Source of the DNA: Phytoactinopolyspora alkaliphila
GTDB taxonomy: Bacteria > Actinomycetota > Actinomycetes > Jiangellales > Jiangellaceae
NCBI RefSeq assembly: GCF_010550695.1
Contig: NZ_JAAGOB010000007.1
Span: forward strand, 124,001-188,000
DNA: 64,000 nucleotides
Reading direction: 5' to 3'
Shown here piece by piece: positions 1-64,000 of this stretch. The notes below the pieces were generated by a model. That model was not told the DNA's origin and ran no database searches. It saw only the letters and a list, made by a program, of their open reading frames with translations. Position numbers and translations under genes: made by a program. Within the stretch, counting starts at the first letter, position 1, and the number at the start of each line of letters is the position of its first letter.

Positions 1-108
1 GCTCTGAACGTCACACGGGTTTTGGTGTCGATCGGTCTCGACGACGAGACGATCGCCAAGATCCTCGGACTCAACTTCCTCCGGGTGTTCGCCGCAGTGT
101 GGCAATGA
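1..108 (+). CDS. C-terminal end of membrane dipeptidase (peptidase M19), cut by window edge
   Basis: Only the last 35 codons and the TGA stop lie in the window. The tail contains the motif IAKILGLNFLRVF, which matches the conserved C-terminal KILGGNFLRVF element of renal-dipeptidase-like M19 enzymes. These zinc enzymes hydrolyse dipeptides, often with a D-residue in the second position. The metal ligands lie upstream and cannot be seen. The next gene starts 52 bp downstream on the same strand and encodes a peptide-type ABC binding lipoprotein. A peptide-use operon is therefore plausible, and its permease genes may lie upstream of the window. Confidence 0.72.
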   Translation, partial: ALNVTRVLVSIGLDDETIAKILGLNFLRVFAAVWQ

Positions 109-160
109 GCCCCCGAACCGAGCAAGAACTCCACTTGGCCGAGGCCGAGAAGGGATTGTC

Positions 161-1774
161 ATGCGACGAATAACAGCGCTCTGCCTGGCTACGGTAGTGG
201 CCGTCTCGGTCGCCGCGTGCGGCGGCGATGACGACCGCTCTGCTGGTCAGAACAACGATAGCAACGGCGGTGACGAGCAAGTGCTGGTCGTGCCCGTGCA
301 GTCCGCGCCGCAGAGTTTGAACCCCAACTGGCAGGATGACGTGGGCTCGTACTACGTCTCTGGCAACATCTTCTCCACACTCGTCATCCTCGACTGGGGG
401 GTCGCGGAGGGCACCACCGCGTACGGTGACCTCGCCGAGTCGTGGGAGGCCTCGGAGGACGGGACCACCTACACCTTCACTCTCCGCGATGGTGTGACCT
501 GGCACGACGGCGAGGCGTTCTCATCGGCCGACGTGCTGTACACCTACCAGACGGTGATGGACAACGACTATCCCGGAGCCGAGGTGTTCGCCGGTGCGAC
601 GTTGAGTGCGCCGGATGAGAGCACGTTTGTGGTGAGCTTCCCAGAGCCCAACGTCAGTTTCATCCCTCTGCTGGCCCAGGTATCCAACTGGTACCTGAAG
701 GTCTTGCCCCAGCACATCTACGACGGCGAGGACTGGGCCACCAGCGCCGCGAACGAGAACCCGGTCGGCACGGGCCCGTTCGTCTTCGACTCCAGCGGCG
801 CCCAACAGGCAACCCTGACGGCCAATCCTGATCATTACCTCGGTGAACCCGAGGTGGACCGATTGGTGTTGCGGGTGGTGCCCGACGCCTCGGTCGCCAA
901 TGAGGCGTTCAACGCGGGCGAGTACCCGTACTTGCCGAGCCAATACGTTACGTCCTACGAGGACATCCGCCGCCGGCTGGACACCGAGAGCGGCACACGG
1001 GTCATCGAGACACCGTCCACGTACGGCCGCGACGTGATCTTCAACATGACCGTCGAACCTTTCGACGATGTCGACGTCCGGCGGGCCATCGCTTACGCCA
1101 TCGACCGTGCGCAGATCTCCGAATTGGCCTTCCGCAACCTGTGGGAGCCCGCGTACACGGCAGGCAGCCCATATGTGCCGACCTACCTCAACGAGGACGC
1201 GACCTTCCCGGAGTACGACCCGGGGGAGGCGGAACGGCTGCTCGATGAGGCCGGATATCCACGCGGAGACAACGGCACCCGATTCACCATGAGATTCACC
1301 AACGCGACTCAGGAAGACTCTCGGCTGATCGCCGAGGTTCTGGTCGAGCAGCTCAAGGCGGTCGGGATCGATGTGCAATGGGAAACCTACGACCAGGCCA
1401 CCTGGAGTGAGCGAGTCAAGGCTGGTGGCGATTGGGTGACCTCGACCTACTTCACCCGGTATGGTCCCGACCCCGAGGCGTACTGCGAGCACTTCCAGAC
1501 CGACGCCAACCGCAACTTCGGCGGGTACTCCAACCGCCAGGTCGATCAGGCATGTGACGACGCCCGGCAGACCACGGACGAAACCATCCGCACCGCCGCG
1601 TACGACCTTATCCAAGAGCAGGTCGTCACTGATCTTCCCTACATCAATCTGTTCGGCCAGCTGCGGTTCTCGCTGGCCGACGATGCCTGGCAATGCCTAC
1701 CCGTCGACGAATGCGGATTCGACCAGTCCCTCGGCTGGTTCGGCTTCCGTTCGGTTATCCCACCTGGAGAATGA
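161..1774 (+). CDS. ABC transporter substrate-binding lipoprotein, family 5 (oligopeptide/dipeptide type)
   Basis: The 537-residue protein begins with a lipoprotein signal peptide whose lipobox ends at Cys20 (VSVAAC). A Gly/Asp/Asn-rich linker follows. The mature part has the SBP_bac_5 layout: an N-terminal lobe containing YTFTLRDGVTWHDG near residues 105-120, then DVDVRRAIAYAIDR near residues 305-320. It would sit on the outer face of the membrane and deliver peptides or similar solutes to an ABC permease. The start has a purine-rich AGAAGGGA about 7 nt upstream. No permease or ATPase follows it, so partners may be upstream of the window or shared. The exact ligand is unknown. Confidence 0.9.
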   Translation: MRRITALCLATVVAVSVAACGGDDDRSAGQNNDSNGGDEQVLVVPVQSAPQSLNPNWQDDVGSYYVSGNIFSTLVILDWGVAEGTTAYGDLAESWEASEDGTTYTFTLRDGVTWHDGEAFSSADVLYTYQTVMDNDYPGAEVFAGATLSAPDESTFVVSFPEPNVSFIPLLAQVSNWYLKVLPQHIYDGEDWATSAANENPVGTGPFVFDSSGAQQATLTANPDHYLGEPEVDRLVLRVVPDASVANEAFNAGEYPYLPSQYVTSYEDIRRRLDTESGTRVIETPSTYGRDVIFNMTVEPFDDVDVRRAIAYAIDRAQISELAFRNLWEPAYTAGSPYVPTYLNEDATFPEYDPGEAERLLDEAGYPRGDNGTRFTMRFTNATQEDSRLIAEVLVEQLKAVGIDVQWETYDQATWSERVKAGGDWVTSTYFTRYGPDPEAYCEHFQTDANRNFGGYSNRQVDQACDDARQTTDETIRTAAYDLIQEQVVTDLPYINLFGQLRFSLADDAWQCLPVDECGFDQSLGWFGFRSVIPPGE

Positions 1775-1776
1775 AC

Positions 1777-2583
1777 ATGAACACCGATTCCAGCATGGAC
1801 ATCGTCATCGACACCCACTGCCATATCGGCCGGTCGGAGAACTCACCGGAGAACAGCATCACAGGAGAATCGCTGATCGCCGGCATGGACAAGTTCGGTA
1901 TCACTCACGCCATCGTGTTGCCACTGCCCAGCGTGCACGACTTCCGTGGCGAACATGACTCCATCGCCGAACTGGCCGAGCAGCATCCCGGGCGCATCTT
2001 CGGCTGTGTGTGCATCCCTCCCCAGGAGGGAGCTGACGTGGTGCGGGAGGAAACCCGCCGGTGTGTCGAGGAGTACGGCTTCGTGGCCATGAAGTTCCAT
2101 CCCTTCCACCACGGCGGCGGTCCGGCGTCCGTGCGCGGAGACATGGTCTTCACCGTTGCCCGAGAGTTCGACCTTCCTGTCATGTCGCACACCGGGTCCG
2201 GCGCGCCGTGGTCGCTGCCCACTCAGTTGATCCCGGCCGCGCAGAAGTATCCGGAGGTGAGCTTCATTGCCGCGCACTCCGGTCAGGAGATCTACGCCGA
2301 CGATGCCTTGCTGGCGGCGGAGGTGTGTTCGAACATCTACCTCGACTCGGCTTGGACCAGCGCCGGGCCGGTGCGCAAGTTCATCAAGGCGCTGGGGGCG
2401 GAGCGGGTCATGCTTTCGACCGACCTGCCTCCGAACAATGCCACCGAGATGGCGAAATGGCGGCATTTGCCGATCAGCCCGGAGGAGAGAGTGGAGAGCC
2501 TCAACACGATGCCGCGACGGCTGTTCAAGCTCGATGAGCACGGGTTCGACGACACGATCCGACTGCCTGACGCGGCGCGTTGA
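1777..2583 (+). CDS. Metal-dependent amidohydrolase (Amidohydro_2 family)
   Basis: The protein has 268 residues and a compact amidohydrolase barrel. Likely metal or catalytic residues are HxH in DTHCHIG near the N-terminus, the histidines in KFHPFHHG and MSHTGSG, IAAHSG, and the late Asp in LSTDLPPN. The start at 1777 is preferred because GGAGA lies 6 nt upstream; an ATG at 1771 would overlap the previous stop as ATGA but has no spacer to that GGAGA. Coupling to the ABC binding protein gene suggests joint expression. Members of this family hydrolyse or decarboxylate ring and amide compounds; the substrate here is not predictable. Confidence 0.82.
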   Translation: MNTDSSMDIVIDTHCHIGRSENSPENSITGESLIAGMDKFGITHAIVLPLPSVHDFRGEHDSIAELAEQHPGRIFGCVCIPPQEGADVVREETRRCVEEYGFVAMKFHPFHHGGGPASVRGDMVFTVAREFDLPVMSHTGSGAPWSLPTQLIPAAQKYPEVSFIAAHSGQEIYADDALLAAEVCSNIYLDSAWTSAGPVRKFIKALGAERVMLSTDLPPNNATEMAKWRHLPISPEERVESLNTMPRRLFKLDEHGFDDTIRLPDAAR

Positions 2584-2614
2584 GCCTGACTGACCGAGTG
2601 GGGGTGGCCGGGTA

Positions 2615-4111
2615 ATGACACATGTTGGCGATCTGGGGCTGGTGGAAGCGTCCCGGTCACTCGCGGTTGGGGAACTGTCTGCAGTGGATCTCGTGGAGGG
2701 GTGTCTGGATCGGATCGCAGAGCGTGACCCCTCCTACGGCGCGTGGCTGAACGTGTACGCAGATCGTGCACTGGAACAGGCGCGCGGATCCGACCAGCGC
2801 CGGACAGCGGGCATGGCGCTTTCCCTGCTGGACGGTGTACCGGTGGGACTCAAGGACGTCATCGGTGCTGCGGGCTATCCGCTGACAGGCGACAGCGCCG
2901 TGCTGGCGGGGAACATCGCGACGGTGGATTCCGGAGCATGGTCCGCCTTGCGCCGAGCAGGAGTGATCCTGCTCGGACATCTGCACTGCGGTGAGTTCGC
3001 TTGTGGCGCCGGCCAACGGAATCCGTGGGGGCCGGACTTCAGCGCAGGCGGCTCGAGTAGCGGTTCGGGGGTTGCGCTGGCAATCCGGACGGTTCCAGCC
3101 ACCCTCGGTACCGACACCCGCGGAAGTATTCGCAATCCGTGTGCGCAGAACGGTGTCACCGGCGTCAAGCCGACGTACGGTCTGGTCGACGCCGCGGGCA
3201 TCATCCCGCTATCCACCAGCTACGACGTCGTCGGGCCGATGGCCCGGTCGGCGGCGGACTGCTCGGCGTTGATGTCCGTACTCGCCACCCGTCCCGTTCA
3301 GCCCGCTCAGGATGACTTGACCTGGCCCGACGGGCCCCGTCCCGGGAAGCGCCCCCTGTCAGGCACCAGAATCGGAGTGCCACAGTTCGCTGCCGGAGTT
3401 TTGGCCCCCGGCGTTGCGGCTGTGCTCGAACGGTTCACGGGCGAACTCCGTGATCTGGGGGCGCAGATCGTGCCGCTGCAGCGCCCGGACAACCCGCTGG
3501 AGGAGAACGGCGGCCGGGCTGGTGGCTACAAGACGATCATCGGCGCCGAGGCGGCCGCGCTCCACAACGGGCTTGCCGACCGCTGGGGGCTGTTCCGCGA
3601 GGAGTTCCGTAAGATCTTTCCACCTTTGCTAGACACCGACGGTACCGCGGCGCAGTACGTCGATGCCCAGCGCAAACGGACCATCCTCGCCACGCGTTGG
3701 CGGACGATCTTCGATGAACTGGAGCTGGATGCTATCGCAGAACCCTGTATGACCGGCGAGATACTGCGGGTCGGCTATTCCGCGCGCGATCCCAACCTGC
3801 CGCCCCGACTGTTCGGAATGTGGAGCGATACGAACTTCCCGGTTGTGTCCTTGCCGGGCGGGCTGAGCCATGTTGATTCCGGTCCGGTGGGCCTGCAACT
3901 GATCGGTGTGCCCTTTACTGAGCCTTTGCTGCTGCAGATCGCCATCGACTACCAAGCTCGAACCGCGCATCACCTGGCAGAGCCACCCGGCCTCGCCATA
4001 CTGCCCGAGCCGCTGACTCCAGCCAAGGCAACCGACCCCGTCGATGATGCCTGGGTCACAACACCGTTCACCGCACCGGTTCATCCCTTCAAGGTTCTCT
4101 ATGCCACGTAA
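2615..4111 (+). CDS. Amidase signature family enzyme
   Basis: The 498-residue protein carries the Ser-cisSer-Lys triad of the amidase signature family: Lys80 in VGLKD, Ser147 in AGGSSSGSG and Ser171 in GTDTRGSIR. The 24-residue spacing between the two serines is the family norm. Such enzymes hydrolyse carboxylic or aryl amides, carbamates or allophanate. It starts 31 bp after the amidohydrolase on the same strand and probably belongs to the same transcript. The neighbours suggest breakdown of an imported amide to an acid, with an aldehyde dehydrogenase downstream. The substrate is unassigned. Confidence 0.88.
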   Translation: MTHVGDLGLVEASRSLAVGELSAVDLVEGCLDRIAERDPSYGAWLNVYADRALEQARGSDQRRTAGMALSLLDGVPVGLKDVIGAAGYPLTGDSAVLAGNIATVDSGAWSALRRAGVILLGHLHCGEFACGAGQRNPWGPDFSAGGSSSGSGVALAIRTVPATLGTDTRGSIRNPCAQNGVTGVKPTYGLVDAAGIIPLSTSYDVVGPMARSAADCSALMSVLATRPVQPAQDDLTWPDGPRPGKRPLSGTRIGVPQFAAGVLAPGVAAVLERFTGELRDLGAQIVPLQRPDNPLEENGGRAGGYKTIIGAEAAALHNGLADRWGLFREEFRKIFPPLLDTDGTAAQYVDAQRKRTILATRWRTIFDELELDAIAEPCMTGEILRVGYSARDPNLPPRLFGMWSDTNFPVVSLPGGLSHVDSGPVGLQLIGVPFTEPLLLQIAIDYQARTAHHLAEPPGLAILPEPLTPAKATDPVDDAWVTTPFTAPVHPFKVLYAT

Positions 4112-4219
4112 AACATAAATGCGCCAAATTGCCCCCGACGTGAGCGGTTGCTCAAACAGGACAGGTCGATCTGTAATTCTCCGGCGACCAACCATGTTCG
4201 TGATGCGGAAGTGAGACCC

Positions 4220-5677
4220 ATGCTCTTTGACAGAAGTGCTTGCACAGCGCTCACCGGCGGCAGCGTCCTTGTGGGTGGACGTTGGCTGCCGTCTGCCGGC
4301 GAGCGCACGGCGGTAGTCAGCGCTTCGAACGCGGTCGAGATTGTCGGCGAAGTCGCAGATGTGACGGCGCCGGAGATCGACGCGTGTGTGGATGCTGCGC
4401 TGAAGGCGTCTCGCGAGTGGAAGGCGTGGCCGATGCCTGCGAGGGCTGAGGCGCTTCGGAGATGGGCGTATCAACTGCGTGAGAATCGTGAACAGCTGGC
4501 GGTTCTGATGACGCGGGAGATGGGCAAGCCTCTCCGGGAGTCCCGGGGAGAGGTCGATCGCGCTTACAACGAGCTGCAGCACACGGCCACGGAAGGCACG
4601 CAGGCCTGCGGGACTGTTCTGCCGTCCTTGGTGGAGGGGCGGTCAGTGGCGGTGCATGCTGAGCCTGTCGGTGTGGTTCTTGGCATCACGCCGTGGAATT
4701 TCCCTCTGATGTCCGTTATCCGAAAGGCTGCACCGGCCCTGTTGTTCGGTAACAGCGTGATCATCAAGCCTGCTTCCGAGTGTCCTTTCACTGCGAAGTT
4801 GGCGTGCGATCTGGCCCTTCAAGCGGGCGTTTTGCCGGGTGCAATTTCCTTGCTTACGGGCAGTGGCCGCACGGTGGGCTCGGTCCTGGCGATGGACTCT
4901 CGGATCAACGCGATTTCGTTCACCGGCTCTACTGAGGTTGGGCGGCAGCTGTACACGACCGTCGCTAAACGTTTCGCTAAGGTGCAGCTGGAGCTCGGCG
5001 GCAAGAACGCCTTGTATGTGCATTCGGTGCGAGACGCGGGGGCCGTGGTAAAGGAGATCACGCGAGGGGCGTTGGAGGTCTCGGGACAGCGTTGCACGTC
5101 GATCAGTCGCCTTGTCGTGGAAGAGTCGCTCGCGGACGGGCTGGTTGAGAGCTTGGCCGAGATGTGGGATGGGCTCACTGTTGGGCCAGGCGACGTGGAG
5201 AGTAGCGACGTCGGTCCCATGGTCAGTCAGGAGCATGCCGATCTGGTCCGTTCGTACATACGAAGCGGCGTCGACGACGGTGCGGCACTCGCGTGTGGAA
5301 CAGAATCGGGGCAAGGGGGCAGCTTTGTCCAGCCCACTATTCTCGATCATGTTGGAACAGACATGTCTGTTGCCGGCGAGGAGATTTTCGGCCCCGTGCT
5401 TTCCGTGATTCGAGTGGATGGCCTTGAAGAAGCAATGCGGGTGGTGAACGGCACCGAGTACGGGCTGGCCGCCTCGGTATTCACCACCGACCGTGACATC
5501 GCAGCAGAATTCGCCGCTGAAGCTGAGGTCGGGATGGTGCATGTGAATCATGCGACGGCGAGTCAGCCCCACGTCCCCTTCGGGGGCAGGAAGGCATCCG
5601 GCGTAGGACCCTTCTCCATCGGCTACACGAACCGCGAGTTCTTCACCCAGACCAAGACCATCTACTGGGAGGGCTGA
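4220..5677 (+). CDS. NAD(P)-dependent aldehyde dehydrogenase
   Basis: This is a full-length ALDH of 485 residues. Recognisable elements are TPWNFPL (cofactor/oxyanion asparagine region), FTGSTEVG of the Rossmann fold, the general base in LELGGKN, the nucleophile Cys in SGQRCTS and the late EEIFGPVLSV. I chose the ATG at 4220 rather than 4148 because it gives normal family length and has GGAAG upstream. It oxidises an aldehyde to an acid in the cytoplasm, most like the succinate-semialdehyde or betaine-aldehyde branches, but specificity is not clear. Its codons look less GC-rich than those of genes in the second half of the window. Confidence 0.88.
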   Translation: MLFDRSACTALTGGSVLVGGRWLPSAGERTAVVSASNAVEIVGEVADVTAPEIDACVDAALKASREWKAWPMPARAEALRRWAYQLRENREQLAVLMTREMGKPLRESRGEVDRAYNELQHTATEGTQACGTVLPSLVEGRSVAVHAEPVGVVLGITPWNFPLMSVIRKAAPALLFGNSVIIKPASECPFTAKLACDLALQAGVLPGAISLLTGSGRTVGSVLAMDSRINAISFTGSTEVGRQLYTTVAKRFAKVQLELGGKNALYVHSVRDAGAVVKEITRGALEVSGQRCTSISRLVVEESLADGLVESLAEMWDGLTVGPGDVESSDVGPMVSQEHADLVRSYIRSGVDDGAALACGTESGQGGSFVQPTILDHVGTDMSVAGEEIFGPVLSVIRVDGLEEAMRVVNGTEYGLAASVFTTDRDIAAEFAAEAEVGMVHVNHATASQPHVPFGGRKASGVGPFSIGYTNREFFTQTKTIYWEG

Positions 5678-5948
5678 GGAAGTCCAACCCGAGCGACCCG
5701 AAAGGCGCGAGTATCCAACCGAAGAAGATGCGCGTGGCTGTGCGGGCCTGGGCGCTGGATGTCGGAAGACGTCCACAGCCGGTTCACCATCCCCACCGAG
5801 CGGTGACTACCGATCGCAGCATGCGACACCGAGCACGGCGGGGTCGGCGAGAGGTCTGGAAAAGCGGACCGGGAGCCATCCCGAAACCGCGCTGTGGGAG
5901 CCAGAATCGCAGCCCGTAAACACGGGACGCGGTCTTCCGCCCGCGGTG

Positions 5949-6065
5949 TCACCCCATCAGCAGCGACATCCCACCGTCGATCCAGACCTCCGTGCCGGTG
6001 ATGACCCGAGCCTGGGACTAACGAGGAACGCCACCAAGTTGGCGACGTCGTCGGGGTGCAGACCT
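5949..6065 (-). pseudogene. Frameshifted C-terminal scrap of an SDR-family dehydrogenase
   Basis: On the minus strand one frame reads LHPDDVANLVAFLVS. After a frame change it continues as ARVITGTEVWIDGGMS and then LLMG and a stop at 5949. This is the usual C-terminal end of short-chain dehydrogenases (P-D-V-A ... ITG...DGG). No Rossmann N-terminus or catalytic YxxxK is present upstream; the GarR-like gene stop lies only about 110 bp away. The rest was deleted and the scrap carries a frameshift near 6018. The adjoining 5678-5948 stretch shows no supportable gene. Confidence 0.6.
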
Positions 6066-6174
6066 GTGTCCGTCCCGGCCTGCGGCGCCCAGGCTGCTGG
6101 CCTCGCAAAGGTCCTCGACCGCTGGGCTCAGGCCAACCCCGAGCTCTAGACCAGGGCAGGACGACGAGCGGGAG

Positions 6175-7065
6175 TTAGGACGATGGGCCACTGCGCCCGG
6201 AGAGCTGCTCGACCTGGAGCAAGAGTGCCGAGTGGTCCAGGGCGCCGTGGCCCTGTGCCCGCGCCGCGCCCATGAGGCTGGCGACAAGCGCGCCCAGAGG
6301 TATCGCCACCCCGGCTTCTCGGGCTGCAGACGTGACTATCCCCAGGTCTTTGTGGTGCAAGTCGACCCGGAAGCCCGGGCTGAAGTTCCGGGCCAGCATC
6401 CCGGCCGCCTTGCGGTCCAGGACGGCGTTGCCGGCCATGCCACCGGCAAGTACCTGGACGGCCCGTTCGAGGTCCACGCCATGGGCGTCGAGGAAGACCA
6501 GCGACTCCGAGACCAGCTCGAGGACACCGGCGACGATCAGCTGATTGGCGGCCTTGACGGTCTGCCCGGCGCCAGCCGGGCCGACGTGCACCACCGTGGT
6601 GCCCATCGCGTCGAGAACTGGCTTCGCGGCCTCGAATGCCGCCGCGTCACCGCCCACCATGATCGACAGCTTCGCGTCGATGGCGCCCTGTTCACCGCCG
6701 CTCACTGGTGCGTCCAGTACCTGAATGTCACGCGCTGCCCCGGCTCCGGCGAGCCGGCGGGCGACGTCCGGGTGGATGGTGCTCATGTCGATGACGAGCG
6801 TCCCCGGTGCCACGTGCGCGAAGACGCCGTCGTCGCCGAGAACCACCGCCTCCACGTCCGGCGAGTCCGGCAGAACGGTGATCACCACATCGGCCCCGCG
6901 TACCGCATCGGCCACCGAAGGGGCAGCGCTGCCGCCTGCCTCGACCAGCGGCTCGGCCTTCGCCGGCGTGCGGTTGTAACCGGTCACGTCGAACCCGGCC
7001 GCGACCAGGTTGGCCGCCATCGGCGCCCCCATCACGCCGAGGCCGATGAACCCGATTGTCGTCAT
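6175..7065 (-). CDS. NAD(P)-dependent oxidoreductase, 3-hydroxyisobutyrate / tartronate-semialdehyde reductase family
   Basis: The 296-residue protein has the beta-hydroxyacid dehydrogenase pattern. GFIGLGVMGAPMAANL at the N-terminus is the dinucleotide-binding site, DAPVSGGEQGA near residue 118 binds substrate, and the catalytic lysine lies in AGQTVKAANQ near residue 170. It would interconvert a beta-hydroxyacid and its semialdehyde. Upstream on the same strand is a relic of hydroxypyruvate isomerase whose TGA overlaps this ATG (ATGA). In glyoxylate/glycerate pathways hyi and garR-type genes are often paired, which favours a tartronate-semialdehyde reductase role. With the partner broken, its present role is uncertain. 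Confidence 0.85.
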   Translation of the reverse strand: MTTIGFIGLGVMGAPMAANLVAAGFDVTGYNRTPAKAEPLVEAGGSAAPSVADAVRGADVVITVLPDSPDVEAVVLGDDGVFAHVAPGTLVIDMSTIHPDVARRLAGAGAARDIQVLDAPVSGGEQGAIDAKLSIMVGGDAAAFEAAKPVLDAMGTTVVHVGPAGAGQTVKAANQLIVAGVLELVSESLVFLDAHGVDLERAVQVLAGGMAGNAVLDRKAAGMLARNFSPGFRVDLHHKDLGIVTSAAREAGVAIPLGALVASLMGAARAQGHGALDHSALLLQVEQLSGRSGPSS

Positions 7066-7342
7066 GCGCGTATCCCTTCGTTGATCCAGGCGAACGGGTC
7101 GGCTGTATCGCTGAGGTACTCCAGAGCGATCCAGCCGGCGTATCCCGTGGCAAGCATTTCATCCACCCACGCGCCGATCGGGCGCTCCCCTGTGCCAGGA
7201 GCTCCGCGGCCAGGGGCATCCGCGATCTGCACGTGCCCGATTCGCGAACCATGCCCGGATCACACCGGGAACGTCGTCGCCGTGGACCGCGAGGTGGTAC
7301 ATGTCTAGCAAGAGTGCCACGTTGTCCGCTCGCGGATGAAAT
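7062..7342 (-). pseudogene. Truncated, frameshifted hydroxypyruvate isomerase remnant
   Basis: Reading minus-strand DNA gives NVALLLDMYHLAVHGDD, then a one-base frame change near 7240, then GHVQIADAPGRGAPGTGERP and the tail LEYLSDTADPFAWINEG, ending at a TGA that overlaps the start of the next gene. HVQIAD-PGR--PGTGE is the hallmark of hydroxypyruvate isomerase-like TIM barrels. The N-terminal two thirds are missing. The break lies beside a possible IS3-type end, so insertion and deletion probably removed it. Confidence 0.72.
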
Positions 7343-7460
7343 CTAATCTGGCCGTCGACGCGCTCGCATCACCCGCTTACGAACAGAGGCATCGGTCTTC
7401 CTCGGCATAGTGCGCATCCTTCTAACTCAGAAAATGCGGCGCCAAAACAGGGCCGGTTCA
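7343..7460 (-). mobile_element. Probable left-end remnant of an IS3-family element
   Basis: The minus strand shows TGAACCGGCCCTG, resembling the TGAACCG ends of IS3-type elements. An ATG about 50 bp further in opens a 21-codon frame starting MPRKTDASVRKRVMRA. That resembles the N-terminus of IS3 OrfA transposases from actinobacteria (MPRK-D-VR-RAVR). The frame stops after 21 codons exactly where the hydroxypyruvate isomerase scrap begins. This supports an insertion followed by deletion. Recognition is from memory of the family and the piece is short. Confidence 0.4.
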
Positions 7461-7810
7461 GTTATCACCTGCCGACAGCAGGCCATTGGAAACTTGCGTG
7501 GTCCAGAGTTCGGAAGACCGACTAGGTGAAACTTGGGTTCGTTGCTATGGTGCATAAATGATCGAGAAGTGGGGATGGGGGGACTCGGCTAGAGCCGAGC
7601 GAGGCCGCGTCGCTCTAGGAGCGGCCCAGCCCGTCCTCGATCTTGCCAAGACGGCCTGCGGCCTCTTCGGCTTGGACGCCCTGGGTCGAAGTGTCGACCG
7701 CGCCCCGCCCGCCTGCCTTTGACTCGTGCCTAGCGCGTACTCGAGTTGCGCGATCACCCGAGCGTGGCCCAGACAGGGTCGCGCCCTTTTGCACGCTCAA
7801 AGGACAGGAC
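7461..7810. other. Intergenic stretch without a supported gene
   Basis: About 350 bp between the IS-like remnant and the zinc-finger gene. Open frames here have no recognisable motif. There are several short palindromes, such as CTCGGCTAGAGCCGAG near 7583. I see no convincing promoter of the GTTT-N15-GGGTA type. Confidence 0.4.
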
Positions 7811-8128
7811 ATGCACATCCAATCACGAGATCCACAGGCCACGATTCCGCCAGAGGTCAGGGCGCGTATCGAGGAGGCGTTGAACGACGCCGCCACAAGT
7901 CGCCAGCGTCAACTCGAAGACCTGCCTCCGCCCACTGATGGAGATTCCACTCCGAACTCCGCCCTTCGCGGAACCGTCGAACGGATCCTGACCGAGATCC
8001 GCGCCGCCCAAGATCGGCTGGCGGTCGGAACGTTCGGTATCTGCCGACGATGTGGCGCGACGATCCCGATCGAGCGTCTCGAACTGCGCCCTTGGGTCGA
8101 TACCTGTGTCCGTTGCGCGGATCGGTGA
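7811..8128 (+). CDS. DksA/TraR-type C4 zinc-finger protein
   Basis: The 105-residue protein has a helical N-terminal half (RIEEALNDAATSRQRQLEDL) and a C-terminal CxxC-x17-CxxC zinc finger (CRRC ... CVRC). Together with GTFGICRRCG and PIERLELRP this matches the DksA/TraR family. Such proteins bind RNA polymerase through the secondary channel or act as small stress-linked regulators; actinobacterial short forms are poorly studied. The start has AAAGGAC a few bases upstream. It lacks the full coiled-coil of DksA, so a RNA polymerase role is inferred only. Confidence 0.82.
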   Translation: MHIQSRDPQATIPPEVRARIEEALNDAATSRQRQLEDLPPPTDGDSTPNSALRGTVERILTEIRAAQDRLAVGTFGICRRCGATIPIERLELRPWVDTCVRCADR

Positions 8129-8273
8129 CAGTGTCGTCCTGAACGTTCGAACGGGCGGGAATTGCGAAACGTGGCACGGCTGTTTTCGCCCCCCAGGGCA
8201 GATGGCTTTTTCTCTGGCGCTGGGCTATGGTCGGCTATGAGCCCGCCAACCGACGAGGGGAAGCGAGTGAATT

Positions 8274-8408
8274 ATGGCCGGCAAGGCGCCCCGCGGAACA
8301 AACGCGAAGAAGCCCGCGAAGCTGACGCTTAAGGAAAGGCGAGCAGTGAAACGCGAAAAGACCGAAGGTGCGGAGTTCATCAAACCCCGTAAAAGCGCGA
8401 CGAAATAG
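8274..8408 (+). CDS. Small basic hypothetical protein, 44 residues
   Basis: ATG at 8274 opens a 45-codon frame ending at TAG. The product starts MAGKAPRGTNAKKPAK and contains the helix-like LTLKERRAVKREKTEG. Nearly 40% of its residues are Lys or Arg. It resembles short actinobacterial proteins with a K-LKEKRAAK core that I recall as uncharacterised. Codons are lower in GC at third positions than in the neighbours. A purine-rich GAGGGGAAGCGAG lies upstream and a strong hairpin follows it. Nucleic-acid or ribosome binding is a guess from charge only. Confidence 0.55.
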   Translation: MAGKAPRGTNAKKPAKLTLKERRAVKREKTEGAEFIKPRKSATK

Positions 8409-8440
8409 ATCTGAACCTTCCGCGCCTATTGCCTTCGCAT

Positions 8441-8493
8441 GCCGGGGCTGCGTTGTCCCTTTCGTCCAATCGGACGGCCTTCGCAGCCCCGGC
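8441..8493. terminator. Strong hairpin after the small basic protein gene
   Basis: GCCGGGGCTGCG (8441-8452) and CGCAGCCCCGGC (8482-8493) form a perfect 12-bp stem. An inner GTCC/GGAC pair sits in the loop. A second perfect 8-bp stem follows at 8506-8513/8523-8530. No long T-run follows, so a factor-independent terminator without a U-tract, or a structural repeat, are both possible. Confidence 0.45.
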
Positions 8494-8671
8494 ACCCTCC
8501 CTCGACTTCGGCCGTCGGCGTCGGCCGAAGACCAAAAGTAGCCATGACCGTTGAGTCTCCATGTCGGCGGCACGTCCGCGCCGCTGGATAGACAGTGCCT
8601 GGCTTGGCGCATCAGGAGGCCGCCCGTGCCACCACGGCATGCCGCGCGGCCGCTGAGCCGAGATCACCGCG

Positions 8672-8696
8672 GTTTGACAAGCCATAGCCCGGGTAG
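8672..8696 (+). promoter_or_regulatory. SigmaB-like promoter for the DUF4383 gene
   Basis: GTTT at 8672-8675, a 15-bp spacer and GGGTAG at 8691-8696. This matches the actinobacterial general-stress consensus GTTT-N14-16-GGGTAT. The predicted transcript would start near 8703, about 25 bp before the ATG at 8729. Confidence 0.6.
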
Positions 8697-8728
8697 CGAG
8701 ATGGTGAGTCCACTCATGGAGGTGTGTC

Positions 8729-9199
8729 ATGACTCCAGCGCCGCAGTCGCCCGACGATCCGGCGGCGGTTCGGAGTCCGGTCCGGATGGGTGCTTACGTG
8801 GTGGCGGTCGTCTTCCTCCTGGTCGGCATCCTCGGTTTCGTTCCGGGCTTCACGACGAACCTCGACGAGCTGTCATTCGCCGGACACGAATCGAACGCGT
8901 TGCTGTTCGACGTCTTCGCCGTGTCGGTGTTGCACAATGTGATCCACCTGCTCTTCGGTGTGGTGGGGCTCATGATGGCTCGCGGAGCCCGGAAGGCGCG
9001 GATCTATCTCATCGCCGGGGGAGCGATCTACCTGGCGCTGTTCATCTACGGGCTGATCATTGACTATGACAGCGAGGCCAATGTCGTGCCGTTGAACGAC
9101 GCCGCGAACTGGCTGCACCTGGGCCTGGGCGTCGGCATGATCCTGCTCGGGCTCTTGCCTGGGTGGGGCGTGCGTGGCCGCCGAGGCGCCGAGCGCTGA
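8729..9199 (+). CDS. DUF4383 integral membrane protein
   Basis: The 156-residue protein has four predicted membrane helices: near residues 20-42, 62-85, 90-112 and 127-145. The segments HNVIHLLFGVVGLMMAR and ANWLHLGLGVGMILLG are typical of DUF4383, a common actinobacterial membrane family without known function. An AGGTGTGTC-like ribosome site precedes the ATG. A sigmaB-like promoter upstream suggests stress-induced expression. Confidence 0.85.
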   Translation: MTPAPQSPDDPAAVRSPVRMGAYVVAVVFLLVGILGFVPGFTTNLDELSFAGHESNALLFDVFAVSVLHNVIHLLFGVVGLMMARGARKARIYLIAGGAIYLALFIYGLIIDYDSEANVVPLNDAANWLHLGLGVGMILLGLLPGWGVRGRRGAER

Positions 9200-9259
9200 C
9201 TCGAACCACGGTGAAGCGCGGCCAGCACAAGCTGAGTGATGCGAAGGCCGTGACGATGA

Positions 9260-9961
9260 TCAGCCGCCTGACGGCGGCACGGCATGGGCGAGGAACCAGT
9301 CTCCCGCGAGGCGGGCGACGTCGTCGAGTGCGCCGGGTTCCTCGAACAGATGGGTGGCCCCGGGGATCACCTCGAGCTCGCACGTCTCCGGCAACTGCGC
9401 TCGCGCGTGCTCGTTGAGTTCAAGAACCTGTGTGTCCAGGCCGCCGACGATGAGCAGCGTGGGTGCTTGCACGAGCCCGAGTGCGTCACCGGCGAGATCC
9501 GGGCGGCCGCCGCGGGAGACGACGGCCATGACCCGGCCTGGTGCCCGCGCGGCGGCGACGAGCGCGGCCGCAGCCCCGGTACTTGCGCCGAAGTAGCCCA
9601 GCGGTAGGCCGGCGGTGCCCTCCTGGTCGGCCAGTACGGCTCCGGCCGTGTGCAGCCGGTCGGCGAGGAGCCCGATGTCGAAGCGCAAGTGCCCTGTGGT
9701 CGAGTCGGCGCGTTCCTCGTCGTCGGTCAGCAGATCCAGAAGCATGGTCGCGAGGCCGCGCCGCTGGAGCGCCTCGGCCACCCGGCGGTTGCGTGGACTG
9801 TGCCGGCTGCTGCCGCTGCCGTGGGCGAACAGGACGATGCCAGGGGCGCCGTCGGGAAGAGCGAGGTCGCCGTGGATGGTCCCGGTGCCGTGTACCTCCA
9901 AGCCGACGGTGTGTTCGACGACGCCGGCCGCACCGTCGTCGTCGCGCCCGCTGAACGACAT
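9260..9961 (-). CDS. Alpha/beta hydrolase (dienelactone-hydrolase-like)
   Basis: The chosen ATG at 9961 has AGGAGGTGG about 6 nt upstream, better than the in-frame start at 10012. The 233-residue protein shows an alpha/beta hydrolase layout. There is an oxyanion region HGSGSSRHSPRN, the nucleophile elbow GASTGA with its serine, a late acid in GGLDTQV and the histidine in GATHLFEE. The HGSGSSR-SPRN signature is typical of small actinobacterial dienelactone-hydrolase-like proteins often fused to or near phosphoribosyltransferases. It lies 51 bp downstream of the F420 enzyme gene and probably shares its transcript. Confidence 0.85.
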   Translation of the reverse strand: MSFSGRDDDGAAGVVEHTVGLEVHGTGTIHGDLALPDGAPGIVLFAHGSGSSRHSPRNRRVAEALQRRGLATMLLDLLTDDEERADSTTGHLRFDIGLLADRLHTAGAVLADQEGTAGLPLGYFGASTGAAAALVAAARAPGRVMAVVSRGGRPDLAGDALGLVQAPTLLIVGGLDTQVLELNEHARAQLPETCELEVIPGATHLFEEPGALDDVARLAGDWFLAHAVPPSGG

Positions 9962-10012
9962 GGACGCCACCTCCTGTGCTGTCGCGGCGCCGGCTGTAGA
10001 TGCCGGAATCAC

Positions 10013-10972
10013 TTAGGCGCTGCGCAGTTCCGGTAGTACCTCGTCCTGGTAGAAGCGGAAGAACGAATCCAGGTCGGTGCCTATCTGGTTGACGTAGACC
10101 TCGTCGAACCCGCTGTCGACATACTCGCGGAACGCTCCCACGTGCGCCTCGGGATCGGGACCGCAGGTCACCGCGTCCGCCAGGTCCTCCTTCGACACCA
10201 TGCCGGCGGCCTGCATGATGTGCTCCGGGGTGCGCAGCACCTGGGACAGCTCTCCACCGACGCCCTCGTTGGGCCAGCGTCTTTGCACCGTGTCCAGGGC
10301 CTCGTCCTCGGACGGTGCGAAGGCCACCTTGAGCCCGCCCTGCTTGGGCTTCCCCTGGCCCCCGGCTGCCTCGAAGCGATCCACCATCTCGCGCGACGGG
10401 CTCATGCCGATGTAGCCGTCGGCGATCCGCCCGGCCACGTCGATCGAGGCGGGTCCCAGCGCCGACACGTACACCGGCGGCGGCTCCTCGGGCAGCGTGT
10501 AGAGACGTGCGTGCTCGACCGTGTAGTGGTTCCCGTAGTGCGTGACCACCTCGCCGGTCCAGAGTTGCCGCATCACGTCGACGGCCTCCTCCAGCATCTC
10601 CAGCCGAGTCTTCGCCAGCGGCCATGGTGCGCCGGTGATCTGCTCGTTGAGGGCCTCCCCGGTTCCGACGCCCAGCACGAACCGCCCCTCGAACATGAGG
10701 GCGGTGGTGGCGGCGGCATGGGCCACGATGGCCGGGTGCGTGCGGACCATCGGGCAGGTGACCGCGGTGGCCACGGGAAGGCTCGTCTCGCGGGACAGCG
10801 CTCCGAGCACGGACCAGACGAACGGGCTCTGGCCCTGCTCGTGGGTCCAGGGGTGAAAGTGGTCGGAGATCCACAAGGCGTCGAAGCCGGCCTCTTCCGC
10901 GAGATGCGCCTGGCGGATCAGCTCAGCCGGTTCCCAGTCCTCGCAGGAGAGGAAGTATCCGAACCGTGCCAC
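10013..10972 (-). CDS. F420-dependent LLM-class oxidoreductase (FGD-like)
   Basis: The 319-residue luciferase-like protein starts MARFGYFLSCEDW and contains ALWISDHFHPWTHEQG, which matches the F420-dependent glucose-6-phosphate dehydrogenase-like branch. Other family elements are RFVLGVGTGEALNEQ near residue 100 and VYVSALGPASIDVAGR near residue 167. Such enzymes use coenzyme F420 as hydride carrier in the cytoplasm. The true substrate is unknown; true FGD differs in its glucose-6-phosphate site, which I cannot verify. It leads an operon with an alpha/beta hydrolase and is preceded by a sigmaB-like promoter. Confidence 0.87.
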   Translation of the reverse strand: MARFGYFLSCEDWEPAELIRQAHLAEEAGFDALWISDHFHPWTHEQGQSPFVWSVLGALSRETSLPVATAVTCPMVRTHPAIVAHAAATTALMFEGRFVLGVGTGEALNEQITGAPWPLAKTRLEMLEEAVDVMRQLWTGEVVTHYGNHYTVEHARLYTLPEEPPPVYVSALGPASIDVAGRIADGYIGMSPSREMVDRFEAAGGQGKPKQGGLKVAFAPSEDEALDTVQRRWPNEGVGGELSQVLRTPEHIMQAAGMVSKEDLADAVTCGPDPEAHVGAFREYVDSGFDEVYVNQIGTDLDSFFRFYQDEVLPELRSA

Positions 10973-11004
10973 GGGTGCTCCCTTCGTACGCTGGTGCCGC
11001 GCAT

Positions 11005-11029
11005 TTACCCACGAGCCCCGGCGTGAAAC
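11005..11029 (-). promoter_or_regulatory. SigmaB-like promoter for the F420 oxidoreductase/hydrolase operon
   Basis: On the minus strand GTTT (11029-11026), 15 bp, then GGGTAA (11010-11005). The start codon is at 10972, giving a short leader of about 25 nt. Confidence 0.55.
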
Positions 11030-11069
11030 CGCCCGTCTCCGCCGGCGTCACCGAGTTCGAGACCGCGAC

Positions 11070-11215
11070 CTGACGCCGTTCAGTCGTCCTGACACTCGTT
11101 TGTCGCGCCAACCGGCTCAACACCGGGCTTTGGCGCGACTGGAAGGTGTCAGGACGACTGAAGGGCGCCAGGACGTCGTCGTACGCGGCCAGTCAGGACG
11201 ACTGAACGGCGTCAG
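11070..11215. repeat. Nested inverted-repeat cluster
   Basis: CTGACGCCGTTCAGTCGTCC (start of the arm 11070-11093) is the exact reverse complement of 11192-11215 over 24 bp. A second 15-bp pair sits inside: 11081-11095 with 11146-11160. A third pair, GTCGCGCCA at 11102-11110 with TGGCGCGAC at 11131-11139, lies within that. The three pairs can form alternative hairpins. The right outer arm covers the stop codon of the flavin reductase gene (11212-11214). Confidence 0.85.
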
Positions 11216-11817
11216 GACGGGGGAGGGCCGAGCGGGTTGTCCCGGAGCGCCACAGCGACGCCGTGCAGGTTGGCCGCCATGGCTCGCCCGGTGGAGTGCG
11301 ACCACTCACGGCCGCGTTCCTCGTCGAGGTAGTCCGGCCCTGGGCCGGGCCCGAGATGCCAGTAGGTCCACGACTGGCCGGGGACGGTGTAGCCGATGTC
11401 GACGAGCGCGCCGCTGATCTCGCTGATGACGTGGTGCGCTCCGTCCTCGTTGCCGGTGACCACCACGCCCGCTACGCGGTTGAAGGCCACCGGCCGGCCG
11501 TCGTCGTCGGTTTCGCTGAGCATCGCGTCCATGCGCTCGAGCACGCGCTGAGTCACCGACGACGGCCGGCCCAGCCAGGTGGGCGACGCGACCACGAGGA
11601 TCTGCGCGTCGAGGAGTCTGGCATGGACCGACGGCCATTCGTCGTCGCCGCCCATGTCGGTCTCGACACCCGGCGCTAGCTGGAGATCCACCGCCCTGAT
11701 GGTCTCCACCGTGACACCGCGCCGGCTGAGCTCGCCGCTGACGACGGTGGCCAGTGCCTCGGTGTTCGACGTCTGCGGGGACGGCTTCAGCGTGCAGTTG
11801 ATCACGAGGGCGCGCAT
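11212..11817 (-). CDS. NADPH-dependent FMN reductase / flavodoxin-like oxidoreductase
   Basis: The product is about 201 residues from the ATG at 11817. An upstream in-frame start would add a non-conserved APARGKA stretch. The N-terminus MRALVINCTLKPSP is the phosphate-binding loop of FMN-reductase-like flavodoxin folds. VVASPTWLGRPSSVTQRVLER near residue 75 and GVVVTGNEDGAHHVISE near residue 118 are the flavin-binding loops. It probably reduces FMN or quinones in the cytoplasm. It stands alone, convergent to nothing and divergent from rmlA. Its stop lies in an inverted repeat, a possible terminator. Confidence 0.85.
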   Translation of the reverse strand: MRALVINCTLKPSPQTSNTEALATVVSGELSRRGVTVETIRAVDLQLAPGVETDMGGDDEWPSVHARLLDAQILVVASPTWLGRPSSVTQRVLERMDAMLSETDDDGRPVAFNRVAGVVVTGNEDGAHHVISEISGALVDIGYTVPGQSWTYWHLGPGPGPDYLDEERGREWSHSTGRAMAANLHGVAVALRDNPLGPPPS

Positions 11818-11936
11818 GAAGGCAGCCTTACCCCTGGCAGGTGCGGCCATAACGGGCGGTGCAACCTGTCCCCTTCAGCGCCGCCGCGCCGCCGTCTAGC
11901 GTGCGTGACAATCGCACGATCACGGAGGGCGGAGCG

Positions 11937-12797
11937 GTGAAAGGGATCATCCTCGCCGGAGGGACCGGGTCTCGGCTGTTCCCGCTGACCATCCCGGTCA
12001 GCAAGCAGCTCATGCCGGTGTATGACAAGCCGATGATCTACTACCCGCTCACCACCTTGATGCTGGCTGGTGTCACGGACGTTCTGGTGATCACCACTCC
12101 GGACGAGGCGGAGGCGTTCCACCGCCTGCTCGCCGACGGTTCCGACTTCGGGCTGTCCATCTCCTACGCCGTCCAGCCGCGACCCGAAGGCCTGGCACAG
12201 GCGTTCCTGATCGGTGCGCGGCACATCGGCCGGGATCCGGTGGCTCTCATCCTCGGCGACAACATCTTCGCCGGCCCCGGGCTCGGGTCCCAATTGCGCA
12301 AGCATCGCGACCCGCACGGGGGAGTGGTCTTCGCCTATCACGTGGCCGACCCGACGGCCTACGGCGTGGTGGAGTTCGACGCCGACGGGCGGGCCGTCTC
12401 TCTCGAGGAGAAGCCGGTCCGCCCGCGCAGTGCGTACGCGGTGCCGGGCCTGTACTTCTATGACAACGACGTCGTCGAGATCGCCCGCGGCCTGCGTCCG
12501 TCCGCCCGAGGCGAGCTGGAGATCACCGACGTGAACCGGCAGTACCTGGAAGCCGGCAGGCTGCAGGTGGAGGTCCTCCCACGAGGCACCGCCTGGCTGG
12601 ACACCGGCACCTTCGAGACACTGATGGCGGCAGGAGAGTACGTCCGGGTCATCGAGGCTCGCCACGGCGAGAAGATCGGCTGCCCGGAGGAGGCCGCCTG
12701 GCGGCTCGGGCTGATCGACGACGAGCAACTCCGGCGCCGGGGGAGTGCCCTGGCGAAGTCCGGATACGGCGCGTACCTGCTGAACCTGCCCGCGTGA
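11937..12797 (+). CDS. rmlA: Glucose-1-phosphate thymidylyltransferase
   Basis: RmlA makes dTDP-glucose from dTTP and glucose-1-phosphate, the first step of dTDP-L-rhamnose and other sugar precursors. The 286-residue length fits the family. [15 protein letters not shown] at the N-terminus is the nucleotidyltransferase loop, [17 protein letters not shown] follows, then [37 protein letters not shown] and [12 protein letters not shown]. The start is GTG with GGAGGGCGGAGCG upstream; the frame extends further 5' but without conserved residues. rmlB, C and D are not in the window. The last 50 bases lie inside the left 122-bp repeat of the island. Confidence 0.95.
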
Positions 12798-12869
12798 CGC
12801 GGCCCCCGGCCGCGGTAGGTCAGGCGTGCTCACTCGTCCGGTTGCTGAGCATCTGGGACAGGTCGTGGG
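12748..12869 (+). repeat. Left 122-bp direct repeat of the island
   Basis: This copy begins CCCTGGCGAAGTCCGG and ends CAGGTCGTGGG. It contains the last 50 bases of intact rmlA and, on the minus strand, the last few codons (MLSNRTSEHA) of the gene found intact at 24862-25344. It differs from the right copy only at 12779 and 12799. The sigma factor stop lies 13 bp beyond it. Confidence 0.95.
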
Positions 12870-12881
12870 ATCCGTAAGATT

Positions 12882-13808
12882 TCAGTCACTGGGGGTGCCG
12901 CGTGCCTGCGCGGTCTGGCGAATGACTGCCCAGGGGTCTGCGACTGGACCTATGTGCGCGAGCTTGTCGGGGTTGATGATGGTGCGAATCATCTGGATCT
13001 CTCCGTTGAGTATGTCAAGCGTCCACGTGTTGATGACGTTGTTGTCCCAGTCGCGGAAGATGGCGCCAGGTTGGCCGTTGATCTCGTGTGGCTCCACTGC
13101 GCCGCCGATATGGACGAACGGCTTCAGGATGGTAGTGAGGACACGTGCGACGTTCTCGGCGCCGACGACGCCACTGCCCCATTGCGGGGCCTTACCGCCG
13201 CCATCCGCTGTCAGATGGACATCGGCTGCGAGAAGTTCCCTGAGGCCATCGACATCACCTTCGGCGAAGGCGCCGAAGAATCGGCGGGCAAGTTCCTCGC
13301 GCTCACGGCGGTCAGCATCGAATCGGGGCCGCCCTGCATCCATGTGGCGGCGCGCCCGGACTGCGAGTTGGCGGCACGCCGCCTCCGATCGGCCCACCGC
13401 CGAAGCGACCGCAGGGAAGCCGAACCCGAACACCTCCCGCAGCACGAACACCGCCCGCTCCAGCGGGCTGAGCCGCTCGAGCAGCAACAGAGCCGCCATC
13501 GACACCGAATCGGCCAGCTCCGCCGACCGTTCCGGATCCTCATACGGGTCGGTGAGCAGCGGCTCAGGAAACCACTGCCCGACGTAATTCTCCCGCCGGA
13601 CCCGGGCCGAGCGCAGCACATCGATCGAGACCCGGGTTACCACGGCCGAGAGAAACGCCTTGGTCGACGTCGGGAGCGTCGGGGAGGCGTCGTACCGCAG
13701 CCAAGTGTCCTGGACCGCGTCCTCCGCCTCGCTGACGCTACCGAGGATCCGGTAGGAGATCGAGAAGAGCAGCGGCCGTAACGTCTCGAACTCCTCTGCC
13801 CTGGTCAC
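12882..13808 (-). CDS. ECF41-family RNA polymerase sigma factor with SnoaL-like C-terminal extension
   Basis: The 308-residue protein has sigma2 (FETLRPLLFSISYRILGSVSEAEDAVQDTWLRY) and sigma4 (SPLERAVFVLREVFGFGF) regions. Its extended C-terminus carries the ECF41 hallmarks in slightly changed form: YVGQWFPEP between the sigma regions, then DGGGK and NPDKL in the SnoaL-like domain. In ECF41 factors this extension acts as a built-in regulator in place of an anti-sigma factor. The GTG start at 13808 overlaps the epimerase stop as GTGA and has AGGGAAGAG upstream. ECF41 genes are typically linked to carboxymuconolactone decarboxylase, oxidoreductase or epimerase partners, as here. Confidence 0.92.
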   Translation of the reverse strand: MTRAEEFETLRPLLFSISYRILGSVSEAEDAVQDTWLRYDASPTLPTSTKAFLSAVVTRVSIDVLRSARVRRENYVGQWFPEPLLTDPYEDPERSAELADSVSMAALLLLERLSPLERAVFVLREVFGFGFPAVASAVGRSEAACRQLAVRARRHMDAGRPRFDADRREREELARRFFGAFAEGDVDGLRELLAADVHLTADGGGKAPQWGSGVVGAENVARVLTTILKPFVHIGGAVEPHEINGQPGAIFRDWDNNVINTWTLDILNGEIQMIRTIINPDKLAHIGPVADPWAVIRQTAQARGTPSD

Positions 13809-14725
13809 GCCAGCTCTTCCCTGAAGCCCTGGCGCCACGAGGGATAGCTCGGCTTCCAGCCGAACTCCCGCTTAGTTTTGGCGTTGGAGAAGCCGCGGCC
13901 CTCGGTCATCACTCTCACCGCCACCTCTCCGCCCAGCGGCCGGGCCAGCCACACGGGGACCTTCATGGGCCGCCTCGCCCCGACGCACTCCGCGAGAAAT
14001 GGAAGCCACTCGTTGGCCGGAGCGGGTTCGTCATCGACGATGTTGAACACGCCACTCGCCTGGTGCTCGACGGCCAGAACCGTAGCGCTCGCCGCATCCT
14101 CCAGATGCACCCACGAACTGTAGCCGGCACCGTCCCCGACGAGAGGGAACTGCCGTCTGCGTACGGGTCCCACCAGGCTGTCGATGGCTCCCGGCCCATA
14201 AAGCCACCCGTATCGCAGGATCGCGCCGCCAACCTTGCTGACGACCTCTTCGACATAACGGATCGCCTCCATGCTTTGTTGCGCCGCCGTCCCGTCATGC
14301 AGGTCCAGAGGGTCCTCCTCTGTCTTCACCCAGCCGCCGGTGCGGATTCCGTTCCAACTGGCGTAGCTCTGCGCGACGAAGTGAGCCACGCCGGTCGCCT
14401 CGGCAGCGGCCAGCAAGTGATCCGTTCCTTCCGTGCGCAGCCGATTCGTGGTGGCAAACCAGCGGTCGAAATGCTTCATATCGGGCTTGCCGCCGATGGA
14501 CGTCATCTGATGCACGATGGTATCCGGCTGAGCTGCTGCCACCGCCTCACCGACTGACGCCGCGTCCAACCCGTCCATGACGACCGCTTCAGCACCCATC
14601 CGTCGAATGACGTCCAGATTGGCTGGTCCGGACGTCGTCGCCGTCACCTCATGTCCGCGTGCTATGAGTTGAGGCACCAACCGCCTCCCCAACACACCGG
14701 TCCCTCCCGCTACGAACACCCGCAC
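13805..14725 (-). CDS. NAD(P)-dependent epimerase/dehydratase (ECF41 partner)
   Basis: The 306-residue extended SDR begins MRVFVAGGTGVLGRRLVPQL, a GxxGxxG Rossmann motif. It has the active-site tail GAILRYGWLYGPG near residue 170 in place of a standard YxxxK region; QSYASWNG near residue 118 may supply the serine/tyrosine. The substrate is unknown. It is the first gene of a two-gene operon with the ECF41 sigma factor and starts with GTG preceded by GGGAG. A promoter with the ECF41 consensus lies upstream, so the pair is probably autoregulated. Confidence 0.88.
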   Translation of the reverse strand: MRVFVAGGTGVLGRRLVPQLIARGHEVTATTSGPANLDVIRRMGAEAVVMDGLDAASVGEAVAAAQPDTIVHQMTSIGGKPDMKHFDRWFATTNRLRTEGTDHLLAAAEATGVAHFVAQSYASWNGIRTGGWVKTEEDPLDLHDGTAAQQSMEAIRYVEEVVSKVGGAILRYGWLYGPGAIDSLVGPVRRRQFPLVGDGAGYSSWVHLEDAASATVLAVEHQASGVFNIVDDEPAPANEWLPFLAECVGARRPMKVPVWLARPLGGEVAVRVMTEGRGFSNAKTKREFGWKPSYPSWRQGFREELA

Positions 14726-14768
14726 AGCCGTCTCCCTTCATGTCGCTTAATCGCTCTCCTAGCCCTGA

Positions 14769-14796
14769 GACGAGACAGCACGACCGTCGTGTGACA
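14769..14796 (-). promoter_or_regulatory. ECF41-type promoter upstream of the epimerase-sigma operon
   Basis: The minus strand reads TGTCACA (14796-14790), a 17-bp spacer, then CGTC (14772-14769). This fits the reported ECF41 target TGTCACA-n16-CGTC to within one base of spacing. The epimerase start lies 44 bp downstream at 14725. The remaining DNA to 15029 shows no supported gene. Confidence 0.7.
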
Positions 14797-15029
14797 TGGA
14801 ATGAGGAAAGATCGAGACCCATCCGCTGCGCGGACTCCCGGCGTCAAGACCCCGACCGTGGGCGAGCCTGCGTCAGGGGTGGGTGGCACACGTCCATGGC
14901 GAACTCCGCACCGCCGGCATGGCGCGCTTCTGCAAAACGTGGACGGATTCGCACGTCGATGTGGTGTAGGCGATCTCAGGGCGAGCCCCGGATGTCCAGC
15001 GTTGACTTCCGGCAACCCGAGTCCGGGCT

Positions 15030-16526
15030 TCAGAAGGTCCGATACGTCCAGTTGCCTGCGACCATCGTGCCCACCACTCCCGGATCGGCAAGCTGGGTGA
15101 GATCGGCGCGGATGGGATCGTGTTCCAGGACGACGAGATCGGCACGGGTACCTGGATGGAGCCCAGAGCGCCCGCGGCAGGCTGCCGTGAGTGTGTCGGC
15201 GATTCCCATCCGCTGTTCCGGATGCCATGGCTCGTCGTCGGCGCCTTGTGCCCGCAGCACGGCGGCCCTGATTCCCAGCCACGGATCGAGGGGAGTAACC
15301 GGAGCATCTGACCCCAGCTCCACCTGGATCCCGGCGGTGACCATGTCGGCGTAAGCGAAGGCACGATGGGTACGGCCGGCCCAGTGCCGATCGGCGACGT
15401 CACGATCCCCGAGGAGATGCGCAGGCTGAACGCCGACGGTCAGCCCGAGCTTTGCCAGCCGTGCCACACCGTGTGGTGGAAGCAGTTGGGCGTGCTCGAT
15501 CCGGCCGTCGCACGCCAACTCCTCGAACGCGTCAATCGCCATCTCGGCGGCGAGGTCGCCGATGGCATGCACTGCACTGTGGATCCCGTGCTCGGACGCT
15601 TTACCCATCAGCCTGCGCAATTCGTCGGGTGGTGTCTCAAGAAGACCGTGGGCGTCCGATGACGCACTGGCCCCTGGATACGCGTCATGACACAGGGCGG
15701 ACCGGGAGTTCAGCGACCCGTCGACGAACAGCTTGAGCGGCCCGGCTTCGACCATGCCGTCGGTGTCCGGTGCGATGTCGCCCGTCTTCATGCCACGCTC
15801 GATGGCCACATCGAGGTGCTCTTTGTAGACCGTGCACGATACGCGGACAGGCAACCGCTGCCGCCGTACCCTGCGCTGCCAGGACGGGAGGCAATCACCG
15901 AACTCGAAATCCATCAGCCCGGTGACCCCGTGAGCTGCCGCGTCGTCGAGTGCTTCGGCTATCCACGCGTCGACTTGGTCCACGCTGTACTCCTGCAGCG
16001 CAGCCATCGCCCGATAACAGTCGATCTCTCGAAGCACACCCGTCGGGTGGTCTGGCGCGCCGATACGTCGCAGGGCAGTCGGGCTCAGCCAAGCCGTGTG
16101 GAGGTCGTTGCTCTGCAGGGCGATGACGCGGTCGGCCGCAACCCCCCGGTAGAGATCCTTGTGCGGCAGATCCGGCCACAGGCCGTCGCGATAGCCATAG
16201 CCGATCAGGATCTCGTCGGGGTCCGACATGGCGGCCGCCGCTTCCGCGGCCAGGTCCGCGGCCTCCCGCGCTGACTTCGTCCCGTGGAGATCGAGGCGCC
16301 GGCGCGATATCGCCCAGCTCTCGACATGGACATGCGCATCCCAGAAGCCGGGCAGCACGGTGCGCCCGTCGAGATCGAGTCGCTGTGACGGTAGTGCTTG
16401 CGTGCCGCCGGCCTCGCCCAGCGAGTGAACCATCCCGTCCGCGAGAATGAGCGAGGTCAGGTCGGTGGCACCTGGCAATCGGGCGTTGTCGAGCAGAATG
16501 CGCTCAGGGCAGGGTGTTGCACTCAT
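15030..16526 (-). CDS. Amidohydrolase, Amidohydro_3 (YtcJ-like) family
   Basis: The 498-residue protein is the last gene of the island operon. It has the amidohydrolase layout: PGFWDAHVHVE with HxH near residue 65, LKLFVDGSLNSRSA near residue 265, AVHAIGD near residue 318 and the late metal Asp in ELGSDAPVTP near residue 412. This branch hydrolyses exocyclic amides or formyl groups from diverse compounds. The ATG at 16526 has AAGGAC 6 nt upstream and is preferred to 16556. It follows the ureohydrolase by 72 bp. A role in opening or deacylating the imported substrate is an inference. Confidence 0.86.
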   Translation of the reverse strand: MSATPCPERILLDNARLPGATDLTSLILADGMVHSLGEAGGTQALPSQRLDLDGRTVLPGFWDAHVHVESWAISRRRLDLHGTKSAREAADLAAEAAAAMSDPDEILIGYGYRDGLWPDLPHKDLYRGVAADRVIALQSNDLHTAWLSPTALRRIGAPDHPTGVLREIDCYRAMAALQEYSVDQVDAWIAEALDDAAAHGVTGLMDFEFGDCLPSWQRRVRRQRLPVRVSCTVYKEHLDVAIERGMKTGDIAPDTDGMVEAGPLKLFVDGSLNSRSALCHDAYPGASASSDAHGLLETPPDELRRLMGKASEHGIHSAVHAIGDLAAEMAIDAFEELACDGRIEHAQLLPPHGVARLAKLGLTVGVQPAHLLGDRDVADRHWAGRTHRAFAYADMVTAGIQVELGSDAPVTPLDPWLGIRAAVLRAQGADDEPWHPEQRMGIADTLTAACRGRSGLHPGTRADLVVLEHDPIRADLTQLADPGVVGTMVAGNWTYRTF

Positions 16527-16598
16527 ATAAGTCCTTCGAGTGGGCATGTGTGGCACATGCGGGAAGCCAGCCCGTCGCGGGCTTGGTCTGGAGGTGAG

Positions 16599-17483
16599 TC
16601 AGAGTGTCTTGCGTCGTTCCTGGCCGGACACCGCGAAGTCGAAGATCGCGGTCGCCGCGAGTCGGGAAGTCGTATCGTTGACGTCGATCATCGGATTGAC
16701 CTCCATCAGGGCAAGCGCGTCGCAGTGGGGCGCCAGGCCAGTGACAAGATCCAGGAAATGCCGCGAGGAGAAGCCTCCGGGCTCGTGCGCACCCGAGCCC
16801 GGAGCAAACGCGGGATCGACGACATCGATGTCGACGGTGAGCACCACGTGATCGGCCCCGCCGACACGGTCCACGATGCGCCGTACGGAATCGGTTACGC
16901 CGATGTCGATGCTCGTTTTGGCGGTGAGGACCTGTAACCCGACGTCCTCGGCGTAGCGTGCCGAGGAGGGAAAGTTGAAGTTGCGGAGCCCCACCTGGAT
17001 CGTGGCGCCGGGCGCAACTCGATCGAGCTCCAGGCAGCGGCGCATCCCGCTGGACTGACTGAACCCACCTTGCTTGGCGTTGGTGTCCGCGAGATCGAAA
17101 TGCGCATCGAGATAAATCAAGCCAACCGAGCCAGACACGGACCGATGAAAGCCCCGCACCGCGCCGAACAGCATCGAGTCGTCGCCGCCAACGAAGATCG
17201 GCACCCGTTCCTTGTCCATCGTGTCGGTGATAGCCGACGAGACCGCATCGAGCGAGGCCATCAGATCACTTGGTACGACCTCAGCGTCTCCACGGTCGGT
17301 GAGGAAGTTTCCGGACAGATCATGGTGGGACGCACTGTCCAGCCAGTAGACGGCCTCATCTTCGACCCGTCCTCGGATCCAGGCCAGGCTCCGGCGGATC
17401 GCTTCGGGCCCATATCGGGATCCAGGCCAGCCAAGGGTCGCTCCACCATCGAACGGGGCGCCCCACAACTCGAACTCACGCAC
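16599..17483 (-). CDS. Ureohydrolase (arginase/agmatinase superfamily) with an unusual metal site
   Basis: The 294-residue protein has three superfamily motifs: VGGDDSM, YLDAHFDLAD and DIDVVDPAFAPG. In active manganese enzymes the first is normally GGDHS; here residue 102 is Asp instead of the bridging-site His. The other five ligands (DAHxD and DxD) are kept. Members hydrolyse guanidino groups to urea (arginase, agmatinase, guanidinobutyrase) or formimidoyl groups. The start is GTG at 17483 with GAGGAGGA upstream. It lies 54 bp after the AsnC regulator. It could act on a different amidine or amide substrate, or use a changed metal. Confidence 0.85.
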   Translation of the reverse strand: MREFELWGAPFDGGATLGWPGSRYGPEAIRRSLAWIRGRVEDEAVYWLDSASHHDLSGNFLTDRGDAEVVPSDLMASLDAVSSAITDTMDKERVPIFVGGDDSMLFGAVRGFHRSVSGSVGLIYLDAHFDLADTNAKQGGFSQSSGMRRCLELDRVAPGATIQVGLRNFNFPSSARYAEDVGLQVLTAKTSIDIGVTDSVRRIVDRVGGADHVVLTVDIDVVDPAFAPGSGAHEPGGFSSRHFLDLVTGLAPHCDALALMEVNPMIDVNDTTSRLAATAIFDFAVSGQERRKTL

Positions 17484-17537
17484 GTCGGTTCCTCCTCGAC
17501 TTTGAGTTTCCTTGGATCTCAGGTGGTCAACGCCCAA

Positions 17538-18014
17538 CTAGTTGGCATCGGAGCCGGTGAACAGATCGAGCTGGCGGTTCGGCACGGCGGATGACATGAG
17601 CAGCAGCGTCTCTGTACGCCCGTACGACATCAGGTCGTCCAGCAGCACTTCCAGCTCGGGTACGCCTTCGCACACCACCCTCAGCAGATGCGAGGCATCG
17701 CCAGTGACCCGGTGGCATTCGAGTACGTGCCGGAGGGTGCGAGCATGTGATTCGAAGCTCTTGAACGTCGGCGGCTCGTTGAACACCTTGATGTACGCCT
17801 GGACGCTGTATCCCAGACGCTGGATGTTGATCTCGGCGCGGTAGCCCGTGAGGAGACCTTCGTCCTCAAGCTTCGCCACACGTTCCGTCACGGCCGCCGG
17901 GCTCAGTCCGACCCGCCGGCCTACCTCGGCATACGTCAGCCTCCCCTCGGCCTGAAGGATCGTCAAGATCTTCCGATTGACTGTGTCGAGTTCGACGGGT
18001 GGCTTCATTCTCAT
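17538..18014 (-). CDS. Lrp/AsnC-family transcriptional regulator
   Basis: The 158-residue protein has an N-terminal winged helix-turn-helix (LDTVNRKILTILQAEGRLTY, then EVGRRVGLSPAAVTERVAKLEDEG) and a C-terminal RAM domain (ECHRVTGDASHLLRVV). RAM domains bind amino acids and drive octamer formation. Its start overlaps the stop of the M24 gene as ATGA, so it is made as part of the catabolic operon and probably controls it in response to the substrate or a product. A similar AsnC regulator accompanies ectoine TRAP/catabolic operons. Confidence 0.92.
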   Translation of the reverse strand: MRMKPPVELDTVNRKILTILQAEGRLTYAEVGRRVGLSPAAVTERVAKLEDEGLLTGYRAEINIQRLGYSVQAYIKVFNEPPTFKSFESHARTLRHVLECHRVTGDASHLLRVVCEGVPELEVLLDDLMSYGRTETLLLMSSAVPNRQLDLFTGSDAN

Positions 18015-19240
18015 TCCCCCTCATACGTCGATCCGGCGGGCGAGGTGTGGGTCGAGATGACAGGCATCACGGGCGCCGGTGTCAGTAACTCGTATCCGGA
18101 TTCCGTCACCGCGACCATGTCTTCGATGCACAGCATGCCGACGTCCGGCGGTGCCACTATCGGTTCGACGCAGAAGACCATCCCGGACTCGAGGACGGTA
18201 CTGCGCTCGTTGAAGTACGGTGCCTCGATCAGATGCATGCCGATGCCGTGGCACAGGCTGAAGTCCCAAGCGGTCATTCCCCGCCCCGCCAGGACCGTGC
18301 TCATCGCATCCACGACGTCTTGGCCACGCACGCCGGGACGGATCGCGGCCAGGGCCGCGTCTCGGGCCTCGACGCACGCGTCGATGGCGCGGCGCGCTTC
18401 GGCGCTGGGGTCGCCGACGAAGCAGTTCCGCGAGACGTCGCTGCGGTAACCGCCGATGGTGGCTCCGAGATCGACCACCACGACCTCGCCGTCCCGCGGG
18501 CGCCGGTCGGTCGGCCAGGCGTTTTTGAACATCGACCGGAAGCCGGAGAGGGCGAAGCAACCGAAGTCCATCGCCTCGGCCCCTCGGCGGACACACCCGG
18601 CGTGGGCCGCGGCGGCAACGTCTAGCTCAGTTGCTGACGTCGAGACAGTGTGAAGGGACTCCATGAGCGCGGCCGAAACGGCCACACCCAGACGCCGGAG
18701 AAGCGCCAGCTCCTCGGCACTCTTGATCCGCCGGATCCGGCGGACCGCATCGCTGCAGTCGACCCATGTCACACCCGGCCGGAGCTCGGCCAGGCAATTG
18801 AACGAGGACACGGGTATGGCGCGCACATCGGCAAACCCGATTCGGCCGCGGGTCGGCAACGCTTCGGCGACCTGCTTGAGCAGCCCGTCGGAGGCCGGCC
18901 CGGCCTGCTCACCGGCGGCCGGCCGGAGATCGTGCACCCAGGTAGTTTGGGCGTTCGAGTGCATTGGCTCTCCGTGCGCGATCGCGGATGTGCACAGCAC
19001 CGGGGGTCCGGAGCCGTTCAGCACGGCGAAGCTCTGACCCCACCAGGTCGAGAAGCCGGTGAGATGCCGGGTCGGGGCGTCGTCGGCAGGTGAGCCGTAC
19101 AGGACGAGCGCATCGCATTCGTGAGCCGCGGCGACGGCTCGGTAGCTTTCCAGTCGCCGACCGTACTCGGACATGGAGAAAGTCAGCTCGAGCACGTCCA
19201 GCCGGGCCGGCCAGTTCCAAGGGATTCGCGCCTCAGGCAC
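18011..19240 (-). CDS. M24-family metallopeptidase-like hydrolase (Xaa-Pro peptidase / creatinase / ectoine hydrolase fold)
   Basis: The 409-residue protein has an N-terminal creatinase-like domain and a C-terminal pita-bread domain. The five usual metal ligands appear present: Asp in VVVDLGA, Asp in YRSDVSR, His in CHGIGMHL, Glu in CVEPIV and Glu in CIEDMV. The family includes Xaa-Pro peptidases but also creatinase and ectoine hydrolase, which open C-N bonds in small molecules. It starts with GTG inside the aminotransferase reading frame (8-bp overlap). Context of TRAP transporter and aminotransferase favours a small-molecule hydrolase over a peptidase. Confidence 0.88.
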   Translation of the reverse strand: MPEARIPWNWPARLDVLELTFSMSEYGRRLESYRAVAAAHECDALVLYGSPADDAPTRHLTGFSTWWGQSFAVLNGSGPPVLCTSAIAHGEPMHSNAQTTWVHDLRPAAGEQAGPASDGLLKQVAEALPTRGRIGFADVRAIPVSSFNCLAELRPGVTWVDCSDAVRRIRRIKSAEELALLRRLGVAVSAALMESLHTVSTSATELDVAAAAHAGCVRRGAEAMDFGCFALSGFRSMFKNAWPTDRRPRDGEVVVVDLGATIGGYRSDVSRNCFVGDPSAEARRAIDACVEARDAALAAIRPGVRGQDVVDAMSTVLAGRGMTAWDFSLCHGIGMHLIEAPYFNERSTVLESGMVFCVEPIVAPPDVGMLCIEDMVAVTESGYELLTPAPVMPVISTHTSPAGSTYEGE

Positions 19241-20570
19241 GGGCGGCCACCTCCGCCTCGCACGCTCGGGCCAAGCCCGCGCACATGATGTCTATCTCGG
19301 CAGCCGACACCGTCATCGGCGGGCGGAAACGAATACTGCGTGGTCCACCGGCCAGGGCGAAGATCCGCTGCTCGTCGCGCAGTCGTGCCATGACACGGTC
19401 ACGGGTACTGGTATCGGGCAGGTCGATTGCGGCGATGACGCCGCGCCCGCGAACGTTGATCACGAAATTGTCGCTGCTCTCCGACAGGGCGTCCAGACCA
19501 TCCAGGAGGTGATTTCCGACCTCAGCGACATGCTGGAGCAGGTTCCGAGCTCGGATCACTTCCATGACCTTCGTCGCCCGGACCATGTCGGTCAGGTTGA
19601 CCCCCCACGTCGAGCCGATCCGCGCCGTGGTGGCGAAGACGTTGCTCTCTACCTCGTGCACACGGCGCCCCGCCATGACTCCACATACCTGGAGCTTCTT
19701 GCCGAAGGCGATGATGTCGGGCTCGAGCCCGTGTGCCTGATAGGCCCAGGGTTCGCCGGTGGCACCTGCGCCGCTCTGTACCTCGTCGAGGACGAACAGC
19801 GCGTCGTTCTCCCGGCACATCTCCTGGACCCGCGACAGGAACTCACCGCGAAGATGGTTGTCGCCGCCTTCGCTCTGGATCGTCTCGGCGATGAAGCAGG
19901 CGATCTCCCCGCCTTGTTCGTCGAAGGCTTGCGCCGCGGCGTCGAGCGCGGTTCTCTCAGCCTTCTCGATCTCGTCCAGGTATGTCTTCACCGGGTACCG
20001 GACCACGGGTGCGGGGACTCGCGGCCAATCGAAGGCTGGGAAGTGGCGTGTGTAGATCGGGCGGGTGTTCGTCAGGGACAGGGTGTATCCCGATCGCCCG
20101 TGGAAACTGCCGGTGAGGTGCAGGACGCGCCACGGGGGGCGGTCATCGGACCGGGCCGGGTCTGAGCGCTGCGCTTTCCAGTCGAAGGCCACCTTGAGAG
20201 CATTCTCCACCGCCAAGGCACCTCCTTCGACGAACATCACCTTGTCGAGGGCGGGGTCGGCGAATGTCCGGTCGAACTCGGTGAAGAACTCGGCAAAATC
20301 CTCCGTGACGACGTCGGAACACGACGGCTTGTGCAGGGCGGCTCGCAGCAACCGCCCCCGGAACCGATGATCCTCGGTCAGGTCCGGTGGGTTCATGCCC
20401 AACGGCTGAGAGCCGTGGAAACCGGCGAAGTCGAGGTAGGGTCGCCCGTCCTCCGCCGACGCCAGCCATGTGCCGTGGCTGCGCTCGAAGTCGAGAACGA
20501 ACGTGCCGGGCTGATACGGCAAGCGGGAGAGCACACGCGGAGGCACGGGCGCGTCTGGCGGGGGAGTCAC
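19233..20570 (-). CDS. Class III aminotransferase, L-lysine 6-aminotransferase-like
   Basis: The 445-residue PLP enzyme has several signatures shared with lysine 6-aminotransferases: GSFHGRSGYTLSLTNT near residue 163, FIAETIQSEGGDNHLRGEF near residue 235, VLDEVQSGAGATG with the PLP Asp, and FGKKLQVCG with the PLP lysine. Lat converts lysine to aminoadipate semialdehyde; related enzymes use ornithine, diaminobutyrate or GABA. The GTG at 20570 has AAAGGAAA upstream. It lies 45 bp after the TRAP large permease and overlaps the M24 gene. The link to a dedicated importer suggests the amino donor is the imported compound or its hydrolysis product. Confidence 0.88.
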   Translation of the reverse strand: MTPPPDAPVPPRVLSRLPYQPGTFVLDFERSHGTWLASAEDGRPYLDFAGFHGSQPLGMNPPDLTEDHRFRGRLLRAALHKPSCSDVVTEDFAEFFTEFDRTFADPALDKVMFVEGGALAVENALKVAFDWKAQRSDPARSDDRPPWRVLHLTGSFHGRSGYTLSLTNTRPIYTRHFPAFDWPRVPAPVVRYPVKTYLDEIEKAERTALDAAAQAFDEQGGEIACFIAETIQSEGGDNHLRGEFLSRVQEMCRENDALFVLDEVQSGAGATGEPWAYQAHGLEPDIIAFGKKLQVCGVMAGRRVHEVESNVFATTARIGSTWGVNLTDMVRATKVMEVIRARNLLQHVAEVGNHLLDGLDALSESSDNFVINVRGRGVIAAIDLPDTSTRDRVMARLRDEQRIFALAGGPRSIRFRPPMTVSAAEIDIMCAGLARACEAEVAARA

Positions 20571-20615
20571 GTACGTGTTTCCTTTCACGGGTGGCCAAAG
20601 TGTGGGCACGATCGA

Positions 20616-21905
20616 TCACATCCCGTAGCCGAGCAGCCTCGGCAGCAGCAGACTGATGTCCGACCACAAGGTCAAGACCAGCAACGCGGCGATCAACACC
20701 GCGATGAACGGCAGGATCTCCCGGATGATCTCGGCCAGCGGTGTCCGAGTCTGGTTGCTGAGTATGAACAAGAGCATCCCGAACGGTGGTGTGGCCAGGC
20801 CGACCATGATGTTGAAGGTGATGACCACGCCCAGGTGAACCGGGTCCACACCGGCGGTCAGCAGGGCGGGAAGAACGATCGGAATCATCACCAGCAGGAG
20901 CACCATGGTGTCGAGAACCATGCCCAGGAGCAGGAAGACCACGTTGACGATGAGGAGCAGCACGATCGCGTTGGTGCTGACCTCGAGCAACCCCATCGCG
21001 ATGCGGGCACCGACACCCTCGCTGGCTACCGCGTAGCTCACGATGAATCCGCCGGCCAGGACTACACAGGTACTCGCCGTCTGGCGGGAAGCCGTCCGCA
21101 ACACCTGGTATATCCGGCGGGGCGAGCGAAGCCCGTACGCCGTTCCCAGGATCAGCGCGTACAGCGCCGCGACACCGGCGGCTTCGGTGGGTGTGAAGGC
21201 GCCGCTGTAGATGCCGCCGAGCAGGATGACCACCGTCAACAGGGCAGGCGCGGCGCGGATGAAGGACCGGCCCACATGTCCAAAGCCCTGCCACCCCGGT
21301 TTCGGGAAGTCCTGCCGGCGGGCCAGGAAGCCGATGAGGCCCATGAGGAACAGCGCGATGACGACTCCGGGTAGGATCCCCGCAGCGAACAGCATGCCGA
21401 CGCTGGTGCCGGAAAGATACGCGTAGATGACCATGGTGATGCTCGGCGGGATCACGCCGCCGAGGGTCGCGGACGCCGCGCTCGCCGCGCACGCGAAGCC
21501 GGGCCTGTAGCCGGCCTCGACCTGAGCTTTCGTCACCATCTTTCCGGTTCCACTGGCGTCGGCCATTGCGCTGCCGCTCATGCCGCTGAACACGCCGCTC
21601 GTGACGACGTCGACCTGGGCCAGACCTCCTCGCATGCCGCCCACCGTGGAATGCGCGAGCGTGAACAGGCGCTCGGCGATCCTCGACACGTTCATCAGCT
21701 CGGCGCCGAAGATGAACAGCGGGATCGCCAGAAGGATGAACTTCGAATAGAAACCGCCCATGACCACCTGCGCGACATTGCCCAGGTCACCGCCTCCGAC
21801 CAGCATGTACACCATGCCGCCGGACAGCATCGTGAAACCGATAGGCGTGCGCAGGAGGAAGCCGGCCACGAGGACTATGAGCATCACCGTGAATTCCGTG
21901 CTCAT
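20616..21905 (-). CDS. dctM: TRAP transporter large permease subunit (DctM type)
   Basis: The 429-residue protein is almost wholly hydrophobic, with about 12 membrane segments. Family motifs include AIPLFIFGAELMNVSRIAER near residue 55, GVFSGMSGSAMADASGTG near residue 100, GGVIPPSITMVIY near residue 150 and LLVMIPIVLPAL near residue 345. It is the sodium-coupled transport subunit that works with the small DctQ subunit and a soluble binding protein. Its ATG overlaps the DctQ stop as ATGA with GAGGGGGT upstream. Confidence 0.95.
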   Translation of the reverse strand: MSTEFTVMLIVLVAGFLLRTPIGFTMLSGGMVYMLVGGGDLGNVAQVVMGGFYSKFILLAIPLFIFGAELMNVSRIAERLFTLAHSTVGGMRGGLAQVDVVTSGVFSGMSGSAMADASGTGKMVTKAQVEAGYRPGFACAASAASATLGGVIPPSITMVIYAYLSGTSVGMLFAAGILPGVVIALFLMGLIGFLARRQDFPKPGWQGFGHVGRSFIRAAPALLTVVILLGGIYSGAFTPTEAAGVAALYALILGTAYGLRSPRRIYQVLRTASRQTASTCVVLAGGFIVSYAVASEGVGARIAMGLLEVSTNAIVLLLIVNVVFLLLGMVLDTMVLLLVMIPIVLPALLTAGVDPVHLGVVITFNIMVGLATPPFGMLLFILSNQTRTPLAEIIREILPFIAVLIAALLVLTLWSDISLLLPRLLGYGM

Positions 21906-22426
21906 GGCACGACCCCCTCGCTGTCCGGGCGCCATGCTCGGAGATCGGCAAAGAGGCGGACCAACCTGTGTAAGACCGTTGCCACGAGGAAGACGAGGAA
22001 AGGCGAGAAGGCGATGCTGAACGGCACGCCGACGCCCGGGACTCGTTCGGCTCCCATGAACTGCAGGTAGCGCACGGTCGGCCAGATGGCCAGGCTGAAC
22101 GGCACCACGATCAGAAGATCGGACCCGATCCGGCTGGCGAACTGGGCAGCAGGCGGCAAGCGGCGGTAGACCAGGTCGAAGGCGATGTGGTCATCGTCTC
22201 GGTGCAGCGGACCGCTGCCGATCGTGATGACAGCGATGAAGGCGAGTGTGCTGATGCTGACAGTCCAGACGAGCGGCTGATCGAAGACATACCGGGACGC
22301 CACTCCGGCGATCACCGTCACGAACATAGCGATGAAGAGCACGGCGGTAGCAGTCTCTTCGAGTCCGCGGATGAGCCTGACGCCGTGCGAGACCCGCTGC
22401 TTGTCGCGTACCGGCGCCTCCGTCAT
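21902..22426 (-). CDS. dctQ: TRAP transporter small permease subunit (DctQ type)
   Basis: The 174-residue protein has four membrane helices (near residues 25-45, 60-78, 100-120 and 138-158), with R-Y-V-F and HRDDDHIAFDLV in the first loop region, as in DctQ. It binds DctM to form the membrane part of the TRAP importer. The ATG at 22426 overlaps the stop of the upstream binding-protein gene (ATGA); the longer frame to 22465 lacks support. Confidence 0.9.
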   Translation of the reverse strand: MTEAPVRDKQRVSHGVRLIRGLEETATAVLFIAMFVTVIAGVASRYVFDQPLVWTVSISTLAFIAVITIGSGPLHRDDDHIAFDLVYRRLPPAAQFASRIGSDLLIVVPFSLAIWPTVRYLQFMGAERVPGVGVPFSIAFSPFLVFLVATVLHRLVRLFADLRAWRPDSEGVVP

Positions 22427-23448
22427 CGAAGCGACTCGATCTGGTCGTACATATCGGGCAACCACCTCTCGGTGATGGATTCGTCTTGGAGGTACGTTCC
22501 TAGGACGTGCTCGCGGAATGCGTCGACGTCCGGTTCGTACACCCGTAGTCCGGCCTCCTCGAACTGCCGTGCCAGGTCGGACTCCAAGGCCAAGGTCTCC
22601 GCGGTCGCCTCGTCGCGCGCGGTGCGCCAGGCGTCGACGATCGCGTCCTGGTGGCCGGGGTCCAGACCTTGCCAGACGTCCTCGTTGATGGTCGGCCAGA
22701 CGGAGTCCGCTACATGGCTGCTGAGGACGACCTGCTCGGTCACCTCGTGCAGCTTGCTGGCGTAGGTGAGGGGGAGGGGTGTCTCCTGTGCATCGATCGT
22801 GCCCGTCTGCAGAGCGAGATAGACCTCTCCGAATGCCACCGGTGTCGGTTCCGCGCCTAGGGCGCGCCCCATATAGAGCCAGTTGTCCCGGTCGGGGACG
22901 CGCAGCTTGACTCCGTCCAGGTCCGCGGGGGTTCGGACCTCGCGGCTTCCGTCTCGAAGACTGAGTTGCCTGGTGCCGATGTAGAGCGTGGTCAGCGGGC
23001 GAATCCCCATCTCTTCGCGAACCAGCTCAAAAAGTTGCTCACCGGGTGGTCCATCCATGACTCGGTAGAGATGCTCGGCGTCGGAGATCACGTATGGCGT
23101 CGAGACGATCTCCGCCGCAGGCACGCGATCGGCTACCCATTGGGGGCCGGCGAACGTCATATCGAGATCGCCCCGGAGCAGTGCGGACTGCTCAGCGTTC
23201 TGGTCGTACAGACTGCCACTGCTGAAGACCTGGATCTCGACGGCGCCGGAGGTGTTCTCCTCGACCAGCTCCGCGAACCGATTGATCGCCCCGGTGGCGA
23301 TATCGTCCGGAGCGAGAATGGTCGAGAAGCGCAGGCTAACCTCGCCGCCGCCCTCGGTGTCGTCGTTCGACCCACCACAGCCGGCCAGCACGGCGGAGAG
23401 TGTGAGTGCGACGCCAGCGGCCGTATTCGAGAGGAATCGCTTCGTCAT
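22423..23448 (-). CDS. dctP: TRAP transporter substrate-binding lipoprotein, copy 1 (DctP type)
   Basis: The 341-residue protein has a lipobox ending at Cys24 (LSAVLAGC). The mature part has DctP features: RFSTILAPDD at the first strand, AFGEVYLALQTGTIDAQETPL in the hinge region and the carboxylate-binding Arg in LRVPDRDNW. Two adjacent ATGs occur; the second (23448) has the better spacing to GAGG. It captures an organic acid or zwitterion for DctQM. It is clearly a paralogue of the next gene upstream, sharing whole motif blocks throughout its length. Confidence 0.92.
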   Translation of the reverse strand: MTKRFLSNTAAGVALTLSAVLAGCGGSNDDTEGGGEVSLRFSTILAPDDIATGAINRFAELVEENTSGAVEIQVFSSGSLYDQNAEQSALLRGDLDMTFAGPQWVADRVPAAEIVSTPYVISDAEHLYRVMDGPPGEQLFELVREEMGIRPLTTLYIGTRQLSLRDGSREVRTPADLDGVKLRVPDRDNWLYMGRALGAEPTPVAFGEVYLALQTGTIDAQETPLPLTYASKLHEVTEQVVLSSHVADSVWPTINEDVWQGLDPGHQDAIVDAWRTARDEATAETLALESDLARQFEEAGLRVYEPDVDAFREHVLGTYLQDESITERWLPDMYDQIESLR

Positions 23449-23504
23449 CATGCACCTCGAGTTCAGATCGTGGCCGAGAGGTCGGTGATCGTCTCGGCGG
23501 AGAG

Positions 23505-24536
23505 TCAGTAGGTGACAGCTTGCAGGGTCTCGAGGAGCCCTTCCGGCCATTGCCCGACGACGGCTTCGTCGTTCAGGTAGATCCCCTGAACATGTTCACG
23601 GAACGCGTCGACGTCGGGCTCGTAGACATCGAGGCCTTCGTCGCGGAAGTAGTCCTGCAACTCGGCTTCGCGCTGGACGGTCTTCCCCGTCGCCTCGTCG
23701 CGCGCGACGAGCCACGCGTCATGGATTGCGCGCTGCTCGTCCTCGCTCAGACCCTGCCAGGTGTCCTCATTGATCGTGGGCCAATAGTCCGTGACCACGT
23801 GGCCGGTCAGCGAGACACTGGACGTTACCTCGTAGAACTTGCTCGAGAACGTCAACGGGAGTGCGGTCTCCTGTGCGTCGACCGCGCCGGTCTGCAGCGC
23901 CAGGTACAGCTCGCCGAACGCCACCGGCGTGGGATCTGCCCCGAGTGACCTCGCCATGTATATCCACGAGTCTTGATCGGGTATCCGAAGTTTGACGCCG
24001 TTCAAGTCTTCGGGGGTCATCACACGATGGCCGATGTCGCGCAGATTGAGCTGCCGCGTTCCAACGTAGACGGTGGTCAGCGGCCGGATGTTCAACGTTT
24101 CGACGGTGTCGGAGAAGATGCGTTCCCCGACCTCGCTCGACATGACGGCGTACAGGTGTTCCGGATTCTCGATCATGTAAGGAACCGTGACGATACTGGC
24201 GGCGGGCACGCGGTCGGAGATCTCCTGCGGCCCGATGAACGTCATGTCGAGATCGCCACGTTGAATCGCCTGCTGGGCTTGGTTCTGATCGAATAAGCTC
24301 CCGCTGTCGAAGACCTCGACGGTCACGGCACCGGCTGTGTTCTCCTCGACCTCGGCGGCGAAGCGGCGCACCGCCTCTGTCGCATAATCGTCCGGCGCGA
24401 GAATCGTGGAGAATCGCAGAGTACGAGATCCCGAATCCGGATCGTCGCCGGCGCTGTTGGAGCAAGCTGTCAAGAGGGCGGATCCGAGAATGAATGCCAC
24501 CGCCGTTGATCTATAAAACACCACGCGCTTTCTCAT
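23505..24536 (-). CDS. dctP: TRAP transporter substrate-binding lipoprotein, copy 2 (DctP type)
   Basis: First gene of the island operon, 343 residues, lipobox ending at Cys25 (SALLTAC). RFSTILAPDDYATEA, VKLRIPDQDSW and AFGELYLALQTGAVDAQETAL align with the next gene block for block. Two binding proteins for one DctQM pair is unusual and suggests two related ligands or affinities. ATG 24536 has GGGAG 7 nt upstream; the longer GTG start at 24554 is less likely. Confidence 0.92.
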   Translation of the reverse strand: MRKRVVFYRSTAVAFILGSALLTACSNSAGDDPDSGSRTLRFSTILAPDDYATEAVRRFAAEVEENTAGAVTVEVFDSGSLFDQNQAQQAIQRGDLDMTFIGPQEISDRVPAASIVTVPYMIENPEHLYAVMSSEVGERIFSDTVETLNIRPLTTVYVGTRQLNLRDIGHRVMTPEDLNGVKLRIPDQDSWIYMARSLGADPTPVAFGELYLALQTGAVDAQETALPLTFSSKFYEVTSSVSLTGHVVTDYWPTINEDTWQGLSEDEQRAIHDAWLVARDEATGKTVQREAELQDYFRDEGLDVYEPDVDAFREHVQGIYLNDEAVVGQWPEGLLETLQAVTY

Positions 24537-24554
24537 CTTCAACTCCCAAGTCAC

Positions 24555-24789
24555 CGGTATTACCGTGAAGGATCGACAGCCAAGATGCGCTGATGCGGGG
24601 ATAGCTTAGTGTGCTGGATTTCCATGTGGAAGAGGGATTCCGTGGCCCTTGAGTTAGATCGCCGATGATCTCCTGGATTCGTCGATCGGACGCCGTTGAT
24701 CGTTCGCCATGCTCTTTCCGCGGTGATTGCCGGGATAAACTCATCTGCCCGCACATAGAAATGATCAGTGTGCGGACGGAATCTATTGA
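24555..24789. other. Upstream region of the island operon
   Basis: This stretch is visibly poorer in GC than its surroundings and must contain the promoter of the nine-gene operon, reading leftwards. An inverted repeat CCGCACA (24749-24755) and TGTGCGG (24769-24775), 13 bp apart, is the most regular element and could be an operator for the AsnC regulator or a structural end of the island. I could not identify a convincing promoter. No gene is supported. Confidence 0.45.
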
Positions 24790-24911
24790 CCCTGGCGAAG
24801 TCCGGATACGGCGCGTACCTCCTGAACCTGCCCGCGTGACACGGCCCCCGGCCGCGGTAGGTCAGGCGTGCTCACTCGTCCGGTTGCTGAGCATCTGGGA
24901 CAGGTCGTGGG
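24790..24911 (+). repeat. Right 122-bp direct repeat of the island
   Basis: It matches 12748-12869 at 120 of 122 positions. It holds an orphan piece of the rmlA 3' end (codons for [16 protein letters not shown], without its first bases) facing the intact 3' end of the gene at 24862-25344. The mismatches are at 24821 and 24841. Confidence 0.95.
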
Positions 24912-25344
24912 CGAGCGCGCCGAGATCCTCGGCCTTGTAGACGCCGGCGAGCTCATCCAGCAGCCGGGCGATGACCGTGGCCTGGCCACGGGTCAGCACC
25001 GCCGGCGCCGCGTCGTCGGCCTGCTCCATCCGGAGCCGAAGCTGTGCGGCGAAGTCGTCGCGGTTCACCGGATTGCCCGCCCGGTCCCGCATGGCGGCGG
25101 TGGGCCGCGGTGGAACGGTGGCCGGGGCTTTGCTGAACTCCGCGTGCTCGGGACAGTAGTCGCTCTCGCGGACGGGGTCATAGGTCCAGTCCGCCGCGTG
25201 GTTCCGGGCCCATGACAGAGCGTCGGCGTCGCTGCGCCATCGCTCGGCCGGAGGCGGCTCCACCTGAACCGGGCATCCGGCGACGTCGCAGCTGATCACG
25301 ATACGTCGTGGTGTGGCCCCTCTGCCGGACAGATGGATGCTCAC
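24862..25344 (-). CDS. Hypothetical protein convergent with rmlA before island insertion
   Basis: I do not recognise the family. The 160-residue product starts with GTG (MSIHLSGRG) preceded by GAGAGG. It has two halves. Residues about 15-70 contain SCDVAGCPVQV and DYCPEHA, a possible zinc-binding C-C-C-H set. Residues about 95-155 form a predicted helical part (LRLRMEQADDAAPAVLTRGQ and ARLLDELAGVYKAEDL). Its last 17 codons and stop lie in the right repeat; the left repeat keeps a copy of those codons next to rmlA. It therefore marks the ancestral neighbour of rmlA. Confidence 0.65.
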   Translation of the reverse strand: MSIHLSGRGATPRRIVISCDVAGCPVQVEPPPAERWRSDADALSWARNHAADWTYDPVRESDYCPEHAEFSKAPATVPPRPTAAMRDRAGNPVNRDDFAAQLRLRMEQADDAAPAVLTRGQATVIARLLDELAGVYKAEDLGALAHDLSQMLSNRTSEHA

Positions 25345-25435
25345 AGCGGTGCCTCTCTGCTAGATCTGGCTAGGTTACCCCGCCGGTATTGACTCTGCCC
25401 TTGGGGCAGACCTGACGATCGGTGGTGCCGGCGCG

Positions 25436-25460
25436 GCATGTCGCCGCAGGCGCCGGGTTC
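25436..25460 (+). promoter_or_regulatory. Possible sigmaB-like promoter for the transglutaminase-like gene
   Basis: GCAT at 25436-25439, 15 bp, then GGGTTC at 25455-25460. The GCAT variant recurs with perfect GGGTA elements elsewhere in the window, but the -10 here is weak. Confidence 0.3.
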
Positions 25461-25490
25461 AATGCGTTGGGCGAGCCATAGGAGGCCATC

Positions 25491-26396
25491 ATGCTCACAT
25501 CCACCGATCAGCAGCCGATGCAGTCCGTCCTCGACTTCTATGCCCGACCGGCGGCGATGACATCCGCCGGACGGCACGGAACGCTCTTCGACGAGCTGCC
25601 CGGGAGCGTCGAGGAGATCGCCGCGATGTTGCCGGGCCTGGTCATACACGAGCACATGAGCCAGGCCTACGGGTACGACCTGCCGGACGAGCGTCGCACC
25701 AGCGTCCACCTCCGGCGCGTCGAGGCCTTGCTGGAGCGCATGCTGGCCGATGACGGCGAGCCGCTCAGCGTCGCACGACCGCCGGAGAAGCGGCTGGCCG
25801 GCAACTGCCGCCACTTCTCCGTCCTCCTTGCCGCGACCCTGCGGGCGCGCGGAATCCCCGCCCGCGCGCGCTGCGGCTTCGGGAACTACTTCGGCAGCGG
25901 GTCACACGAGGATCACTGGGTCGGGGAGTACTGGAACGCCCAGGAGCGGCGCTGGGTCCTGGTCGACGCCCAGATCGACGATGTGCTCCGGGGGTTCCTT
26001 CCGATCGACTTCGACACCACCGACGTCCCGCGGGACCGCTTCGTGATCGCCGGCGACGCCTGGGTCGCGTGCCGCGCCGGTGAGGCCGATCCGTCGAGAT
26101 TCGGTTTCAGCATGCTCGGCCAGGGCGGCCTGTGGTGGATCGCGGGCAACCTGATACGCGACGTCGCCGCCCTCAACGCGGTGGAAATGTTGCCGTGGGA
26201 TGTCTGGGGCGCGATGCCCGCGGCTGATGAGCCGATCGACGACGACCGCCTGGAGCTCTTCGACCGCCTGGCCGCACTGACCCGGTCACCGGACGCGGGG
26301 TTCACCGAGCTGCACGCCGTTTATCAGGACGACGAGCGGATCCGGATCCCGGACACGGTCCACAACGCCATCCTGGGCCGCGACGAAACCGTCTGA
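25491..26396 (+). CDS. Transglutaminase-like superfamily protein
   Basis: The 301-residue protein has the papain-like transglutaminase triad: Cys106 in LAGNCRHFSVLL, His142 in EDHWVGEYW and Asp159 in RWVLVDAQID. The spacing is normal for bacterial transglutaminase-core proteins, which usually act as proteases or amidases. No signal peptide or membrane segment is seen, so it is probably cytoplasmic. AGGAGG lies 5 nt before the ATG. It converges with pruA with only 24 bp between the two stops. Confidence 0.87.
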   Translation: MLTSTDQQPMQSVLDFYARPAAMTSAGRHGTLFDELPGSVEEIAAMLPGLVIHEHMSQAYGYDLPDERRTSVHLRRVEALLERMLADDGEPLSVARPPEKRLAGNCRHFSVLLAATLRARGIPARARCGFGNYFGSGSHEDHWVGEYWNAQERRWVLVDAQIDDVLRGFLPIDFDTTDVPRDRFVIAGDAWVACRAGEADPSRFGFSMLGQGGLWWIAGNLIRDVAALNAVEMLPWDVWGAMPAADEPIDDDRLELFDRLAALTRSPDAGFTELHAVYQDDERIRIPDTVHNAILGRDETV

Positions 26397-26420
26397 CCTG
26401 GTGCCCCTCGACGCTCGCCG

Positions 26421-28052
26421 TCAGTCCATGTGCGGGTAGCGGTATTGCGTCGGGGGCTCGAAGGTCTCCTTGATGGCGCGCGTGGAGGTCCAGCGCAGCA
26501 GGTTCTGCGTCGAACCGGCCTTGTCGTTGGTCCCAGACGCACGCGAACCGCCGAACGGCTGCTGCCCGACGACGGCCCCGGTCGGCTTGTCGTTGACGTA
26601 GAAGTTGCCCGCCACTGAACGCAACGCGTGGGCGGCATGCGTGATGGCGCCCCGGTCCCGGGCGATCACAGCCCCGGTGAGCCCGTACGGGGAGGCGTCC
26701 TTGATCTGCGCTATCACGCCGTCCAGGTCGGCGTCGTCGTAGACGAACACGGCCATGATCGGGCCGAAGTACTCGGTGCGGAACACGTCGTTGCGCGGGT
26801 CGTCGCACACGAGGACGGTCGGCTGGATGAAGTACCCGGTCGAGTCGTCGTAGGTGCCGCCCGTGAGGACCGTGATGGAGGGGTCGGCGTGCGCGCGGTC
26901 GATCGCGGCCTTGAGCCGGGCGAACGCCCGGGCGTCGATGACGGCGCCGAGGAAGTTGCCGAGATCGGTGACGTCGCCCATCGGCAGCGATCGGACCTCC
27001 TCCACAAGGGTGCCGGACATCCGCTCCCACACACTGCGCGCGACGTACGCACGCGAGGCGGCCGAGCACTTCTGTCCCTGGTACTCGAAGGCGCCGCGGA
27101 TCAGCGCCGTGCGGGCGACCGCCGGGTCCGCCGACGGGTCCACCAGGACGAAGTTCTTCCCGCCGGTCTCACCCACCAGGCGGGGGTACGTGTCGTAGCT
27201 GCCGATGTTCTCGCCCACGGTGCGCCACAGGTGCTGGAAGGTGGCCGTGGATCCGGTGAAGTGGATCCCGGCCAGTCCGGGGTCGGCCAGGACGACGTCA
27301 GAGACAGCGAGGCCGTCGCCGGGCAACATGTTGATCACTCCGGGCGGCAACCCGGCTTCCTCAAGCAGGCGCATCGTCCAGTGCGCGGCGAACTGCTGCG
27401 TCGGCGCCGGCTTCCACACCACGCAGTTGCCCATCAGCGCCGGCGCGGCGGGCAGGTTCCCGGCGATCGCGGTGAAGTTGAACGGGCTGACGGCGTAGAC
27501 GAACCCGTCCAGCGGGCGGTGGTCCAGCCGGTTCCAGATCCCGGGAGCGTTCGCTGCCGGCTGCTCGGCGAGGATCTGCCGGGCGAAGTGCACGTTGAAG
27601 CGCCAGAAGTCGATCAGCTCGCAGGCCGAGTCGATCTCTGCCTGTATCACCGTCTTCGACTGCCCGAGCATGGTCGCGGCGTTGAGCGTGTCGCGCCACG
27701 GGCCGGAGAGCAGCTCGGCTGCCTTGAGGAAGACCGCGGCCCGGTCGTCGAAGCTCATCGCCTGCCACGGCCCGGCCGCATCGCGGGCCGCCGCGATGGC
27801 CGACTTCGCGTCGGCGTGCGTCGCGTTGCGCAGCACGCCGAGTACGGCGCGGTGATTGTGCGGCTGGACGACCGGCATCTCGGCTCCTCCGCCGGGCCGC
27901 TGCTCGCCACCGATCGTGGCCGGCAGGTCGATCGGCCCGGCGGCGGCCAGGGCGCTGAGCCTGGCGGTGAGCCGGGACCGCTCGGGGCTCCCGGGGCCGT
28001 ACTGCAGCACGGGTTCGTTGACAGGTGCGGGGACCTGGGTGACGGCGTCCAT
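26421..28052 (-). CDS. pruA: L-glutamate gamma-semialdehyde dehydrogenase (1-pyrroline-5-carboxylate dehydrogenase)
   Basis: The 543-residue enzyme oxidises glutamate semialdehyde, from proline or ornithine breakdown, to glutamate with NAD. It is long for an ALDH, as expected for this branch. Marks are SPFNFTAIAGNLP near residue 190, VGETGGKNFVLV with the base Glu, QGQKCSAASRAYV with the nucleophile Cys, FGPIMAVFVYDD and the C-terminal QPFGGSRASGTNDKAGS. Proline dehydrogenase is not in the window. The divergent PucR regulator probably controls it. In this genome it could also consume semialdehydes from ornithine or related diamines. Confidence 0.95.
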   Translation of the reverse strand: MDAVTQVPAPVNEPVLQYGPGSPERSRLTARLSALAAAGPIDLPATIGGEQRPGGGAEMPVVQPHNHRAVLGVLRNATHADAKSAIAAARDAAGPWQAMSFDDRAAVFLKAAELLSGPWRDTLNAATMLGQSKTVIQAEIDSACELIDFWRFNVHFARQILAEQPAANAPGIWNRLDHRPLDGFVYAVSPFNFTAIAGNLPAAPALMGNCVVWKPAPTQQFAAHWTMRLLEEAGLPPGVINMLPGDGLAVSDVVLADPGLAGIHFTGSTATFQHLWRTVGENIGSYDTYPRLVGETGGKNFVLVDPSADPAVARTALIRGAFEYQGQKCSAASRAYVARSVWERMSGTLVEEVRSLPMGDVTDLGNFLGAVIDARAFARLKAAIDRAHADPSITVLTGGTYDDSTGYFIQPTVLVCDDPRNDVFRTEYFGPIMAVFVYDDADLDGVIAQIKDASPYGLTGAVIARDRGAITHAAHALRSVAGNFYVNDKPTGAVVGQQPFGGSRASGTNDKAGSTQNLLRWTSTRAIKETFEPPTQYRYPHMD

Positions 28053-28279
28053 GACGGTTCCCTTCGAGGCGGCGGACAGCTGGTCCCTGCCGCCTCGAGT
28101 GCGGCGCCGGGACTGCTATGAACCTATGCGGCGGCCGTGTCCTGCGTCTTTGGACAAGCGTCACACAGGTCGAGGCATGGACTAGACATATGCTCAACTA
28201 CACTGTGGTCGCGGGTAGCGTCCTGCAACACGTGGCCGGGGGCGCTCGTTCTGCAGGACGTTGCGCATTTGGGAGAGCC

Positions 28280-29434
28280 ATGAGACCGGAATTGCAGGAC
28301 ATCGTCGACACGGTCTCCACCGTGCTGGCCAGACCCGCCACGCTGGAAGACCGGGACTTCAACCTGGTGGCATTCTGTTCGCACGGCGACGGGATCGACG
28401 ACGTGCGGGCGCAGTCGATCCTGCGGCGGAGGTGCTCGCCGGAGGCGACGTCGTGGCTGGAACAGTTCGGCATCGCCGGCACCGACCTGCCGGTGCGAAC
28501 GCCGTCGTCGCCCGAGCTGGGCCTGTTGAGCCGGCTCTGTCTTCCCGCGCGCTGGCGGGGTGTCACCTACGGCTACCTGTGGCTGCTCGACGACGACCAT
28601 CGCATCGACGACGCCGACGTGCCCGCGGCCGCCGCCCTGGCCACACGCGCCGGAGCGCTCATGGCGCAGCAGGCCCGGGCCAGGGAGGAGATCGGGTTCA
28701 AGGTGCGCGATCTCGTCACGGCGGACCCCCGGACCGCCGAGGACGTCGCCGACGAGCTCGGTGAGCTGAGCAATGTCGCGCGGAGGATGCCGGTGGCGGC
28801 CGTACATGTGCGCGCGACGACGCCGTCCGCCGAGCCCGCGCCGCTCAACCTGTGGAGCTTGCCGCGATCGGTGCTGGCAGGCGCCTGGGATGCGGGAACC
28901 ACCCTGCTCGTCCCCGTGAGCGGCGACGATGTGGCGGCGGAGGAGGTCGCTCACCGGGCCCGGACCGCGTATGCCGAGCACGCCGGCCCGGCGGCGCATG
29001 AACTCGTCGTCGGCGTCGGTGGAGCTCGCCCGGACCTGGCCCAGGCCGGTGAGAGCTGGCGCGAGGCCCGGCTCGCCGCCCGGGTGGGCGCCGTGGTGCC
29101 TGCGTTGCGGCCCGTGGCGAGCTGGCCGACGCTCGGGATCTACCGGATGCTGGCGTGTGGTTCACGCACCGAGCTGGCGGAGGCGTTGATGGAGCCGGCC
29201 GTCCTGCGCCTCGTCGAGCACCCCGATCCCGAGCTGCGCAAGACGGTGGAGACGTACCTGGAGTACGGCGGCGATGTCCAGCGCACCGCGGCCACCCTCA
29301 ACGTGCATCGCCAGACGGTGTACTACCGGTTGCGCCGGATCGAGCAGCTCACCGGCATGGATCTGTCCGGCGGCGACGGACGGCTGCGGCTTCACCTCGG
29401 CCTGCGGATGGCGCCGCTCCTGCTGACCTCATAA
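28280..29434 (+). CDS. PucR-family transcriptional regulator
   Basis: The product has 384 residues from the ATG at 28280, which has GGGAGAG upstream; earlier starts add a non-conserved leader. The C-terminus carries the PucR helix-turn-helix: LRKTVETYLEYGGDVQRTAA followed by LNVHRQTVYYRLRRIEQLTG. The N-terminal part is a GAF-like ligand-sensing region. It is divergent from pruA with a 227-bp gap holding both promoters. In actinobacteria PucR-type factors activate proline catabolic genes, so a proline-responsive activator of pruA is the best inference. Confidence 0.88.
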   Translation: MRPELQDIVDTVSTVLARPATLEDRDFNLVAFCSHGDGIDDVRAQSILRRRCSPEATSWLEQFGIAGTDLPVRTPSSPELGLLSRLCLPARWRGVTYGYLWLLDDDHRIDDADVPAAAALATRAGALMAQQARAREEIGFKVRDLVTADPRTAEDVADELGELSNVARRMPVAAVHVRATTPSAEPAPLNLWSLPRSVLAGAWDAGTTLLVPVSGDDVAAEEVAHRARTAYAEHAGPAAHELVVGVGGARPDLAQAGESWREARLAARVGAVVPALRPVASWPTLGIYRMLACGSRTELAEALMEPAVLRLVEHPDPELRKTVETYLEYGGDVQRTAATLNVHRQTVYYRLRRIEQLTGMDLSGGDGRLRLHLGLRMAPLLLTS

Positions 29435-29519
29435 GGGCACACGGTGTCCTGGGTGCGGAGCACGCGCTCGGGGACGTCCGTATGCACCCAGCGTGCTGTA
29501 TGTCGTGGCGTCGTCACTG

Positions 29520-29525
29520 TATGAT
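29520..29525 (+). promoter_or_regulatory. Possible -10 element of the toxin-antitoxin pair
   Basis: TATGAT ends 6 nt before the ATG at 29532, so the transcript would be leaderless or nearly so. No good -35 element was found. Confidence 0.3.
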
Positions 29526-29531
29526 TTTGCT

Positions 29532-29771
29532 ATGTCAGCGTATACGTTGAAGCTCTCGTCAAATGGGCAGGTGTCCATTCCGGCAGCGGTGCGTCGTCGT
29601 TGGAACGCCACGCACGTGCTCGTCATCGACAAGGGAGATCGGATCATCGTCAGGCCGGTGCCGGACGACCCCATCGAGTCGGTCATCGGCAAGTACGCCG
29701 GAGGAGAGTCGTCCGACGAGCTGCGCCGGATCGCTCGTGCGGAAGAAGCGGAACGAGAGCACGCGCGCTGA
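29532..29771 (+). CDS. AbrB/MazE-type antitoxin
   Basis: The 79-residue protein has a SpoVT/AbrB DNA-binding fold at its N-terminus: YTLKLSSNGQVSIPAAVRRR, then DKGDRIIVRPVPDDP. The acidic C-terminal tail (SSDELRRIARAEEAEREHAR) would wrap the toxin. Its TGA overlaps the ATG of the PIN-domain gene (TGATG), the classic order of antitoxin before toxin. The start at 29532 is chosen because the conserved fold begins directly there. Confidence 0.85.
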   Translation: MSAYTLKLSSNGQVSIPAAVRRRWNATHVLVIDKGDRIIVRPVPDDPIESVIGKYAGGESSDELRRIARAEEAEREHAR

Positions 29772-30196
29772 TGGCAGTATTACTCGACGCCTACGCGGCC
29801 ATCGCGGTGCTCAAGGGGGAGCCGGCGGCACAGGAGGTGCGTCCGGTGCTGGAGAGGGGCGAAGCCGTGATCCACCCACTGAACCTCGGCGAGGTGATCG
29901 ACCGGATGAGCCGCCTCGCGGGCGCCGATCCAGACGACGTCGAGGCCGACATCGCCCTGCTCGGTGTCAACACCGTTCAGCTCGACGAGGCGACGCTGGT
30001 GGACTCGGGACGCTGGCGGGCACGGCACTATCACCGCACCGACCGCGCGGTCAGTCTCGCCGACTGTGTCGCCGGGCTCTGCGCGGTGACACTGAAACTC
30101 GTCCTGGCCACGTCGGACTGGCACTGCGCTGAGATGGTCCGGGACGAAGGCGGCGAGGTCATGCCCCTTCCGGATAGTCAGGGCGTACGCCCGTAA
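29771..30196 (+). CDS. PIN-domain ribonuclease toxin (VapC type)
   Basis: The 141-residue protein has the four acidic positions of the PIN fold: Asp6 in VLLDAYA, Glu41 in NLGEVIDR, Asp98 in SLADCVA and Asp116 in ATSDWH. VapC toxins cleave tRNA or rRNA with magnesium. The pair is AbrB-type antitoxin with PIN toxin, a common type II mix. The toxin frame extends upstream of 29771 but the overlap-coupled ATG is the natural start. Confidence 0.88.
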   Translation: MAVLLDAYAAIAVLKGEPAAQEVRPVLERGEAVIHPLNLGEVIDRMSRLAGADPDDVEADIALLGVNTVQLDEATLVDSGRWRARHYHRTDRAVSLADCVAGLCAVTLKLVLATSDWHCAEMVRDEGGEVMPLPDSQGVRP

Positions 30197-30259
30197 GGAT
30201 CACGCGCAACGGCAGCTCTGTGTCCCATGCTCGGGACTAGTCTCTTGCGGTGCGCGGCA

Positions 30260-30448
30260 CTAGTACTCGGCTTTGGGAATGACGATCCACAGCACGATGT
30301 AGGCGATCTCACCGGCACCGACCAGGCCAAAGATCACGAACAGCAGCCGGACGATGCCCGTGGACAAGTTGAACCGCTTGGCGAGCGCGGCGCACACGCC
30401 GGCGATCATCTTCCCTCGGCGGGGTCTAACGAGACTCGGGGTAGCCAT
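30260..30448 (-). CDS. PspC-domain membrane protein
   Basis: This 62-residue protein is a single PspC domain: a basic N-terminus (RPRRGKMIAGVCAALAKRFN) and a membrane helix (VRLLFVIFGLVGAGEIAYIV). PspC proteins sense envelope stress; short actinobacterial versions occur alone. A GGGTAA element lies at 30462-30457 on the minus strand with a poor -35 (TGAT), so a sigmaB-like promoter is only marginal here. Confidence 0.88.
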   Translation of the reverse strand: MATPSLVRPRRGKMIAGVCAALAKRFNLSTGIVRLLFVIFGLVGAGEIAYIVLWIVIPKAEY

Positions 30449-30520
30449 GCCGACACGTTACCCAGCGCGCGTGTTCCCATCAGCCGATTGCTCGAGAACG
30501 CGGCCGGTGGCCGGCGCCGG

Positions 30521-31351
30521 TCACAGCCGGATGTCCGCGACCACCGCGTAGTGATCGGACGGGGGATGCTCTGCCGGCACGGTCCCGGCAAGGAAGGCGC
30601 GGCGCACGCGCGGTGGCGGCCGGTCCGACGCTGAACGGGTGAGCACGTAGTCGATGCGGCGGTCGATCTGCTCGGTGGCCTCGTGCGGAGCGAACGGGTT
30701 CTGGCTGCTCAGCGTGACGCCCTCCGGGTCTCCGGAGACGCTCCAGGAATCGACCATGGCGTCGGTGAGCACCTTGATCCCGGGACTCTGCGGCGGCGCG
30801 TTCAGGTCACCCAGCAGCACGAGCGGCAGGTCGCCGCTGCTGCGCTCGGTAAGGGAGTCGGTGAGCTCGACCAAATCCTGCGCTTGCGCCAGATGGTCGT
30901 CGGCGAGGGACGGTTCCCATTCCAGGCAGGTCGACACGACCGGAAGCGGGCCGAGCGGATGCTCGACGACGGCTACCAGCGCGACGAGAGGATGCGGCCG
31001 GCTCGAAGGCAACAGGTGCGTCCAGGTGTGCTTGATCGGCCACCGGCTGATCACGGCGACGCCCAGCTCCACACCTTCCTGGTCCGGTGTCTCCGGAGGC
31101 CGCGGCACGGGCGGAAGCGACGGCCCGGCGAAGGCCGAGTGGAAGCCGAAGCCGTCTGCGAGCAGGCTCGACTCCGAGCGGCCGTTGGTGGCCCATGCCT
31201 CCTGCAAGCCCACGATGTCTGGTTCCAGGTCGGCGAGCGTGGCCGCGATGGTGTCCTGCCGGTGCTGCCAACCCGTTCCGAACCGCCACCACACGTTCCA
31301 GCTGACCATCCGGGCGACCGGCCGCTGTGGCCCTGAGTACCTGTCGTTCAT
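30521..31351 (-). CDS. Endonuclease/exonuclease/phosphatase-family protein
   Basis: The 276-residue protein has the EEP fold motifs: ARMVSWNVWW, PDIVGLQEAW with the metal Glu, LPLVLLGDLNAPPQSP with DxN, RRIDYVLT and the C-terminal PSDHYAVVADI with the catalytic His. Such enzymes cut nucleic acids or phosphoester lipids. No signal peptide is seen. AGGAGGTGG lies upstream of the ATG at 31351. It is preceded by a sigmaB-like promoter. Confidence 0.9.
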   Translation of the reverse strand: MNDRYSGPQRPVARMVSWNVWWRFGTGWQHRQDTIAATLADLEPDIVGLQEAWATNGRSESSLLADGFGFHSAFAGPSLPPVPRPPETPDQEGVELGVAVISRWPIKHTWTHLLPSSRPHPLVALVAVVEHPLGPLPVVSTCLEWEPSLADDHLAQAQDLVELTDSLTERSSGDLPLVLLGDLNAPPQSPGIKVLTDAMVDSWSVSGDPEGVTLSSQNPFAPHEATEQIDRRIDYVLTRSASDRPPPRVRRAFLAGTVPAEHPPSDHYAVVADIRL

Positions 31352-31379
31352 GTGACGCGCCACCTCCTGTGCCGCGCCT

Positions 31380-31404
31380 GTACCCACCGCGTGCGGTTTT
31401 CAAC
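31380..31404 (-). promoter_or_regulatory. SigmaB-like promoter for the EEP-family gene
   Basis: Minus strand GTTG (31404-31401), 15 bp, GGGTAC (31385-31380). The start codon lies at 31351. Confidence 0.5.
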
Positions 31405-31605
31405 GGCAGTGTCAGCAGGTCACAACGGGCTTTCCCGGTCCGGCCCCCGGCGGGCCGGACCGCGAAAGGGGCGTGTCACATGTCGCTGCGCGCGGCTGCC
31501 CGCCGATCGGCGGTGGGCGCGCGGTCCGGGGAGTTGGGACTCGTCGTCGGAACTCGTCGTCGGGATTGCTCGTCGAGACCTGCCGTGCCGGCGGGACCCG
31601 GCAGA

Positions 31606-32640
31606 ATGGGACCTGTGAGTTCGCCCGCCCGCCCCGCTGACGCCCTGCGCCGCATCGCCTACCTGCTCGAACGTGCTCGGGAACCGACGTATCGGGTGCG
31701 CGCGTTCCGTACCGCCGCGGCCACAGTCGACGAGCTGAGCGACGACGAGCTGGCCGCACGTGCTGAAGCCGGCACGCTGACCGAACTGCGCGGCATCGGC
31801 AAGGTCACCGCCACCGCGATCGAGGAGTCGCTGGCGGGGGAGACGCCGGTGTACCTGCGCCGACTGGAGGCCACCGGCGGTCAGCCTGTGGCGGAAGGCG
31901 GAGCCGAGATCCGGGCGGCTCTCCGGGGCGACCTGCACACCCACTCCGACTGGTCGGACGGCGGCAGTCCCATTCCGGAGATGGTCGCCGCCGCCGCCGG
32001 TCTGGGGCACGAGTACGTCGCCCTGACCGACCACTCGCCACGCCTCACCGTCGCCAATGGACTGTCCGCCGACCGGTTGCGCGAGCAGCTCGACGTCGTC
32101 GCAGAGCTCAACGCTGGACTGGACGGCTTCCGGGTGCTGACCGGGATCGAGGTCGACATCAACGAGGACGGTTCGCTCGATCAGTCCGACGAGTTGCTGG
32201 ACCGCCTGGACGTCGTCGTCGCGAGTGTGCACTCGAAGCTGCGCAGTCCCGCCGATGTGATGACCCGGCGCATGGTCGCGGCGATCGCGAACCCGCACGT
32301 CGACGTCCTTGGTCATTGCACCGGCCGGCTGGTCACCGGCTCGCGGGGCAACCGGCCGGAATCGGAGTTCGACGCGGAGGTCGTGTTCGCCGCGTGCGAG
32401 CGGTTCGGCGTTGCCGTCGAGATCAACTCTCGCCCGGAGCGGCTCGATCCACCCAAGCGGCTGCTGCGGCTGGCAGTGGAAGCCGGCTGCCTGTTCGCCA
32501 TCGACACCGACGCGCACGCTCCCGGCCAGCTGGACTGGCAGCCGTACGGCTGTGAACGGGCTGCGGCCTGCGGCGTGCCGATGGAACGGATCGTGAACAG
32601 TTGGACCGTGGACGACCTGTTGGCGTGGACCCGGCGCTAA
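31606..32640 (+). CDS. PHP-domain protein with PolX-like helix-hairpin-helix N-terminus
   Basis: The 344-residue protein has an N-terminal helical part like the 8-kDa end of DNA polymerase beta/X (RIAYLLERAREPTYRVRAF) and a helix-hairpin-helix (LTELRGIGKVTATAI). A PHP phosphoesterase follows: GDLHTHSDWSDGG, ALTDHSPRL, GIEVDINEDGS, ASVHSKL, LGHCTGR, EINSRPERLDP and IDTDAHAPGQ. The polymerase palm of PolX is missing, so only the nuclease part and HhH remain. It may trim DNA 3' ends. ATG 31606 is chosen; a GTG at 31615 is possible. Confidence 0.88.
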   Translation: MGPVSSPARPADALRRIAYLLERAREPTYRVRAFRTAAATVDELSDDELAARAEAGTLTELRGIGKVTATAIEESLAGETPVYLRRLEATGGQPVAEGGAEIRAALRGDLHTHSDWSDGGSPIPEMVAAAAGLGHEYVALTDHSPRLTVANGLSADRLREQLDVVAELNAGLDGFRVLTGIEVDINEDGSLDQSDELLDRLDVVVASVHSKLRSPADVMTRRMVAAIANPHVDVLGHCTGRLVTGSRGNRPESEFDAEVVFAACERFGVAVEINSRPERLDPPKRLLRLAVEAGCLFAIDTDAHAPGQLDWQPYGCERAAACGVPMERIVNSWTVDDLLAWTRR

Positions 32641-32727
32641 CAGCGGCCGCCGTTACCGTTCGCACGTCCCGCGTTCGGCGTTCCGCGTGCCGCCTTCCGC
32701 GTCGACCGCGGTGAGCCGGTGCCGGGA

Positions 32728-32769
32728 GAACCGACATTATCCGGGCCATTGGCCGGATGATGTCGGTTC
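32728..32769. repeat. 17-bp-stem intergenic hairpin
   Basis: GAACCGACATTATCCGG (32728-32744) pairs with CCGGATGATGTCGGTTC (32753-32769) with one mismatch and an 8-nt loop. It lies 88 bp after the PHP gene and 196 bp before the next start. No T-tract. The rest of 32641-32927 shows no gene. Confidence 0.75.
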
Positions 32770-32927
32770 GCCTGCCCGAGGCCGGCGTGTGTGGGGTGTC
32801 GTGTGAGTCCTGGCCGATGGGTGCGGGCTCGTGAAGATCGTTGTGCTGGTTCTGGCGGGTGGAGGCGAGCGACGCGGGGCTGAGGGCGGCACGAGGCATC
32901 GCGGGGAAAGTCGAAGTCAACTAATAC

Positions 32928-32957
32928 TTGACGAGATTTCCAGTCCTACCGTACGGT
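32928..32957 (+). promoter_or_regulatory. Candidate sigma70-type promoter of the peptide-use operon
   Basis: TTGACG at 32928-32933, 18 bp, TACGGT at 32952-32957. Transcription would begin at or next to the ATG at 32965, which has no ribosome site, so leaderless translation is likely. Confidence 0.45.
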
Positions 32958-32964
32958 TCTCGCC

Positions 32965-34011
32965 ATGACTGTGACCCACGCCTCGTCCCCTGCAGCTTCG
33001 ACCTCCGGTGAGAGCCACGAGCGGCTCATCGGTGTCGTCCACGTCGGCCTCGGCCCCATTGGGCGGCAAGTGCTCGCGTTCCTCGCCGGGCGCGGCAGTT
33101 ACCGCAGTATTGGTGCGGTAGACATCGATCCCCAGCTGATCGGCCGCACCCTGAACCAGGTCACCGACGGTGCGAACGGCGACGCAGTGGTGGTCGGATC
33201 CGTGGGCGAGCTGCCGGCCGCAGGGCCGGGGGCGGTGGCGATCCACTGTGCCGGGTCGTCCCTGGAGAAGGTGGCGGGCACGTTCGCCGAGCTGATGCGC
33301 GCCGGCTACCACGTCGTGTCCACCTGCGAGGAGCTGTCGGATCCGCGCAGCACCCAAGGTGAGCTGGCCGCCCAGCTCGACCGGGTGGCGGCGGAGAACG
33401 GCGTGGTCCTCCTCGGTACCGGGGTCAACCCCGGCTACTCGATGGACTACCTGCCGGTGGTGCTGGCCGCGTCGCAGCGGGCAGTCCACGGTGTCGCCGT
33501 GCACCGGGTTCAGGACGCCGGACTGCGGCGGCTGCCGCTGCAGCGCAAGGTAGGCGCCGGACTCACGGTGGAGGAGTTCGGCGAACGGGTGGCGCAGGGC
33601 ACCATTCGCCACGTCGGTCTGCCGGAGTCGGCCCGACTGGTCGACCGGGCCCTCGGGCTGGGATGCACCGAGTTCACCGAGACGATCGACCCCGTCATCG
33701 CCCAGGCTCGGGTGCCCCTCGGCGACTCTGCCGTCGACACGGGCCACGTCCTCGGCATCGACCAGCTCGTCGTCGCTCGCCGGAACGGTGTGGAGGTGAT
33801 CCGGCTGCACCTGCAGATGGCCGTGGGCCTGCCGGACCCCCGTGACGTGATCACCATCGACGGCGACCCCGGCCTGGAGACCGTCATTCGCGGGCTGCAC
33901 GGCGACTCCGCCACGGCAGCGGTGGTGGTCAACTCGCTCGGCAGGGTCCGGGTGGCGCCGCCAGGACTGCGCACCGCCGACGAGATCCCCGCCTCCCCGC
34001 TGAACTTCTGA
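32965..34011 (+). CDS. DapB-like NAD(P)-dependent oxidoreductase (2,4-diaminopentanoate-dehydrogenase-like)
   Basis: The 348-residue protein has an N-terminal Rossmann motif (VVHVGLGPIGRQVLAFL), AIHCAGSSL, and VLLGTGVNPGYSMDYLPVVL near residue 155, typical of dihydrodipicolinate-reductase-like amine dehydrogenases. The C-terminal part (RNGVEVIRLHLQMAVGLPDP) resembles the 2,4-diaminopentanoate dehydrogenase C-domain. It would oxidise or reduce an amino or imino acid. As first gene of a run with a D-aminoacylase and peptide importer it may process the freed amino acid. The substrate is unknown. Confidence 0.78.
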   Translation: MTVTHASSPAASTSGESHERLIGVVHVGLGPIGRQVLAFLAGRGSYRSIGAVDIDPQLIGRTLNQVTDGANGDAVVVGSVGELPAAGPGAVAIHCAGSSLEKVAGTFAELMRAGYHVVSTCEELSDPRSTQGELAAQLDRVAAENGVVLLGTGVNPGYSMDYLPVVLAASQRAVHGVAVHRVQDAGLRRLPLQRKVGAGLTVEEFGERVAQGTIRHVGLPESARLVDRALGLGCTEFTETIDPVIAQARVPLGDSAVDTGHVLGIDQLVVARRNGVEVIRLHLQMAVGLPDPRDVITIDGDPGLETVIRGLHGDSATAAVVVNSLGRVRVAPPGLRTADEIPASPLNF

Positions 34012-34022
34012 GAAGCCACGCC

Positions 34023-35789
34023 GTGACCAGCTTGCTGATCAAGGACGCCCGAATCGTCGACGGGTCGGGCGCTCCCGCCGAGAAGGGCGACGTGGCGATC
34101 GCCGGCGGACGGATCGTCGCTGTAGGCGCCGGTGCCGGTGACGACGCCGGGCTCGGCGCCCACCGGGTGATCGACGCCGGCGGCCGGGTGGTGTGCCCCG
34201 GCTTCATCGACACGCACAGCCACGTCGACTTCAGCATCGACCGCTACCCCCGCGCGGACGGGATGCTCCGGCAGGGCGTGACGACCATCGTCACCGGCAA
34301 CTGCGGCATGAGCCCGTTTCCAGCAGGCTCCGACGGCGACCCCGACACCGACCCCGACACCGACAGCGGCTCCACCGACCGCAGATGGCCGGACCTGGCC
34401 GCATTCGCCGCGGCGATGTCGAGGCACCCCCTCGCCACCAACGTCGCCCCGCTCGTGGGCCACGGCGCCGTGCGCCTGGCTGCCATGGCCGATCCCGGAA
34501 GCCGCCATCCGAGCGACGACGAGTTGGCCCGGATGCGAGACCTCGTGGCCACCGCCATGGCGCAAGGCGCTCACGGCATGTCCACTGGCCTGATCTACGA
34601 CCCAGGCAGGTTCGCCGGAACGGAGGAGATCGTCGAGCTGGCCCGGGTGGTGGCGGGGGCCGGCGGCTTCTACGCCTCGCACATCCGCGACGAGGGTGAC
34701 CACCTGGTCGACGCGGTCCGGGAGGCGTTGGAGATCGGGCACGCGGCCGGTGTCGCCGTGCAGATCAGCCACCACAAGGCGAAGCGGCGGCGGAACTGGG
34801 GCGCGGTGGAGAAGACCCTGCCGATGATCGACGACGCGGCCGCTGCCGGACTTGACGTGCTGATCGACTGCTATCCCTACCCGGCCAGCAGCACCAGCCT
34901 CTGGGCGTACCTTCCTACCTGGGCGCGCGCCAGCACACTGCTCGGCGAGCGTGACGAGGAGGGCCGCGTCGACGCCGGACTGCGGCAGCGGGTGATCGAC
35001 GGGATGGAGGAACGCTTCCCCGGTTGCTCCTCGATACCGGGCGCCGATACCGACCTCGACGACCTCACCATCAGCGACATCGCGATCCCCGGCCGGTACG
35101 AGCGTTACACCGGGCAGCGGGTGGTCGACGCCGCCCGGGCGGAATCGACGTCCCCGGCGGACCTGGTCCTTGACTTGCTCCTCGCCGGGGAGAAGGTGCA
35201 GATCATCGACCACGCGATGAGCGAGGCGGACATGCAAGCCGTGCTGGCGCACCCCAGGTGCATGCTCGGCAGTGACGCCCGGCTGATCCACCCGGAGTTC
35301 CCCGGCGTTCCGCATCCGCGCAACTACGGCACGTTCACCAGGTTCCTCCAGCTCGCCCTGGACGGGCTGATGCCCCTGGAGACGGCGGTGCACAAGTGCA
35401 CCGGCCTGCCGGCCCGCCGGCTGGGCTGGGCACGTCCCGGCCGGCCGAGCCCGGCGGCACACCTGGACCGCGGGCTGATCCGTCCAGGGGCCGCGGCCGA
35501 CCTGCTGATGTTCGACCCGCAGCGGTTCCGCGACCGTTCCACCTTCGAGGACCCCAAGCGCTTCAGCACGGGCCTGGACCTGGCGGTGGTGAACGGCGTC
35601 GTCGTCGTGGAGAACGACGACGACACGGGTGCGGCGGCCGGGCGGTTCGTCCTGCGGACCGGCACGGCGAGCACGCCGCCCCAGCAGTCCGGCACACCGC
35701 ACCGGCAGTCCGGCACACCGCACCGGCAACCCGGGACGAGAGGAGGGGACCCATGGCCGGATTCGTCGGCAGGCGCCTTCTCACCCTGA
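34023..35789 (+). CDS. N-acyl-D-amino-acid deacylase (D-aminoacylase family)
   Basis: The 588-residue amidohydrolase starts MTSLLIKDARIVDGSG, has the HxH site in GFIDTHSHVDF, TGNCGMSPFP with the family Cys ligand, HIRDEGDH, QISHHKAK and LGSDARLIHPE with the late Asp, as in D-aminoacylases. These enzymes remove N-acyl groups from D-amino acids, or act on related N-acyl compounds. The C-terminus carries two copies of QSGTPHR encoded by a 21-bp repeat and runs 37 bp into the next gene in another frame. The start codon is GTG with weak upstream sequence. Confidence 0.88.
   Translation: MTSLLIKDARIVDGSGAPAEKGDVAIAGGRIVAVGAGAGDDAGLGAHRVIDAGGRVVCPGFIDTHSHVDFSIDRYPRADGMLRQGVTTIVTGNCGMSPFPAGSDGDPDTDPDTDSGSTDRRWPDLAAFAAAMSRHPLATNVAPLVGHGAVRLAAMADPGSRHPSDDELARMRDLVATAMAQGAHGMSTGLIYDPGRFAGTEEIVELARVVAGAGGFYASHIRDEGDHLVDAVREALEIGHAAGVAVQISHHKAKRRRNWGAVEKTLPMIDDAAAAGLDVLIDCYPYPASSTSLWAYLPTWARASTLLGERDEEGRVDAGLRQRVIDGMEERFPGCSSIPGADTDLDDLTISDIAIPGRYERYTGQRVVDAARAESTSPADLVLDLLLAGEKVQIIDHAMSEADMQAVLAHPRCMLGSDARLIHPEFPGVPHPRNYGTFTRFLQLALDGLMPLETAVHKCTGLPARRLGWARPGRPSPAAHLDRGLIRPGAAADLLMFDPQRFRDRSTFEDPKRFSTGLDLAVVNGVVVVENDDDTGAAAGRFVLRTGTASTPPQQSGTPHRQSGTPHRQPGTRGGDPWPDSSAGAFSP
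35685..35726 (+). repeat. 21-bp tandem repeat, two copies
   Basis: Two exact copies of a 21-bp unit beginning CAGTCCGGCACACCGCACCG, at 35685-35705 and 35706-35726. They encode QSGTPHR twice near the D-aminoacylase C-terminus. Degenerate half units lie on either side. Confidence 0.9.
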
Positions 35790-36697
35790 TCCCGGTCCTG
35801 CTGATGGTCGCGCTGATCACGTTCGGCATCCTGCACTTCACGCCGGGCGACCCGACCATTGCGATCCTGGGCATCGACGCGACCATCGAGCAGCGCGAGG
35901 AACTCCGGGCGGCGCTCGGCCTGGACCGCGGGGTTGTCGAGCAGTTCCTCAACTGGGCCGGCGGACTGCTGCGCCTGGACTTCGGCCAGTCGCTGTACTT
36001 GCGCGTGCCCGTTGGCGAGGCGATGCTCAGGTACCTGGAGCCGACGGCGCTGCTGGCCGTGTACTCGCTGGTGGTGGCGTTGCTGGTGGGGATTCCTGCC
36101 GGGGTGATCTCTGGCGTGCGGCGCGGCGGGCTGATCGACCGGCTGGTCATGGGGATGACGGTGGCCATCAACGCGGTGCCGAACTTCTTCCTCGGCATCC
36201 TCGTCATCATGTTCTTCTCCGTCCAGCTCGGCCTGCTGCCCACCGGCGGTTACGTCTCGCCCACGGAGGACTTTCTCGGCCACGTGCGGGCGATGATCCT
36301 GCCGAGCGCCGTGCTGGGGATCTCGCTCACCTCGTTCGCCCGGATCATCCGCTCGTCGGTCCTGGACGTGATGTCCGCCGAGTACGTCGAGACGGCCTAC
36401 TCCAAGGGGCTCAGCCGACCACAGGTGGTGATCAAGCACGTCCTGCGCAACGCCGCGATCCCGTCGGTGACGGTGATCGGCATCTCGTTCGGCAACCTGC
36501 TCGGCGGCGCCGTGGTGACCGAGTACGTGTTCAACCTGCAAGGGATCGGCCAGCTGCTGGTGGAGAGCATCGCCCGGCGCGACTACCCGGTGATCCAGGC
36601 CGGGGTGCTGCTGTCCGCGCTGCTGTTCTGCCTCGTGACGCTGCTCGTCGACGTGATCTACGCCTATCTGGACCCGAGGGTGCGCTATGGCCGTTGA
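35753..36697 (+). CDS. ABC transporter permease, DppB-type
   Basis: The 314-residue protein has six membrane helices and the peptide-permease loop EYVETAYSKGLSRPQVVIKH, the coupling EAA-like helix. FTPGDPTIAILG after the first helix is typical of DppB/OppB. AGGAGG lies 6 nt before the ATG at 35753, which is inside the D-aminoacylase frame. It pairs with the next gene to form the membrane pore of a peptide importer. Confidence 0.93.
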   Translation: MAGFVGRRLLTLIPVLLMVALITFGILHFTPGDPTIAILGIDATIEQREELRAALGLDRGVVEQFLNWAGGLLRLDFGQSLYLRVPVGEAMLRYLEPTALLAVYSLVVALLVGIPAGVISGVRRGGLIDRLVMGMTVAINAVPNFFLGILVIMFFSVQLGLLPTGGYVSPTEDFLGHVRAMILPSAVLGISLTSFARIIRSSVLDVMSAEYVETAYSKGLSRPQVVIKHVLRNAAIPSVTVIGISFGNLLGGAVVTEYVFNLQGIGQLLVESIARRDYPVIQAGVLLSALLFCLVTLLVDVIYAYLDPRVRYGR

Positions 36698-37592
36698 CCT
36701 CACTTCCGCCGGAGTGCCGGAACCGGACACGCACGACTTGGTCCGGCCCCGAGCTCGGCTGCGAGCCGGCTGGGTCGGTTCCTTCCGGGCCTCCACCCGC
36801 GGCATGATCGGGCTCGGGCTGCTGGCGCTGATTGTGCTGGCGTGCCTGGTCGGGCCGGTGCTCTCGGCGCACGACCCGCAGGTGGTCGACCCGGTAGCGC
36901 GGCTGGCGCCGCCCAGCGGCAGCCACTGGCTCGGCACCGACCAGTTCGGCCGGGACGTGCTGACCCGGATGCTCGACGGCGGCCGTGCCTCCCTGCTCGT
37001 CGCCGCCGCGGTGACGACCATCAGCGTGGTGATCGGCGCCTTCCTGGGGCTGATCTCGGCGATGTACGCCAAGGTCGACGGGCCGGTGATGCGCTTCCTG
37101 GACGCGTTGATGGCCTTTCCGTCGGTGCTGCTGGCGATCGCGCTGATGGCCAGGCTCGGCCCCAGCATCGGCAACGTCATCGCGGCGCTGTCCCTCGTGG
37201 CCATACCGGGATTCGCCCGGCTGGTGCGCAGCTCCGCCCTGGTGGTCAAGTCGACGCCGTATATGGAGCTGGCCCGGGTCCTCGACTTGCGGCTGCCCAC
37301 CCTGATGGTCCGCTACCTGCTGGCCAACTCGATGTCACCGCTCATCCTGGCCGCGACGTTCGGCGCGGCCAGCGTGATCCTCGCCGAAGCGGCGCTGTCC
37401 TTCCTGGGCGCCGGGCTCCCCACGTCCGTACCGACGTGGGGAAGCATGCTCAACGACGGCCAGACCTACCTGCGCAACGCCTGGTGGCTGGCCGTCGCCC
37501 CAGGCGCGATCCTCAGCCTGCTCCTTCTCTCGCTCAACATGATCGGAGACGCGCTACGCGACGCCTTCGATCCCCGTTCGGAACGCATCTGA
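36687..37592 (+). CDS. ABC transporter permease, DppC-type
   Basis: The 301-residue protein overlaps DppB by 11 bp. It has six membrane helices, the HWLGTDQFGRDVLTRMLDGG entrance motif of DppC/OppC and the coupling loop YMELARVLDLRLPTLMVRYL. It works with DppB and the fused ATPase. The N-terminal 30 residues are polar and cytoplasmic. Confidence 0.93.
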   Translation: MAVDLTSAGVPEPDTHDLVRPRARLRAGWVGSFRASTRGMIGLGLLALIVLACLVGPVLSAHDPQVVDPVARLAPPSGSHWLGTDQFGRDVLTRMLDGGRASLLVAAAVTTISVVIGAFLGLISAMYAKVDGPVMRFLDALMAFPSVLLAIALMARLGPSIGNVIAALSLVAIPGFARLVRSSALVVKSTPYMELARVLDLRLPTLMVRYLLANSMSPLILAATFGAASVILAEAALSFLGAGLPTSVPTWGSMLNDGQTYLRNAWWLAVAPGAILSLLLLSLNMIGDALRDAFDPRSERI

Positions 37593-37661
37593 AGTATCGC
37601 CGGGTCTGTCCCGGACCCGTCGTGAACCGCCGCCGAATACGCCTGATTCGTGGAGGATGTT

Positions 37662-39314
37662 GTGAACGCACGTGTGGTGAATCTCCAGGCCCTTGTCCAT
37701 CCGGCGCTGCGCCTGATCGCCCTGCTCACCCTGGGGGCACTCGTCCTCGCGGGGTGCGGAGGATCGTCCGGCGGCGACGACGGTGCCGACGGCACCGATG
37801 GCGACGCGACCTCGGAGGAGGGAGCGCAGGCCGCCGGCGCGACGACGGGCGGCGTGCTGAACTACGCGCTCGGAGCCGACCCGCCCACGCTGGACATCCA
37901 GCAGTCCACCGCGGGTGTGGTGGCCACGGTCGCCTACAACATGGTCGAGTTCCTGTATGTGCGGGACACGGCCGGGGCGAACGTGCCGATGCTCGCCGAG
38001 TCGGCCGAGGTGAGCGACGACGGCCTGACCTGGACGGTGCAGCTGCGCGAGGGCGTGAACTTTCACAACGGTGAGGTCATGACGGCGCAGGATGTCATCG
38101 CGTCATATGAACGCTGGGCGGAGATCAGCTCCATCGGCCGCGAGGTCGCGGGACGGCTCGCCGAGGTGAGTGCACCGGACGAGCACACCGTCGTCTTCGA
38201 CTTCGAGCGTCCCTTCGGTGCCTTCCTGTCCGCGATCTCCATCAACACCCAGGGACTGGCCATCTATCCGGCGTCCGTCGTGGAGTCGTCGTCGGAGACC
38301 GAACTGTCCGAGGTCGTCGGGACCGGGCCGTACCAGCTGGACGAGTACGACACCGGCCGGCTGATCCGGCTGGTCCGCTTCGACGACTACAGTGCGCTGC
38401 CCGGTGACGGTCCCGACGGCTACGGCGGGCACAAGCCGCAGTACCTCGACGCCATCGAGTTCGTCCCCGTGGCCAACGAGGGCGCCCGGCTGGCCGGGTT
38501 CGACGCCGGAGAATACGACCTGATCCACGGCTCGTCGGCGGACGCGCTGCTGACGCTGGAGGGCTCGCCGAACCTGACCATCGAACGGGTGGACCCCACC
38601 GGCTTCCAGGCGATTCTCGTCAACCATGCCTCGGAGGTCACCTCCGACCTGAAGCTGCGCCAGGCGATCCAAGCGGCGCTGAGCCACACCGAGATCCTCA
38701 CCGCCGGTCTCGGGGCGGACAACTTCCGGCTGGACCCGAGCATCCAGCTCAAGGAGACCGAATGGCACAGCACGGCGGCCGAAGAGCTCTACGACATGGC
38801 CGATCCCGCTCGCGCGGAACAGCTGATCGCCGAGAGCGACTACGACGGCTCGGTGATCCGTATCGTCACCTCCCGTGACCTGGTCCGCTTCTACAACCAG
38901 GCCGTCGTGATAGAGCAGCAGCTGGAAGCCGTCGGGCTGAACGTGGAGATCGAGACCTACGACTGGTCGACGGCGCTCGCGCACCGCGACGACGAGGCGG
39001 CCTGGGAGCTGTTCGTCACCGACTACGGCATGAAGAACGACCCGGTAGAGCAGCCGTTCATGAAGCTGTGCGCCTACGTGGGCTGGTGGTGCGACGACGA
39101 GACACAGGCCGTGGTCGACGCGCTTCAGGAGGAGTCGGATCAGGCGCGCCGCAAGGAGCTCAACGACGAGTTCCAGGAACTGCTGTATGCGCAGGTGCCG
39201 CTGATCAAGATCGGCGACACCGGTGGCGTTGTGGCGCACCACAACCGGATCGGCGGTGTGACCCGGCAGGGTGGCGCGTCGGTGCTGGCCTGGAACACCT
39301 GGATCACCGAGTAA
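37662..39314 (+). CDS. ABC transporter substrate-binding lipoprotein, family 5 (DppA-like)
   Basis: The 550-residue lipoprotein has its lipobox at Cys32 (ALVLAGC) and an acidic GSSGGDDGADG linker. The mature part follows SBP_bac_5: GVLNYALGADPPTLDIQ, TWTVQLREGVNFHNGEV and LKLRQAIQAALSH. The GTG at 37662 has GGAGG 5 nt upstream. It delivers a peptide or modified peptide to the adjacent permeases. Neighbouring D-aminoacylase and gamma-glutamyltransferase suggest unusual peptides such as D-amino-acid or gamma-glutamyl peptides as ligands. Confidence 0.92.
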   Translation: MNARVVNLQALVHPALRLIALLTLGALVLAGCGGSSGGDDGADGTDGDATSEEGAQAAGATTGGVLNYALGADPPTLDIQQSTAGVVATVAYNMVEFLYVRDTAGANVPMLAESAEVSDDGLTWTVQLREGVNFHNGEVMTAQDVIASYERWAEISSIGREVAGRLAEVSAPDEHTVVFDFERPFGAFLSAISINTQGLAIYPASVVESSSETELSEVVGTGPYQLDEYDTGRLIRLVRFDDYSALPGDGPDGYGGHKPQYLDAIEFVPVANEGARLAGFDAGEYDLIHGSSADALLTLEGSPNLTIERVDPTGFQAILVNHASEVTSDLKLRQAIQAALSHTEILTAGLGADNFRLDPSIQLKETEWHSTAAEELYDMADPARAEQLIAESDYDGSVIRIVTSRDLVRFYNQAVVIEQQLEAVGLNVEIETYDWSTALAHRDDEAAWELFVTDYGMKNDPVEQPFMKLCAYVGWWCDDETQAVVDALQEESDQARRKELNDEFQELLYAQVPLIKIGDTGGVVAHHNRIGGVTRQGGASVLAWNTWITE

Positions 39315-39326
39315 CGGGAGACCGAC

Positions 39327-41231
39327 GTGACCGATGCTGTTCTCACCGTGCGCGAGCTGCGCGTGCGAACCCGTGGCGACGCGCCGCTTGCGCTGGTGGA
39401 CGGCGTCGACATCGACGTCGGCCTGGGTGAGACGGTGGCGCTGGTGGGGGAGTCCGGGTCGGGAAAGACCATGGCGGCCAGATCGGTGCTGCGGCTGCTG
39501 CCGGCGAACGTCGAGCTGACGGCGGGCGGGCTGTCCGCCGTCGGCACCGATGTGCTGGCCGCGGACGGGCCCGCGCTGCGCGGGCTCCGCGGCGGCAGGG
39601 TCGGCATGATCTTCCAGGACCCGATGGCGAACTTCAACCCGGTGCTCCCGGTGGGTCGCCAGGTCACCGAGCCGGTGCGGATCCGGCAGCGGATGTCCAA
39701 GCGCGCCGGCGACAAGCTGGCCGCCGAGGTGCTGGGGCACGTCGGCATCCCCGACCCGGAGCGGCGCTGCCGGGAGTATCCCCACCAGTTCTCCGGCGGG
39801 ATGCTGCAGCGCGCCATGATCGCGATGGCGCTGGTGAACCGGCCCAGCCTGGTGATCGCCGACGAGCCGACCACCGCGCTGGACGCCACCCTGCAGGTGA
39901 AGATCGTCAAGCTGCTGCGCCTGCTGCAGAGCGAGATCAATGCCGGCATTCTGGTGATCACCCACGATCTTGGCCTGGTGGCGGAACTCGCCGACCGGGC
40001 CTCGGTCATGTACGCGGGCCGGATCATGGAGACCGGCCGGGTGGGGGAGCTGTTCGCCCGGCCGCTGCATCCGTACACCCGCGCCCTGCTGGACAGCCGC
40101 CCGGAGGGACGTACCGGGGCCGACGTGCGGGCCATCCCGGGAGAGCCGGCCACTCCGGCCACGCGGCCGGGCGGGTGTGCGTTCCATCCGCGGTGCCGGC
40201 TGCGAGTAGAGCGTCCAGCCGCGGACCAGGCCCGGTGCGTCGACGAGGTACCGGTGCTGCGGCTCGTCGCTCTGCCAGGAACGACGGGAACGACGGGGTC
40301 GACTCCGTCGTCGTCGCTGGCGGCCTGCCATTTCGCCACCGAGATGCTGACGGTGGGGCACCTGGCGCAACCCCGCGCCGACCACGTCCCGCCGGATCCG
40401 GACTCCGCACCCGTGGTGACCGTGGCCGGGGTGAGCAAGCGGTTCGTGACGAAGTCGGCGTGGTCCGGGCGGCGCACGGGCGTCACCCAGGCCGTGGACG
40501 ATGTCAGCTTCACCCTGGGACACGGCGAGAGCCTGGGGCTCGTGGGTGAGTCCGGCAGCGGGAAGAGCACACTGGGCAGGATGATGGTGCGGCTGATCGA
40601 GCCCGACACCGGCGGCATCACCGTGCACGCGCAGGACGCCTCCCCGGTCACCGGGCAGCAGTTCCGCCGCACGGTCCAGTGGGTGCACCAGGACCCGTAC
40701 GGCTCGCTGAACCCGAAGATGACCATCCGGCGGCTGATCACCGAGGTGCTGGCCCGGTACCGGCTGGCGTCCGGGTCCCGCGCGGCCCGGGTGACGGAGC
40801 TGCTCGGCTTGGTGGGCCTGCCGCCCGACCTGGCCGAGCGCTACCCGCACCAGCTCTCCGGCGGGCAGCGGCAGCGGGTGGCCATCGCGCGGGCGCTGGC
40901 CGTCGAGCCACGGGTGCTGGTGCTCGACGAGCCGCTGTCCGCGCTGGACGTGTCCATTCAGGCCCAGGTGATCACCCTGCTCCGCCGGCTGCGCGCCGAT
41001 CTGGGGCTGTCCTACGTGCTGATCTCGCACGACCTCAACGTGGTGCGCACCATCTGCGACCGGGTGGCGGTCATGTGCGAGGGCCGGCTGGTGGAGGTCG
41101 GCACCGTCGACGACATCTACGACCGGCCCCAGCACCCTTACACGAAGACGCTGCTGTCGGCGATGCTGAACGTCGATCCGGAGGACCGGGCTGTGCCGGC
41201 CAGCCCCGTGACCTCCACCGCCCGCAGCTGA
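39327..41231 (+). CDS. Fused double ATP-binding subunit of a peptide ABC importer (DppD-DppF fusion)
   Basis: This 634-residue protein carries two complete nucleotide-binding domains. Domain 1 has GESGSGKT near residue 42, signature SGGMLQRAM near residue 155 and Walker B LVIADEPTTALD. It ends with a cysteine-bearing FHPRCRLRVERPAADQARC region of the DppD C-terminus. Domain 2 has GESGSGKST near residue 408, SGGQRQRVAIA near residue 512 and VLVLDEPLSALD. The start is GTG with GGGAG upstream. One protein therefore supplies both ATPases for the DppB/DppC pair. Confidence 0.95.
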   Translation: MTDAVLTVRELRVRTRGDAPLALVDGVDIDVGLGETVALVGESGSGKTMAARSVLRLLPANVELTAGGLSAVGTDVLAADGPALRGLRGGRVGMIFQDPMANFNPVLPVGRQVTEPVRIRQRMSKRAGDKLAAEVLGHVGIPDPERRCREYPHQFSGGMLQRAMIAMALVNRPSLVIADEPTTALDATLQVKIVKLLRLLQSEINAGILVITHDLGLVAELADRASVMYAGRIMETGRVGELFARPLHPYTRALLDSRPEGRTGADVRAIPGEPATPATRPGGCAFHPRCRLRVERPAADQARCVDEVPVLRLVALPGTTGTTGSTPSSSLAACHFATEMLTVGHLAQPRADHVPPDPDSAPVVTVAGVSKRFVTKSAWSGRRTGVTQAVDDVSFTLGHGESLGLVGESGSGKSTLGRMMVRLIEPDTGGITVHAQDASPVTGQQFRRTVQWVHQDPYGSLNPKMTIRRLITEVLARYRLASGSRAARVTELLGLVGLPPDLAERYPHQLSGGQRQRVAIARALAVEPRVLVLDEPLSALDVSIQAQVITLLRRLRADLGLSYVLISHDLNVVRTICDRVAVMCEGRLVEVGTVDDIYDRPQHPYTKTLLSAMLNVDPEDRAVPASPVTSTARS

Positions 41232-41289
41232 CCACTCCGCTAGCCGTTTGACCACAGCCGGACCCGACCTCGAGGAGCTGACCCGCACG

Positions 41290-43170
41290 ATGAGCACGGC
41301 TGGACACGAGTACACACAAGCTCATTCAGAGGTGGGTCATGCACAAGGACCTCCGGCTCCGACTCCTCAGGTGGGGGCCCGCAGAAGGCACGAGCCCCCA
41401 CCATCGTCGTCGGACTTGCGCATGACCCACGTGGCGCAGGGGAGGGGTGCGGCCGCGGCGGCCGAGGATCCGCGGGTGCTGGACGCCGTCCGGATCACCC
41501 TTGAGCGGGGAGGCAACGCGGTGGACGCGGCGGTGGCCGCGGCTGCGGTGCAGGGGGTGTGCCGGCCGATGTCCGGCGGGCTCGGCGGCGGCGGGTTCAT
41601 GCTGATCCGGTTGCCGTCCGGGCGCAGCGTGGTGATCGAGCATCGAGAACAGGCGTCGGCCGCGTTCGGACCGGAGAGTATGGTCGGCGCCGGCGGACAG
41701 GTACTGCCGGACGGCGAGCGCCGGGTTCACGGGCATGCGGTGGGCGTGCCGGGAGCGCCGCGGGCGTGGGCGGAGGCGATCCGGCTCTACGGCCGGCTCG
41801 GTCTCGCCGAGGTGCTAGCACCGGCTATCGCCCTGGCGGACGCCGGCTTCGAGGTGGACGAGACGCTGCACCGCGAGATCGCTGAGCGGCGCGCCGATTT
41901 CGCCATGTTCGAGCCGACCGCCCGCATTTACCTGGACGAGGCTGGCACGGCGCTGCCGGTGGGCGCGGTGCTGACGAACCCGGACCTGGCCCGCACCTAC
42001 GAGACGTTCGCCGCCGACGGGGTGAACGTCTTCTACGACGGCAAGATCGCCGACGCGATCGTGGCCGCTGTCAACGAGCCGCCCGTGGCGACGTCGTATC
42101 GCGGTGACGCTGCCCGGCCGGGAGCGATGACCCGCGCCGACCTGAGCGGCTACACCGCGCGCCACCTCGAGCCGGTCCGTTACCGCTACGGCGAATACGA
42201 GCTCGTCGGTCCACCGCTGCCCTCGAGCGGCGCCCTGACCATCGCCGAGGCGCTCGGAATCCTGGACAGGGTGCCGCCTGCTGACGGTGGGGATCTCGTC
42301 GGGCACATCCACCGCTACCTCGAGGCGTGCCGGCTGGCCTTCGCCGACCGTAGCGCCTACCTCGGCGACGGCCGGATTGTGGATGTACCGGCTGCTGCGC
42401 TGACGAGCGACGCCTACCTTCGATCCAGGGCCGCCGCGGTGGACGTCGGCCGGGCCGGGGCTGGGGAGGCCGATGCCTCGTGGACCGGCGGCGTGTCGTC
42501 GATCGATGACGTCACGTCCGCGGCGGGCACCGAGCCGGGTGACCTGACGGCCGCTGGGGCTTCCTGGATGCTGCACGAGCCGGAGAGTCCCAGCACCATC
42601 CATCTCAGCGTCGACGACGGCCACGGCATGACGGTCAGTTACACGTCGACCATCGTGAGTATGGGTGGTTGCGGGATCGTCGTTCCGGGGACCGGGATCC
42701 TCCTCAACGATGCGCTCGCCGGGCGGGCACCCGGCCGGGGCGGCCGGCACGGTGCAGGCCGCCCGATGCCCGGTATGCGCCCGTTGAGCAGCATGGCGCC
42801 GACCATGGTGCAGCGCGGCGGGCGGTTGCGGATGACGGTCGGCTCGCCCGGCGGCACCACGATCATCACCACCGTGCTGCAGCTGCTCCACCTGACCCTG
42901 GGGGCGGGCATGGGACTGGCAGAGGCACTGGCCCACCCGCGGGTTACCCAGCGCGGCGCCGATGGAGGCGTCGCCGAGGCGGAGCCCGGATTCCTGGCCA
43001 GCCCGCTCGCGGGCGCGCTCGAAGAGCTCGGGCACCGGTTCATCCCCTGGACGCCGATGGAGGGGATCGGCGCCGCCAACGGCCTGCAGTGGAACGACAA
43101 GGGCGACGTGACCGCGGTGGCCGAGCCGGTTCGGCGTGGAAGCGGTTACGCCGCGGTATGGCGGCTGTAG
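41290..43170 (+). CDS. ggt: Gamma-glutamyltransferase 1 (no signal peptide)
   Basis: The 626-residue protein is a GGT-type Ntn hydrolase. The large-subunit part has GGNAVDAAVAAAAVQGVCRP and GGLGGGGFMLI. The self-cleavage nucleophile should be Thr436 in PSTIHLSV. The small subunit has PLSSMAPTMV and SPGGTTIITTVLQ. It cleaves gamma-glutamyl bonds or caps of peptides. It lacks a visible signal peptide, so may act in the cytoplasm on imported substrates. The ATG at 41290 is preferred; the TTG at 41248 is possible. It follows the importer ATPase by 58 bp. Confidence 0.9.
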   Translation: MSTAGHEYTQAHSEVGHAQGPPAPTPQVGARRRHEPPPSSSDLRMTHVAQGRGAAAAAEDPRVLDAVRITLERGGNAVDAAVAAAAVQGVCRPMSGGLGGGGFMLIRLPSGRSVVIEHREQASAAFGPESMVGAGGQVLPDGERRVHGHAVGVPGAPRAWAEAIRLYGRLGLAEVLAPAIALADAGFEVDETLHREIAERRADFAMFEPTARIYLDEAGTALPVGAVLTNPDLARTYETFAADGVNVFYDGKIADAIVAAVNEPPVATSYRGDAARPGAMTRADLSGYTARHLEPVRYRYGEYELVGPPLPSSGALTIAEALGILDRVPPADGGDLVGHIHRYLEACRLAFADRSAYLGDGRIVDVPAAALTSDAYLRSRAAAVDVGRAGAGEADASWTGGVSSIDDVTSAAGTEPGDLTAAGASWMLHEPESPSTIHLSVDDGHGMTVSYTSTIVSMGGCGIVVPGTGILLNDALAGRAPGRGGRHGAGRPMPGMRPLSSMAPTMVQRGGRLRMTVGSPGGTTIITTVLQLLHLTLGAGMGLAEALAHPRVTQRGADGGVAEAEPGFLASPLAGALEELGHRFIPWTPMEGIGAANGLQWNDKGDVTAVAEPVRRGSGYAAVWRL

Positions 43171-43236
43171 GATCTTGGGGCAGAGTGCATGCGGATCGGA
43201 CCCATACTGCCTGTTCGACGTCGAATGGGAGAGCTC

Positions 43237-43884
43237 ATGACGCGTGGTGAGGCGGACGGCGCCGTCGACCGCTCCGGCCTGGATCCCACGGTGGTGGGCG
43301 CGCGGATCCGAGCCCGCCGCAAGCAGCTGGGGCTGACATTGCAGAACGTCGCGGATGCCGCTGAGGTCTCCAAGAGCTTCGTCAGCCAGATCGAGATCGG
43401 CAAGACCTGGCCCTCGGTGGGTGTCCTCGAGCAGATCAGCGCCGCGCTCTCGACGTCGGCCCGGGCGTTCGTCGCCGACGACGAGGTCCCCGGGCCGGAC
43501 GACTCGACCCTGGACGGAGTCGGCAGCGTGCCCGTGTCCGACGGCGCCGTGCACGTCGTGCGCCGCTCCGAGCGCAAACGGCTGACGTATCCAGGAGGGC
43601 GTGCCGCCCTGCAGCTGCTCACGCCGGATCTGCAGCGGCCCTTTGAAGTGACCCTCGCCGAGGAGAACCCGGGCGAGTGGTTCGACGTGACCCGCACGGC
43701 GGCCGAACGCGAGGAGTTCGCCCTGGTTCTCGAAGGCCGCTACGAGATCGACGTGGACGGTGAGATCGTCGAGCTGGACGCGGGCGACAGCGTCTATTTC
43801 ACCCCCGGCGGGCCGTACCGGGTACGGGTCATGGGGACGGCACCGGCCCGGGCCATCTGGATCGCCACCCCTCCGGCGTTCTGA
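43237..43884 (+). CDS. XRE-family regulator with cupin domain, copy 1
   Basis: The 215-residue protein has an N-terminal helix-turn-helix (GARIRARRKQLGLTLQNVAD, AEVSKSFVSQIEIGKTWPS) and a C-terminal cupin (EEFALVLEGRYEIDVDGEIV, LDAGDSVYFTPGGPYRV). The cupin lacks the usual metal-binding histidines, so it probably does not bind metal. GGGAGAG lies upstream of the ATG at 43237. Its stop overlaps the start of copy 2 (TGATG). Such regulators often control amino-acid or polyamine use genes by binding a small ligand in the cupin. Confidence 0.87.
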   Translation: MTRGEADGAVDRSGLDPTVVGARIRARRKQLGLTLQNVADAAEVSKSFVSQIEIGKTWPSVGVLEQISAALSTSARAFVADDEVPGPDDSTLDGVGSVPVSDGAVHVVRRSERKRLTYPGGRAALQLLTPDLQRPFEVTLAEENPGEWFDVTRTAAEREEFALVLEGRYEIDVDGEIVELDAGDSVYFTPGGPYRVRVMGTAPARAIWIATPPAF

Positions 43885-44510
43885 TGAGTACGCAGGAGAT
43901 GGACGGGCGGTTGCCAGAGGACGGCGTCCGCGACGCCGATATCGGGCAGCGGCTGCGCGCCGCCCGCCGCGAGCGCAAGCGCAGCCTGCAGTTCGTCGCC
44001 GATGCGGCGGGGTTGTCGAAGAGCTTCATCAGCCAGCTGGAGCTCGGCCAGTCCGCGGCGTCGCTCGGCACCCTGAAACGCATCTGCGCCGTGCTGGACA
44101 TCCCCGTGTGGGCACTGCTGGACGACGCGCCGGCCAACGGCACGGAGGGCCAGGACGATGCCGAAGGACGGGCCCGGGTGAGTGTGGTGCGCAGCCACCA
44201 GCGCAAGGTGCGCCGGCCGTCGGGATCCTCCACCGAGATCTCCCTGCTGACCCCGGACCTCAACCGGAAGATCGAGGTCACACTGAGTGTGGTCCAGCCC
44301 GGCGAGGGTTACGGTCATGAGCCGTACACGCACCGCGGCGAGGAGTTCGGCCTGGTCCTCTCCGGGACCTACGAGGTGACCGTGGACGGCGTGGCGCACG
44401 TGCTGGAAGCGGGTGACAGCATCTATCTGCCCAGCCACCTGCCTCACCGCACCCGCGCTCTGGGTGACGTGCCGGTCACCACCTTCTGGGTGGTGACCCC
44501 GCCGTCCTGA
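43884..44510 (+). CDS. XRE-family regulator with cupin domain, copy 2
   Basis: The 208-residue protein resembles copy 1 throughout. Its helix-turn-helix is GQRLRAARRERKRSLQFVAD with AGLSKSFISQLELGQ. The cupin (YGHEPYTHRGEEFGLVLSGT, HVLEAGDSIYLPSHLPHRTRA) keeps the His-x-Glu and late His positions that bind metal. The two genes are coupled by TGATG, so a hetero-oligomer of one metal-binding and one metal-free cupin is possible. Targets probably include the peptide operon and the convergent large GGT gene. Confidence 0.88.
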   Translation: MSTQEMDGRLPEDGVRDADIGQRLRAARRERKRSLQFVADAAGLSKSFISQLELGQSAASLGTLKRICAVLDIPVWALLDDAPANGTEGQDDAEGRARVSVVRSHQRKVRRPSGSSTEISLLTPDLNRKIEVTLSVVQPGEGYGHEPYTHRGEEFGLVLSGTYEVTVDGVAHVLEAGDSIYLPSHLPHRTRALGDVPVTTFWVVTPPS

Positions 44511-44524
44511 GCGCCGCCCCGCTT

Positions 44525-44584
44525 CCCCGTAATCATTGGCTTTTCGCCACCTGATCGTGTGCACGATAGCCAATGATCACGGGG
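44525..44584. terminator. 17-bp-stem hairpin between convergent genes
   Basis: CCCCGTAATCATTGGCT (44525-44541) pairs with AGCCAATGATCACGGGG (44568-44584) with one mismatch. An inner ATCGTG/CACGAT stem lies in the loop. It sits between the convergent XRE gene and large GGT gene and may end transcription from both sides. Its arm sequence style recurs at 51032-51082. Confidence 0.55.
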
Positions 44585-44603
44585 AGTGGGCGTGCGTGGC
44601 GGT

Positions 44604-47600
44604 TCAGGGAGATGGAGTCTCGACCATCGCGCTGCCGCCGCCGCGCCGCATGGGCTCCGAGACCGCCTGGACGCGTCCGTCGGGCAGGAAAGCCACCGCG
44701 TTGACCGCCCCGATGCCGTAGCTGAGCCCGGTGACGAAGAAGTCGTGCCCGCGTTCTCGCAGCGCCTGATACTCCGGCTCGAGCGTGAACTCCGGCTCGA
44801 CCAGCGTCTGCCCGAGGGCGCTGTGGTTGCGCTGGCTCAGGCGTGGCGCCGCCACGGCGTCGGGCAGTGACATCCCGAGGTCCAGCGTGTTGATCAGGAC
44901 CTGGAGGACCGTGGTGACGATGGTCCCGCCGCCGGGTGAGCCGAGGGCCATGACCGGCTCCCCGTTGTGCATGACGATGGTGGGCGCCTGCGTGCTCACC
45001 GGGCGCATGCCGCCGCGCGGTCCGTTCGGGTGCCCGACGGGTGCGTTGGTGGGGGTTCGCCCGCTGAGCTCGTTGTTGAGCAGGAAGCCGTAACCAGGGA
45101 CCACCATGCCGTTGCCGCCGATGGCGCTGAGCGTGTGCGTGTAGGCGACCACGTTCCCGTCGGCGTCGGTCACGGTCAGGTGAATGGTGGAGTGGCTGGC
45201 GTCCTCGGCATCCGGATCGTCGCCGACGCTCGTCCCGCCCGCCGTGGTGCCCGCCGTGGTGCCCGATGTCTGACTGCTGGCGGCCGGCGGATGGCTGTCG
45301 CGGATCGCGTCGTGGTCGAAGAGAGTTAAATCCTCCAGGAGAAACTCGCCACCGCTGCCGCTGCCGGTCGACTCGATGCCGCCGATCATGAGCGAACCCG
45401 GCTCGGTCACCTCGAGATCAGTGCGCTGGAACGTCCAGTCCAGTGGTTCGGGGTCGCCGTCGTCCCACACCCGGGCACTGATGCCGTTGCCGTTGACCCG
45501 GAACCGCAGCCACAGCGCGCCGGTGGAAAGGTCCCGGCGAGTACTGGTGAGGGTGTACGGCGAATTGCCGTGCCGGACACGCAGGAGGCGGACGTTGTCC
45601 ACGGCCGGGTCGGTGGTGGAGCGGATCTCGATGCCGTAGCCGTAGTTGGGTGCCACCAGCGTGTTCCACTCGTCGCCGCGTAGCCACAGGCGCAGCCGCC
45701 GGTCGTCGCCGAGATCGCGAACGTTGACCTTCACGAGCAATTCGCTGTCCAGCAGTTCCGGGGTGAGGGACTGGGCGCGGGCATAGGAGTACCTCGACGT
45801 GTCCAGGCTGAGCCGGCCCACTTCGTCCTGGACGTCGATCGCCGCGCCGACACCGGGATTGCTGGCGCCGTTGCCGAACTGCGTGCTGAACAGGCCGGTG
45901 GAGTCCCACGTGGAGTCGTCGGCCACTCCGGCGAACGGCTCCCGAATGGCCGCCGGGTCCAGCTCGGTGACCCGCACGTCGTCGACGCTGAAACCACCGC
46001 CGGACGACGCTCCGCTGAGCTCGATCCCCGCCACGAGCAGGCTGCCGCTGCCGCTCACGCTGGTGTCGGTGAGCTCGCCGGTCCATTCCTGTCGCGGTTC
46101 CGGCTCGTCGTCGGGCCAGATCCGCATTGTGAGCTGGTCGCCGTCGACGCTGAAACGCAGCCACTGCCAGTCGGTGCTGCGGACGTGTGGGAAGGAGGCC
46201 AGCCCGTGCACGGCGTTGCCGTCGCGGGTGCGGATGAAGCGTACGGTGTCGTCGGCGCTGTTGATCTCGACGGCGTAACCGTTGTGCGGCGACGTCGAGT
46301 TGTTCCACTCGTCGGAGCGCAGCCAGAAGCGCAGCCGCCGGTCACCGCCGAAGTCGTCGATCTTGAACCGGACCAGGAGCTCACTGTTCGCGGTGGGTGT
46401 CATCGACGAGTCCGCCCTGGCGTAGGAGTATTGCCCGGGGTCGAGATGTATCTCGCCGGTCTCGCCCTGGATCTCGACGCTGCTCGCCGTTCCCGCGCTA
46501 TTGGTGGTGGTGAATGCGTCGTCGGCGGCCCACGACGAGCCGTTGGCGAGACCGGAGAAGTCCGTATTCAGAGCGTTGCCGCCGGCGGCGGGGAGAATCG
46601 CGACGGGGTGGTTCGGGTCGGCGTCGAACGGCCACGGGTCGGCCGGATTGATCACCCGCTGTACGCCATTCTCGGTGATGCGCTGCCGCACCTGCTCGGC
46701 GTAGTTGTCACTGAGCAGGCCGTCCACCGGGATGGTGCCGCTGTAGGTGGTGGGATCGCCGAGGTACGCCCCCTGGTCGGCGAAGGCGTGCCGGGAGGCC
46801 TCCAGATAGTAGTGCAGCGCTTCCTCGGGTGCGGCAGCCGCGAGATCGTAACCTTCGAGGATCTTCAGGGCCTGGCCGACCGTTGTTCCGCCCGACGACG
46901 ACGGCGGCGCGCCGTAGACCTGATAGCCGCGGTAGTCGACGCTGACCGGCTGGTACTGGTAGGTCTGGTAGCCGGTGAAGTCGGTGAGCGCGAGATCCCC
47001 CTCGAGGACGTCGAACGGGGGAGTGGGTACCGTCTCCGGATCGTTGATGGTGTCCACCACGGCGTCGGCGATCTCGCCGTCGTAGAAGACCGTGCTGCCG
47101 TGGTCGGCGATCAGCTCCAGTGTCGCGGCCAGGTCAGCGTTCGTGACCAGCGAGCCCACCGCCGGCACCGCGCAGCCGGAATCCAGGTAGATCGCAGCAG
47201 TTGCTGGGAAGATGCAGAAGCGGTCCGCGTTCTCGGATACCTCGCGGATGTAGTTCTCGTCGGCGATGAATCCGCTGGCCGCGACGTCGATCGCCGGCTG
47301 AAGGATGTCCTCAAAGGTCAGCACGCCGGAGCCGTAGTCGGCGATCGCCTCCTCCCAGGCCTTGACCACGCCGGGGACGCCGAACGCCGGGCCGCTGTTG
47401 GTTCGCACCTCCTCGTCGTAGTCCTCGCCGGTCAGGGGATCGACGAGGGCGTTCTCGTCGAAAGACGCTGCCCCGGCGCTGCGGTGGTCGATGACGACGA
47501 ACTCGTCGGTGTCCTCGAGGTAGATGTGCAGGTATCCGCCGCCGCCGATGCCTCCGGAGAACGGTCGGACGACGCTTTGCACGGCGGAGGCGGTGATGGC

Positions 47601-47825
47601 CGCATCGATGGCGTTGCCTCCGGCATCGAGCGCGTCCATGGCGGCCTGGGTGGCGAGCGGGTGTTCGGTCGCCGCGGCGCCGCCGTATCCGGTGGCCGTC
47701 GGCGACTGTGGGTAGGGCGGCGGATCGGCCGCGGATGGCACGGCGGCGATGAACGAGGTGGCCAGGAGGGCGCCGGCGGGGAGAAGGGAGAGTGGGGCGA
47801 AGGTCAACGGGCGGTTTCTGCGCAT
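44604..47825 (-). CDS. ggt: Large secreted gamma-glutamyltransferase 2 with two inserted modules
   Basis: The protein has 1073 residues from the ATG at 47825 (AAGGAC upstream). A signal peptide (residues about 1-33, ending FIAAVPSAAD) directs export. The large-subunit part has GGNAIDAAITASAVQSVVRP. At about residue 417 two related modules of some 200 residues begin (417-625 and 627-842), each with YSYARA, SELLV, RRLR-WLR-DEWN and a GIE-SG end. The autoprocessing Thr880 in HSTIHLTV and small-subunit PVSTQAPTIV and SPGGGTIVTTVLQ follow. Ordinary GGTs have about 580 residues. The modules look like concanavalin/LamG-like beta sandwiches and may bind glycans or cell wall. Confidence 0.9.
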   Translation of the reverse strand: MRRNRPLTFAPLSLLPAGALLATSFIAAVPSAADPPPYPQSPTATGYGGAAATEHPLATQAAMDALDAGGNAIDAAITASAVQSVVRPFSGGIGGGGYLHIYLEDTDEFVVIDHRSAGAASFDENALVDPLTGEDYDEEVRTNSGPAFGVPGVVKAWEEAIADYGSGVLTFEDILQPAIDVAASGFIADENYIREVSENADRFCIFPATAAIYLDSGCAVPAVGSLVTNADLAATLELIADHGSTVFYDGEIADAVVDTINDPETVPTPPFDVLEGDLALTDFTGYQTYQYQPVSVDYRGYQVYGAPPSSSGGTTVGQALKILEGYDLAAAAPEEALHYYLEASRHAFADQGAYLGDPTTYSGTIPVDGLLSDNYAEQVRQRITENGVQRVINPADPWPFDADPNHPVAILPAAGGNALNTDFSGLANGSSWAADDAFTTTNSAGTASSVEIQGETGEIHLDPGQYSYARADSSMTPTANSELLVRFKIDDFGGDRRLRFWLRSDEWNNSTSPHNGYAVEINSADDTVRFIRTRDGNAVHGLASFPHVRSTDWQWLRFSVDGDQLTMRIWPDDEPEPRQEWTGELTDTSVSGSGSLLVAGIELSGASSGGGFSVDDVRVTELDPAAIREPFAGVADDSTWDSTGLFSTQFGNGASNPGVGAAIDVQDEVGRLSLDTSRYSYARAQSLTPELLDSELLVKVNVRDLGDDRRLRLWLRGDEWNTLVAPNYGYGIEIRSTTDPAVDNVRLLRVRHGNSPYTLTSTRRDLSTGALWLRFRVNGNGISARVWDDGDPEPLDWTFQRTDLEVTEPGSLMIGGIESTGSGSGGEFLLEDLTLFDHDAIRDSHPPAASSQTSGTTAGTTAGGTSVGDDPDAEDASHSTIHLTVTDADGNVVAYTHTLSAIGGNGMVVPGYGFLLNNELSGRTPTNAPVGHPNGPRGGMRPVSTQAPTIVMHNGEPVMALGSPGGGTIVTTVLQVLINTLDLGMSLPDAVAAPRLSQRNHSALGQTLVEPEFTLEPEYQALRERGHDFFVTGLSYGIGAVNAVAFLPDGRVQAVSEPMRRGGGSAMVETPSP

Positions 47826-47895
47826 CGTCGGTCCTTGCATCAGCCGTCGGGTCGCATGACCAGACGGGACGGGATGGGCGTGCGGCCGCGTGATC

Positions 47896-47924
47896 AATGT
47901 ACGGTTACACTTAACTCATGTCAA
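47896..47924 (-). promoter_or_regulatory. Sigma70-type promoter of the large GGT gene
   Basis: Minus strand TTGACA (47924-47919), a 17-bp spacer, TACATT (47901-47896). This is the best housekeeping-type promoter in the window. Start codon at 47825. Confidence 0.7.
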
Positions 47925-47961
47925 TGGTCACTGGACTCATACGCGTGCCCATGACGCCGTG

Positions 47962-48003
47962 CGTCCTGCATGCCGAGTGCTCTAGGCCACGGTGTGCAGG
48001 ACG
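47962..48003. terminator. Hairpin downstream of the helicase gene
   Basis: CGTCCTGCA (47962-47970) and TGCAGGACG (47995-48003) pair perfectly over 9 bp with a 24-nt loop. It lies 18 bp beyond the helicase stop and may end that transcript. Confidence 0.4.
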
Positions 48004-48020
48004 TAAGGGATCGGTGCGAC

Positions 48021-51002
48021 TCAGGACCAGGCCACGCGCAGGCGGGTGGTGGCGGAGAACGGGTCCTGCCCCCGGTGGGTGACCAGGATGCCTTCACCCT
48101 CGGGCGTAGCCGTGCGTACGGCCTCGCCACGGCTGACCCAGGTGTGCCATGCCGTGACGAAATGCCGGACCCGCGCGCCGTTGGTGCAGAGCACCGACGG
48201 CACCGCGTGGTAGACGACGTCGTTAGGCGCGGCCGTCTCCTCCAGCCACTGCCGCCCTGCTTCGCGCAGAGCGGCGTCGTCCTCCGGGACAGGCGGCGAG
48301 ATGTAGCGCGGAACGACGTACCGCGGTGCGGTCAGCGGGGAGAGCACTTCGTCGAGGGCCGTGGTGAACAGCTGTGACGATGTGGTGCCGACGCCCTCGA
48401 GCGCGATCCGGTAGGAGCCGTCGCGATCCACGCCGACGCGCACGGCCGTCGCACCGTGGGAGGACAGGCCGGCGAGCTTCAGGGCGTCGGCGACGGCGTA
48501 GGCGAAGGTCAGCGGCTCCGGGCCTGACGCCAGTTCGGCGAGTTCGCGCCCGCCCGCGAGCAGGACGGCCTGGAACCGGCGGTGCCGATGCCACCAGGCC
48601 ACGATAGCGACGACGATGCCCACGGCCACTAGCCACCAGATGCCGGTCGCTGCCGCGGCGATGCTCAGGGCGACACCGAGCGCGGTACCGCCGACGGCTA
48701 ACGCCGGTCCTGGCGTGTGCAGCCAGCCGGGACGGGTGGGACCGTGCGGACCGGGAACGGTCGATGGCGGAACCGGGCGCGGCAGTTCCTCGATCACATC
48801 GAGCCGAGACCGCCGTCCCGCGGTTACCCGGATCGTGTGCACGAGCTCATCGCGATACGGAGCGCCGACGTTCCACAGCTCGCGGACCCGCGGCCGGTCC
48901 CGGGCCCGGTCCAGCATCGTCGCGTTCATGGCGTCGAACTCGGAGACCGGCGGCGGCTCGTACGGCGAAAGGCCAGGGTCGACGTGGCCGACGCCCGAGG
49001 CGATCTCACCGGAGTCCGTCACACCGAAGTAGCCGTGGTGCTTGCGGACGAAGCGTTCCCAGTCGCTGGTGCCACCGGGATGCTCGTCCGAGACGCAAAC
49101 CACCGTCCATGTGTTGGCCGACTTCTCCGGCCACGTCGGGTCCACGCGGAGCGCGCGGCCGCGGGTCTGCACCACAGCGGTCGGCGTGGTGGCAGTGGTC
49201 AGGTCGACGAGCGTGTTGACACCCTTGGCATCCCAGCCTTCGCCCAGCAGTGCGCGCGTGCCGACGAGGATCCGGGCCTCGCCGGTTTCGTAGAAGCGGG
49301 TGACGAGCGGAACCCACTGACGGGAACGCCACCGGCCGGTGATCTCGACCATGCCGTCCGCATCGGACGGGATGTCGTCGAGCTCGAGCCGCGGCGCGTG
49401 CTCGGCTACGAAGGCGACGAGCTTGCGGGCCGTGAGCGCGTGCGCCGCGACGGTGCGCCCGGTGATGAGCACGGGCTCAAGTAGAGTGGTGCGTGGGTCG
49501 GCGAGAAGGTTTGCCAGGACCAGTCGGGCCGATCCGGCCTGGGCGTCGAGCACGCCCCGCAGCCTGGCCGGCAGCGTGGCCGTGGCCCGCTCGTGATCGC
49601 AGAGGACGAGAGCCCGAAGCCGGCCGCCCAGGCTGTCGGCCTCGGCAGCGAGGATCTCCACGGTGGCAGTGGTCTTGGCTTCGCTGCGGGCCAGGACCCG
49701 GTCCACCGGTGACCTCCCGCGCCGGATCCCGCGGGTAGTGAGCTGGTAGCCGACGCTGGGCAGCGCGGCGCGAATCTCTTCCAGGAGCGCCGCGTCACGC
49801 GGATCCGGGGACGGTAAGAGACAGCCTTTGACGTAGTCCCCGAGCAGCGCGACCCAATCCTCGGCGGTGGGCCGGTGGCGGTGCTCCTCGCGCATGGTTG
49901 AGCCTGGCGGCAGCCGGAGCAGATCGGCGTGGTGGAAGCGCATCGCGGCGGCGGCCAGGCCGGGACTGTCTCGCTCCAGGCGGGACCACTCGAGCGCGAG
50001 CGTCTCGGGCCGGGGAGGCACGGGGGCAAGGCCGGCGACGGGCACATCATCGGCTTGTCCGGCGGTACTCACGCTTCGGGTGACGAACCGCTGGTCCAGC
50101 CAGGTCAGGAATCCGGTGCCCGCACGGGCAGGGTCGAGAAGGTCTGTCTGCAGTTCGGCGAACCGCTCGGCCTCTTCGGCCAGCCACTGCGCTTCCGACG
50201 ACGCCGGGGTGGTGAACCACGCCAGCTCGGCGAACGGCGCAAGGTGTCCTTCCCGCACTACCGACGGGATGGACGTGCTGTATAGCGGCGCGCCGAACAG
50301 CTGATCCACGAGCGCCGCCTGGTCCGAGCTCAGGGTTTCCGGCGGGGTGCCGGTGAGCCCGATGACATGCGCGTTCGGCAGGTCGTCGAGCAGCTCGGCC
50401 AGGAGCCTTCCCCACACCTCCAGGAGGTGGTGGCACTCGTCCAGGACCAGTGTGATCGGACCGGCGTTCTCGAGCGCGGTGACCAAGGCTCGGCCGTTCT
50501 CGTGGAGCCGGTCGAGCAGGCTGCCCCGGCGTGGCCGTCCGAGCCGGGCCTGATGCTTGTGGCCCTCCTCGTCGACCTCGGCATCCGGGTCGAAGGTCGC
50601 CAGAGACTGGTAGGTAAGCGCTGTGACCAGCGCCGATAGGTCGCGAGTGGTGCCGGCGCGGATCGTGGCCGGCGTGAACGTCTTCCACTCGGAGAGCCAC
50701 TGTCCCTGGATGGCAGTGTTGGGTCCGAAGACCACGATCGGCTGCCCGAGCCGGCGGGCTGCCTCCAGCCCTACCAGTGTCTTGCCGGTGCCGGGCGGAA
50801 GCACCACCCACACCCGTCGCGAGCCGGCGGCCTGGGCCGCCTTGATGGCATCGAGCGCGTGCTGCTGGTGGGTGCGAAACGGCCGCGGGCTGCGGACCTG
50901 CGTCCAGTCGGGCGTCGGCTTGCTCTGCAATCCGGCCGGACGGGCCATGCCATGGGGCATGCCGTCGACTCCCGACGATGGGCCGGTACTGGATCCGGGC
51001 AT
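48021..51002 (-). CDS. Large SF2 DEAD/DEAH-type helicase with a C-terminal membrane segment
   Basis: The product is 993 residues from the ATG at 51002; an ATG at 51038 lies inside a palindrome and is less likely. The helicase core shows Walker A PPGTGKTLV near residue 70, DECHH box (LVLDECHHLLEVW), TGTPPE motif III, GTRALLGEGWDAKG motif V and QTRGRALR motif VI, similar to type III restriction/DISARM-like helicases. A long hydrophobic stretch at residues about 766-803 (ALGVALSIAAAATGIWWLVA) would span the membrane. The remaining 190 residues have no known domain. It stands alone. Confidence 0.85.
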   Translation of the reverse strand: MPGSSTGPSSGVDGMPHGMARPAGLQSKPTPDWTQVRSPRPFRTHQQHALDAIKAAQAAGSRRVWVVLPPGTGKTLVGLEAARRLGQPIVVFGPNTAIQGQWLSEWKTFTPATIRAGTTRDLSALVTALTYQSLATFDPDAEVDEEGHKHQARLGRPRRGSLLDRLHENGRALVTALENAGPITLVLDECHHLLEVWGRLLAELLDDLPNAHVIGLTGTPPETLSSDQAALVDQLFGAPLYSTSIPSVVREGHLAPFAELAWFTTPASSEAQWLAEEAERFAELQTDLLDPARAGTGFLTWLDQRFVTRSVSTAGQADDVPVAGLAPVPPRPETLALEWSRLERDSPGLAAAAMRFHHADLLRLPPGSTMREEHRHRPTAEDWVALLGDYVKGCLLPSPDPRDAALLEEIRAALPSVGYQLTTRGIRRGRSPVDRVLARSEAKTTATVEILAAEADSLGGRLRALVLCDHERATATLPARLRGVLDAQAGSARLVLANLLADPRTTLLEPVLITGRTVAAHALTARKLVAFVAEHAPRLELDDIPSDADGMVEITGRWRSRQWVPLVTRFYETGEARILVGTRALLGEGWDAKGVNTLVDLTTATTPTAVVQTRGRALRVDPTWPEKSANTWTVVCVSDEHPGGTSDWERFVRKHHGYFGVTDSGEIASGVGHVDPGLSPYEPPPVSEFDAMNATMLDRARDRPRVRELWNVGAPYRDELVHTIRVTAGRRSRLDVIEELPRPVPPSTVPGPHGPTRPGWLHTPGPALAVGGTALGVALSIAAAATGIWWLVAVGIVVAIVAWWHRHRRFQAVLLAGGRELAELASGPEPLTFAYAVADALKLAGLSSHGATAVRVGVDRDGSYRIALEGVGTTSSQLFTTALDEVLSPLTAPRYVVPRYISPPVPEDDAALREAGRQWLEETAAPNDVVYHAVPSVLCTNGARVRHFVTAWHTWVSRGEAVRTATPEGEGILVTHRGQDPFSATTRLRVAWS

Positions 51003-51031
51003 GCCCACATCATGCCAAGGCGACCTTGCCG

Positions 51032-51082
51032 TGATCATCGATGGTTTGGCCGGGCCATGACACGTCCAACCATCGATGATCA
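51032..51082. repeat. Perfect 15-bp inverted repeat between divergent genes
   Basis: TGATCATCGATGGTT (51032-51046) and AACCATCGATGATCA (51068-51082) are exact reverse complements 21 bp apart. It lies between the divergent helicase and SDR genes, a normal place for an operator; it also resembles the intergenic hairpin at 44525-44584. Confidence 0.8.
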
Positions 51083-51097
51083 GAGGGAAGGGTTTGG

Positions 51098-51976
51098 GTG
51101 GCAGCCCGTAGGGAACGTGTTGACAGCATGACGTCGATACCTGAGCAGGAGCAGGAGTGGCCCGGCCGTACCGGCCAGATGCGGCCGCACCCGCGGGACG
51201 AGATGGCCGACTACGAGGGACGCGGCCTGCTCGAGGGCCGTACGGCGCTGGTCACCGGCGGTGACTCGGGGATCGGGCGGGCCGTCGCGGTGGCCTTCGC
51301 CAAGGAAGGCGCCAATGTCGGTATCGCCTACCTCGAGGAGGACGAGGACGCCAGGCACACCATCGATCTGGTCAACCAGGCCGGACGGCACGGGCTCGGC
51401 CTGCCGGGTGACCTCTCGACCGCCGATCACTGCCGCGACGTGGTCGCCCGGACCATCGCCGAGTTCGGCCGGCTGGACGTGCTGGTCAACAATGTCGCGT
51501 ACCAGAAGCCGCAGGACTCCCTGGACGAGATCGACGACGAGCAGTGGGACCGCACCTTCCGGACCAACATCCACTCCTACTTCTGGGTCACCAAAGCGGC
51601 GCTGAAGCACCTGCCCGACGGCGGCGCGATCATCAACACGTCGTCCATCAACGGGCTGCGCGGGAACGCGTCGCTGATCGACTACGCCACGACGAAGGGC
51701 GCGATCAACGCATTCACCTACTCGATGGCGCAATCGCTGGCGGACCGGCGGATCCGGGTCAACTGCGTGGCGCCGGGCCCGGTGTGGACGCCGCTGATCC
51801 CGTCGACGCTGCCTCCGGACAGCGTGGAGGACTTCGGCTCGCAGGTGCCGCTGGGGAGGACGTCACACCCGGACGACATCGCGCCGTCGTACGTGTTCTT
51901 CGCCTCCGAGCGGCTCTCCGGCTACTACAGCGGAGAAATCCTGGCACCGGTGGGCGGGGAGATCGTTCACGGCTGA
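51098..51976 (+). CDS. SDR-family oxidoreductase (YhdF/YdaD-like stress SDR)
   Basis: The 292-residue SDR has an N-terminal extension (PGRTGQMRPHPRDEMADYEG) before the Rossmann motif TGGDSGIGRAVAVAFA, then LVNNVAYQ, the catalytic Ser (NTSSINGLRG) and YATTKGA in the YxxxK position. The N-terminal extension with Q-x-P-x-P is typical of stress-linked SDRs in actinobacteria and Bacillus. GTG 51098 with GAGGGAAGG upstream is chosen; ATG 51128 is possible. A close relative lies at 59575-60450. It converges on the CtaG-like gene, overlapping it by 10 bp. Confidence 0.88.
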   Translation: MAARRERVDSMTSIPEQEQEWPGRTGQMRPHPRDEMADYEGRGLLEGRTALVTGGDSGIGRAVAVAFAKEGANVGIAYLEEDEDARHTIDLVNQAGRHGLGLPGDLSTADHCRDVVARTIAEFGRLDVLVNNVAYQKPQDSLDEIDDEQWDRTFRTNIHSYFWVTKAALKHLPDGGAIINTSSINGLRGNASLIDYATTKGAINAFTYSMAQSLADRRIRVNCVAPGPVWTPLIPSTLPPDSVEDFGSQVPLGRTSHPDDIAPSYVFFASERLSGYYSGEILAPVGGEIVHG

Positions 51977-52848
51977 GCAGCTGCGTCCGGGACGCGATCG
52001 GTGGGTCGATGACGGGCCGGACGCGACGTCGCGCCCATACGTTGCCGTCCGGCATACCACGACGCGAACAGCATGACCGCAAGGGCGAGCTCGGCGATGT
52101 CGCCGCCGTAGTACATGACCTGCGCCGCACCTTCCGCCTCCGTGACGGCGACGCCGACGCCGGGTGGCAACTCGCCTGCGCGCGCGTAGAGGAGCTTCGC
52201 GAGGTATGCATGGGCCGCGGCCGCCAGAACCAGCACGGCCAGTCGCATCGGGAAACCGGCCCGCCGGGGGGCCGGGTCCGGGCCGGCGATCGACCAGACG
52301 AACAGGTAGCCCGCGATCAGAAAGTGCGCATGCACCAGGTGGTGAACGACCGGATGCTCTGTGCTCAGCAGGTAGAGCGGGCTGAGATAGAGCGCGTACA
52401 CGCCGCCGACGTGCAACGACGCCGTACTGACCGGATGTGCGACGAAGTGGACCGCGCGATGGGTGAGCACCGCACGTACCGGACGTCGGCAAGCCACCGG
52501 TAGCGCGCCCAGGGCGACCGTAAGCGGCGCCCCGAGTACGAGCAGCACCGGCGCGAACATGCCCAGCAGGAGATGCTGCACCATGTGCCCGCTCATGCTC
52601 GCGTGGCCGAACTCCTCGACGATGGGCGAGAGCGATGCTGCGACGAGGGCCGCACCGAGCATGAAGCAGGCCGTGCGCCACCCGGCCCACGGCCGCCGGA
52701 GGCGGCGGCGCCGCCGCACCACACCGAAACGGTAGGTCCCAATGAACGCGCCGGTCACGCCAAGGACGAGTAGCCACGACACTGGGGACGCCGCGGCGGA
52801 GTGCTCGGCGTGCGCGAGTGTCCCGATCCCCTCAGCTAGTAGCGGCAT
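51967..52848 (-). CDS. Cytochrome c oxidase assembly protein, CtaG (caa3) type
   Basis: The 293-residue protein has about seven membrane helices and the Caa3_CtaG pattern: SPIVEEFGHASMSGHMVQHL, APVLLVLGAP, HAHFLIAGYLFVWSIAGPDP and MYYGGDIAELALAV. It helps copper insertion into or assembly of terminal oxidase in the membrane. It starts inside the DUF2243 frame (17-bp overlap) and is the last gene of the catalase-DUF2243-CtaG operon. The DUF2243-CtaG pairing is common in actinobacteria and proteobacteria. Confidence 0.9.
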   Translation of the reverse strand: MPLLAEGIGTLAHAEHSAAASPVSWLLVLGVTGAFIGTYRFGVVRRRRRLRRPWAGWRTACFMLGAALVAASLSPIVEEFGHASMSGHMVQHLLLGMFAPVLLVLGAPLTVALGALPVACRRPVRAVLTHRAVHFVAHPVSTASLHVGGVYALYLSPLYLLSTEHPVVHHLVHAHFLIAGYLFVWSIAGPDPAPRRAGFPMRLAVLVLAAAAHAYLAKLLYARAGELPPGVGVAVTEAEGAAQVMYYGGDIAELALAVMLFASWYAGRQRMGATSRPARHRPTDRVPDAAAQP

Positions 52849-53308
52849 CGTCGACCCGTTCGGCTCCCTCGTGCCTGCTTCGCCAGGCAAGGACGAGCCC
52901 GGTGATGATGAGCAGTGTCCCGCCAGCTACCCACGCGATGTCGTAGGGGAGCGGATCTACGCCGTATCTGACCTGATGAAGCCCGAGCAGCTTGTGGTGG
53001 ACCAGGCCGTCCCAGACCTGGAATCCGCCCAGCCCGAGGAAGAACCCGGCCCACCCTGACCGCCGCGCCAATGTGCCTCGGCGACGCAGATCCGCAAAGA
53101 GGAAGAAGCCGGCTATCAGGATGACCACTTCGGCTGCGTGCAGCAGGCCGTCGGACATCAAAGCCACGTCGGTGGTGGAACGGTCGTAGAAATGATGCCA
53201 GGCGAGGATCTGATGAAAGACGATCTCGTCCACCGCGGCCATGAGCGCGATACCGATCATGGCGCAAATCACCATCGAACGGCGTCGCTCCAGGCGCCGG
53301 GACGTCAC
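52832..53308 (-). CDS. DUF2243 membrane protein
   Basis: The 158-residue protein has four membrane helices and the DUF2243 features DEIVFHQILAWHHFYD, SDGLLHAAEVV, FQVWDGLVHHKLLGLHQVRY and DIAWVAGG. The many histidines suggest metal or haem interaction, but the function is unknown. The GTG at 53308 fits the family length; the frame is open far upstream without conservation because it runs through the catalase gene. Confidence 0.88.
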   Translation of the reverse strand: MTSRRLERRRSMVICAMIGIALMAAVDEIVFHQILAWHHFYDRSTTDVALMSDGLLHAAEVVILIAGFFLFADLRRRGTLARRSGWAGFFLGLGGFQVWDGLVHHKLLGLHQVRYGVDPLPYDIAWVAGGTLLIITGLVLAWRSRHEGAERVDDAATS

Positions 53309-53351
53309 GCGACGCCTCGAGCGATGCGCGCAGGCCGTGGCCCAGCCGGGC

Positions 53352-54233
53352 TCATTCCTTGTTGAGCATGTCCTGCGCCTTGCCGGCGATCTTCTCCACC
53401 GTGTTCGGGAGATCCGTGGTGCCGAAGAAGCGCGAGTCGGGACGCGTCGGGTCGGGCATGGGGTATCCGGCGGGCGGCTCGGGCACGTACTCGAACTCGC
53501 CGTTCCCGTCCGGTGTCGGGCCGTCGGCCCAAGAGCCGTCGGCCGCTCTTTCGCCGTTGGAGAAGTTGATGTACTGATAGGCGACGTCGCCGTTCTCGTC
53601 GGATTGCGGGAAGTTGCTGGGCACGGGCAGTTCCTCCACACCTTCTTCTTGCAGTTCCCGGGCGGCCGCGATCCACTGGTTCTGGTGCATCGTGTCCCGG
53701 GCGATCAGGAAGGACAGCAGGTCACGCACACCCGCGTCGTCGGTCATGTTGTAGAGCCTGGCCACCTGCAACCTGCCCTGCATCTCGGCGTTGGCGTTCG
53801 CGGTGAAGTCCGCCAGGAGGTTGCCGCTGGCGGTCACGTAGCCGGCCGTCCACGGGTTGCCCATACTGTCCACCGGACGCGCTCCCGCACCGGCGACGAT
53901 GGCGTGCTGAAGATCGGTCCCGCCGATGACGGCCGCGACGGTCGGGTCGGCCTGCATCGCACCCTCGGTGACACCGACCGGGGCGTTCTCGAGCAGCTGG
54001 GCGATCATCGTCGCCAGCATCTCGACATGGCCGAACTCTTCGGTGCCGATGCCGAACAGCAGGTCGCGGTACTTGCCGGGAATGTGCGCGTTCCAGGACT
54101 GAAATCCGTACTGCATGGCCACGGTGATCTCGCCGTACTGGCCACCGAGCACTTCCTGCAGTTTGCGCGCGTAGACCGCGTCGGGCTGGTCCGGCTTGGC
54201 TCTGTGCTGTAGTTCCTGACGGTGAAAGAACAT
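53352..54233 (-). CDS. Manganese catalase family protein
   Basis: The 293-residue protein is a ferritin-like di-manganese catalase: the metal Glu in GGQYGEITVAMQY, GTEEFGHVEMLATMI with Glu and His, NANAEMQGRLQVARLY and FLIARDTMHQNQW. It breaks down hydrogen peroxide. The C-terminal tail (PMPDPTRPDSRFFGTTD) is typical of the actinobacterial and Bacillus CotJC/YdbD type. AGGGGTAGGGAC lies upstream of the ATG at 54233. It heads an operon and is preceded by a sigmaB-like promoter, divergent from the CDGSH gene. Confidence 0.93.
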   Translation of the reverse strand: MFFHRQELQHRAKPDQPDAVYARKLQEVLGGQYGEITVAMQYGFQSWNAHIPGKYRDLLFGIGTEEFGHVEMLATMIAQLLENAPVGVTEGAMQADPTVAAVIGGTDLQHAIVAGAGARPVDSMGNPWTAGYVTASGNLLADFTANANAEMQGRLQVARLYNMTDDAGVRDLLSFLIARDTMHQNQWIAAARELQEEGVEELPVPSNFPQSDENGDVAYQYINFSNGERAADGSWADGPTPDGNGEFEYVPEPPAGYPMPDPTRPDSRFFGTTDLPNTVEKIAGKAQDMLNKE

Positions 54234-54275
54234 GTCCCTACCCCTTGTCGTGTGGGCGTGCAAGATGGAGCGGCA

Positions 54276-54300
54276 GTACCCGGATCGAGGCGTGTGATGC
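54276..54300 (-). promoter_or_regulatory. SigmaB-like promoter of the catalase operon
   Basis: Minus strand GCAT (54300-54297), 15 bp, GGGTAC (54281-54276). The catalase ATG lies 43 bp downstream at 54233. Confidence 0.45.
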
Positions 54301-54329
54301 GGATGAATCGGGTGATTCCGGGTGTCGCC

Positions 54330-54354
54330 GCTTGAACAGGCCCGCTCGGGGTAG
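54330..54354 (+). promoter_or_regulatory. SigmaB-like promoter or ribosome site of the CDGSH gene
   Basis: GCTT (54330-54333), 15 bp, GGGTAG (54349-54354). Transcription would begin near 54361, so the ATG at 54364 would be leaderless. The same GGGGTAG could instead be a ribosome site; the sequence alone does not decide. Confidence 0.35.
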
Positions 54355-54363
54355 ACCGTGGCC

Positions 54364-54597
54364 ATGGACGGTGAATCCGGCGCGGCGATCCGCGTCTACG
54401 AAGACGGCCCCCTGATCGTGCGGGGAGACTTCGAGATCCAGACACAGGACGGCACCACCATCGACCCCGGCCGGTCCACAGTCGCGTTGTGCCGTTGCGG
54501 CAAGTCCGCCATCAAGCCGTTCTGCGACGGCCGCCACACGGTGGCTGGCTTCCGTGCTCCGGGTGGCAAGATCCGTGGACCGGCGAGCGCCGGGTGA
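54364..54597 (+). CDS. CDGSH iron-sulfur domain protein
   Basis: The 77-residue protein has one CDGSH domain: CRCGKSAIKPFCDGRH gives the three Cys and one His ligands of a [2Fe-2S] cluster. Before it lies a strand-rich part (VRGDFEIQTQDGTTIDPG). Such proteins carry redox-labile clusters and occur beside haem-oxygenase-like iron proteins, as here. It is divergent from the catalase operon and its last 86 bp overlap the 3' end of the glycosyltransferase gene on the other strand. Confidence 0.9.
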   Translation: MDGESGAAIRVYEDGPLIVRGDFEIQTQDGTTIDPGRSTVALCRCGKSAIKPFCDGRHTVAGFRAPGGKIRGPASAG

Positions 54598-55552
54598 GGC
54601 CGGCCGTGCTGTGTGCCGCGACCCGCAGCCGGGTGCCCGCGTAGGGCACGCCGCCGCGCAACAGCCGTAGTCCCAGCGCCGCCCAGCTGCACAGCGCCCG
54701 CTCGCAGACCCAGGCCGGCGCCCACAACGGCGAGCTCCGGGGGTACACGGAGGTGCCGCCGGCTCGCCTTCGGCCGATCTCGGCGGCGGTGACGGCCGCG
54801 AGCGCGCCCGCTGCCACGGTGGTAAGCAGCGGGCGTGCACCACGAGACGTCGCAGCGGCCATCACCGGTACGAGGGCGAGCTCCGCGGCCAGCCGTCCCG
54901 GTTGAGCGAGGCTGTCGTATGCCTGCCGTACCCGCTGCGACCAGAACCCGCGACTCGCCGGTGGACGGCGCGCGACGAAGATCGACAGCTCGGGACGGAC
55001 CACCGCGCCAGTCACCTCCAATGTGCGGATCAGTTCCAGGTTCTCGAACAAGACGTCGCCGTCGTAGCCGCCGGCCCGGGTGAACGCGGAGCGCCGCAGC
55101 GCCAGCGTGCCGGGGTAGTCGGTGCCGAACGCCCGGTTGATCAGGGACCGCGCGGTGTCCCAGCGCGCATGCCACGGCAGTGGGTCGAAGTAGTTCTGTG
55201 GGATCACGAGATCGGCGTGGCCTAACGCGGTGATCACCGCGTTCCAGGACGCCTCGTCGTAGCGGACGTCGTCGTCGGCAATGACCACATACTCGCCGTG
55301 TGCCCGCCGCACGCCGGTCATTACGCCGTGGACCTTGCCGTTGAGGCAGCGCAGGTCGGCATCGGGCCGGCAGACCAGCGCATGCGGGCTCCAGTCGCGG
55401 TGGTGCCGCTCATAGAGGTCAGCAGGCGAGCCGTCGACCACGACGACGTCACAGCGCGCCGCCAGCCAGGCCAGATACGCGGTGAGTTCGGCGCCGCGTC
55501 CATCGTCACCGGTCCAGCGCAGCGGGAGGACGTATGTGGGCCGCGTCGTCAC
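54512..55552 (-). CDS. Family 2 glycosyltransferase
   Basis: The 346-residue protein has a GT-A core: VVVDGSP, CLNGKVHGVMTGVRRAHGEY, VVIADDDVRYD with the DxD metal site, and GGYDGDVLFENLELIRTLE near residue 175. Two C-terminal hydrophobic stretches (AAELALVPVMAAATSRG, LLTTVAAGALAAVTAAEIG) may anchor it to the membrane. The GTG overlaps the stop of the haem-oxygenase-like gene (GTGA). The acceptor is unknown. The C-terminal 28 residues are read through DNA that also encodes the CDGSH protein. Confidence 0.85.
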   Translation of the reverse strand: MTTRPTYVLPLRWTGDDGRGAELTAYLAWLAARCDVVVVDGSPADLYERHHRDWSPHALVCRPDADLRCLNGKVHGVMTGVRRAHGEYVVIADDDVRYDEASWNAVITALGHADLVIPQNYFDPLPWHARWDTARSLINRAFGTDYPGTLALRRSAFTRAGGYDGDVLFENLELIRTLEVTGAVVRPELSIFVARRPPASRGFWSQRVRQAYDSLAQPGRLAAELALVPVMAAATSRGARPLLTTVAAGALAAVTAAEIGRRRAGGTSVYPRSSPLWAPAWVCERALCSWAALGLRLLRGGVPYAGTRLRVAAHSTAGLTRRSPVHGSCHPEHGSQPPCGGRRRTA

Positions 55553-56544
55553 GCCGCCGGAACCGAGCCCGCGCACGGGGCCTTCTCCCGGTCCCACCCG
55601 GCCATGAGGTGCTCCGCGGCGAGCGCATCGATCCGCAGGCATGATGCCGCGCCGAACACGACGTCGACCAGGGCATCCGGATTGTGCGCGACGAAGCTGC
55701 CGCACAGGTCGTGCGCGGCGATCTGTTCGTGCACGGCGTCGGCCTCGACGTGTTCGTCGAAGTACCACGCGGCTGTGTCGTCGCCGCCGAGCCGCCGAAT
55801 ACCTGCGGCGTATCGCCTGTTGGGCTCGGTCGACGTCATCTCCAGAGCGGCGAGGTGGCCGACCAGGGCGCCGATCCAGCGCCGGTGCAAGGCGAAGAAG
55901 GACATCACGTTGGAGACGGCCAATGTCGGCCCGGGCGCTTCGGGCACGTACCTGCCGTACTCGTCGGACAGGCCCAGCCAGCGCATCGTGTGACCGAACA
56001 GGGTCGCGTGCATGCGCTTCAGCTGTCCGCCGCCGTACTCGTCGGCCTGGATCTCCACCAGGGCGGCCTTGGTCTCCGGATCGAGCCGGGGGATGCCGAA
56101 CGTGTGCGGGTCGGCCTCCTTGAGCTGGTAGACCGAGCGGTGCATGACGAATTCGCGAAATTGTTCCACGGTTGCCTCGCGTTGCAGGTACCGGGCGAGC
56201 GGCGGCCCGTCGAGGGTCTTGACCACCTGCCTGAGAAGTGTCGGAACCGGCAAAGTGAGGTCGAACGCGTGCTCCCGGTGCAGATCCTGCAGGCACGCCA
56301 GCCAGGCGCGCTCCAGCCCAGCACGGAAGGCCAGGACCCGGGGATCCCATTCCAGTGCGTCCGGAACGTCGTCGAAACCTCGATAGTGCAGCTCGTAGCA
56401 GCACCAGAGAGCCAGCTGGAAGTCGTCGTCGGACCACACGTCCGCCGTGGAACCGGTGAACTCGGGAACGGGCGTGGTGCGGTCGTCCCGGAGTACATCG
56501 GTCAGCCACGTGCTCAGCCCGCCCCGGGCCGGAGGTACCTTCAT
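55549..56544 (-). CDS. Iron-containing redox enzyme (haem-oxygenase-like diiron family)
   Basis: The 331-residue helical protein contains likely diiron ligands: Glu and His in CYELHYRGF, Glu and Asp in VEIQADEYGGGQ, and WYFDEHVEADAVHEQI with Asp and His. This matches the haem-oxygenase-like diiron oxidase superfamily (UndA/SznF relatives). Members do oxidative C-C or N chemistry, so the product could modify a lipid or amino acid. AAGGAAAC lies before the ATG at 56544. It is coupled to the glycosyltransferase and has a sigmaB-like promoter. Confidence 0.83.
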   Translation of the reverse strand: MKVPPARGGLSTWLTDVLRDDRTTPVPEFTGSTADVWSDDDFQLALWCCYELHYRGFDDVPDALEWDPRVLAFRAGLERAWLACLQDLHREHAFDLTLPVPTLLRQVVKTLDGPPLARYLQREATVEQFREFVMHRSVYQLKEADPHTFGIPRLDPETKAALVEIQADEYGGGQLKRMHATLFGHTMRWLGLSDEYGRYVPEAPGPTLAVSNVMSFFALHRRWIGALVGHLAALEMTSTEPNRRYAAGIRRLGGDDTAAWYFDEHVEADAVHEQIAAHDLCGSFVAHNPDALVDVVFGAASCLRIDALAAEHLMAGWDREKAPCAGSVPAA

Positions 56545-56577
56545 TCCCGTTTCCTTCCGTGTTTTCGCAGCGCACAA

Positions 56578-56602
56578 TTACCCCGAGTTGCGGGCGGCAT
56601 GC
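56578..56602 (-). promoter_or_regulatory. SigmaB-like promoter of the diiron enzyme/glycosyltransferase operon
   Basis: Minus strand GCAT (56602-56599), 15 bp, GGGTAA (56583-56578). Start codon at 56544. Confidence 0.45.
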
Positions 56603-56699
56603 CGACCGGAAGGCACGCGAGTATCTCAGAGTGCACCGCGGAGGGCGGAGCCCCGCAGTAGCCTGTTGTGCGTTTCCTTCTGCGGAAGTGAGGACTGTG

Positions 56700-57200
56700 G
56701 TGGCGCGTTCGCTCTCCGTTCGGGACATCGACGCGGGTGACTTCCAGCGGCGTGAGTGGAGGGTGGAGCGGGCGGGCTGGATCGCCCTCGTGCTGGTACT
56801 CGTCGCGGCCGGCTTCGGCGTCTTCGGGTCCGGTCCGCTCAGCAGCACCGAATCGGTTTCTGGTGATGGCTCGATCCGGGTGGACTACGAACGTTTCGTC
56901 CGGCACAGCGGCCAGTCGCAGCTCACGGCCACGGTGGCTCCCGATGCCGTACGCGACGGCTACGCCACCGTGCGCCTCTCGGCCGGTCTCAACGAGACCA
57001 TGGACATCGAGTCGGTGTTTCCGGAGCCGGAATCGAGCACCTCGGACGGTTCTGGCGTCATCTTCCGCTTTGCCGTGGAAACCGGCTCACCGCTGGTGAT
57101 GCGGGTGCATTACCGGCCGCAGTCGATCGGAACGAATTCCGGCTATCTCAGGACAGGACAGGGTGATGCGGCGCACGTGCGGCAGTTCACCTATCCATGA
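56700..57200 (+). CDS. Hypothetical single-pass membrane protein
   Basis: I do not recognise this 166-residue protein. It has one membrane helix (residues about 25-45, WIALVLVLVAAGFGVFGSG) after a short basic cytoplasmic part, then an extracellular beta-rich domain (RVDYERFVRHSGQSQLTATV, PLVMRVHYRPQS). The start is one of two adjacent GTGs; 56700 has AGGA 5 nt upstream. It precedes the DUF421 gene by 12 bp, a pairing I recall from other actinobacteria, where the first protein may be an accessory subunit. Confidence 0.75.
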   Translation: MARSLSVRDIDAGDFQRREWRVERAGWIALVLVLVAAGFGVFGSGPLSSTESVSGDGSIRVDYERFVRHSGQSQLTATVAPDAVRDGYATVRLSAGLNETMDIESVFPEPESSTSDGSGVIFRFAVETGSPLVMRVHYRPQSIGTNSGYLRTGQGDAAHVRQFTYP

Positions 57201-57212
57201 CGAAAGGCCATC

Positions 57213-57653
57213 ATGGACCTCATCGCGCGGGCGCTCGCCGTCTACCTCGTGCTCATGCTGCTCTTCCGGATCACCGGGAAGCGGTCGCTGGCTCAAGTCT
57301 CCACGTTCGACTTCGTGCTGCTCCTCGTCGTGGGAGAAGCGACGCAGCAAGCCCTCCTCGGTGACGACTTCTCCATCACCACGGCCGCGATCGTCATCGC
57401 CACCTTGCTGGTGGTGGACCGTGGCGCCGATTACCTCGGCTACACGTTTCCCAAGCTGGGCCGGGCCATGGAGAGCGTCCCGCTGATCTTGATGAACGAC
57501 GGCGAGCTGCTCAGGGACCGGATGCGCCGAGTGCAGATCACCGAGGAGGACATTCTCGCTTCAGCCCGGGAGCGGCATGGAATCGAGCGCCTCGATCAGG
57601 TCAAGTACGCGGTTCTCGAGCAATCCGGAGGGATCAGCGTCATCCCCAGGTAG
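57213..57653 (+). CDS. DUF421 (YetF-type) membrane protein
   Basis: The 146-residue protein has two to three membrane helices (residues about 3-20, 32-48 and 55-68) and the DUF421 hallmarks RITGKRSLAQVSTFDFVLLL, VGEATQQALLG, MNDGELLRDRM and a C-terminal KYAVLEQSGGISVI. YetF-type proteins are linked to spore or stress envelope functions. The start ATG follows the upstream stop by 12 bp, so the two genes form an operon. Confidence 0.9.
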   Translation: MDLIARALAVYLVLMLLFRITGKRSLAQVSTFDFVLLLVVGEATQQALLGDDFSITTAAIVIATLLVVDRGADYLGYTFPKLGRAMESVPLILMNDGELLRDRMRRVQITEEDILASARERHGIERLDQVKYAVLEQSGGISVIPR

Positions 57654-57669
57654 TGCGACGGGCTGGTGC

Positions 57670-57694
57670 GTTTGGCCGTGCACTGGGCGGGTAC
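57670..57694 (+). promoter_or_regulatory. SigmaB-like promoter of the zinc alcohol dehydrogenase gene
   Basis: GTTT (57670-57673), 15 bp, GGGTAC (57689-57694). Start codon at 57744. Confidence 0.6.
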
Positions 57695-57743
57695 GCACAG
57701 ACTCTCGACGAACGTGGATGCGAGAGGGAGAGGTGGCTGTCCG

Positions 57744-58919
57744 ATGAAGGCTGTGACCTGGCAGGGCAAGCGGGATGTACGGGTCGACGAGGTACCCGAT
57801 CCCCGCATCGAGGAACCCACTGACGCCATCATCCGGGTCACGACCACCGCGCTGTGCGGCTCGGACCTGCACTTGTACGAGCCGTTGTCGCCGTTCATGC
57901 AGGCGGGCGACATTCTCGGTCACGAATCGATTGGTGTGGTCGAGGAAGTGGGCGGCGAGGTCTCGCACATCGTGCCCGGCGACCGGGTAGTGGTGCCGTT
58001 CCAGATCTGCTGCGGGACGTGCTTCATGTGCACCCGAGGTTTGCACACCCAGTGCGAGACCACCCAGGTACGCGAGCAGGGAATGGGGGCCGCAATCTAC
58101 GGCTACACCAAGCTCTACGGCCAGGTGCCCGGGGGCCAGGCGCAGTACATGAGGGTCCAGCAGGCTCAGTATGCGCCGATCAAGGTGCCCGACGGCCCGG
58201 ACGAGCGGTTCGTCTACCTGTCCGATGTGCTGCCCACGGCGTGGCAGGCGGTCGAGTACGCCGACACACCGGAGGGCGGGACCCTGCTGGTTCTCGGGCT
58301 CGGCCCGATTGGGGACATGGCCTGCCGGATCGCCCTGCACCGCGGATACCGCGTGATCGGTGTCGACCCGGTACCGGAACGCCGGACGCGGGTGGCACAG
58401 CGGGGAGCGGAGATCCTCCATCCTGACCTCAGCGACGTCGGTGACACGGTGCGGGAGATGACTGGCGGACGCGGAGCCGACGCGGTGATCGATGCCGTGG
58501 GCATGGAGGCGCACGGATCCGTCGTCGCCCACGCGGCGCACAAGATCGTCGGAATGCTGCCGTCCGCCATCGCCGAGAAGGTGATGGAGCGGGCCGGCAT
58601 CGACCGGCTGGCCGCGTTCTACCTCGCGATCGACGCCGTGCGCCGGGGCGGGACCATCTCCCTGGCCGGCGTCTACGGCGGAATGACCGACCCGCTGCCG
58701 ATGCTGACCCTGTTCGACAAGCAGGTCCAGGTGCGCATGGGCCAGGCGAACGTCCGACGGTGGTCCGACGACATCCTGGCGCTCGTGGCCGCAGACGGAG
58801 ACCCGCTGGGCGTCGAGAGCTTCCACACCCATCGCCTACCGCTGGACGAGGCGCCGCAGGCGTACGAGATGTTCCAGCAGAAGAAGGACGGCGCTGTCAA
58901 AGTGCTCTTCACACCCTGA
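57744..58919 (+). CDS. Zinc-dependent alcohol dehydrogenase (formaldehyde-dehydrogenase-like branch)
   Basis: The 391-residue MDR enzyme has the catalytic zinc site (TALCGSDLHLYEP, GHESIGVVEEVG), a cysteine-rich structural zinc loop (CCGTCFMCTRGLHTQC) and a Rossmann motif (LVLGLGPIGDMACRIAL). The long form with FQICCGTC and GYTKLYGQVPGGQAQYMRV resembles glutathione-independent formaldehyde dehydrogenases, but substrate is uncertain. The ATG at 57744 follows a purine-rich GAGAGGGAGAGG. A 15-bp tandem repeat begins at its stop codon. Confidence 0.9.
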   Translation: MKAVTWQGKRDVRVDEVPDPRIEEPTDAIIRVTTTALCGSDLHLYEPLSPFMQAGDILGHESIGVVEEVGGEVSHIVPGDRVVVPFQICCGTCFMCTRGLHTQCETTQVREQGMGAAIYGYTKLYGQVPGGQAQYMRVQQAQYAPIKVPDGPDERFVYLSDVLPTAWQAVEYADTPEGGTLLVLGLGPIGDMACRIALHRGYRVIGVDPVPERRTRVAQRGAEILHPDLSDVGDTVREMTGGRGADAVIDAVGMEAHGSVVAHAAHKIVGMLPSAIAEKVMERAGIDRLAAFYLAIDAVRRGGTISLAGVYGGMTDPLPMLTLFDKQVQVRMGQANVRRWSDDILALVAADGDPLGVESFHTHRLPLDEAPQAYEMFQQKKDGAVKVLFTP

Positions 58920-58973
58920 CCGGCGCCGCCCTGACTGGGGTCACCCTGACCGGAGCCGCGCTGACCGCCGGCA
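58914..58973 (+). repeat. Four 15-bp imperfect tandem repeats at the 3' end of the alcohol dehydrogenase gene
   Basis: Units CCCTGACCGGCGCCG, CCCTGACTGGGGTCA, CCCTGACCGGAGCCG and CGCTGACCGCCGGCA. Read in another frame they encode a repeat of the form LTGAA. The dehydrogenase TGA lies in unit 1. Confidence 0.8.
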
Positions 58974-58997
58974 GCCCCGGAGGGCGCGGCCACGGTG

Positions 58998-59549
58998 TCA
59001 GGACGTCCAGCCGCAGGCAGTCCACAGGCCGCGAGACGCGCTACTCGCTGCGCGTTCGGCGTCGTGGTACGCCGTGGCCAGGTCAGGGTCCTCGCCGGAG
59101 TAACGGCGGCCCCAGCGGGCGGCGCCGGCGCGGATCAAGTGTTCCCCGGCGTCCTGGCCCGCCGCGCTGACCACGCGCAGCAGCCTGCCGTGCGGGTCCG
59201 TGTCCGGGCCGCGCGCCGTGGTCGACAGGGCCACGGTGGTGCCGAGAATCAGGTCCTCCAGCGCCGCCGTGGCCTCGTCGTACCCGCACTCGTCGCGCTC
59301 AGGTGTGTCCACTTGCGCGATCCGGACCCGCTCCGTCGCGCCGTCGGCGAGCTCCGCGTCGAAGGTGTCCCCGTCGATGACCCGCGTGACACGCGCCGGC
59401 TCGCCATCACCGGCCGTCGCCGGCGCCGGCGGCTGCCGTGCGGAGCAGCCGCCGGCGACGAGAACGACGAGCATCGCCACGACGGCGGCGACCGCCACGC
59501 GATCGCCCACGCGGCGGGTCGCCGGCTCAGCCGCGCCAGCAGGAGTCAT
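58998..59549 (-). CDS. Thermonuclease-family (SNase) lipoprotein
   Basis: The 183-residue protein has a lipobox ending at Cys35 (VLVAGGC) and a staphylococcal-nuclease fold: TRVIDGDTFDAEL, VRIAQVDTPERDECGYDEA and PHGRLLRVV. Arg and Glu catalytic residues lie in IAQVDTPE and PHGRLLR. It would degrade nucleic acids outside the cell while tethered to the membrane. The ATG at 59549 is the first that keeps the signal peptide of normal size; no strong ribosome site is seen. It runs convergent to the dehydrogenase. Confidence 0.87.
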   Translation of the reverse strand: MTPAGAAEPATRRVGDRVAVAAVVAMLVVLVAGGCSARQPPAPATAGDGEPARVTRVIDGDTFDAELADGATERVRIAQVDTPERDECGYDEATAALEDLILGTTVALSTTARGPDTDPHGRLLRVVSAAGQDAGEHLIRAGAARWGRRYSGEDPDLATAYHDAERAASSASRGLWTACGWTS

Positions 59550-59574
59550 GGCGGCAGCGTAAGCGACGGAGCGG

Positions 59575-60450
59575 TCAGAAGACCGGCTTTCCTCCGGTGA
59601 CACCGAGGACGGTGCCGGAGACGTAGCTGGCCTCGGCGGGGGAGGCGAGGAAGACGAACGCGGGCGCCACTTCGGCGGGCTGCCCGGCCCGGCCGAGCGG
59701 GGTGTCCTGGCCGAACGCCTTCACCTTCTCCACCGGCTGGGTGGCCGGCTGCAGGGGTGTCCAGATGGGCCCGGGAGCCACCGCGTTGACGCGGATGTTC
59801 CTGGGGCCGAGCTCCGCGGCAAGGTTTACGGTGAAGTTGTTGATCGCCGCCTTGGTGGCCGCGTAGTCCAGAAGGGAGACCGAGGGGTCGTATGCCTGGA
59901 TCGACGAGTTGTTGATGATGCACGAGCCGGGCTTGAGATGCCGGACCGCGGCCTGGGTCAGCCAGAACAACGCATACAGGTTGGTCCGCATCACCCGGTC
60001 GAGCTGCTCGGGCGAGATCTCCTCGATGCCCGTGGAACGGGCCATCTGGTAGCCGGCGTTGTTCACCAGGATGTCCAGCCCGCCCAGCTCCCCGACGGCG
60101 GTCTCCATGAGGTCGACGCACGCACGGTGCTCGGTGAGGTCCGCGGGCAGGGACACGCATCGTTGCCCGGCTTCGGCGACGAGAGCCGCGGTGGCCTCGC
60201 CGTCGGGCTTCTCCTCAGGCAGGTAGGAGATCGCCACGTCGGCGCCCTCCCGGGCGTAGGCGATCGCAATCGCCCGGCCGATCCCCGAGTCACCGCCGGT
60301 GATCAGGGCCTTCAAACCGGCGAGTCGCCCGTGACCCTGGTAGCTGCGCTCACCGTGGTCCGGCACGGGCTGCATCTCGTCGGTGAGCCCCGGCGGCTCC
60401 TGCTGCTGCGCGGGAAACTCCTGCGGTTGATCGTCGCCTGTTTGCGCCAT
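59575..60450 (-). CDS. SDR-family oxidoreductase (stress SDR, second copy)
   Basis: The 291-residue SDR has the same N-terminal Q/P-rich extension (QQQEPPGLTDEMQPVPDHGE) as the gene at 51098-51976, then TGGDSGIGRAIAIAYAREGA, LVNNAGYQ, catalytic Ser in NNSSIQAYDPS and YAATKAAINNF as YxxxK. Family members are salt- and sporulation-linked in other bacteria. GAGGGACCACGATC lies before the ATG. A sigmaB-like promoter precedes it. Confidence 0.9.
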   Translation of the reverse strand: MAQTGDDQPQEFPAQQQEPPGLTDEMQPVPDHGERSYQGHGRLAGLKALITGGDSGIGRAIAIAYAREGADVAISYLPEEKPDGEATAALVAEAGQRCVSLPADLTEHRACVDLMETAVGELGGLDILVNNAGYQMARSTGIEEISPEQLDRVMRTNLYALFWLTQAAVRHLKPGSCIINNSSIQAYDPSVSLLDYAATKAAINNFTVNLAAELGPRNIRVNAVAPGPIWTPLQPATQPVEKVKAFGQDTPLGRAGQPAEVAPAFVFLASPAEASYVSGTVLGVTGGKPVF

Positions 60451-60492
60451 GATCGTGGTCCCTCTTCTTCCGGTTCGGTGACGCCGACGTAG

Positions 60493-60517
60493 ATACCCGT
60501 CCCCGTCCAGGTCATGC
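60493..60517 (-). promoter_or_regulatory. SigmaB-like promoter of the second stress SDR
   Basis: Minus strand GCAT (60517-60514), 15 bp, GGGTAT (60498-60493). Start codon at 60450. Confidence 0.5.
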
Positions 60518-60602
60518 GGCCAGTCATGCGGCCAGGTGTTCGCCGCTGCGGGGCCACGGAACGACGACCCGCGGAGAGCCCTGGGGTCGCGCCGGGGCCG
60601 CC

Positions 60603-60627
60603 GTTTGGTCCGGACGCGGCGGGGTAT
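60603..60627 (+). promoter_or_regulatory. SigmaB-like promoter of the hemerythrin gene
   Basis: GTTT (60603-60606), 15 bp, GGGTAT (60622-60627): an exact match to the consensus. Start codon at 60664. Confidence 0.7.
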
Positions 60628-60663
60628 TCAGCACCGCACCATCACCGGCTAACGGAGGAAACC

Positions 60664-61212
60664 ATGGGCGAATCGCAGGACGTCGTCGATCTGATCGAAC
60701 AGGATCACCGGGAGGTCGAGCGCATCTTCGAGACGATGAAGGAGCAGCCTCGTCAGCGCCGTCTCCTCCTGCCAATCGTCACGTCCCTGCTGGTGGCGCA
60801 CAGCCGTGCCGAGGAGGCCGAGGTGTACCCAGTGGCACGGGACGAGGCCGGTGAGACCGACGAGGTGGCGCACAGCCAGGAGGAGCACCGGGAAGCGGAG
60901 GAGTTGCTGGCCCGGCTCGCGCAGACCGATCCGGACGCGCCGGATTTCGAAAGCGTCCTGCAAGAGGTGGTCGACTCGGTCACGCACCACGTCGAGGAAG
61001 AGGAGAGCACCGTACTGCCCGGCATGCGCGAGCGGCTCTCGGACGAGCGGCGGCGTGAGCTCGGGGCGGCCTTCCTCGCCGCCCGGGCTGAGCACCTCGG
61101 CGAGCAGCCGGGGGAAGAGACCCGCGAGGACATGCTGAAGCAGGCGCAGAACATGGGCATCAGCGGCGCCAGCTCGATGAGCAAGGGCCAGCTCGAGGAC
61201 CGCCTGCCCTGA
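60664..61212 (+). CDS. Hemerythrin-domain protein with Rho-N/SAP-like C-terminus
   Basis: The 182-residue protein has a four-helix hemerythrin domain with iron ligands in LIEQDHREVERIF, AHSRAEEAEVYPV, HSQEEHREAEELL and VTHHVEEEESTVLPGM. Such domains bind oxygen, nitric oxide or sense iron and redox state. The last 32 residues (TREDMLKQAQNMGISGASSM, KGQLEDRL) look like a Rho-N or SAP helix-extended-loop-helix, a nucleic-acid-binding motif. GGAGGAAACC lies before the ATG. The fusion suggests a DNA-associated iron or redox protein. Confidence 0.9.
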   Translation: MGESQDVVDLIEQDHREVERIFETMKEQPRQRRLLLPIVTSLLVAHSRAEEAEVYPVARDEAGETDEVAHSQEEHREAEELLARLAQTDPDAPDFESVLQEVVDSVTHHVEEEESTVLPGMRERLSDERRRELGAAFLAARAEHLGEQPGEETREDMLKQAQNMGISGASSMSKGQLEDRLP

Positions 61213-61288
61213 TGATCGCCTCCTGCGCTCGTCGCGGGAGAGCGAGGCGCCACCGGCCGCGGCACACGCGGCGGTGGCGCCTGGCACG

Positions 61289-62314
61289 TCAGGAGTCCTC
61301 GAGCAGCTCCAGCACCGCCTTCTCCAGGCGCGCGCGGTCGGCGGCCTCGTCGAGATCCGACGAGCCGAGCTCTTCGATCGTGGCGCTGATCGTGGTTCCC
61401 TCCTCGAACGCGTCGACGACGGTAGGGTCCACGTACGAGGTGCGGCAGATCGCCGGCGTGTTGCCGAGGTAGTGGGACACCTCCCGCATTGCCTGGGCGC
61501 ACGCGCGGCGCCTCGCGGTGGCACTCGTCGAGTGGCCCGCGCCGTTCTCGGCCAGGGCGAGCGCCACCGCCGCCAGAACGGTGCCGTGCCAGGTCCGGAA
61601 GTCCTTGGAGCTGACCTCGATCTCGAACAGCTCACGCAGGTACTCGTTAACGTCGGTGGAGCTGACCTCGTGCCAGGCGCGCCCCTCGTAGTAAGCGAGC
61701 ATGGCCTGATCGGGCCGGCGGCGCTTCTTCAGCGCCCGGACCACAGCGACGACGTCCGGATCGGCGATCGACTGGACCCGCTCCTGGCCCCACTTCGCGG
61801 GGTAGTCGAACACCACCGTGCCCCCGCGTCGCACATGAACGTGCTCGCACAGCACCGTTGCCAAGCCGTAGGAGCCGTTCTCTTCGGCGTATTCCTTGCC
61901 GCCGACCCGGAAGAAGCCGATGTCGAGCAGCCGGGCGGCGGCCGCGAGGACGCGCCGCCGGTTCAGTCCGCGGGTCTCGAGATCAGCCTCGATCTGGCGG
62001 CGGGCATCGGGAAGCCGGCGGCCGAACTGGCGGATCCGCTCGAACTTCTCCGCGTCGCGGCGCTTGCGCCATTGCGGATGGTAGATGTACTGGCGCCGGC
62101 CGGCGTCGTCCACACCGACGGCCTGCAGGTGACCGTTCGGCCACGGACAGATCCGCACGTTCTTCCAGGCCGGCGGGATGACGAGTTCCTTGATCCGGCG
62201 CAGCGTATCGTCGTCATCGAGGACGGACCCGTCGACGTCGTGATAGCTGAAGCCCCGGCCGCGCCTGCGGCGAGACAGGGCGGGACCTGCCGGGCTCCAT
62301 CGGCGCAGCCGCAT
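61289..62314 (-). CDS. DNA topoisomerase IB (poxvirus/bacterial type)
   Basis: The 341-residue enzyme relaxes supercoils through a 3'-phosphotyrosine link. Motifs are GFSYHDVDGSVLDDDDTLRR, LVIPPAWKNVRICPWPNGHL, RRQYIYHPQWRKRRDAEKFE, FRTWHGTVLAA with the Arg and His, and the nucleophile Tyr294 in ICRTSYVDPTVVDAFE. Bacterial topo IB genes are scattered accessory genes in actinobacteria. It starts 18 bp after the DUF6098 gene and forms an operon with it. Confidence 0.95.
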   Translation of the reverse strand: MRLRRWSPAGPALSRRRRGRGFSYHDVDGSVLDDDDTLRRIKELVIPPAWKNVRICPWPNGHLQAVGVDDAGRRQYIYHPQWRKRRDAEKFERIRQFGRRLPDARRQIEADLETRGLNRRRVLAAAARLLDIGFFRVGGKEYAEENGSYGLATVLCEHVHVRRGGTVVFDYPAKWGQERVQSIADPDVVAVVRALKKRRRPDQAMLAYYEGRAWHEVSSTDVNEYLRELFEIEVSSKDFRTWHGTVLAAVALALAENGAGHSTSATARRRACAQAMREVSHYLGNTPAICRTSYVDPTVVDAFEEGTTISATIEELGSSDLDEAADRARLEKAVLELLEDS

Positions 62315-62332
62315 GTTTCCCCGTCCGCGCCG

Positions 62333-62767
62333 TCAGTTCGTCGAGTCGCGAGCGACGTCGAAGCGTTCGGCGTAGTGGGATCGGGCTTCCTGGATCACCA
62401 GGTCGTCCAGGCGCGCAACCGGCTCGATGTCGGTTACGAGAGGTTCATGGTCCGGACCGCGTCCGACGACTCGTCCGTGCAGGAGCCAGGCGTGCCGCCC
62501 CTCGACCTCACTGAGATCGGCGTACTTGCAGACCCTTCGTGCCACCCAGTCGATGGGCGGGCGCGGCCACCACGGCTCGGGTTCGATGGTGGTGACGGAC
62601 AGCCCAGGCATCTTCACCCCGGACTCGTAATCGAGGCTGCCTTGGCCGAACATGTCCGCTTCCGGCCCCTGTGACTGGCGGAGGTACAGCCCTGAGCGGC
62701 ACCGCACCAGATCGGTGAGCGCCTGCAGATCTGGAACAAGCGGGAGGCCCCGCCCCTTCAGCAGCAT
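62333..62767 (-). CDS. DUF6098-type hypothetical protein
   Basis: The 144-residue protein contains LTDLVRCRSGLYLRQSQGPE, KMPGLSVTTIEPEPWWPRPP and DWVARRVCKYADL, which I recall as the pattern of DUF6098, an actinobacterial family of unknown function. It has no signal peptide. A GGGTAC element ends 11 bp before its ATG, with GCAT 16 bp upstream, similar to the CDGSH gene arrangement. Topoisomerase IB follows. Confidence 0.72.
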   Translation of the reverse strand: MLLKGRGLPLVPDLQALTDLVRCRSGLYLRQSQGPEADMFGQGSLDYESGVKMPGLSVTTIEPEPWWPRPPIDWVARRVCKYADLSEVEGRHAWLLHGRVVGRGPDHEPLVTDIEPVARLDDLVIQEARSHYAERFDVARDSTN

Positions 62768-62900
62768 GCGGTGGTCAGTACCCCGAGCATCGCATCCCTA
62801 TGCGCAGGGCCTTCCGCTCGCACCGGTGATCATCAGCGGTGCTATGCCCGCCGAGGGCCAAGCTGAGCCGCCCTCCGCGGGCTGCCTACCGGAGCTGGGC

Positions 62901-62925
62901 GTTTCATACCCTTTGGTCCGGGTAT
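62901..62925 (+). promoter_or_regulatory. SigmaB-like promoter of the terminal gene pair
   Basis: GTTT (62901-62904), 15 bp, GGGTAT (62920-62925): an exact consensus match. Start codon at 62979 with AAGGAGG. Confidence 0.75.
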
Positions 62926-62978
62926 CTCGGCTCCTGGTGAGGCCGCGCCGGCGGCGTCGCAGACGTAAGGAGGCACAG

Positions 62979-63578
62979 ATGGATACCTGGATGTGGATCG
63001 TCCTACTGGTCGTGGTCGCGCTGATCGTGGCCGGCCTCGTATTTTTCCTGATGAAACAGCGGAGTTCGTCACAGTTGAAGAACCGCTTCGGTCCAGAGTA
63101 CGACCGCGCGGTGGACCGGGCGGACAACCGTCGCGAAGCGGAGGACCGCCTGCGTGAGGTGGCCGATCGCCGGGACCACATCGACGTCGTCCCGCTCACC
63201 GCTGCCGCCCGCCGTCAGTATGCGGCCGACTGGGACACGATCCAGCAGCGGTTCGTCGACGAGCCGGGACCCGCGGTGTCCGAGGCGGACGAGCTGATCG
63301 TCACAGTGATGGCGGAGCGGGGCTACCCCGTGGACGACTTCCACGAGCGAGCCGACATGGTCGCCGCCGATCATCCTGACGTCGTTACGCACTACCGCTC
63401 TGCCTACGCGATTCGCAAGCGGGGCCCGGAGGCCACGACCGAAGACCTGCGTGAGGCGTTCGTCCACTACCGGGCCCTGTTCGACAAGATGCTCCACGAC
63501 GAGACCGACGACGTCGGGGAGAACCGCAACGGCACGCCCAGCAGCCGCCGAGGAGGCCGACATGACAGCACACGATGA
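62979..63578 (+). CDS. Membrane-anchored hypothetical stress protein
   Basis: The 199-residue protein has an N-terminal membrane helix (residues 3-24, WIVLLVVVALIVAGLVFFLM) and a cytoplasmic or extracellular helical domain. The sequence LKNRFGPEYDRAVDRADNRR, ADWDTIQQRFVDEPGPAVSE, RGYPVDDFHERADMVAADHP and TTEDLREAFVHYRALFDKML is typical of a widespread actinobacterial family without known function that I recall as often near stress genes. AAGGAGG lies 5 nt before the ATG. The gene overlaps the next by 17 bp. Confidence 0.85.
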   Translation: MDTWMWIVLLVVVALIVAGLVFFLMKQRSSSQLKNRFGPEYDRAVDRADNRREAEDRLREVADRRDHIDVVPLTAAARRQYAADWDTIQQRFVDEPGPAVSEADELIVTVMAERGYPVDDFHERADMVAADHPDVVTHYRSAYAIRKRGPEATTEDLREAFVHYRALFDKMLHDETDDVGENRNGTPSSRRGGRHDSTR

Positions 63579-63954
63579 GTACCGAGACGCCGCCGCCGGA
63601 ACCGACGAGCCGCGAAGCGGTGTGGAGTACGACGAGCCGCGAGGCGGCGGCGACATCGGCGAGCCGCGGCATGCCGGGGTGGACGGTGACGGTCCTCTGC
63701 TGCTGGGAGACTCGACCGACCTGGTCAGCCGCTGGGATCATGCCCAGTCCACCTTCGTGGACGATCCGAGGCTCGCTGTTCAGGAGGCTCGCGATCTTGT
63801 CGAGGACGTCCTAGGCAAGCTGGCCAGCAGTTTCGACGAGGAGCGCGGCAGGCTCGAGGCGACGTGGGAGGCGGGTGGAGAACCCACCACCGAGGACCTC
63901 CGTCAGGCCCTGCGCCGGTATCGCCTCTTCTTCGAGCGGCTGCTGGCCGCGTAA
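63562..63954 (+). CDS. Soluble paralogue of the preceding stress protein
   Basis: The 130-residue protein shares the C-terminal domain of the preceding protein: RWDHAQSTFVDDPRLAVQEA and TTEDLRQALRRYRLFFERLL. It has no membrane helix; the N-terminus is acidic and low-complexity (EPRSGVEYDEPRGGGDIGEP). GAGGAGG lies 5 nt before the ATG. The two overlap by 17 bp and are co-transcribed, so a membrane-bound and a soluble form may interact. Confidence 0.82.
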   Translation: MTAHDEYRDAAAGTDEPRSGVEYDEPRGGGDIGEPRHAGVDGDGPLLLGDSTDLVSRWDHAQSTFVDDPRLAVQEARDLVEDVLGKLASSFDEERGRLEATWEAGGEPTTEDLRQALRRYRLFFERLLAA

Positions 63955-64000
63955 CACACGGCGGCTGGATGCCGGGGAGTCCGGCTACGCCGGGGAGCCC

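What the first reader, a model, noticed from the sequence alone, without database searches (positions are those of the whole stretch)
15030..24536. Candidate undescribed catabolic operon: TRAP importer, aminotransferase, M24 hydrolase, AsnC, ureohydrolase, amidohydrolase
Nine same-strand genes, most overlapping or within 75 bp, join a two-binding-protein TRAP importer to a Lat-like aminotransferase, an M24 creatinase/ectoine-hydrolase-fold enzyme, an AsnC regulator, a ureohydrolase and an amidohydrolase. The TRAP-AsnC-M24-class III aminotransferase core resembles ectoine use operons. However, the deacetylase, dehydrogenase and EutBC genes are missing, and a guanidino/amidine hydrolase and an amidohydrolase are present. 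A cyclic or guanidino-bearing amino acid (ectoine-like, capreomycidine- or enduracididine-like, or creatine-like) is a testable substrate class.
Basis: partly seen in the sequence, partly recalled or inferred. Interest (0 to 1): 0.78.

Follow-up and report, generated by a model that had tools for sequence, protein, structure and literature searches.

The report
Acquired operon with unusual M24 enzyme
An actinobacterium carries a nine-gene set, bracketed by a repeated sequence that suggests it was inserted, that probably imports and dismantles an unidentified nitrogen-rich amino-acid derivative using a rare peptidase-like enzyme that has lost the peptidase's helper residues; the substrate is not yet known.

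Summary
In detail: nine tightly packed minus-strand genes (24554-15030) encode two TRAP binding proteins, DctQ, DctM, a Lat-like aminotransferase, an M24 protein, AsnC, a ureohydrolase and a YtcJ-type amidohydrolase. A 122-bp direct repeat (120/122 identical) at 12748-12869 and 24790-24911 brackets them plus a sigma/SDR pair, so the block looks inserted; no empty site was found. The ectoine reading fails: the M24 lies outside the DoeA clade, DoeB and a dehydrogenase are missing, and the binding proteins score best with SiaP-type receptors. The M24 belongs to a rare clade (two relatives, 40-43% identical, other neighbours) that keeps all five metal ligands but has lost the second-shell histidines and arginine of aminopeptidase P. 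The ureohydrolase (H101->D) is below every agmatinase, arginase and HutG cut-off. The aminotransferase is a divergent second Lat with altered pocket residues. The exact gene set was not found elsewhere, but a similar layout (AsnC, PLP enzyme, histidine-less M24, amino-acid importer, amidohydrolase) recurs in rhizobia and roseobacters around diaminopropionate ammonia-lyase. Best reading: inducible catabolism of an amidino-, guanidino- or formimidoyl-substituted diamino acid; substrate unknown.

The parts
12748..12869 (+). left copy of a 122-bp direct repeat: 3' end of an rmlA-like gene, intergenic DNA, and the tail of a gene whose body lies at the right-hand copy
   Evidence: self-BLAST, 120/122 identical to 24790-24911
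24790..24911 (+). right copy of the 122-bp direct repeat: rmlA tail remnant plus the 3' end of gene 24862-25344
12882..13838 (-). ECF sigma factor with SnoaL-like domain, inside the bracketed block, not part of the operon
   Evidence: Pfam; the sigma/SDR pair recurs at other places in congeners
13805..14725 (-). SDR-family (NAD-dependent epimerase/dehydratase) gene paired with the sigma factor
   Evidence: Pfam and NCBIfam; homologs
15030..16556 (-). YtcJ-type amidohydrolase (Amidohydro_3); metal-ligand motifs appear intact (read from the sequence)
   Evidence: Pfam 205.7 bits; nearest solved proteins are uncharacterised hydrolases 3icj and 3igh
16599..17537 (-). ureohydrolase-fold enzyme; GGDDS instead of GGDHS, Gln at the H141 position, other metal ligands kept
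   Evidence: Pfam Arginase 197 bits; below all NCBIfam cut-offs; motif table
17538..18014 (-). Lrp/AsnC-family regulator
18011..19240 (-). M24 pita-bread protein of a rare clade: D257, D268, H331, E359, E373 kept; H243, H350, H361 and R404 equivalents replaced by N, F, I, C
19233..20609 (-). Lat-like class III aminotransferase, divergent second copy
   Evidence: LAT_fam 540.7 bits against cut-off 520.8, lowest of 37 matches in the class; pocket changes
20616..21935 (-). DctM, TRAP large permease
21902..22465 (-). DctQ, TRAP small permease
22423..23550 (-). DctP2, TRAP binding protein (likely start 23448)
23505..24554 (-). DctP1, TRAP binding protein (likely start 24536)
   Evidence: nearest solved 4pf6, then SiaP

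Best explanation
A catabolic operon, probably laterally acquired. The TRAP system, with two related receptors, takes up one or two related carboxylates. Three hydrolases (M24, ureohydrolase, YtcJ-type amidohydrolase) remove N-linked groups or open an amide or amidine ring, leaving a free omega-amine on an alpha-amino acid backbone. The Lat-like enzyme transaminates that amine to a semialdehyde, which is oxidised by dehydrogenases encoded elsewhere (the Lat-linked aldehyde dehydrogenase on contig C1, or the P5C dehydrogenase at 26421-28052). AsnC senses an intermediate. Shown by sequence: gene order, families, kept and lost active-site residues, the bracketing repeat. Inferred: direction of the pathway, order of steps, and substrate class, an amidino-, guanidino- or formimidoyl-substituted diamino acid of the lysine/ornithine type. 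The exact substrate is unknown; homoarginine-type compounds are one guess among several.
For: Single-strand, overlapping genes. Lat keeps the PLP lysine, R170, E243, T330 and R422 equivalents (residue roles from PMC9780415). Ureohydrolase fold with five of six metal ligands and PAH, 3-guanidinopropionase and HutG among nearest kin. Ureohydrolases 48-50% identical on Klebsiella and Pantoea plasmids sit beside an amino-acid-type ABC importer, consistent with uptake followed by hydrolysis. M24 genes of comparable type are linked to AsnC, a PLP enzyme, an amino-acid importer and an amidohydrolase or Zn-hydrolase in rhizobia and roseobacters, and to TRAP genes in Photobacterium. Canonical Lat with an ALDH most like P6C dehydrogenase on C1; P5CDH near the window operon. 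Bracketing repeat and lower GC.
Against: No co-conserved copy of the gene set, so functional linkage rests on this one locus plus layout analogies. The binding proteins resemble sialic-acid type receptors, which is not what a diamino-acid importer would predict. The Lat pocket changes (V63->H, N328->G) may mean a different substrate. No aldehyde dehydrogenase lies inside the operon. The ureohydrolase changes could mean an amidine rather than a guanidine substrate.
Confidence: 0.42

Rival explanations
1. Amidine route: the ureohydrolase works like formimidoylglutamase, releasing formamide from an N-formimidoyl compound or opened cyclic amidine, and the amidohydrolase removes a formyl or related group.
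For: Best NCBIfam score is HutG (131.8 bits). Histidines at the H101 and H141 positions are replaced, as they are in B. subtilis HutG (GGDNS, TNG) in the alignment; window motifs.
Against: Below the HutG cut-off (229). Nearest solved chains are PAH and guanidinopropionase. The deformylase idea for YtcJ-type enzymes rests on recalled literature only.
Confidence: 0.25
2. Peptide scavenging: the M24 protein is an Xaa-Pro type peptidase and the operon uses small peptides.
For: Pfam M24 hit and all metal ligands kept; prolidases are the best sequence hits.
Against: The histidines corresponding to H243, H350 and H361 and the arginine corresponding to R404 of E. coli aminopeptidase P are replaced in all three clade members; those residues are described as catalytic, second-shell or proton-relay residues (PMC5774706). 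TRAP import, ureohydrolase and Lat are unexplained.
Confidence: 0.08
3. Ectoine or hydroxyectoine utilisation operon variant.
For: TRAP, AsnC, M24 and a class III aminotransferase together, as in ectoine operons (PMC5924519).
Against: M24 is outside the DoeA clade and differs at its key residues; no DoeB or dehydrogenase; the TRAP receptor chain 3fxb (ectoine receptor UehA, identified from memory) scores 88 bits against 245 for 4pf6; predicted ectoine consumers were confined to Proteobacteria in the 539-genome survey cited in PMC5924519.
Confidence: 0.03
4. Sugar-acid or glycated amino-acid catabolism: SiaP-like receptors import an amino sugar acid or a sugar-lysine/arginine adduct, which the hydrolases and Lat dismantle.
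For: DctPs score best against 4pf6 and SiaP-type receptors; the closest DctP hits on plasmids lie in loci annotated for sugar-type substrates.
Against: No aldolase, kinase or sugar dehydrogenase in the operon.
Confidence: 0.12
5. A patchwork of unrelated genes caught in one insertion, without a single pathway.
For: No conserved gene set found; block bracketed by a repeat.
Against: Several ATGA-type overlaps and short gaps; transporter, regulator and enzymes fit a catabolic operon; similar layouts elsewhere.
Confidence: 0.1

Closest known systems
Ectoine utilisation operon (uehABC/eut-doe; DoeA/EutD, DoeB, AsnC, Atf, Ssd)
   Same: Importer, AsnC, an M24-fold enzyme and a class III aminotransferase in one operon
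   Different: M24 keeps metal ligands that DoeA has lost and lacks the H243-type histidine that DoeA keeps; no deacetylase or dehydrogenase; ureohydrolase and amidohydrolase added
Uncharacterised AsnC-diaminopropionate ammonia-lyase-M24-ABC-Zn-hydrolase/amidohydrolase operons of rhizobia and roseobacters
   Same: AsnC, a PLP enzyme, an M24 protein with metal ligands but without second-shell histidines, an importer and a further hydrolase, sometimes with one part missing
   Different: Different M24 clade, a lyase instead of Lat, ABC instead of TRAP, no ureohydrolase
L-lysine 6-aminotransferase (Lat, TIGR03251)
   Same: Passes the family cut-off; keeps PLP lysine, R170, E243, T330 and R422 equivalents
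   Different: 49% identical to the genome's canonical Lat; lowest-scoring of 37; V63->H and N328->G equivalents
Ureohydrolase superfamily (PAH, 3-guanidinopropionase, HutG)
   Same: Fold family and five of six metal ligands
   Different: H101->D and H141->Q; groups at about 50% identity with standalone and ABC-linked proteins

Membership tests
Ectoine utilisation operon | M24 member of the DoeA/EutD clade | tested here: not met
   Window M24 groups with L008 and L009 (99/99), DoeA rows group apart (100/100); NCBIfam DoeA models far below cut-off
Ectoine utilisation operon | DoeB/EutE deacetylase and semialdehyde dehydrogenase in the operon | tested here: not met
   The nine genes contain neither
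Ectoine utilisation operon | Ectoine-type TRAP receptor (TeaA/UehA) | tested here: inconclusive
   3fxb 88 bits, 4pf6 245 and SiaP 187 bits; sequence ranking only, no ligand data
M24 Xaa-Pro peptidases | Five metal ligands D, D, H, E, E | tested here: met
   D257, D268, H331, E359, E373
M24 Xaa-Pro peptidases | Second-shell His243, His350, His361 and Arg404 (E. coli aminopeptidase P numbering) | tested here: not met
   N, F/Y, I/V/T, C in the three clade members
Creatinase | Groups with proven creatinases | tested here: inconclusive
   No proven creatinase was in the tree, only a creatinase-like pair; the fold match ties with prolidase and DoeA
L-lysine 6-aminotransferase | Curated family cut-off | tested here: met
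   540.7 against 520.8 bits
L-lysine 6-aminotransferase | Substrate-pocket residues V63 and N328 as in the Mtb enzyme | tested here: not met
   H65 and G332 in the window protein; other Lats have F or V and N or S; the column mapping to Mtb numbering is inferred
Agmatinase, arginase, HutG equivalogs | Curated family cut-off of any of the three | tested here: not met
   107, 81 and 132 bits against 174, 228 and 229; GGDDS in place of GGDHS, though HutG itself also lacks this histidine
Agmatinase, arginase, HutG equivalogs | Release of urea or formamide from the family's substrate | not testable with these tools
   Needs an enzyme assay

The most novel reading that the evidence does not exclude
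The M24 clade, with the diaminopropionate-linked clade, represents a broad unrecognised class of dinuclear-metal pita-bread enzymes without the peptidase histidines that act as small-molecule hydrolases or isomerases in AsnC-controlled amino-acid catabolic operons; this operon uses it on an amino acid whose degradation has not been described.
Probability: 0.3. Interest if true: 0.6.

Novelty: new variant of a known kind. Interest (0 to 1): 0.42.

Why it matters
If true it adds an unknown degradation route for a nitrogen-rich amino-acid derivative, and it points to M24 proteins, routinely annotated as Xaa-Pro peptidases, that probably are not peptidases. The recurring AsnC, PLP enzyme, M24 and importer layout gives a testable set of operons.

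Tried and rejected
M24 as query in viral contigs and plasmids at strict cut-offs: no match. Whole-genome searches for the M24 in the order, phylum, class and a sample of Alphaproteobacteria: only itself or L008, at cut-offs of 1e-60, 1e-65, 1e-35 and 1e-35; in the large searches only the top few candidates per genome were scored, so distant copies could be missed. The genome-contig scan used exact peptide patterns from one sequence, so it finds close relatives only. An A1-profile search of G753's family found only G753 itself. Empty insertion site: joined flanks matched no relative across the junction. Fold comparison of the M24 model did not separate prolidase-type, creatinase and DoeA (Z 34.5, 34.0, 33.0), and parts of the model near the active site had pLDDT below 50. 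The ureohydrolase model was too poor to use (mean pLDDT 63). Promoter and terminator scans: nothing above chance. Literature for homoarginine plus lysine 6-aminotransferase: one plant paper.

Full report
Observation. Likely starts give several ATGA-type overlaps and gaps of 75 bp or less. About 305 bp separate the set from its neighbours on each side. The two binding proteins are 58% identical tandem copies.

Setting. The genome is a 5.5-Mb draft; the window lies on contig C31. A 122-bp direct repeat, 120/122 identical, lies at 12748-12869 and 24790-24911. The left copy runs from the end of an rmlA-like gene into the tail of a convergent gene; the right copy holds the rmlA tail and the intact end of gene 24862-25344. 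This suggests that about 12 kb, carrying an ECF sigma/SDR pair and the operon, was inserted between two convergent genes. GC is 0.60-0.68 inside the block and mostly 0.68-0.72 outside. No integrase or transposase was seen inside. None of the four congeners gave an M24 match at E 1e-60; most DNA matches to the region in congeners are to flanking genes, the sigma/SDR pair and the Lat gene. No relative showed the joined flanks, so the insertion is inferred from the repeat alone, and an assembly error cannot be excluded.

M24. Two relatives at 40-43% identity were found, in Acuticoccus mangrovi (next to an amidase, a 2OG-Fe oxygenase and an ABC transporter) and a Hyphomicrobiales MAG (next to a class V aminotransferase). 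The three form a clade (99/99) apart from DoeA, PepE/prolidase-like rows, a creatinase-like pair (assigned by motif, not by proven function) and a diaminopropionate-linked clade. All five metal ligands are kept. The residues matching His243, His350, His361 and Arg404 of E. coli aminopeptidase P are N, F/Y, I/V/T and C. PMC5774706 describes those histidines and the arginine as second-shell, catalytic or proton-relay residues. A peptidase role is therefore doubtful, but no activity has been measured.

Ureohydrolase. It scores best with HutG, agmatinase and arginase models but below all cut-offs. GGDHS is GGDDS and the H141 position is Q; the other ligands are kept. Relatives at about 50% identity are standalone in two other actinobacterial lineages or beside an XRE regulator and an amino-acid-type ABC importer on Klebsiella and Pantoea plasmids.

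Aminotransferase. It passes the Lat cut-off narrowly and is the lowest of 37 matches in 148 class genomes. About thirty positions invariant in 30 other Lats are changed. Catalytic residues are kept; positions mapped to V63 and N328 of the Mtb enzyme are H and G (roles from PMC9780415). The genome's canonical Lat on C1 stands beside an aldehyde dehydrogenase whose best model is piperidine-6-carboxylate dehydrogenase, though below its cut-off.

Transporter and amidohydrolase. The receptors score best with 4pf6 and then SiaP-type proteins; the chain 3fxb, which I recall as the ectoine receptor UehA, is far lower. The amidohydrolase is nearest to two uncharacterised solved hydrolases.

Comparison. 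The exact set was not found elsewhere, within the limits given under Tried and rejected. The general layout recurs: AsnC, diaminopropionate ammonia-lyase, M24, an amino-acid ABC importer and a Zn-hydrolase or amidohydrolase in Agrobacterium, Rhizobium, Sinorhizobium, Ensifer and roseobacters, sometimes without one part; the M24 rows tested from these operons also keep the metal ligands and lack the histidines. TRAP genes stand with such an M24 in Photobacterium.

Verdict. A real, probably acquired catabolic operon with an unusual M24 enzyme. Ectoine and simple peptide use are unlikely. An amidine- or guanidino-substituted diamino acid is the best-supported class, but the receptor resemblance to sialic-acid binders is unexplained and the substrate is open.

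Noticed in passing
window 11061-11222: Palindromic intergenic repeat (about 110 bp, GTCAGGACGACTGAA arms) with many copies in the own genome.
   Followed up: partly
window 161-5677: A second catabolic-looking cluster: a lipoprotein-like ORF (161-1774, family not tested), an Amidohydro_2 protein, an amidase and an aldehyde dehydrogenase.
   Followed up: no
L091, L094, L095, L106, L107, L108: Operons of AsnC, diaminopropionate ammonia-lyase, M24, amino-acid importer and Zn-hydrolase or amidohydrolase in rhizobia and roseobacters; the three M24 members tested keep the metal ligands but lack the peptidase histidines.
   Followed up: partly
L105 301-1485: DoeA-clade M24 next to a cyclodeaminase on a Priestia megaterium plasmid, a possible ectoine-type pair outside Proteobacteria.
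   Followed up: no
L011 8427-12909: XRE regulator, amino-acid-type ABC importer and a ureohydrolase about 48% identical to the window's, between IS1 elements on a Klebsiella plasmid.
   Followed up: partly
window 12882-14725: ECF sigma with SnoaL domain paired with an SDR gene; the same pair occurs at other places in congeners and once more in the own genome.
   Followed up: partly
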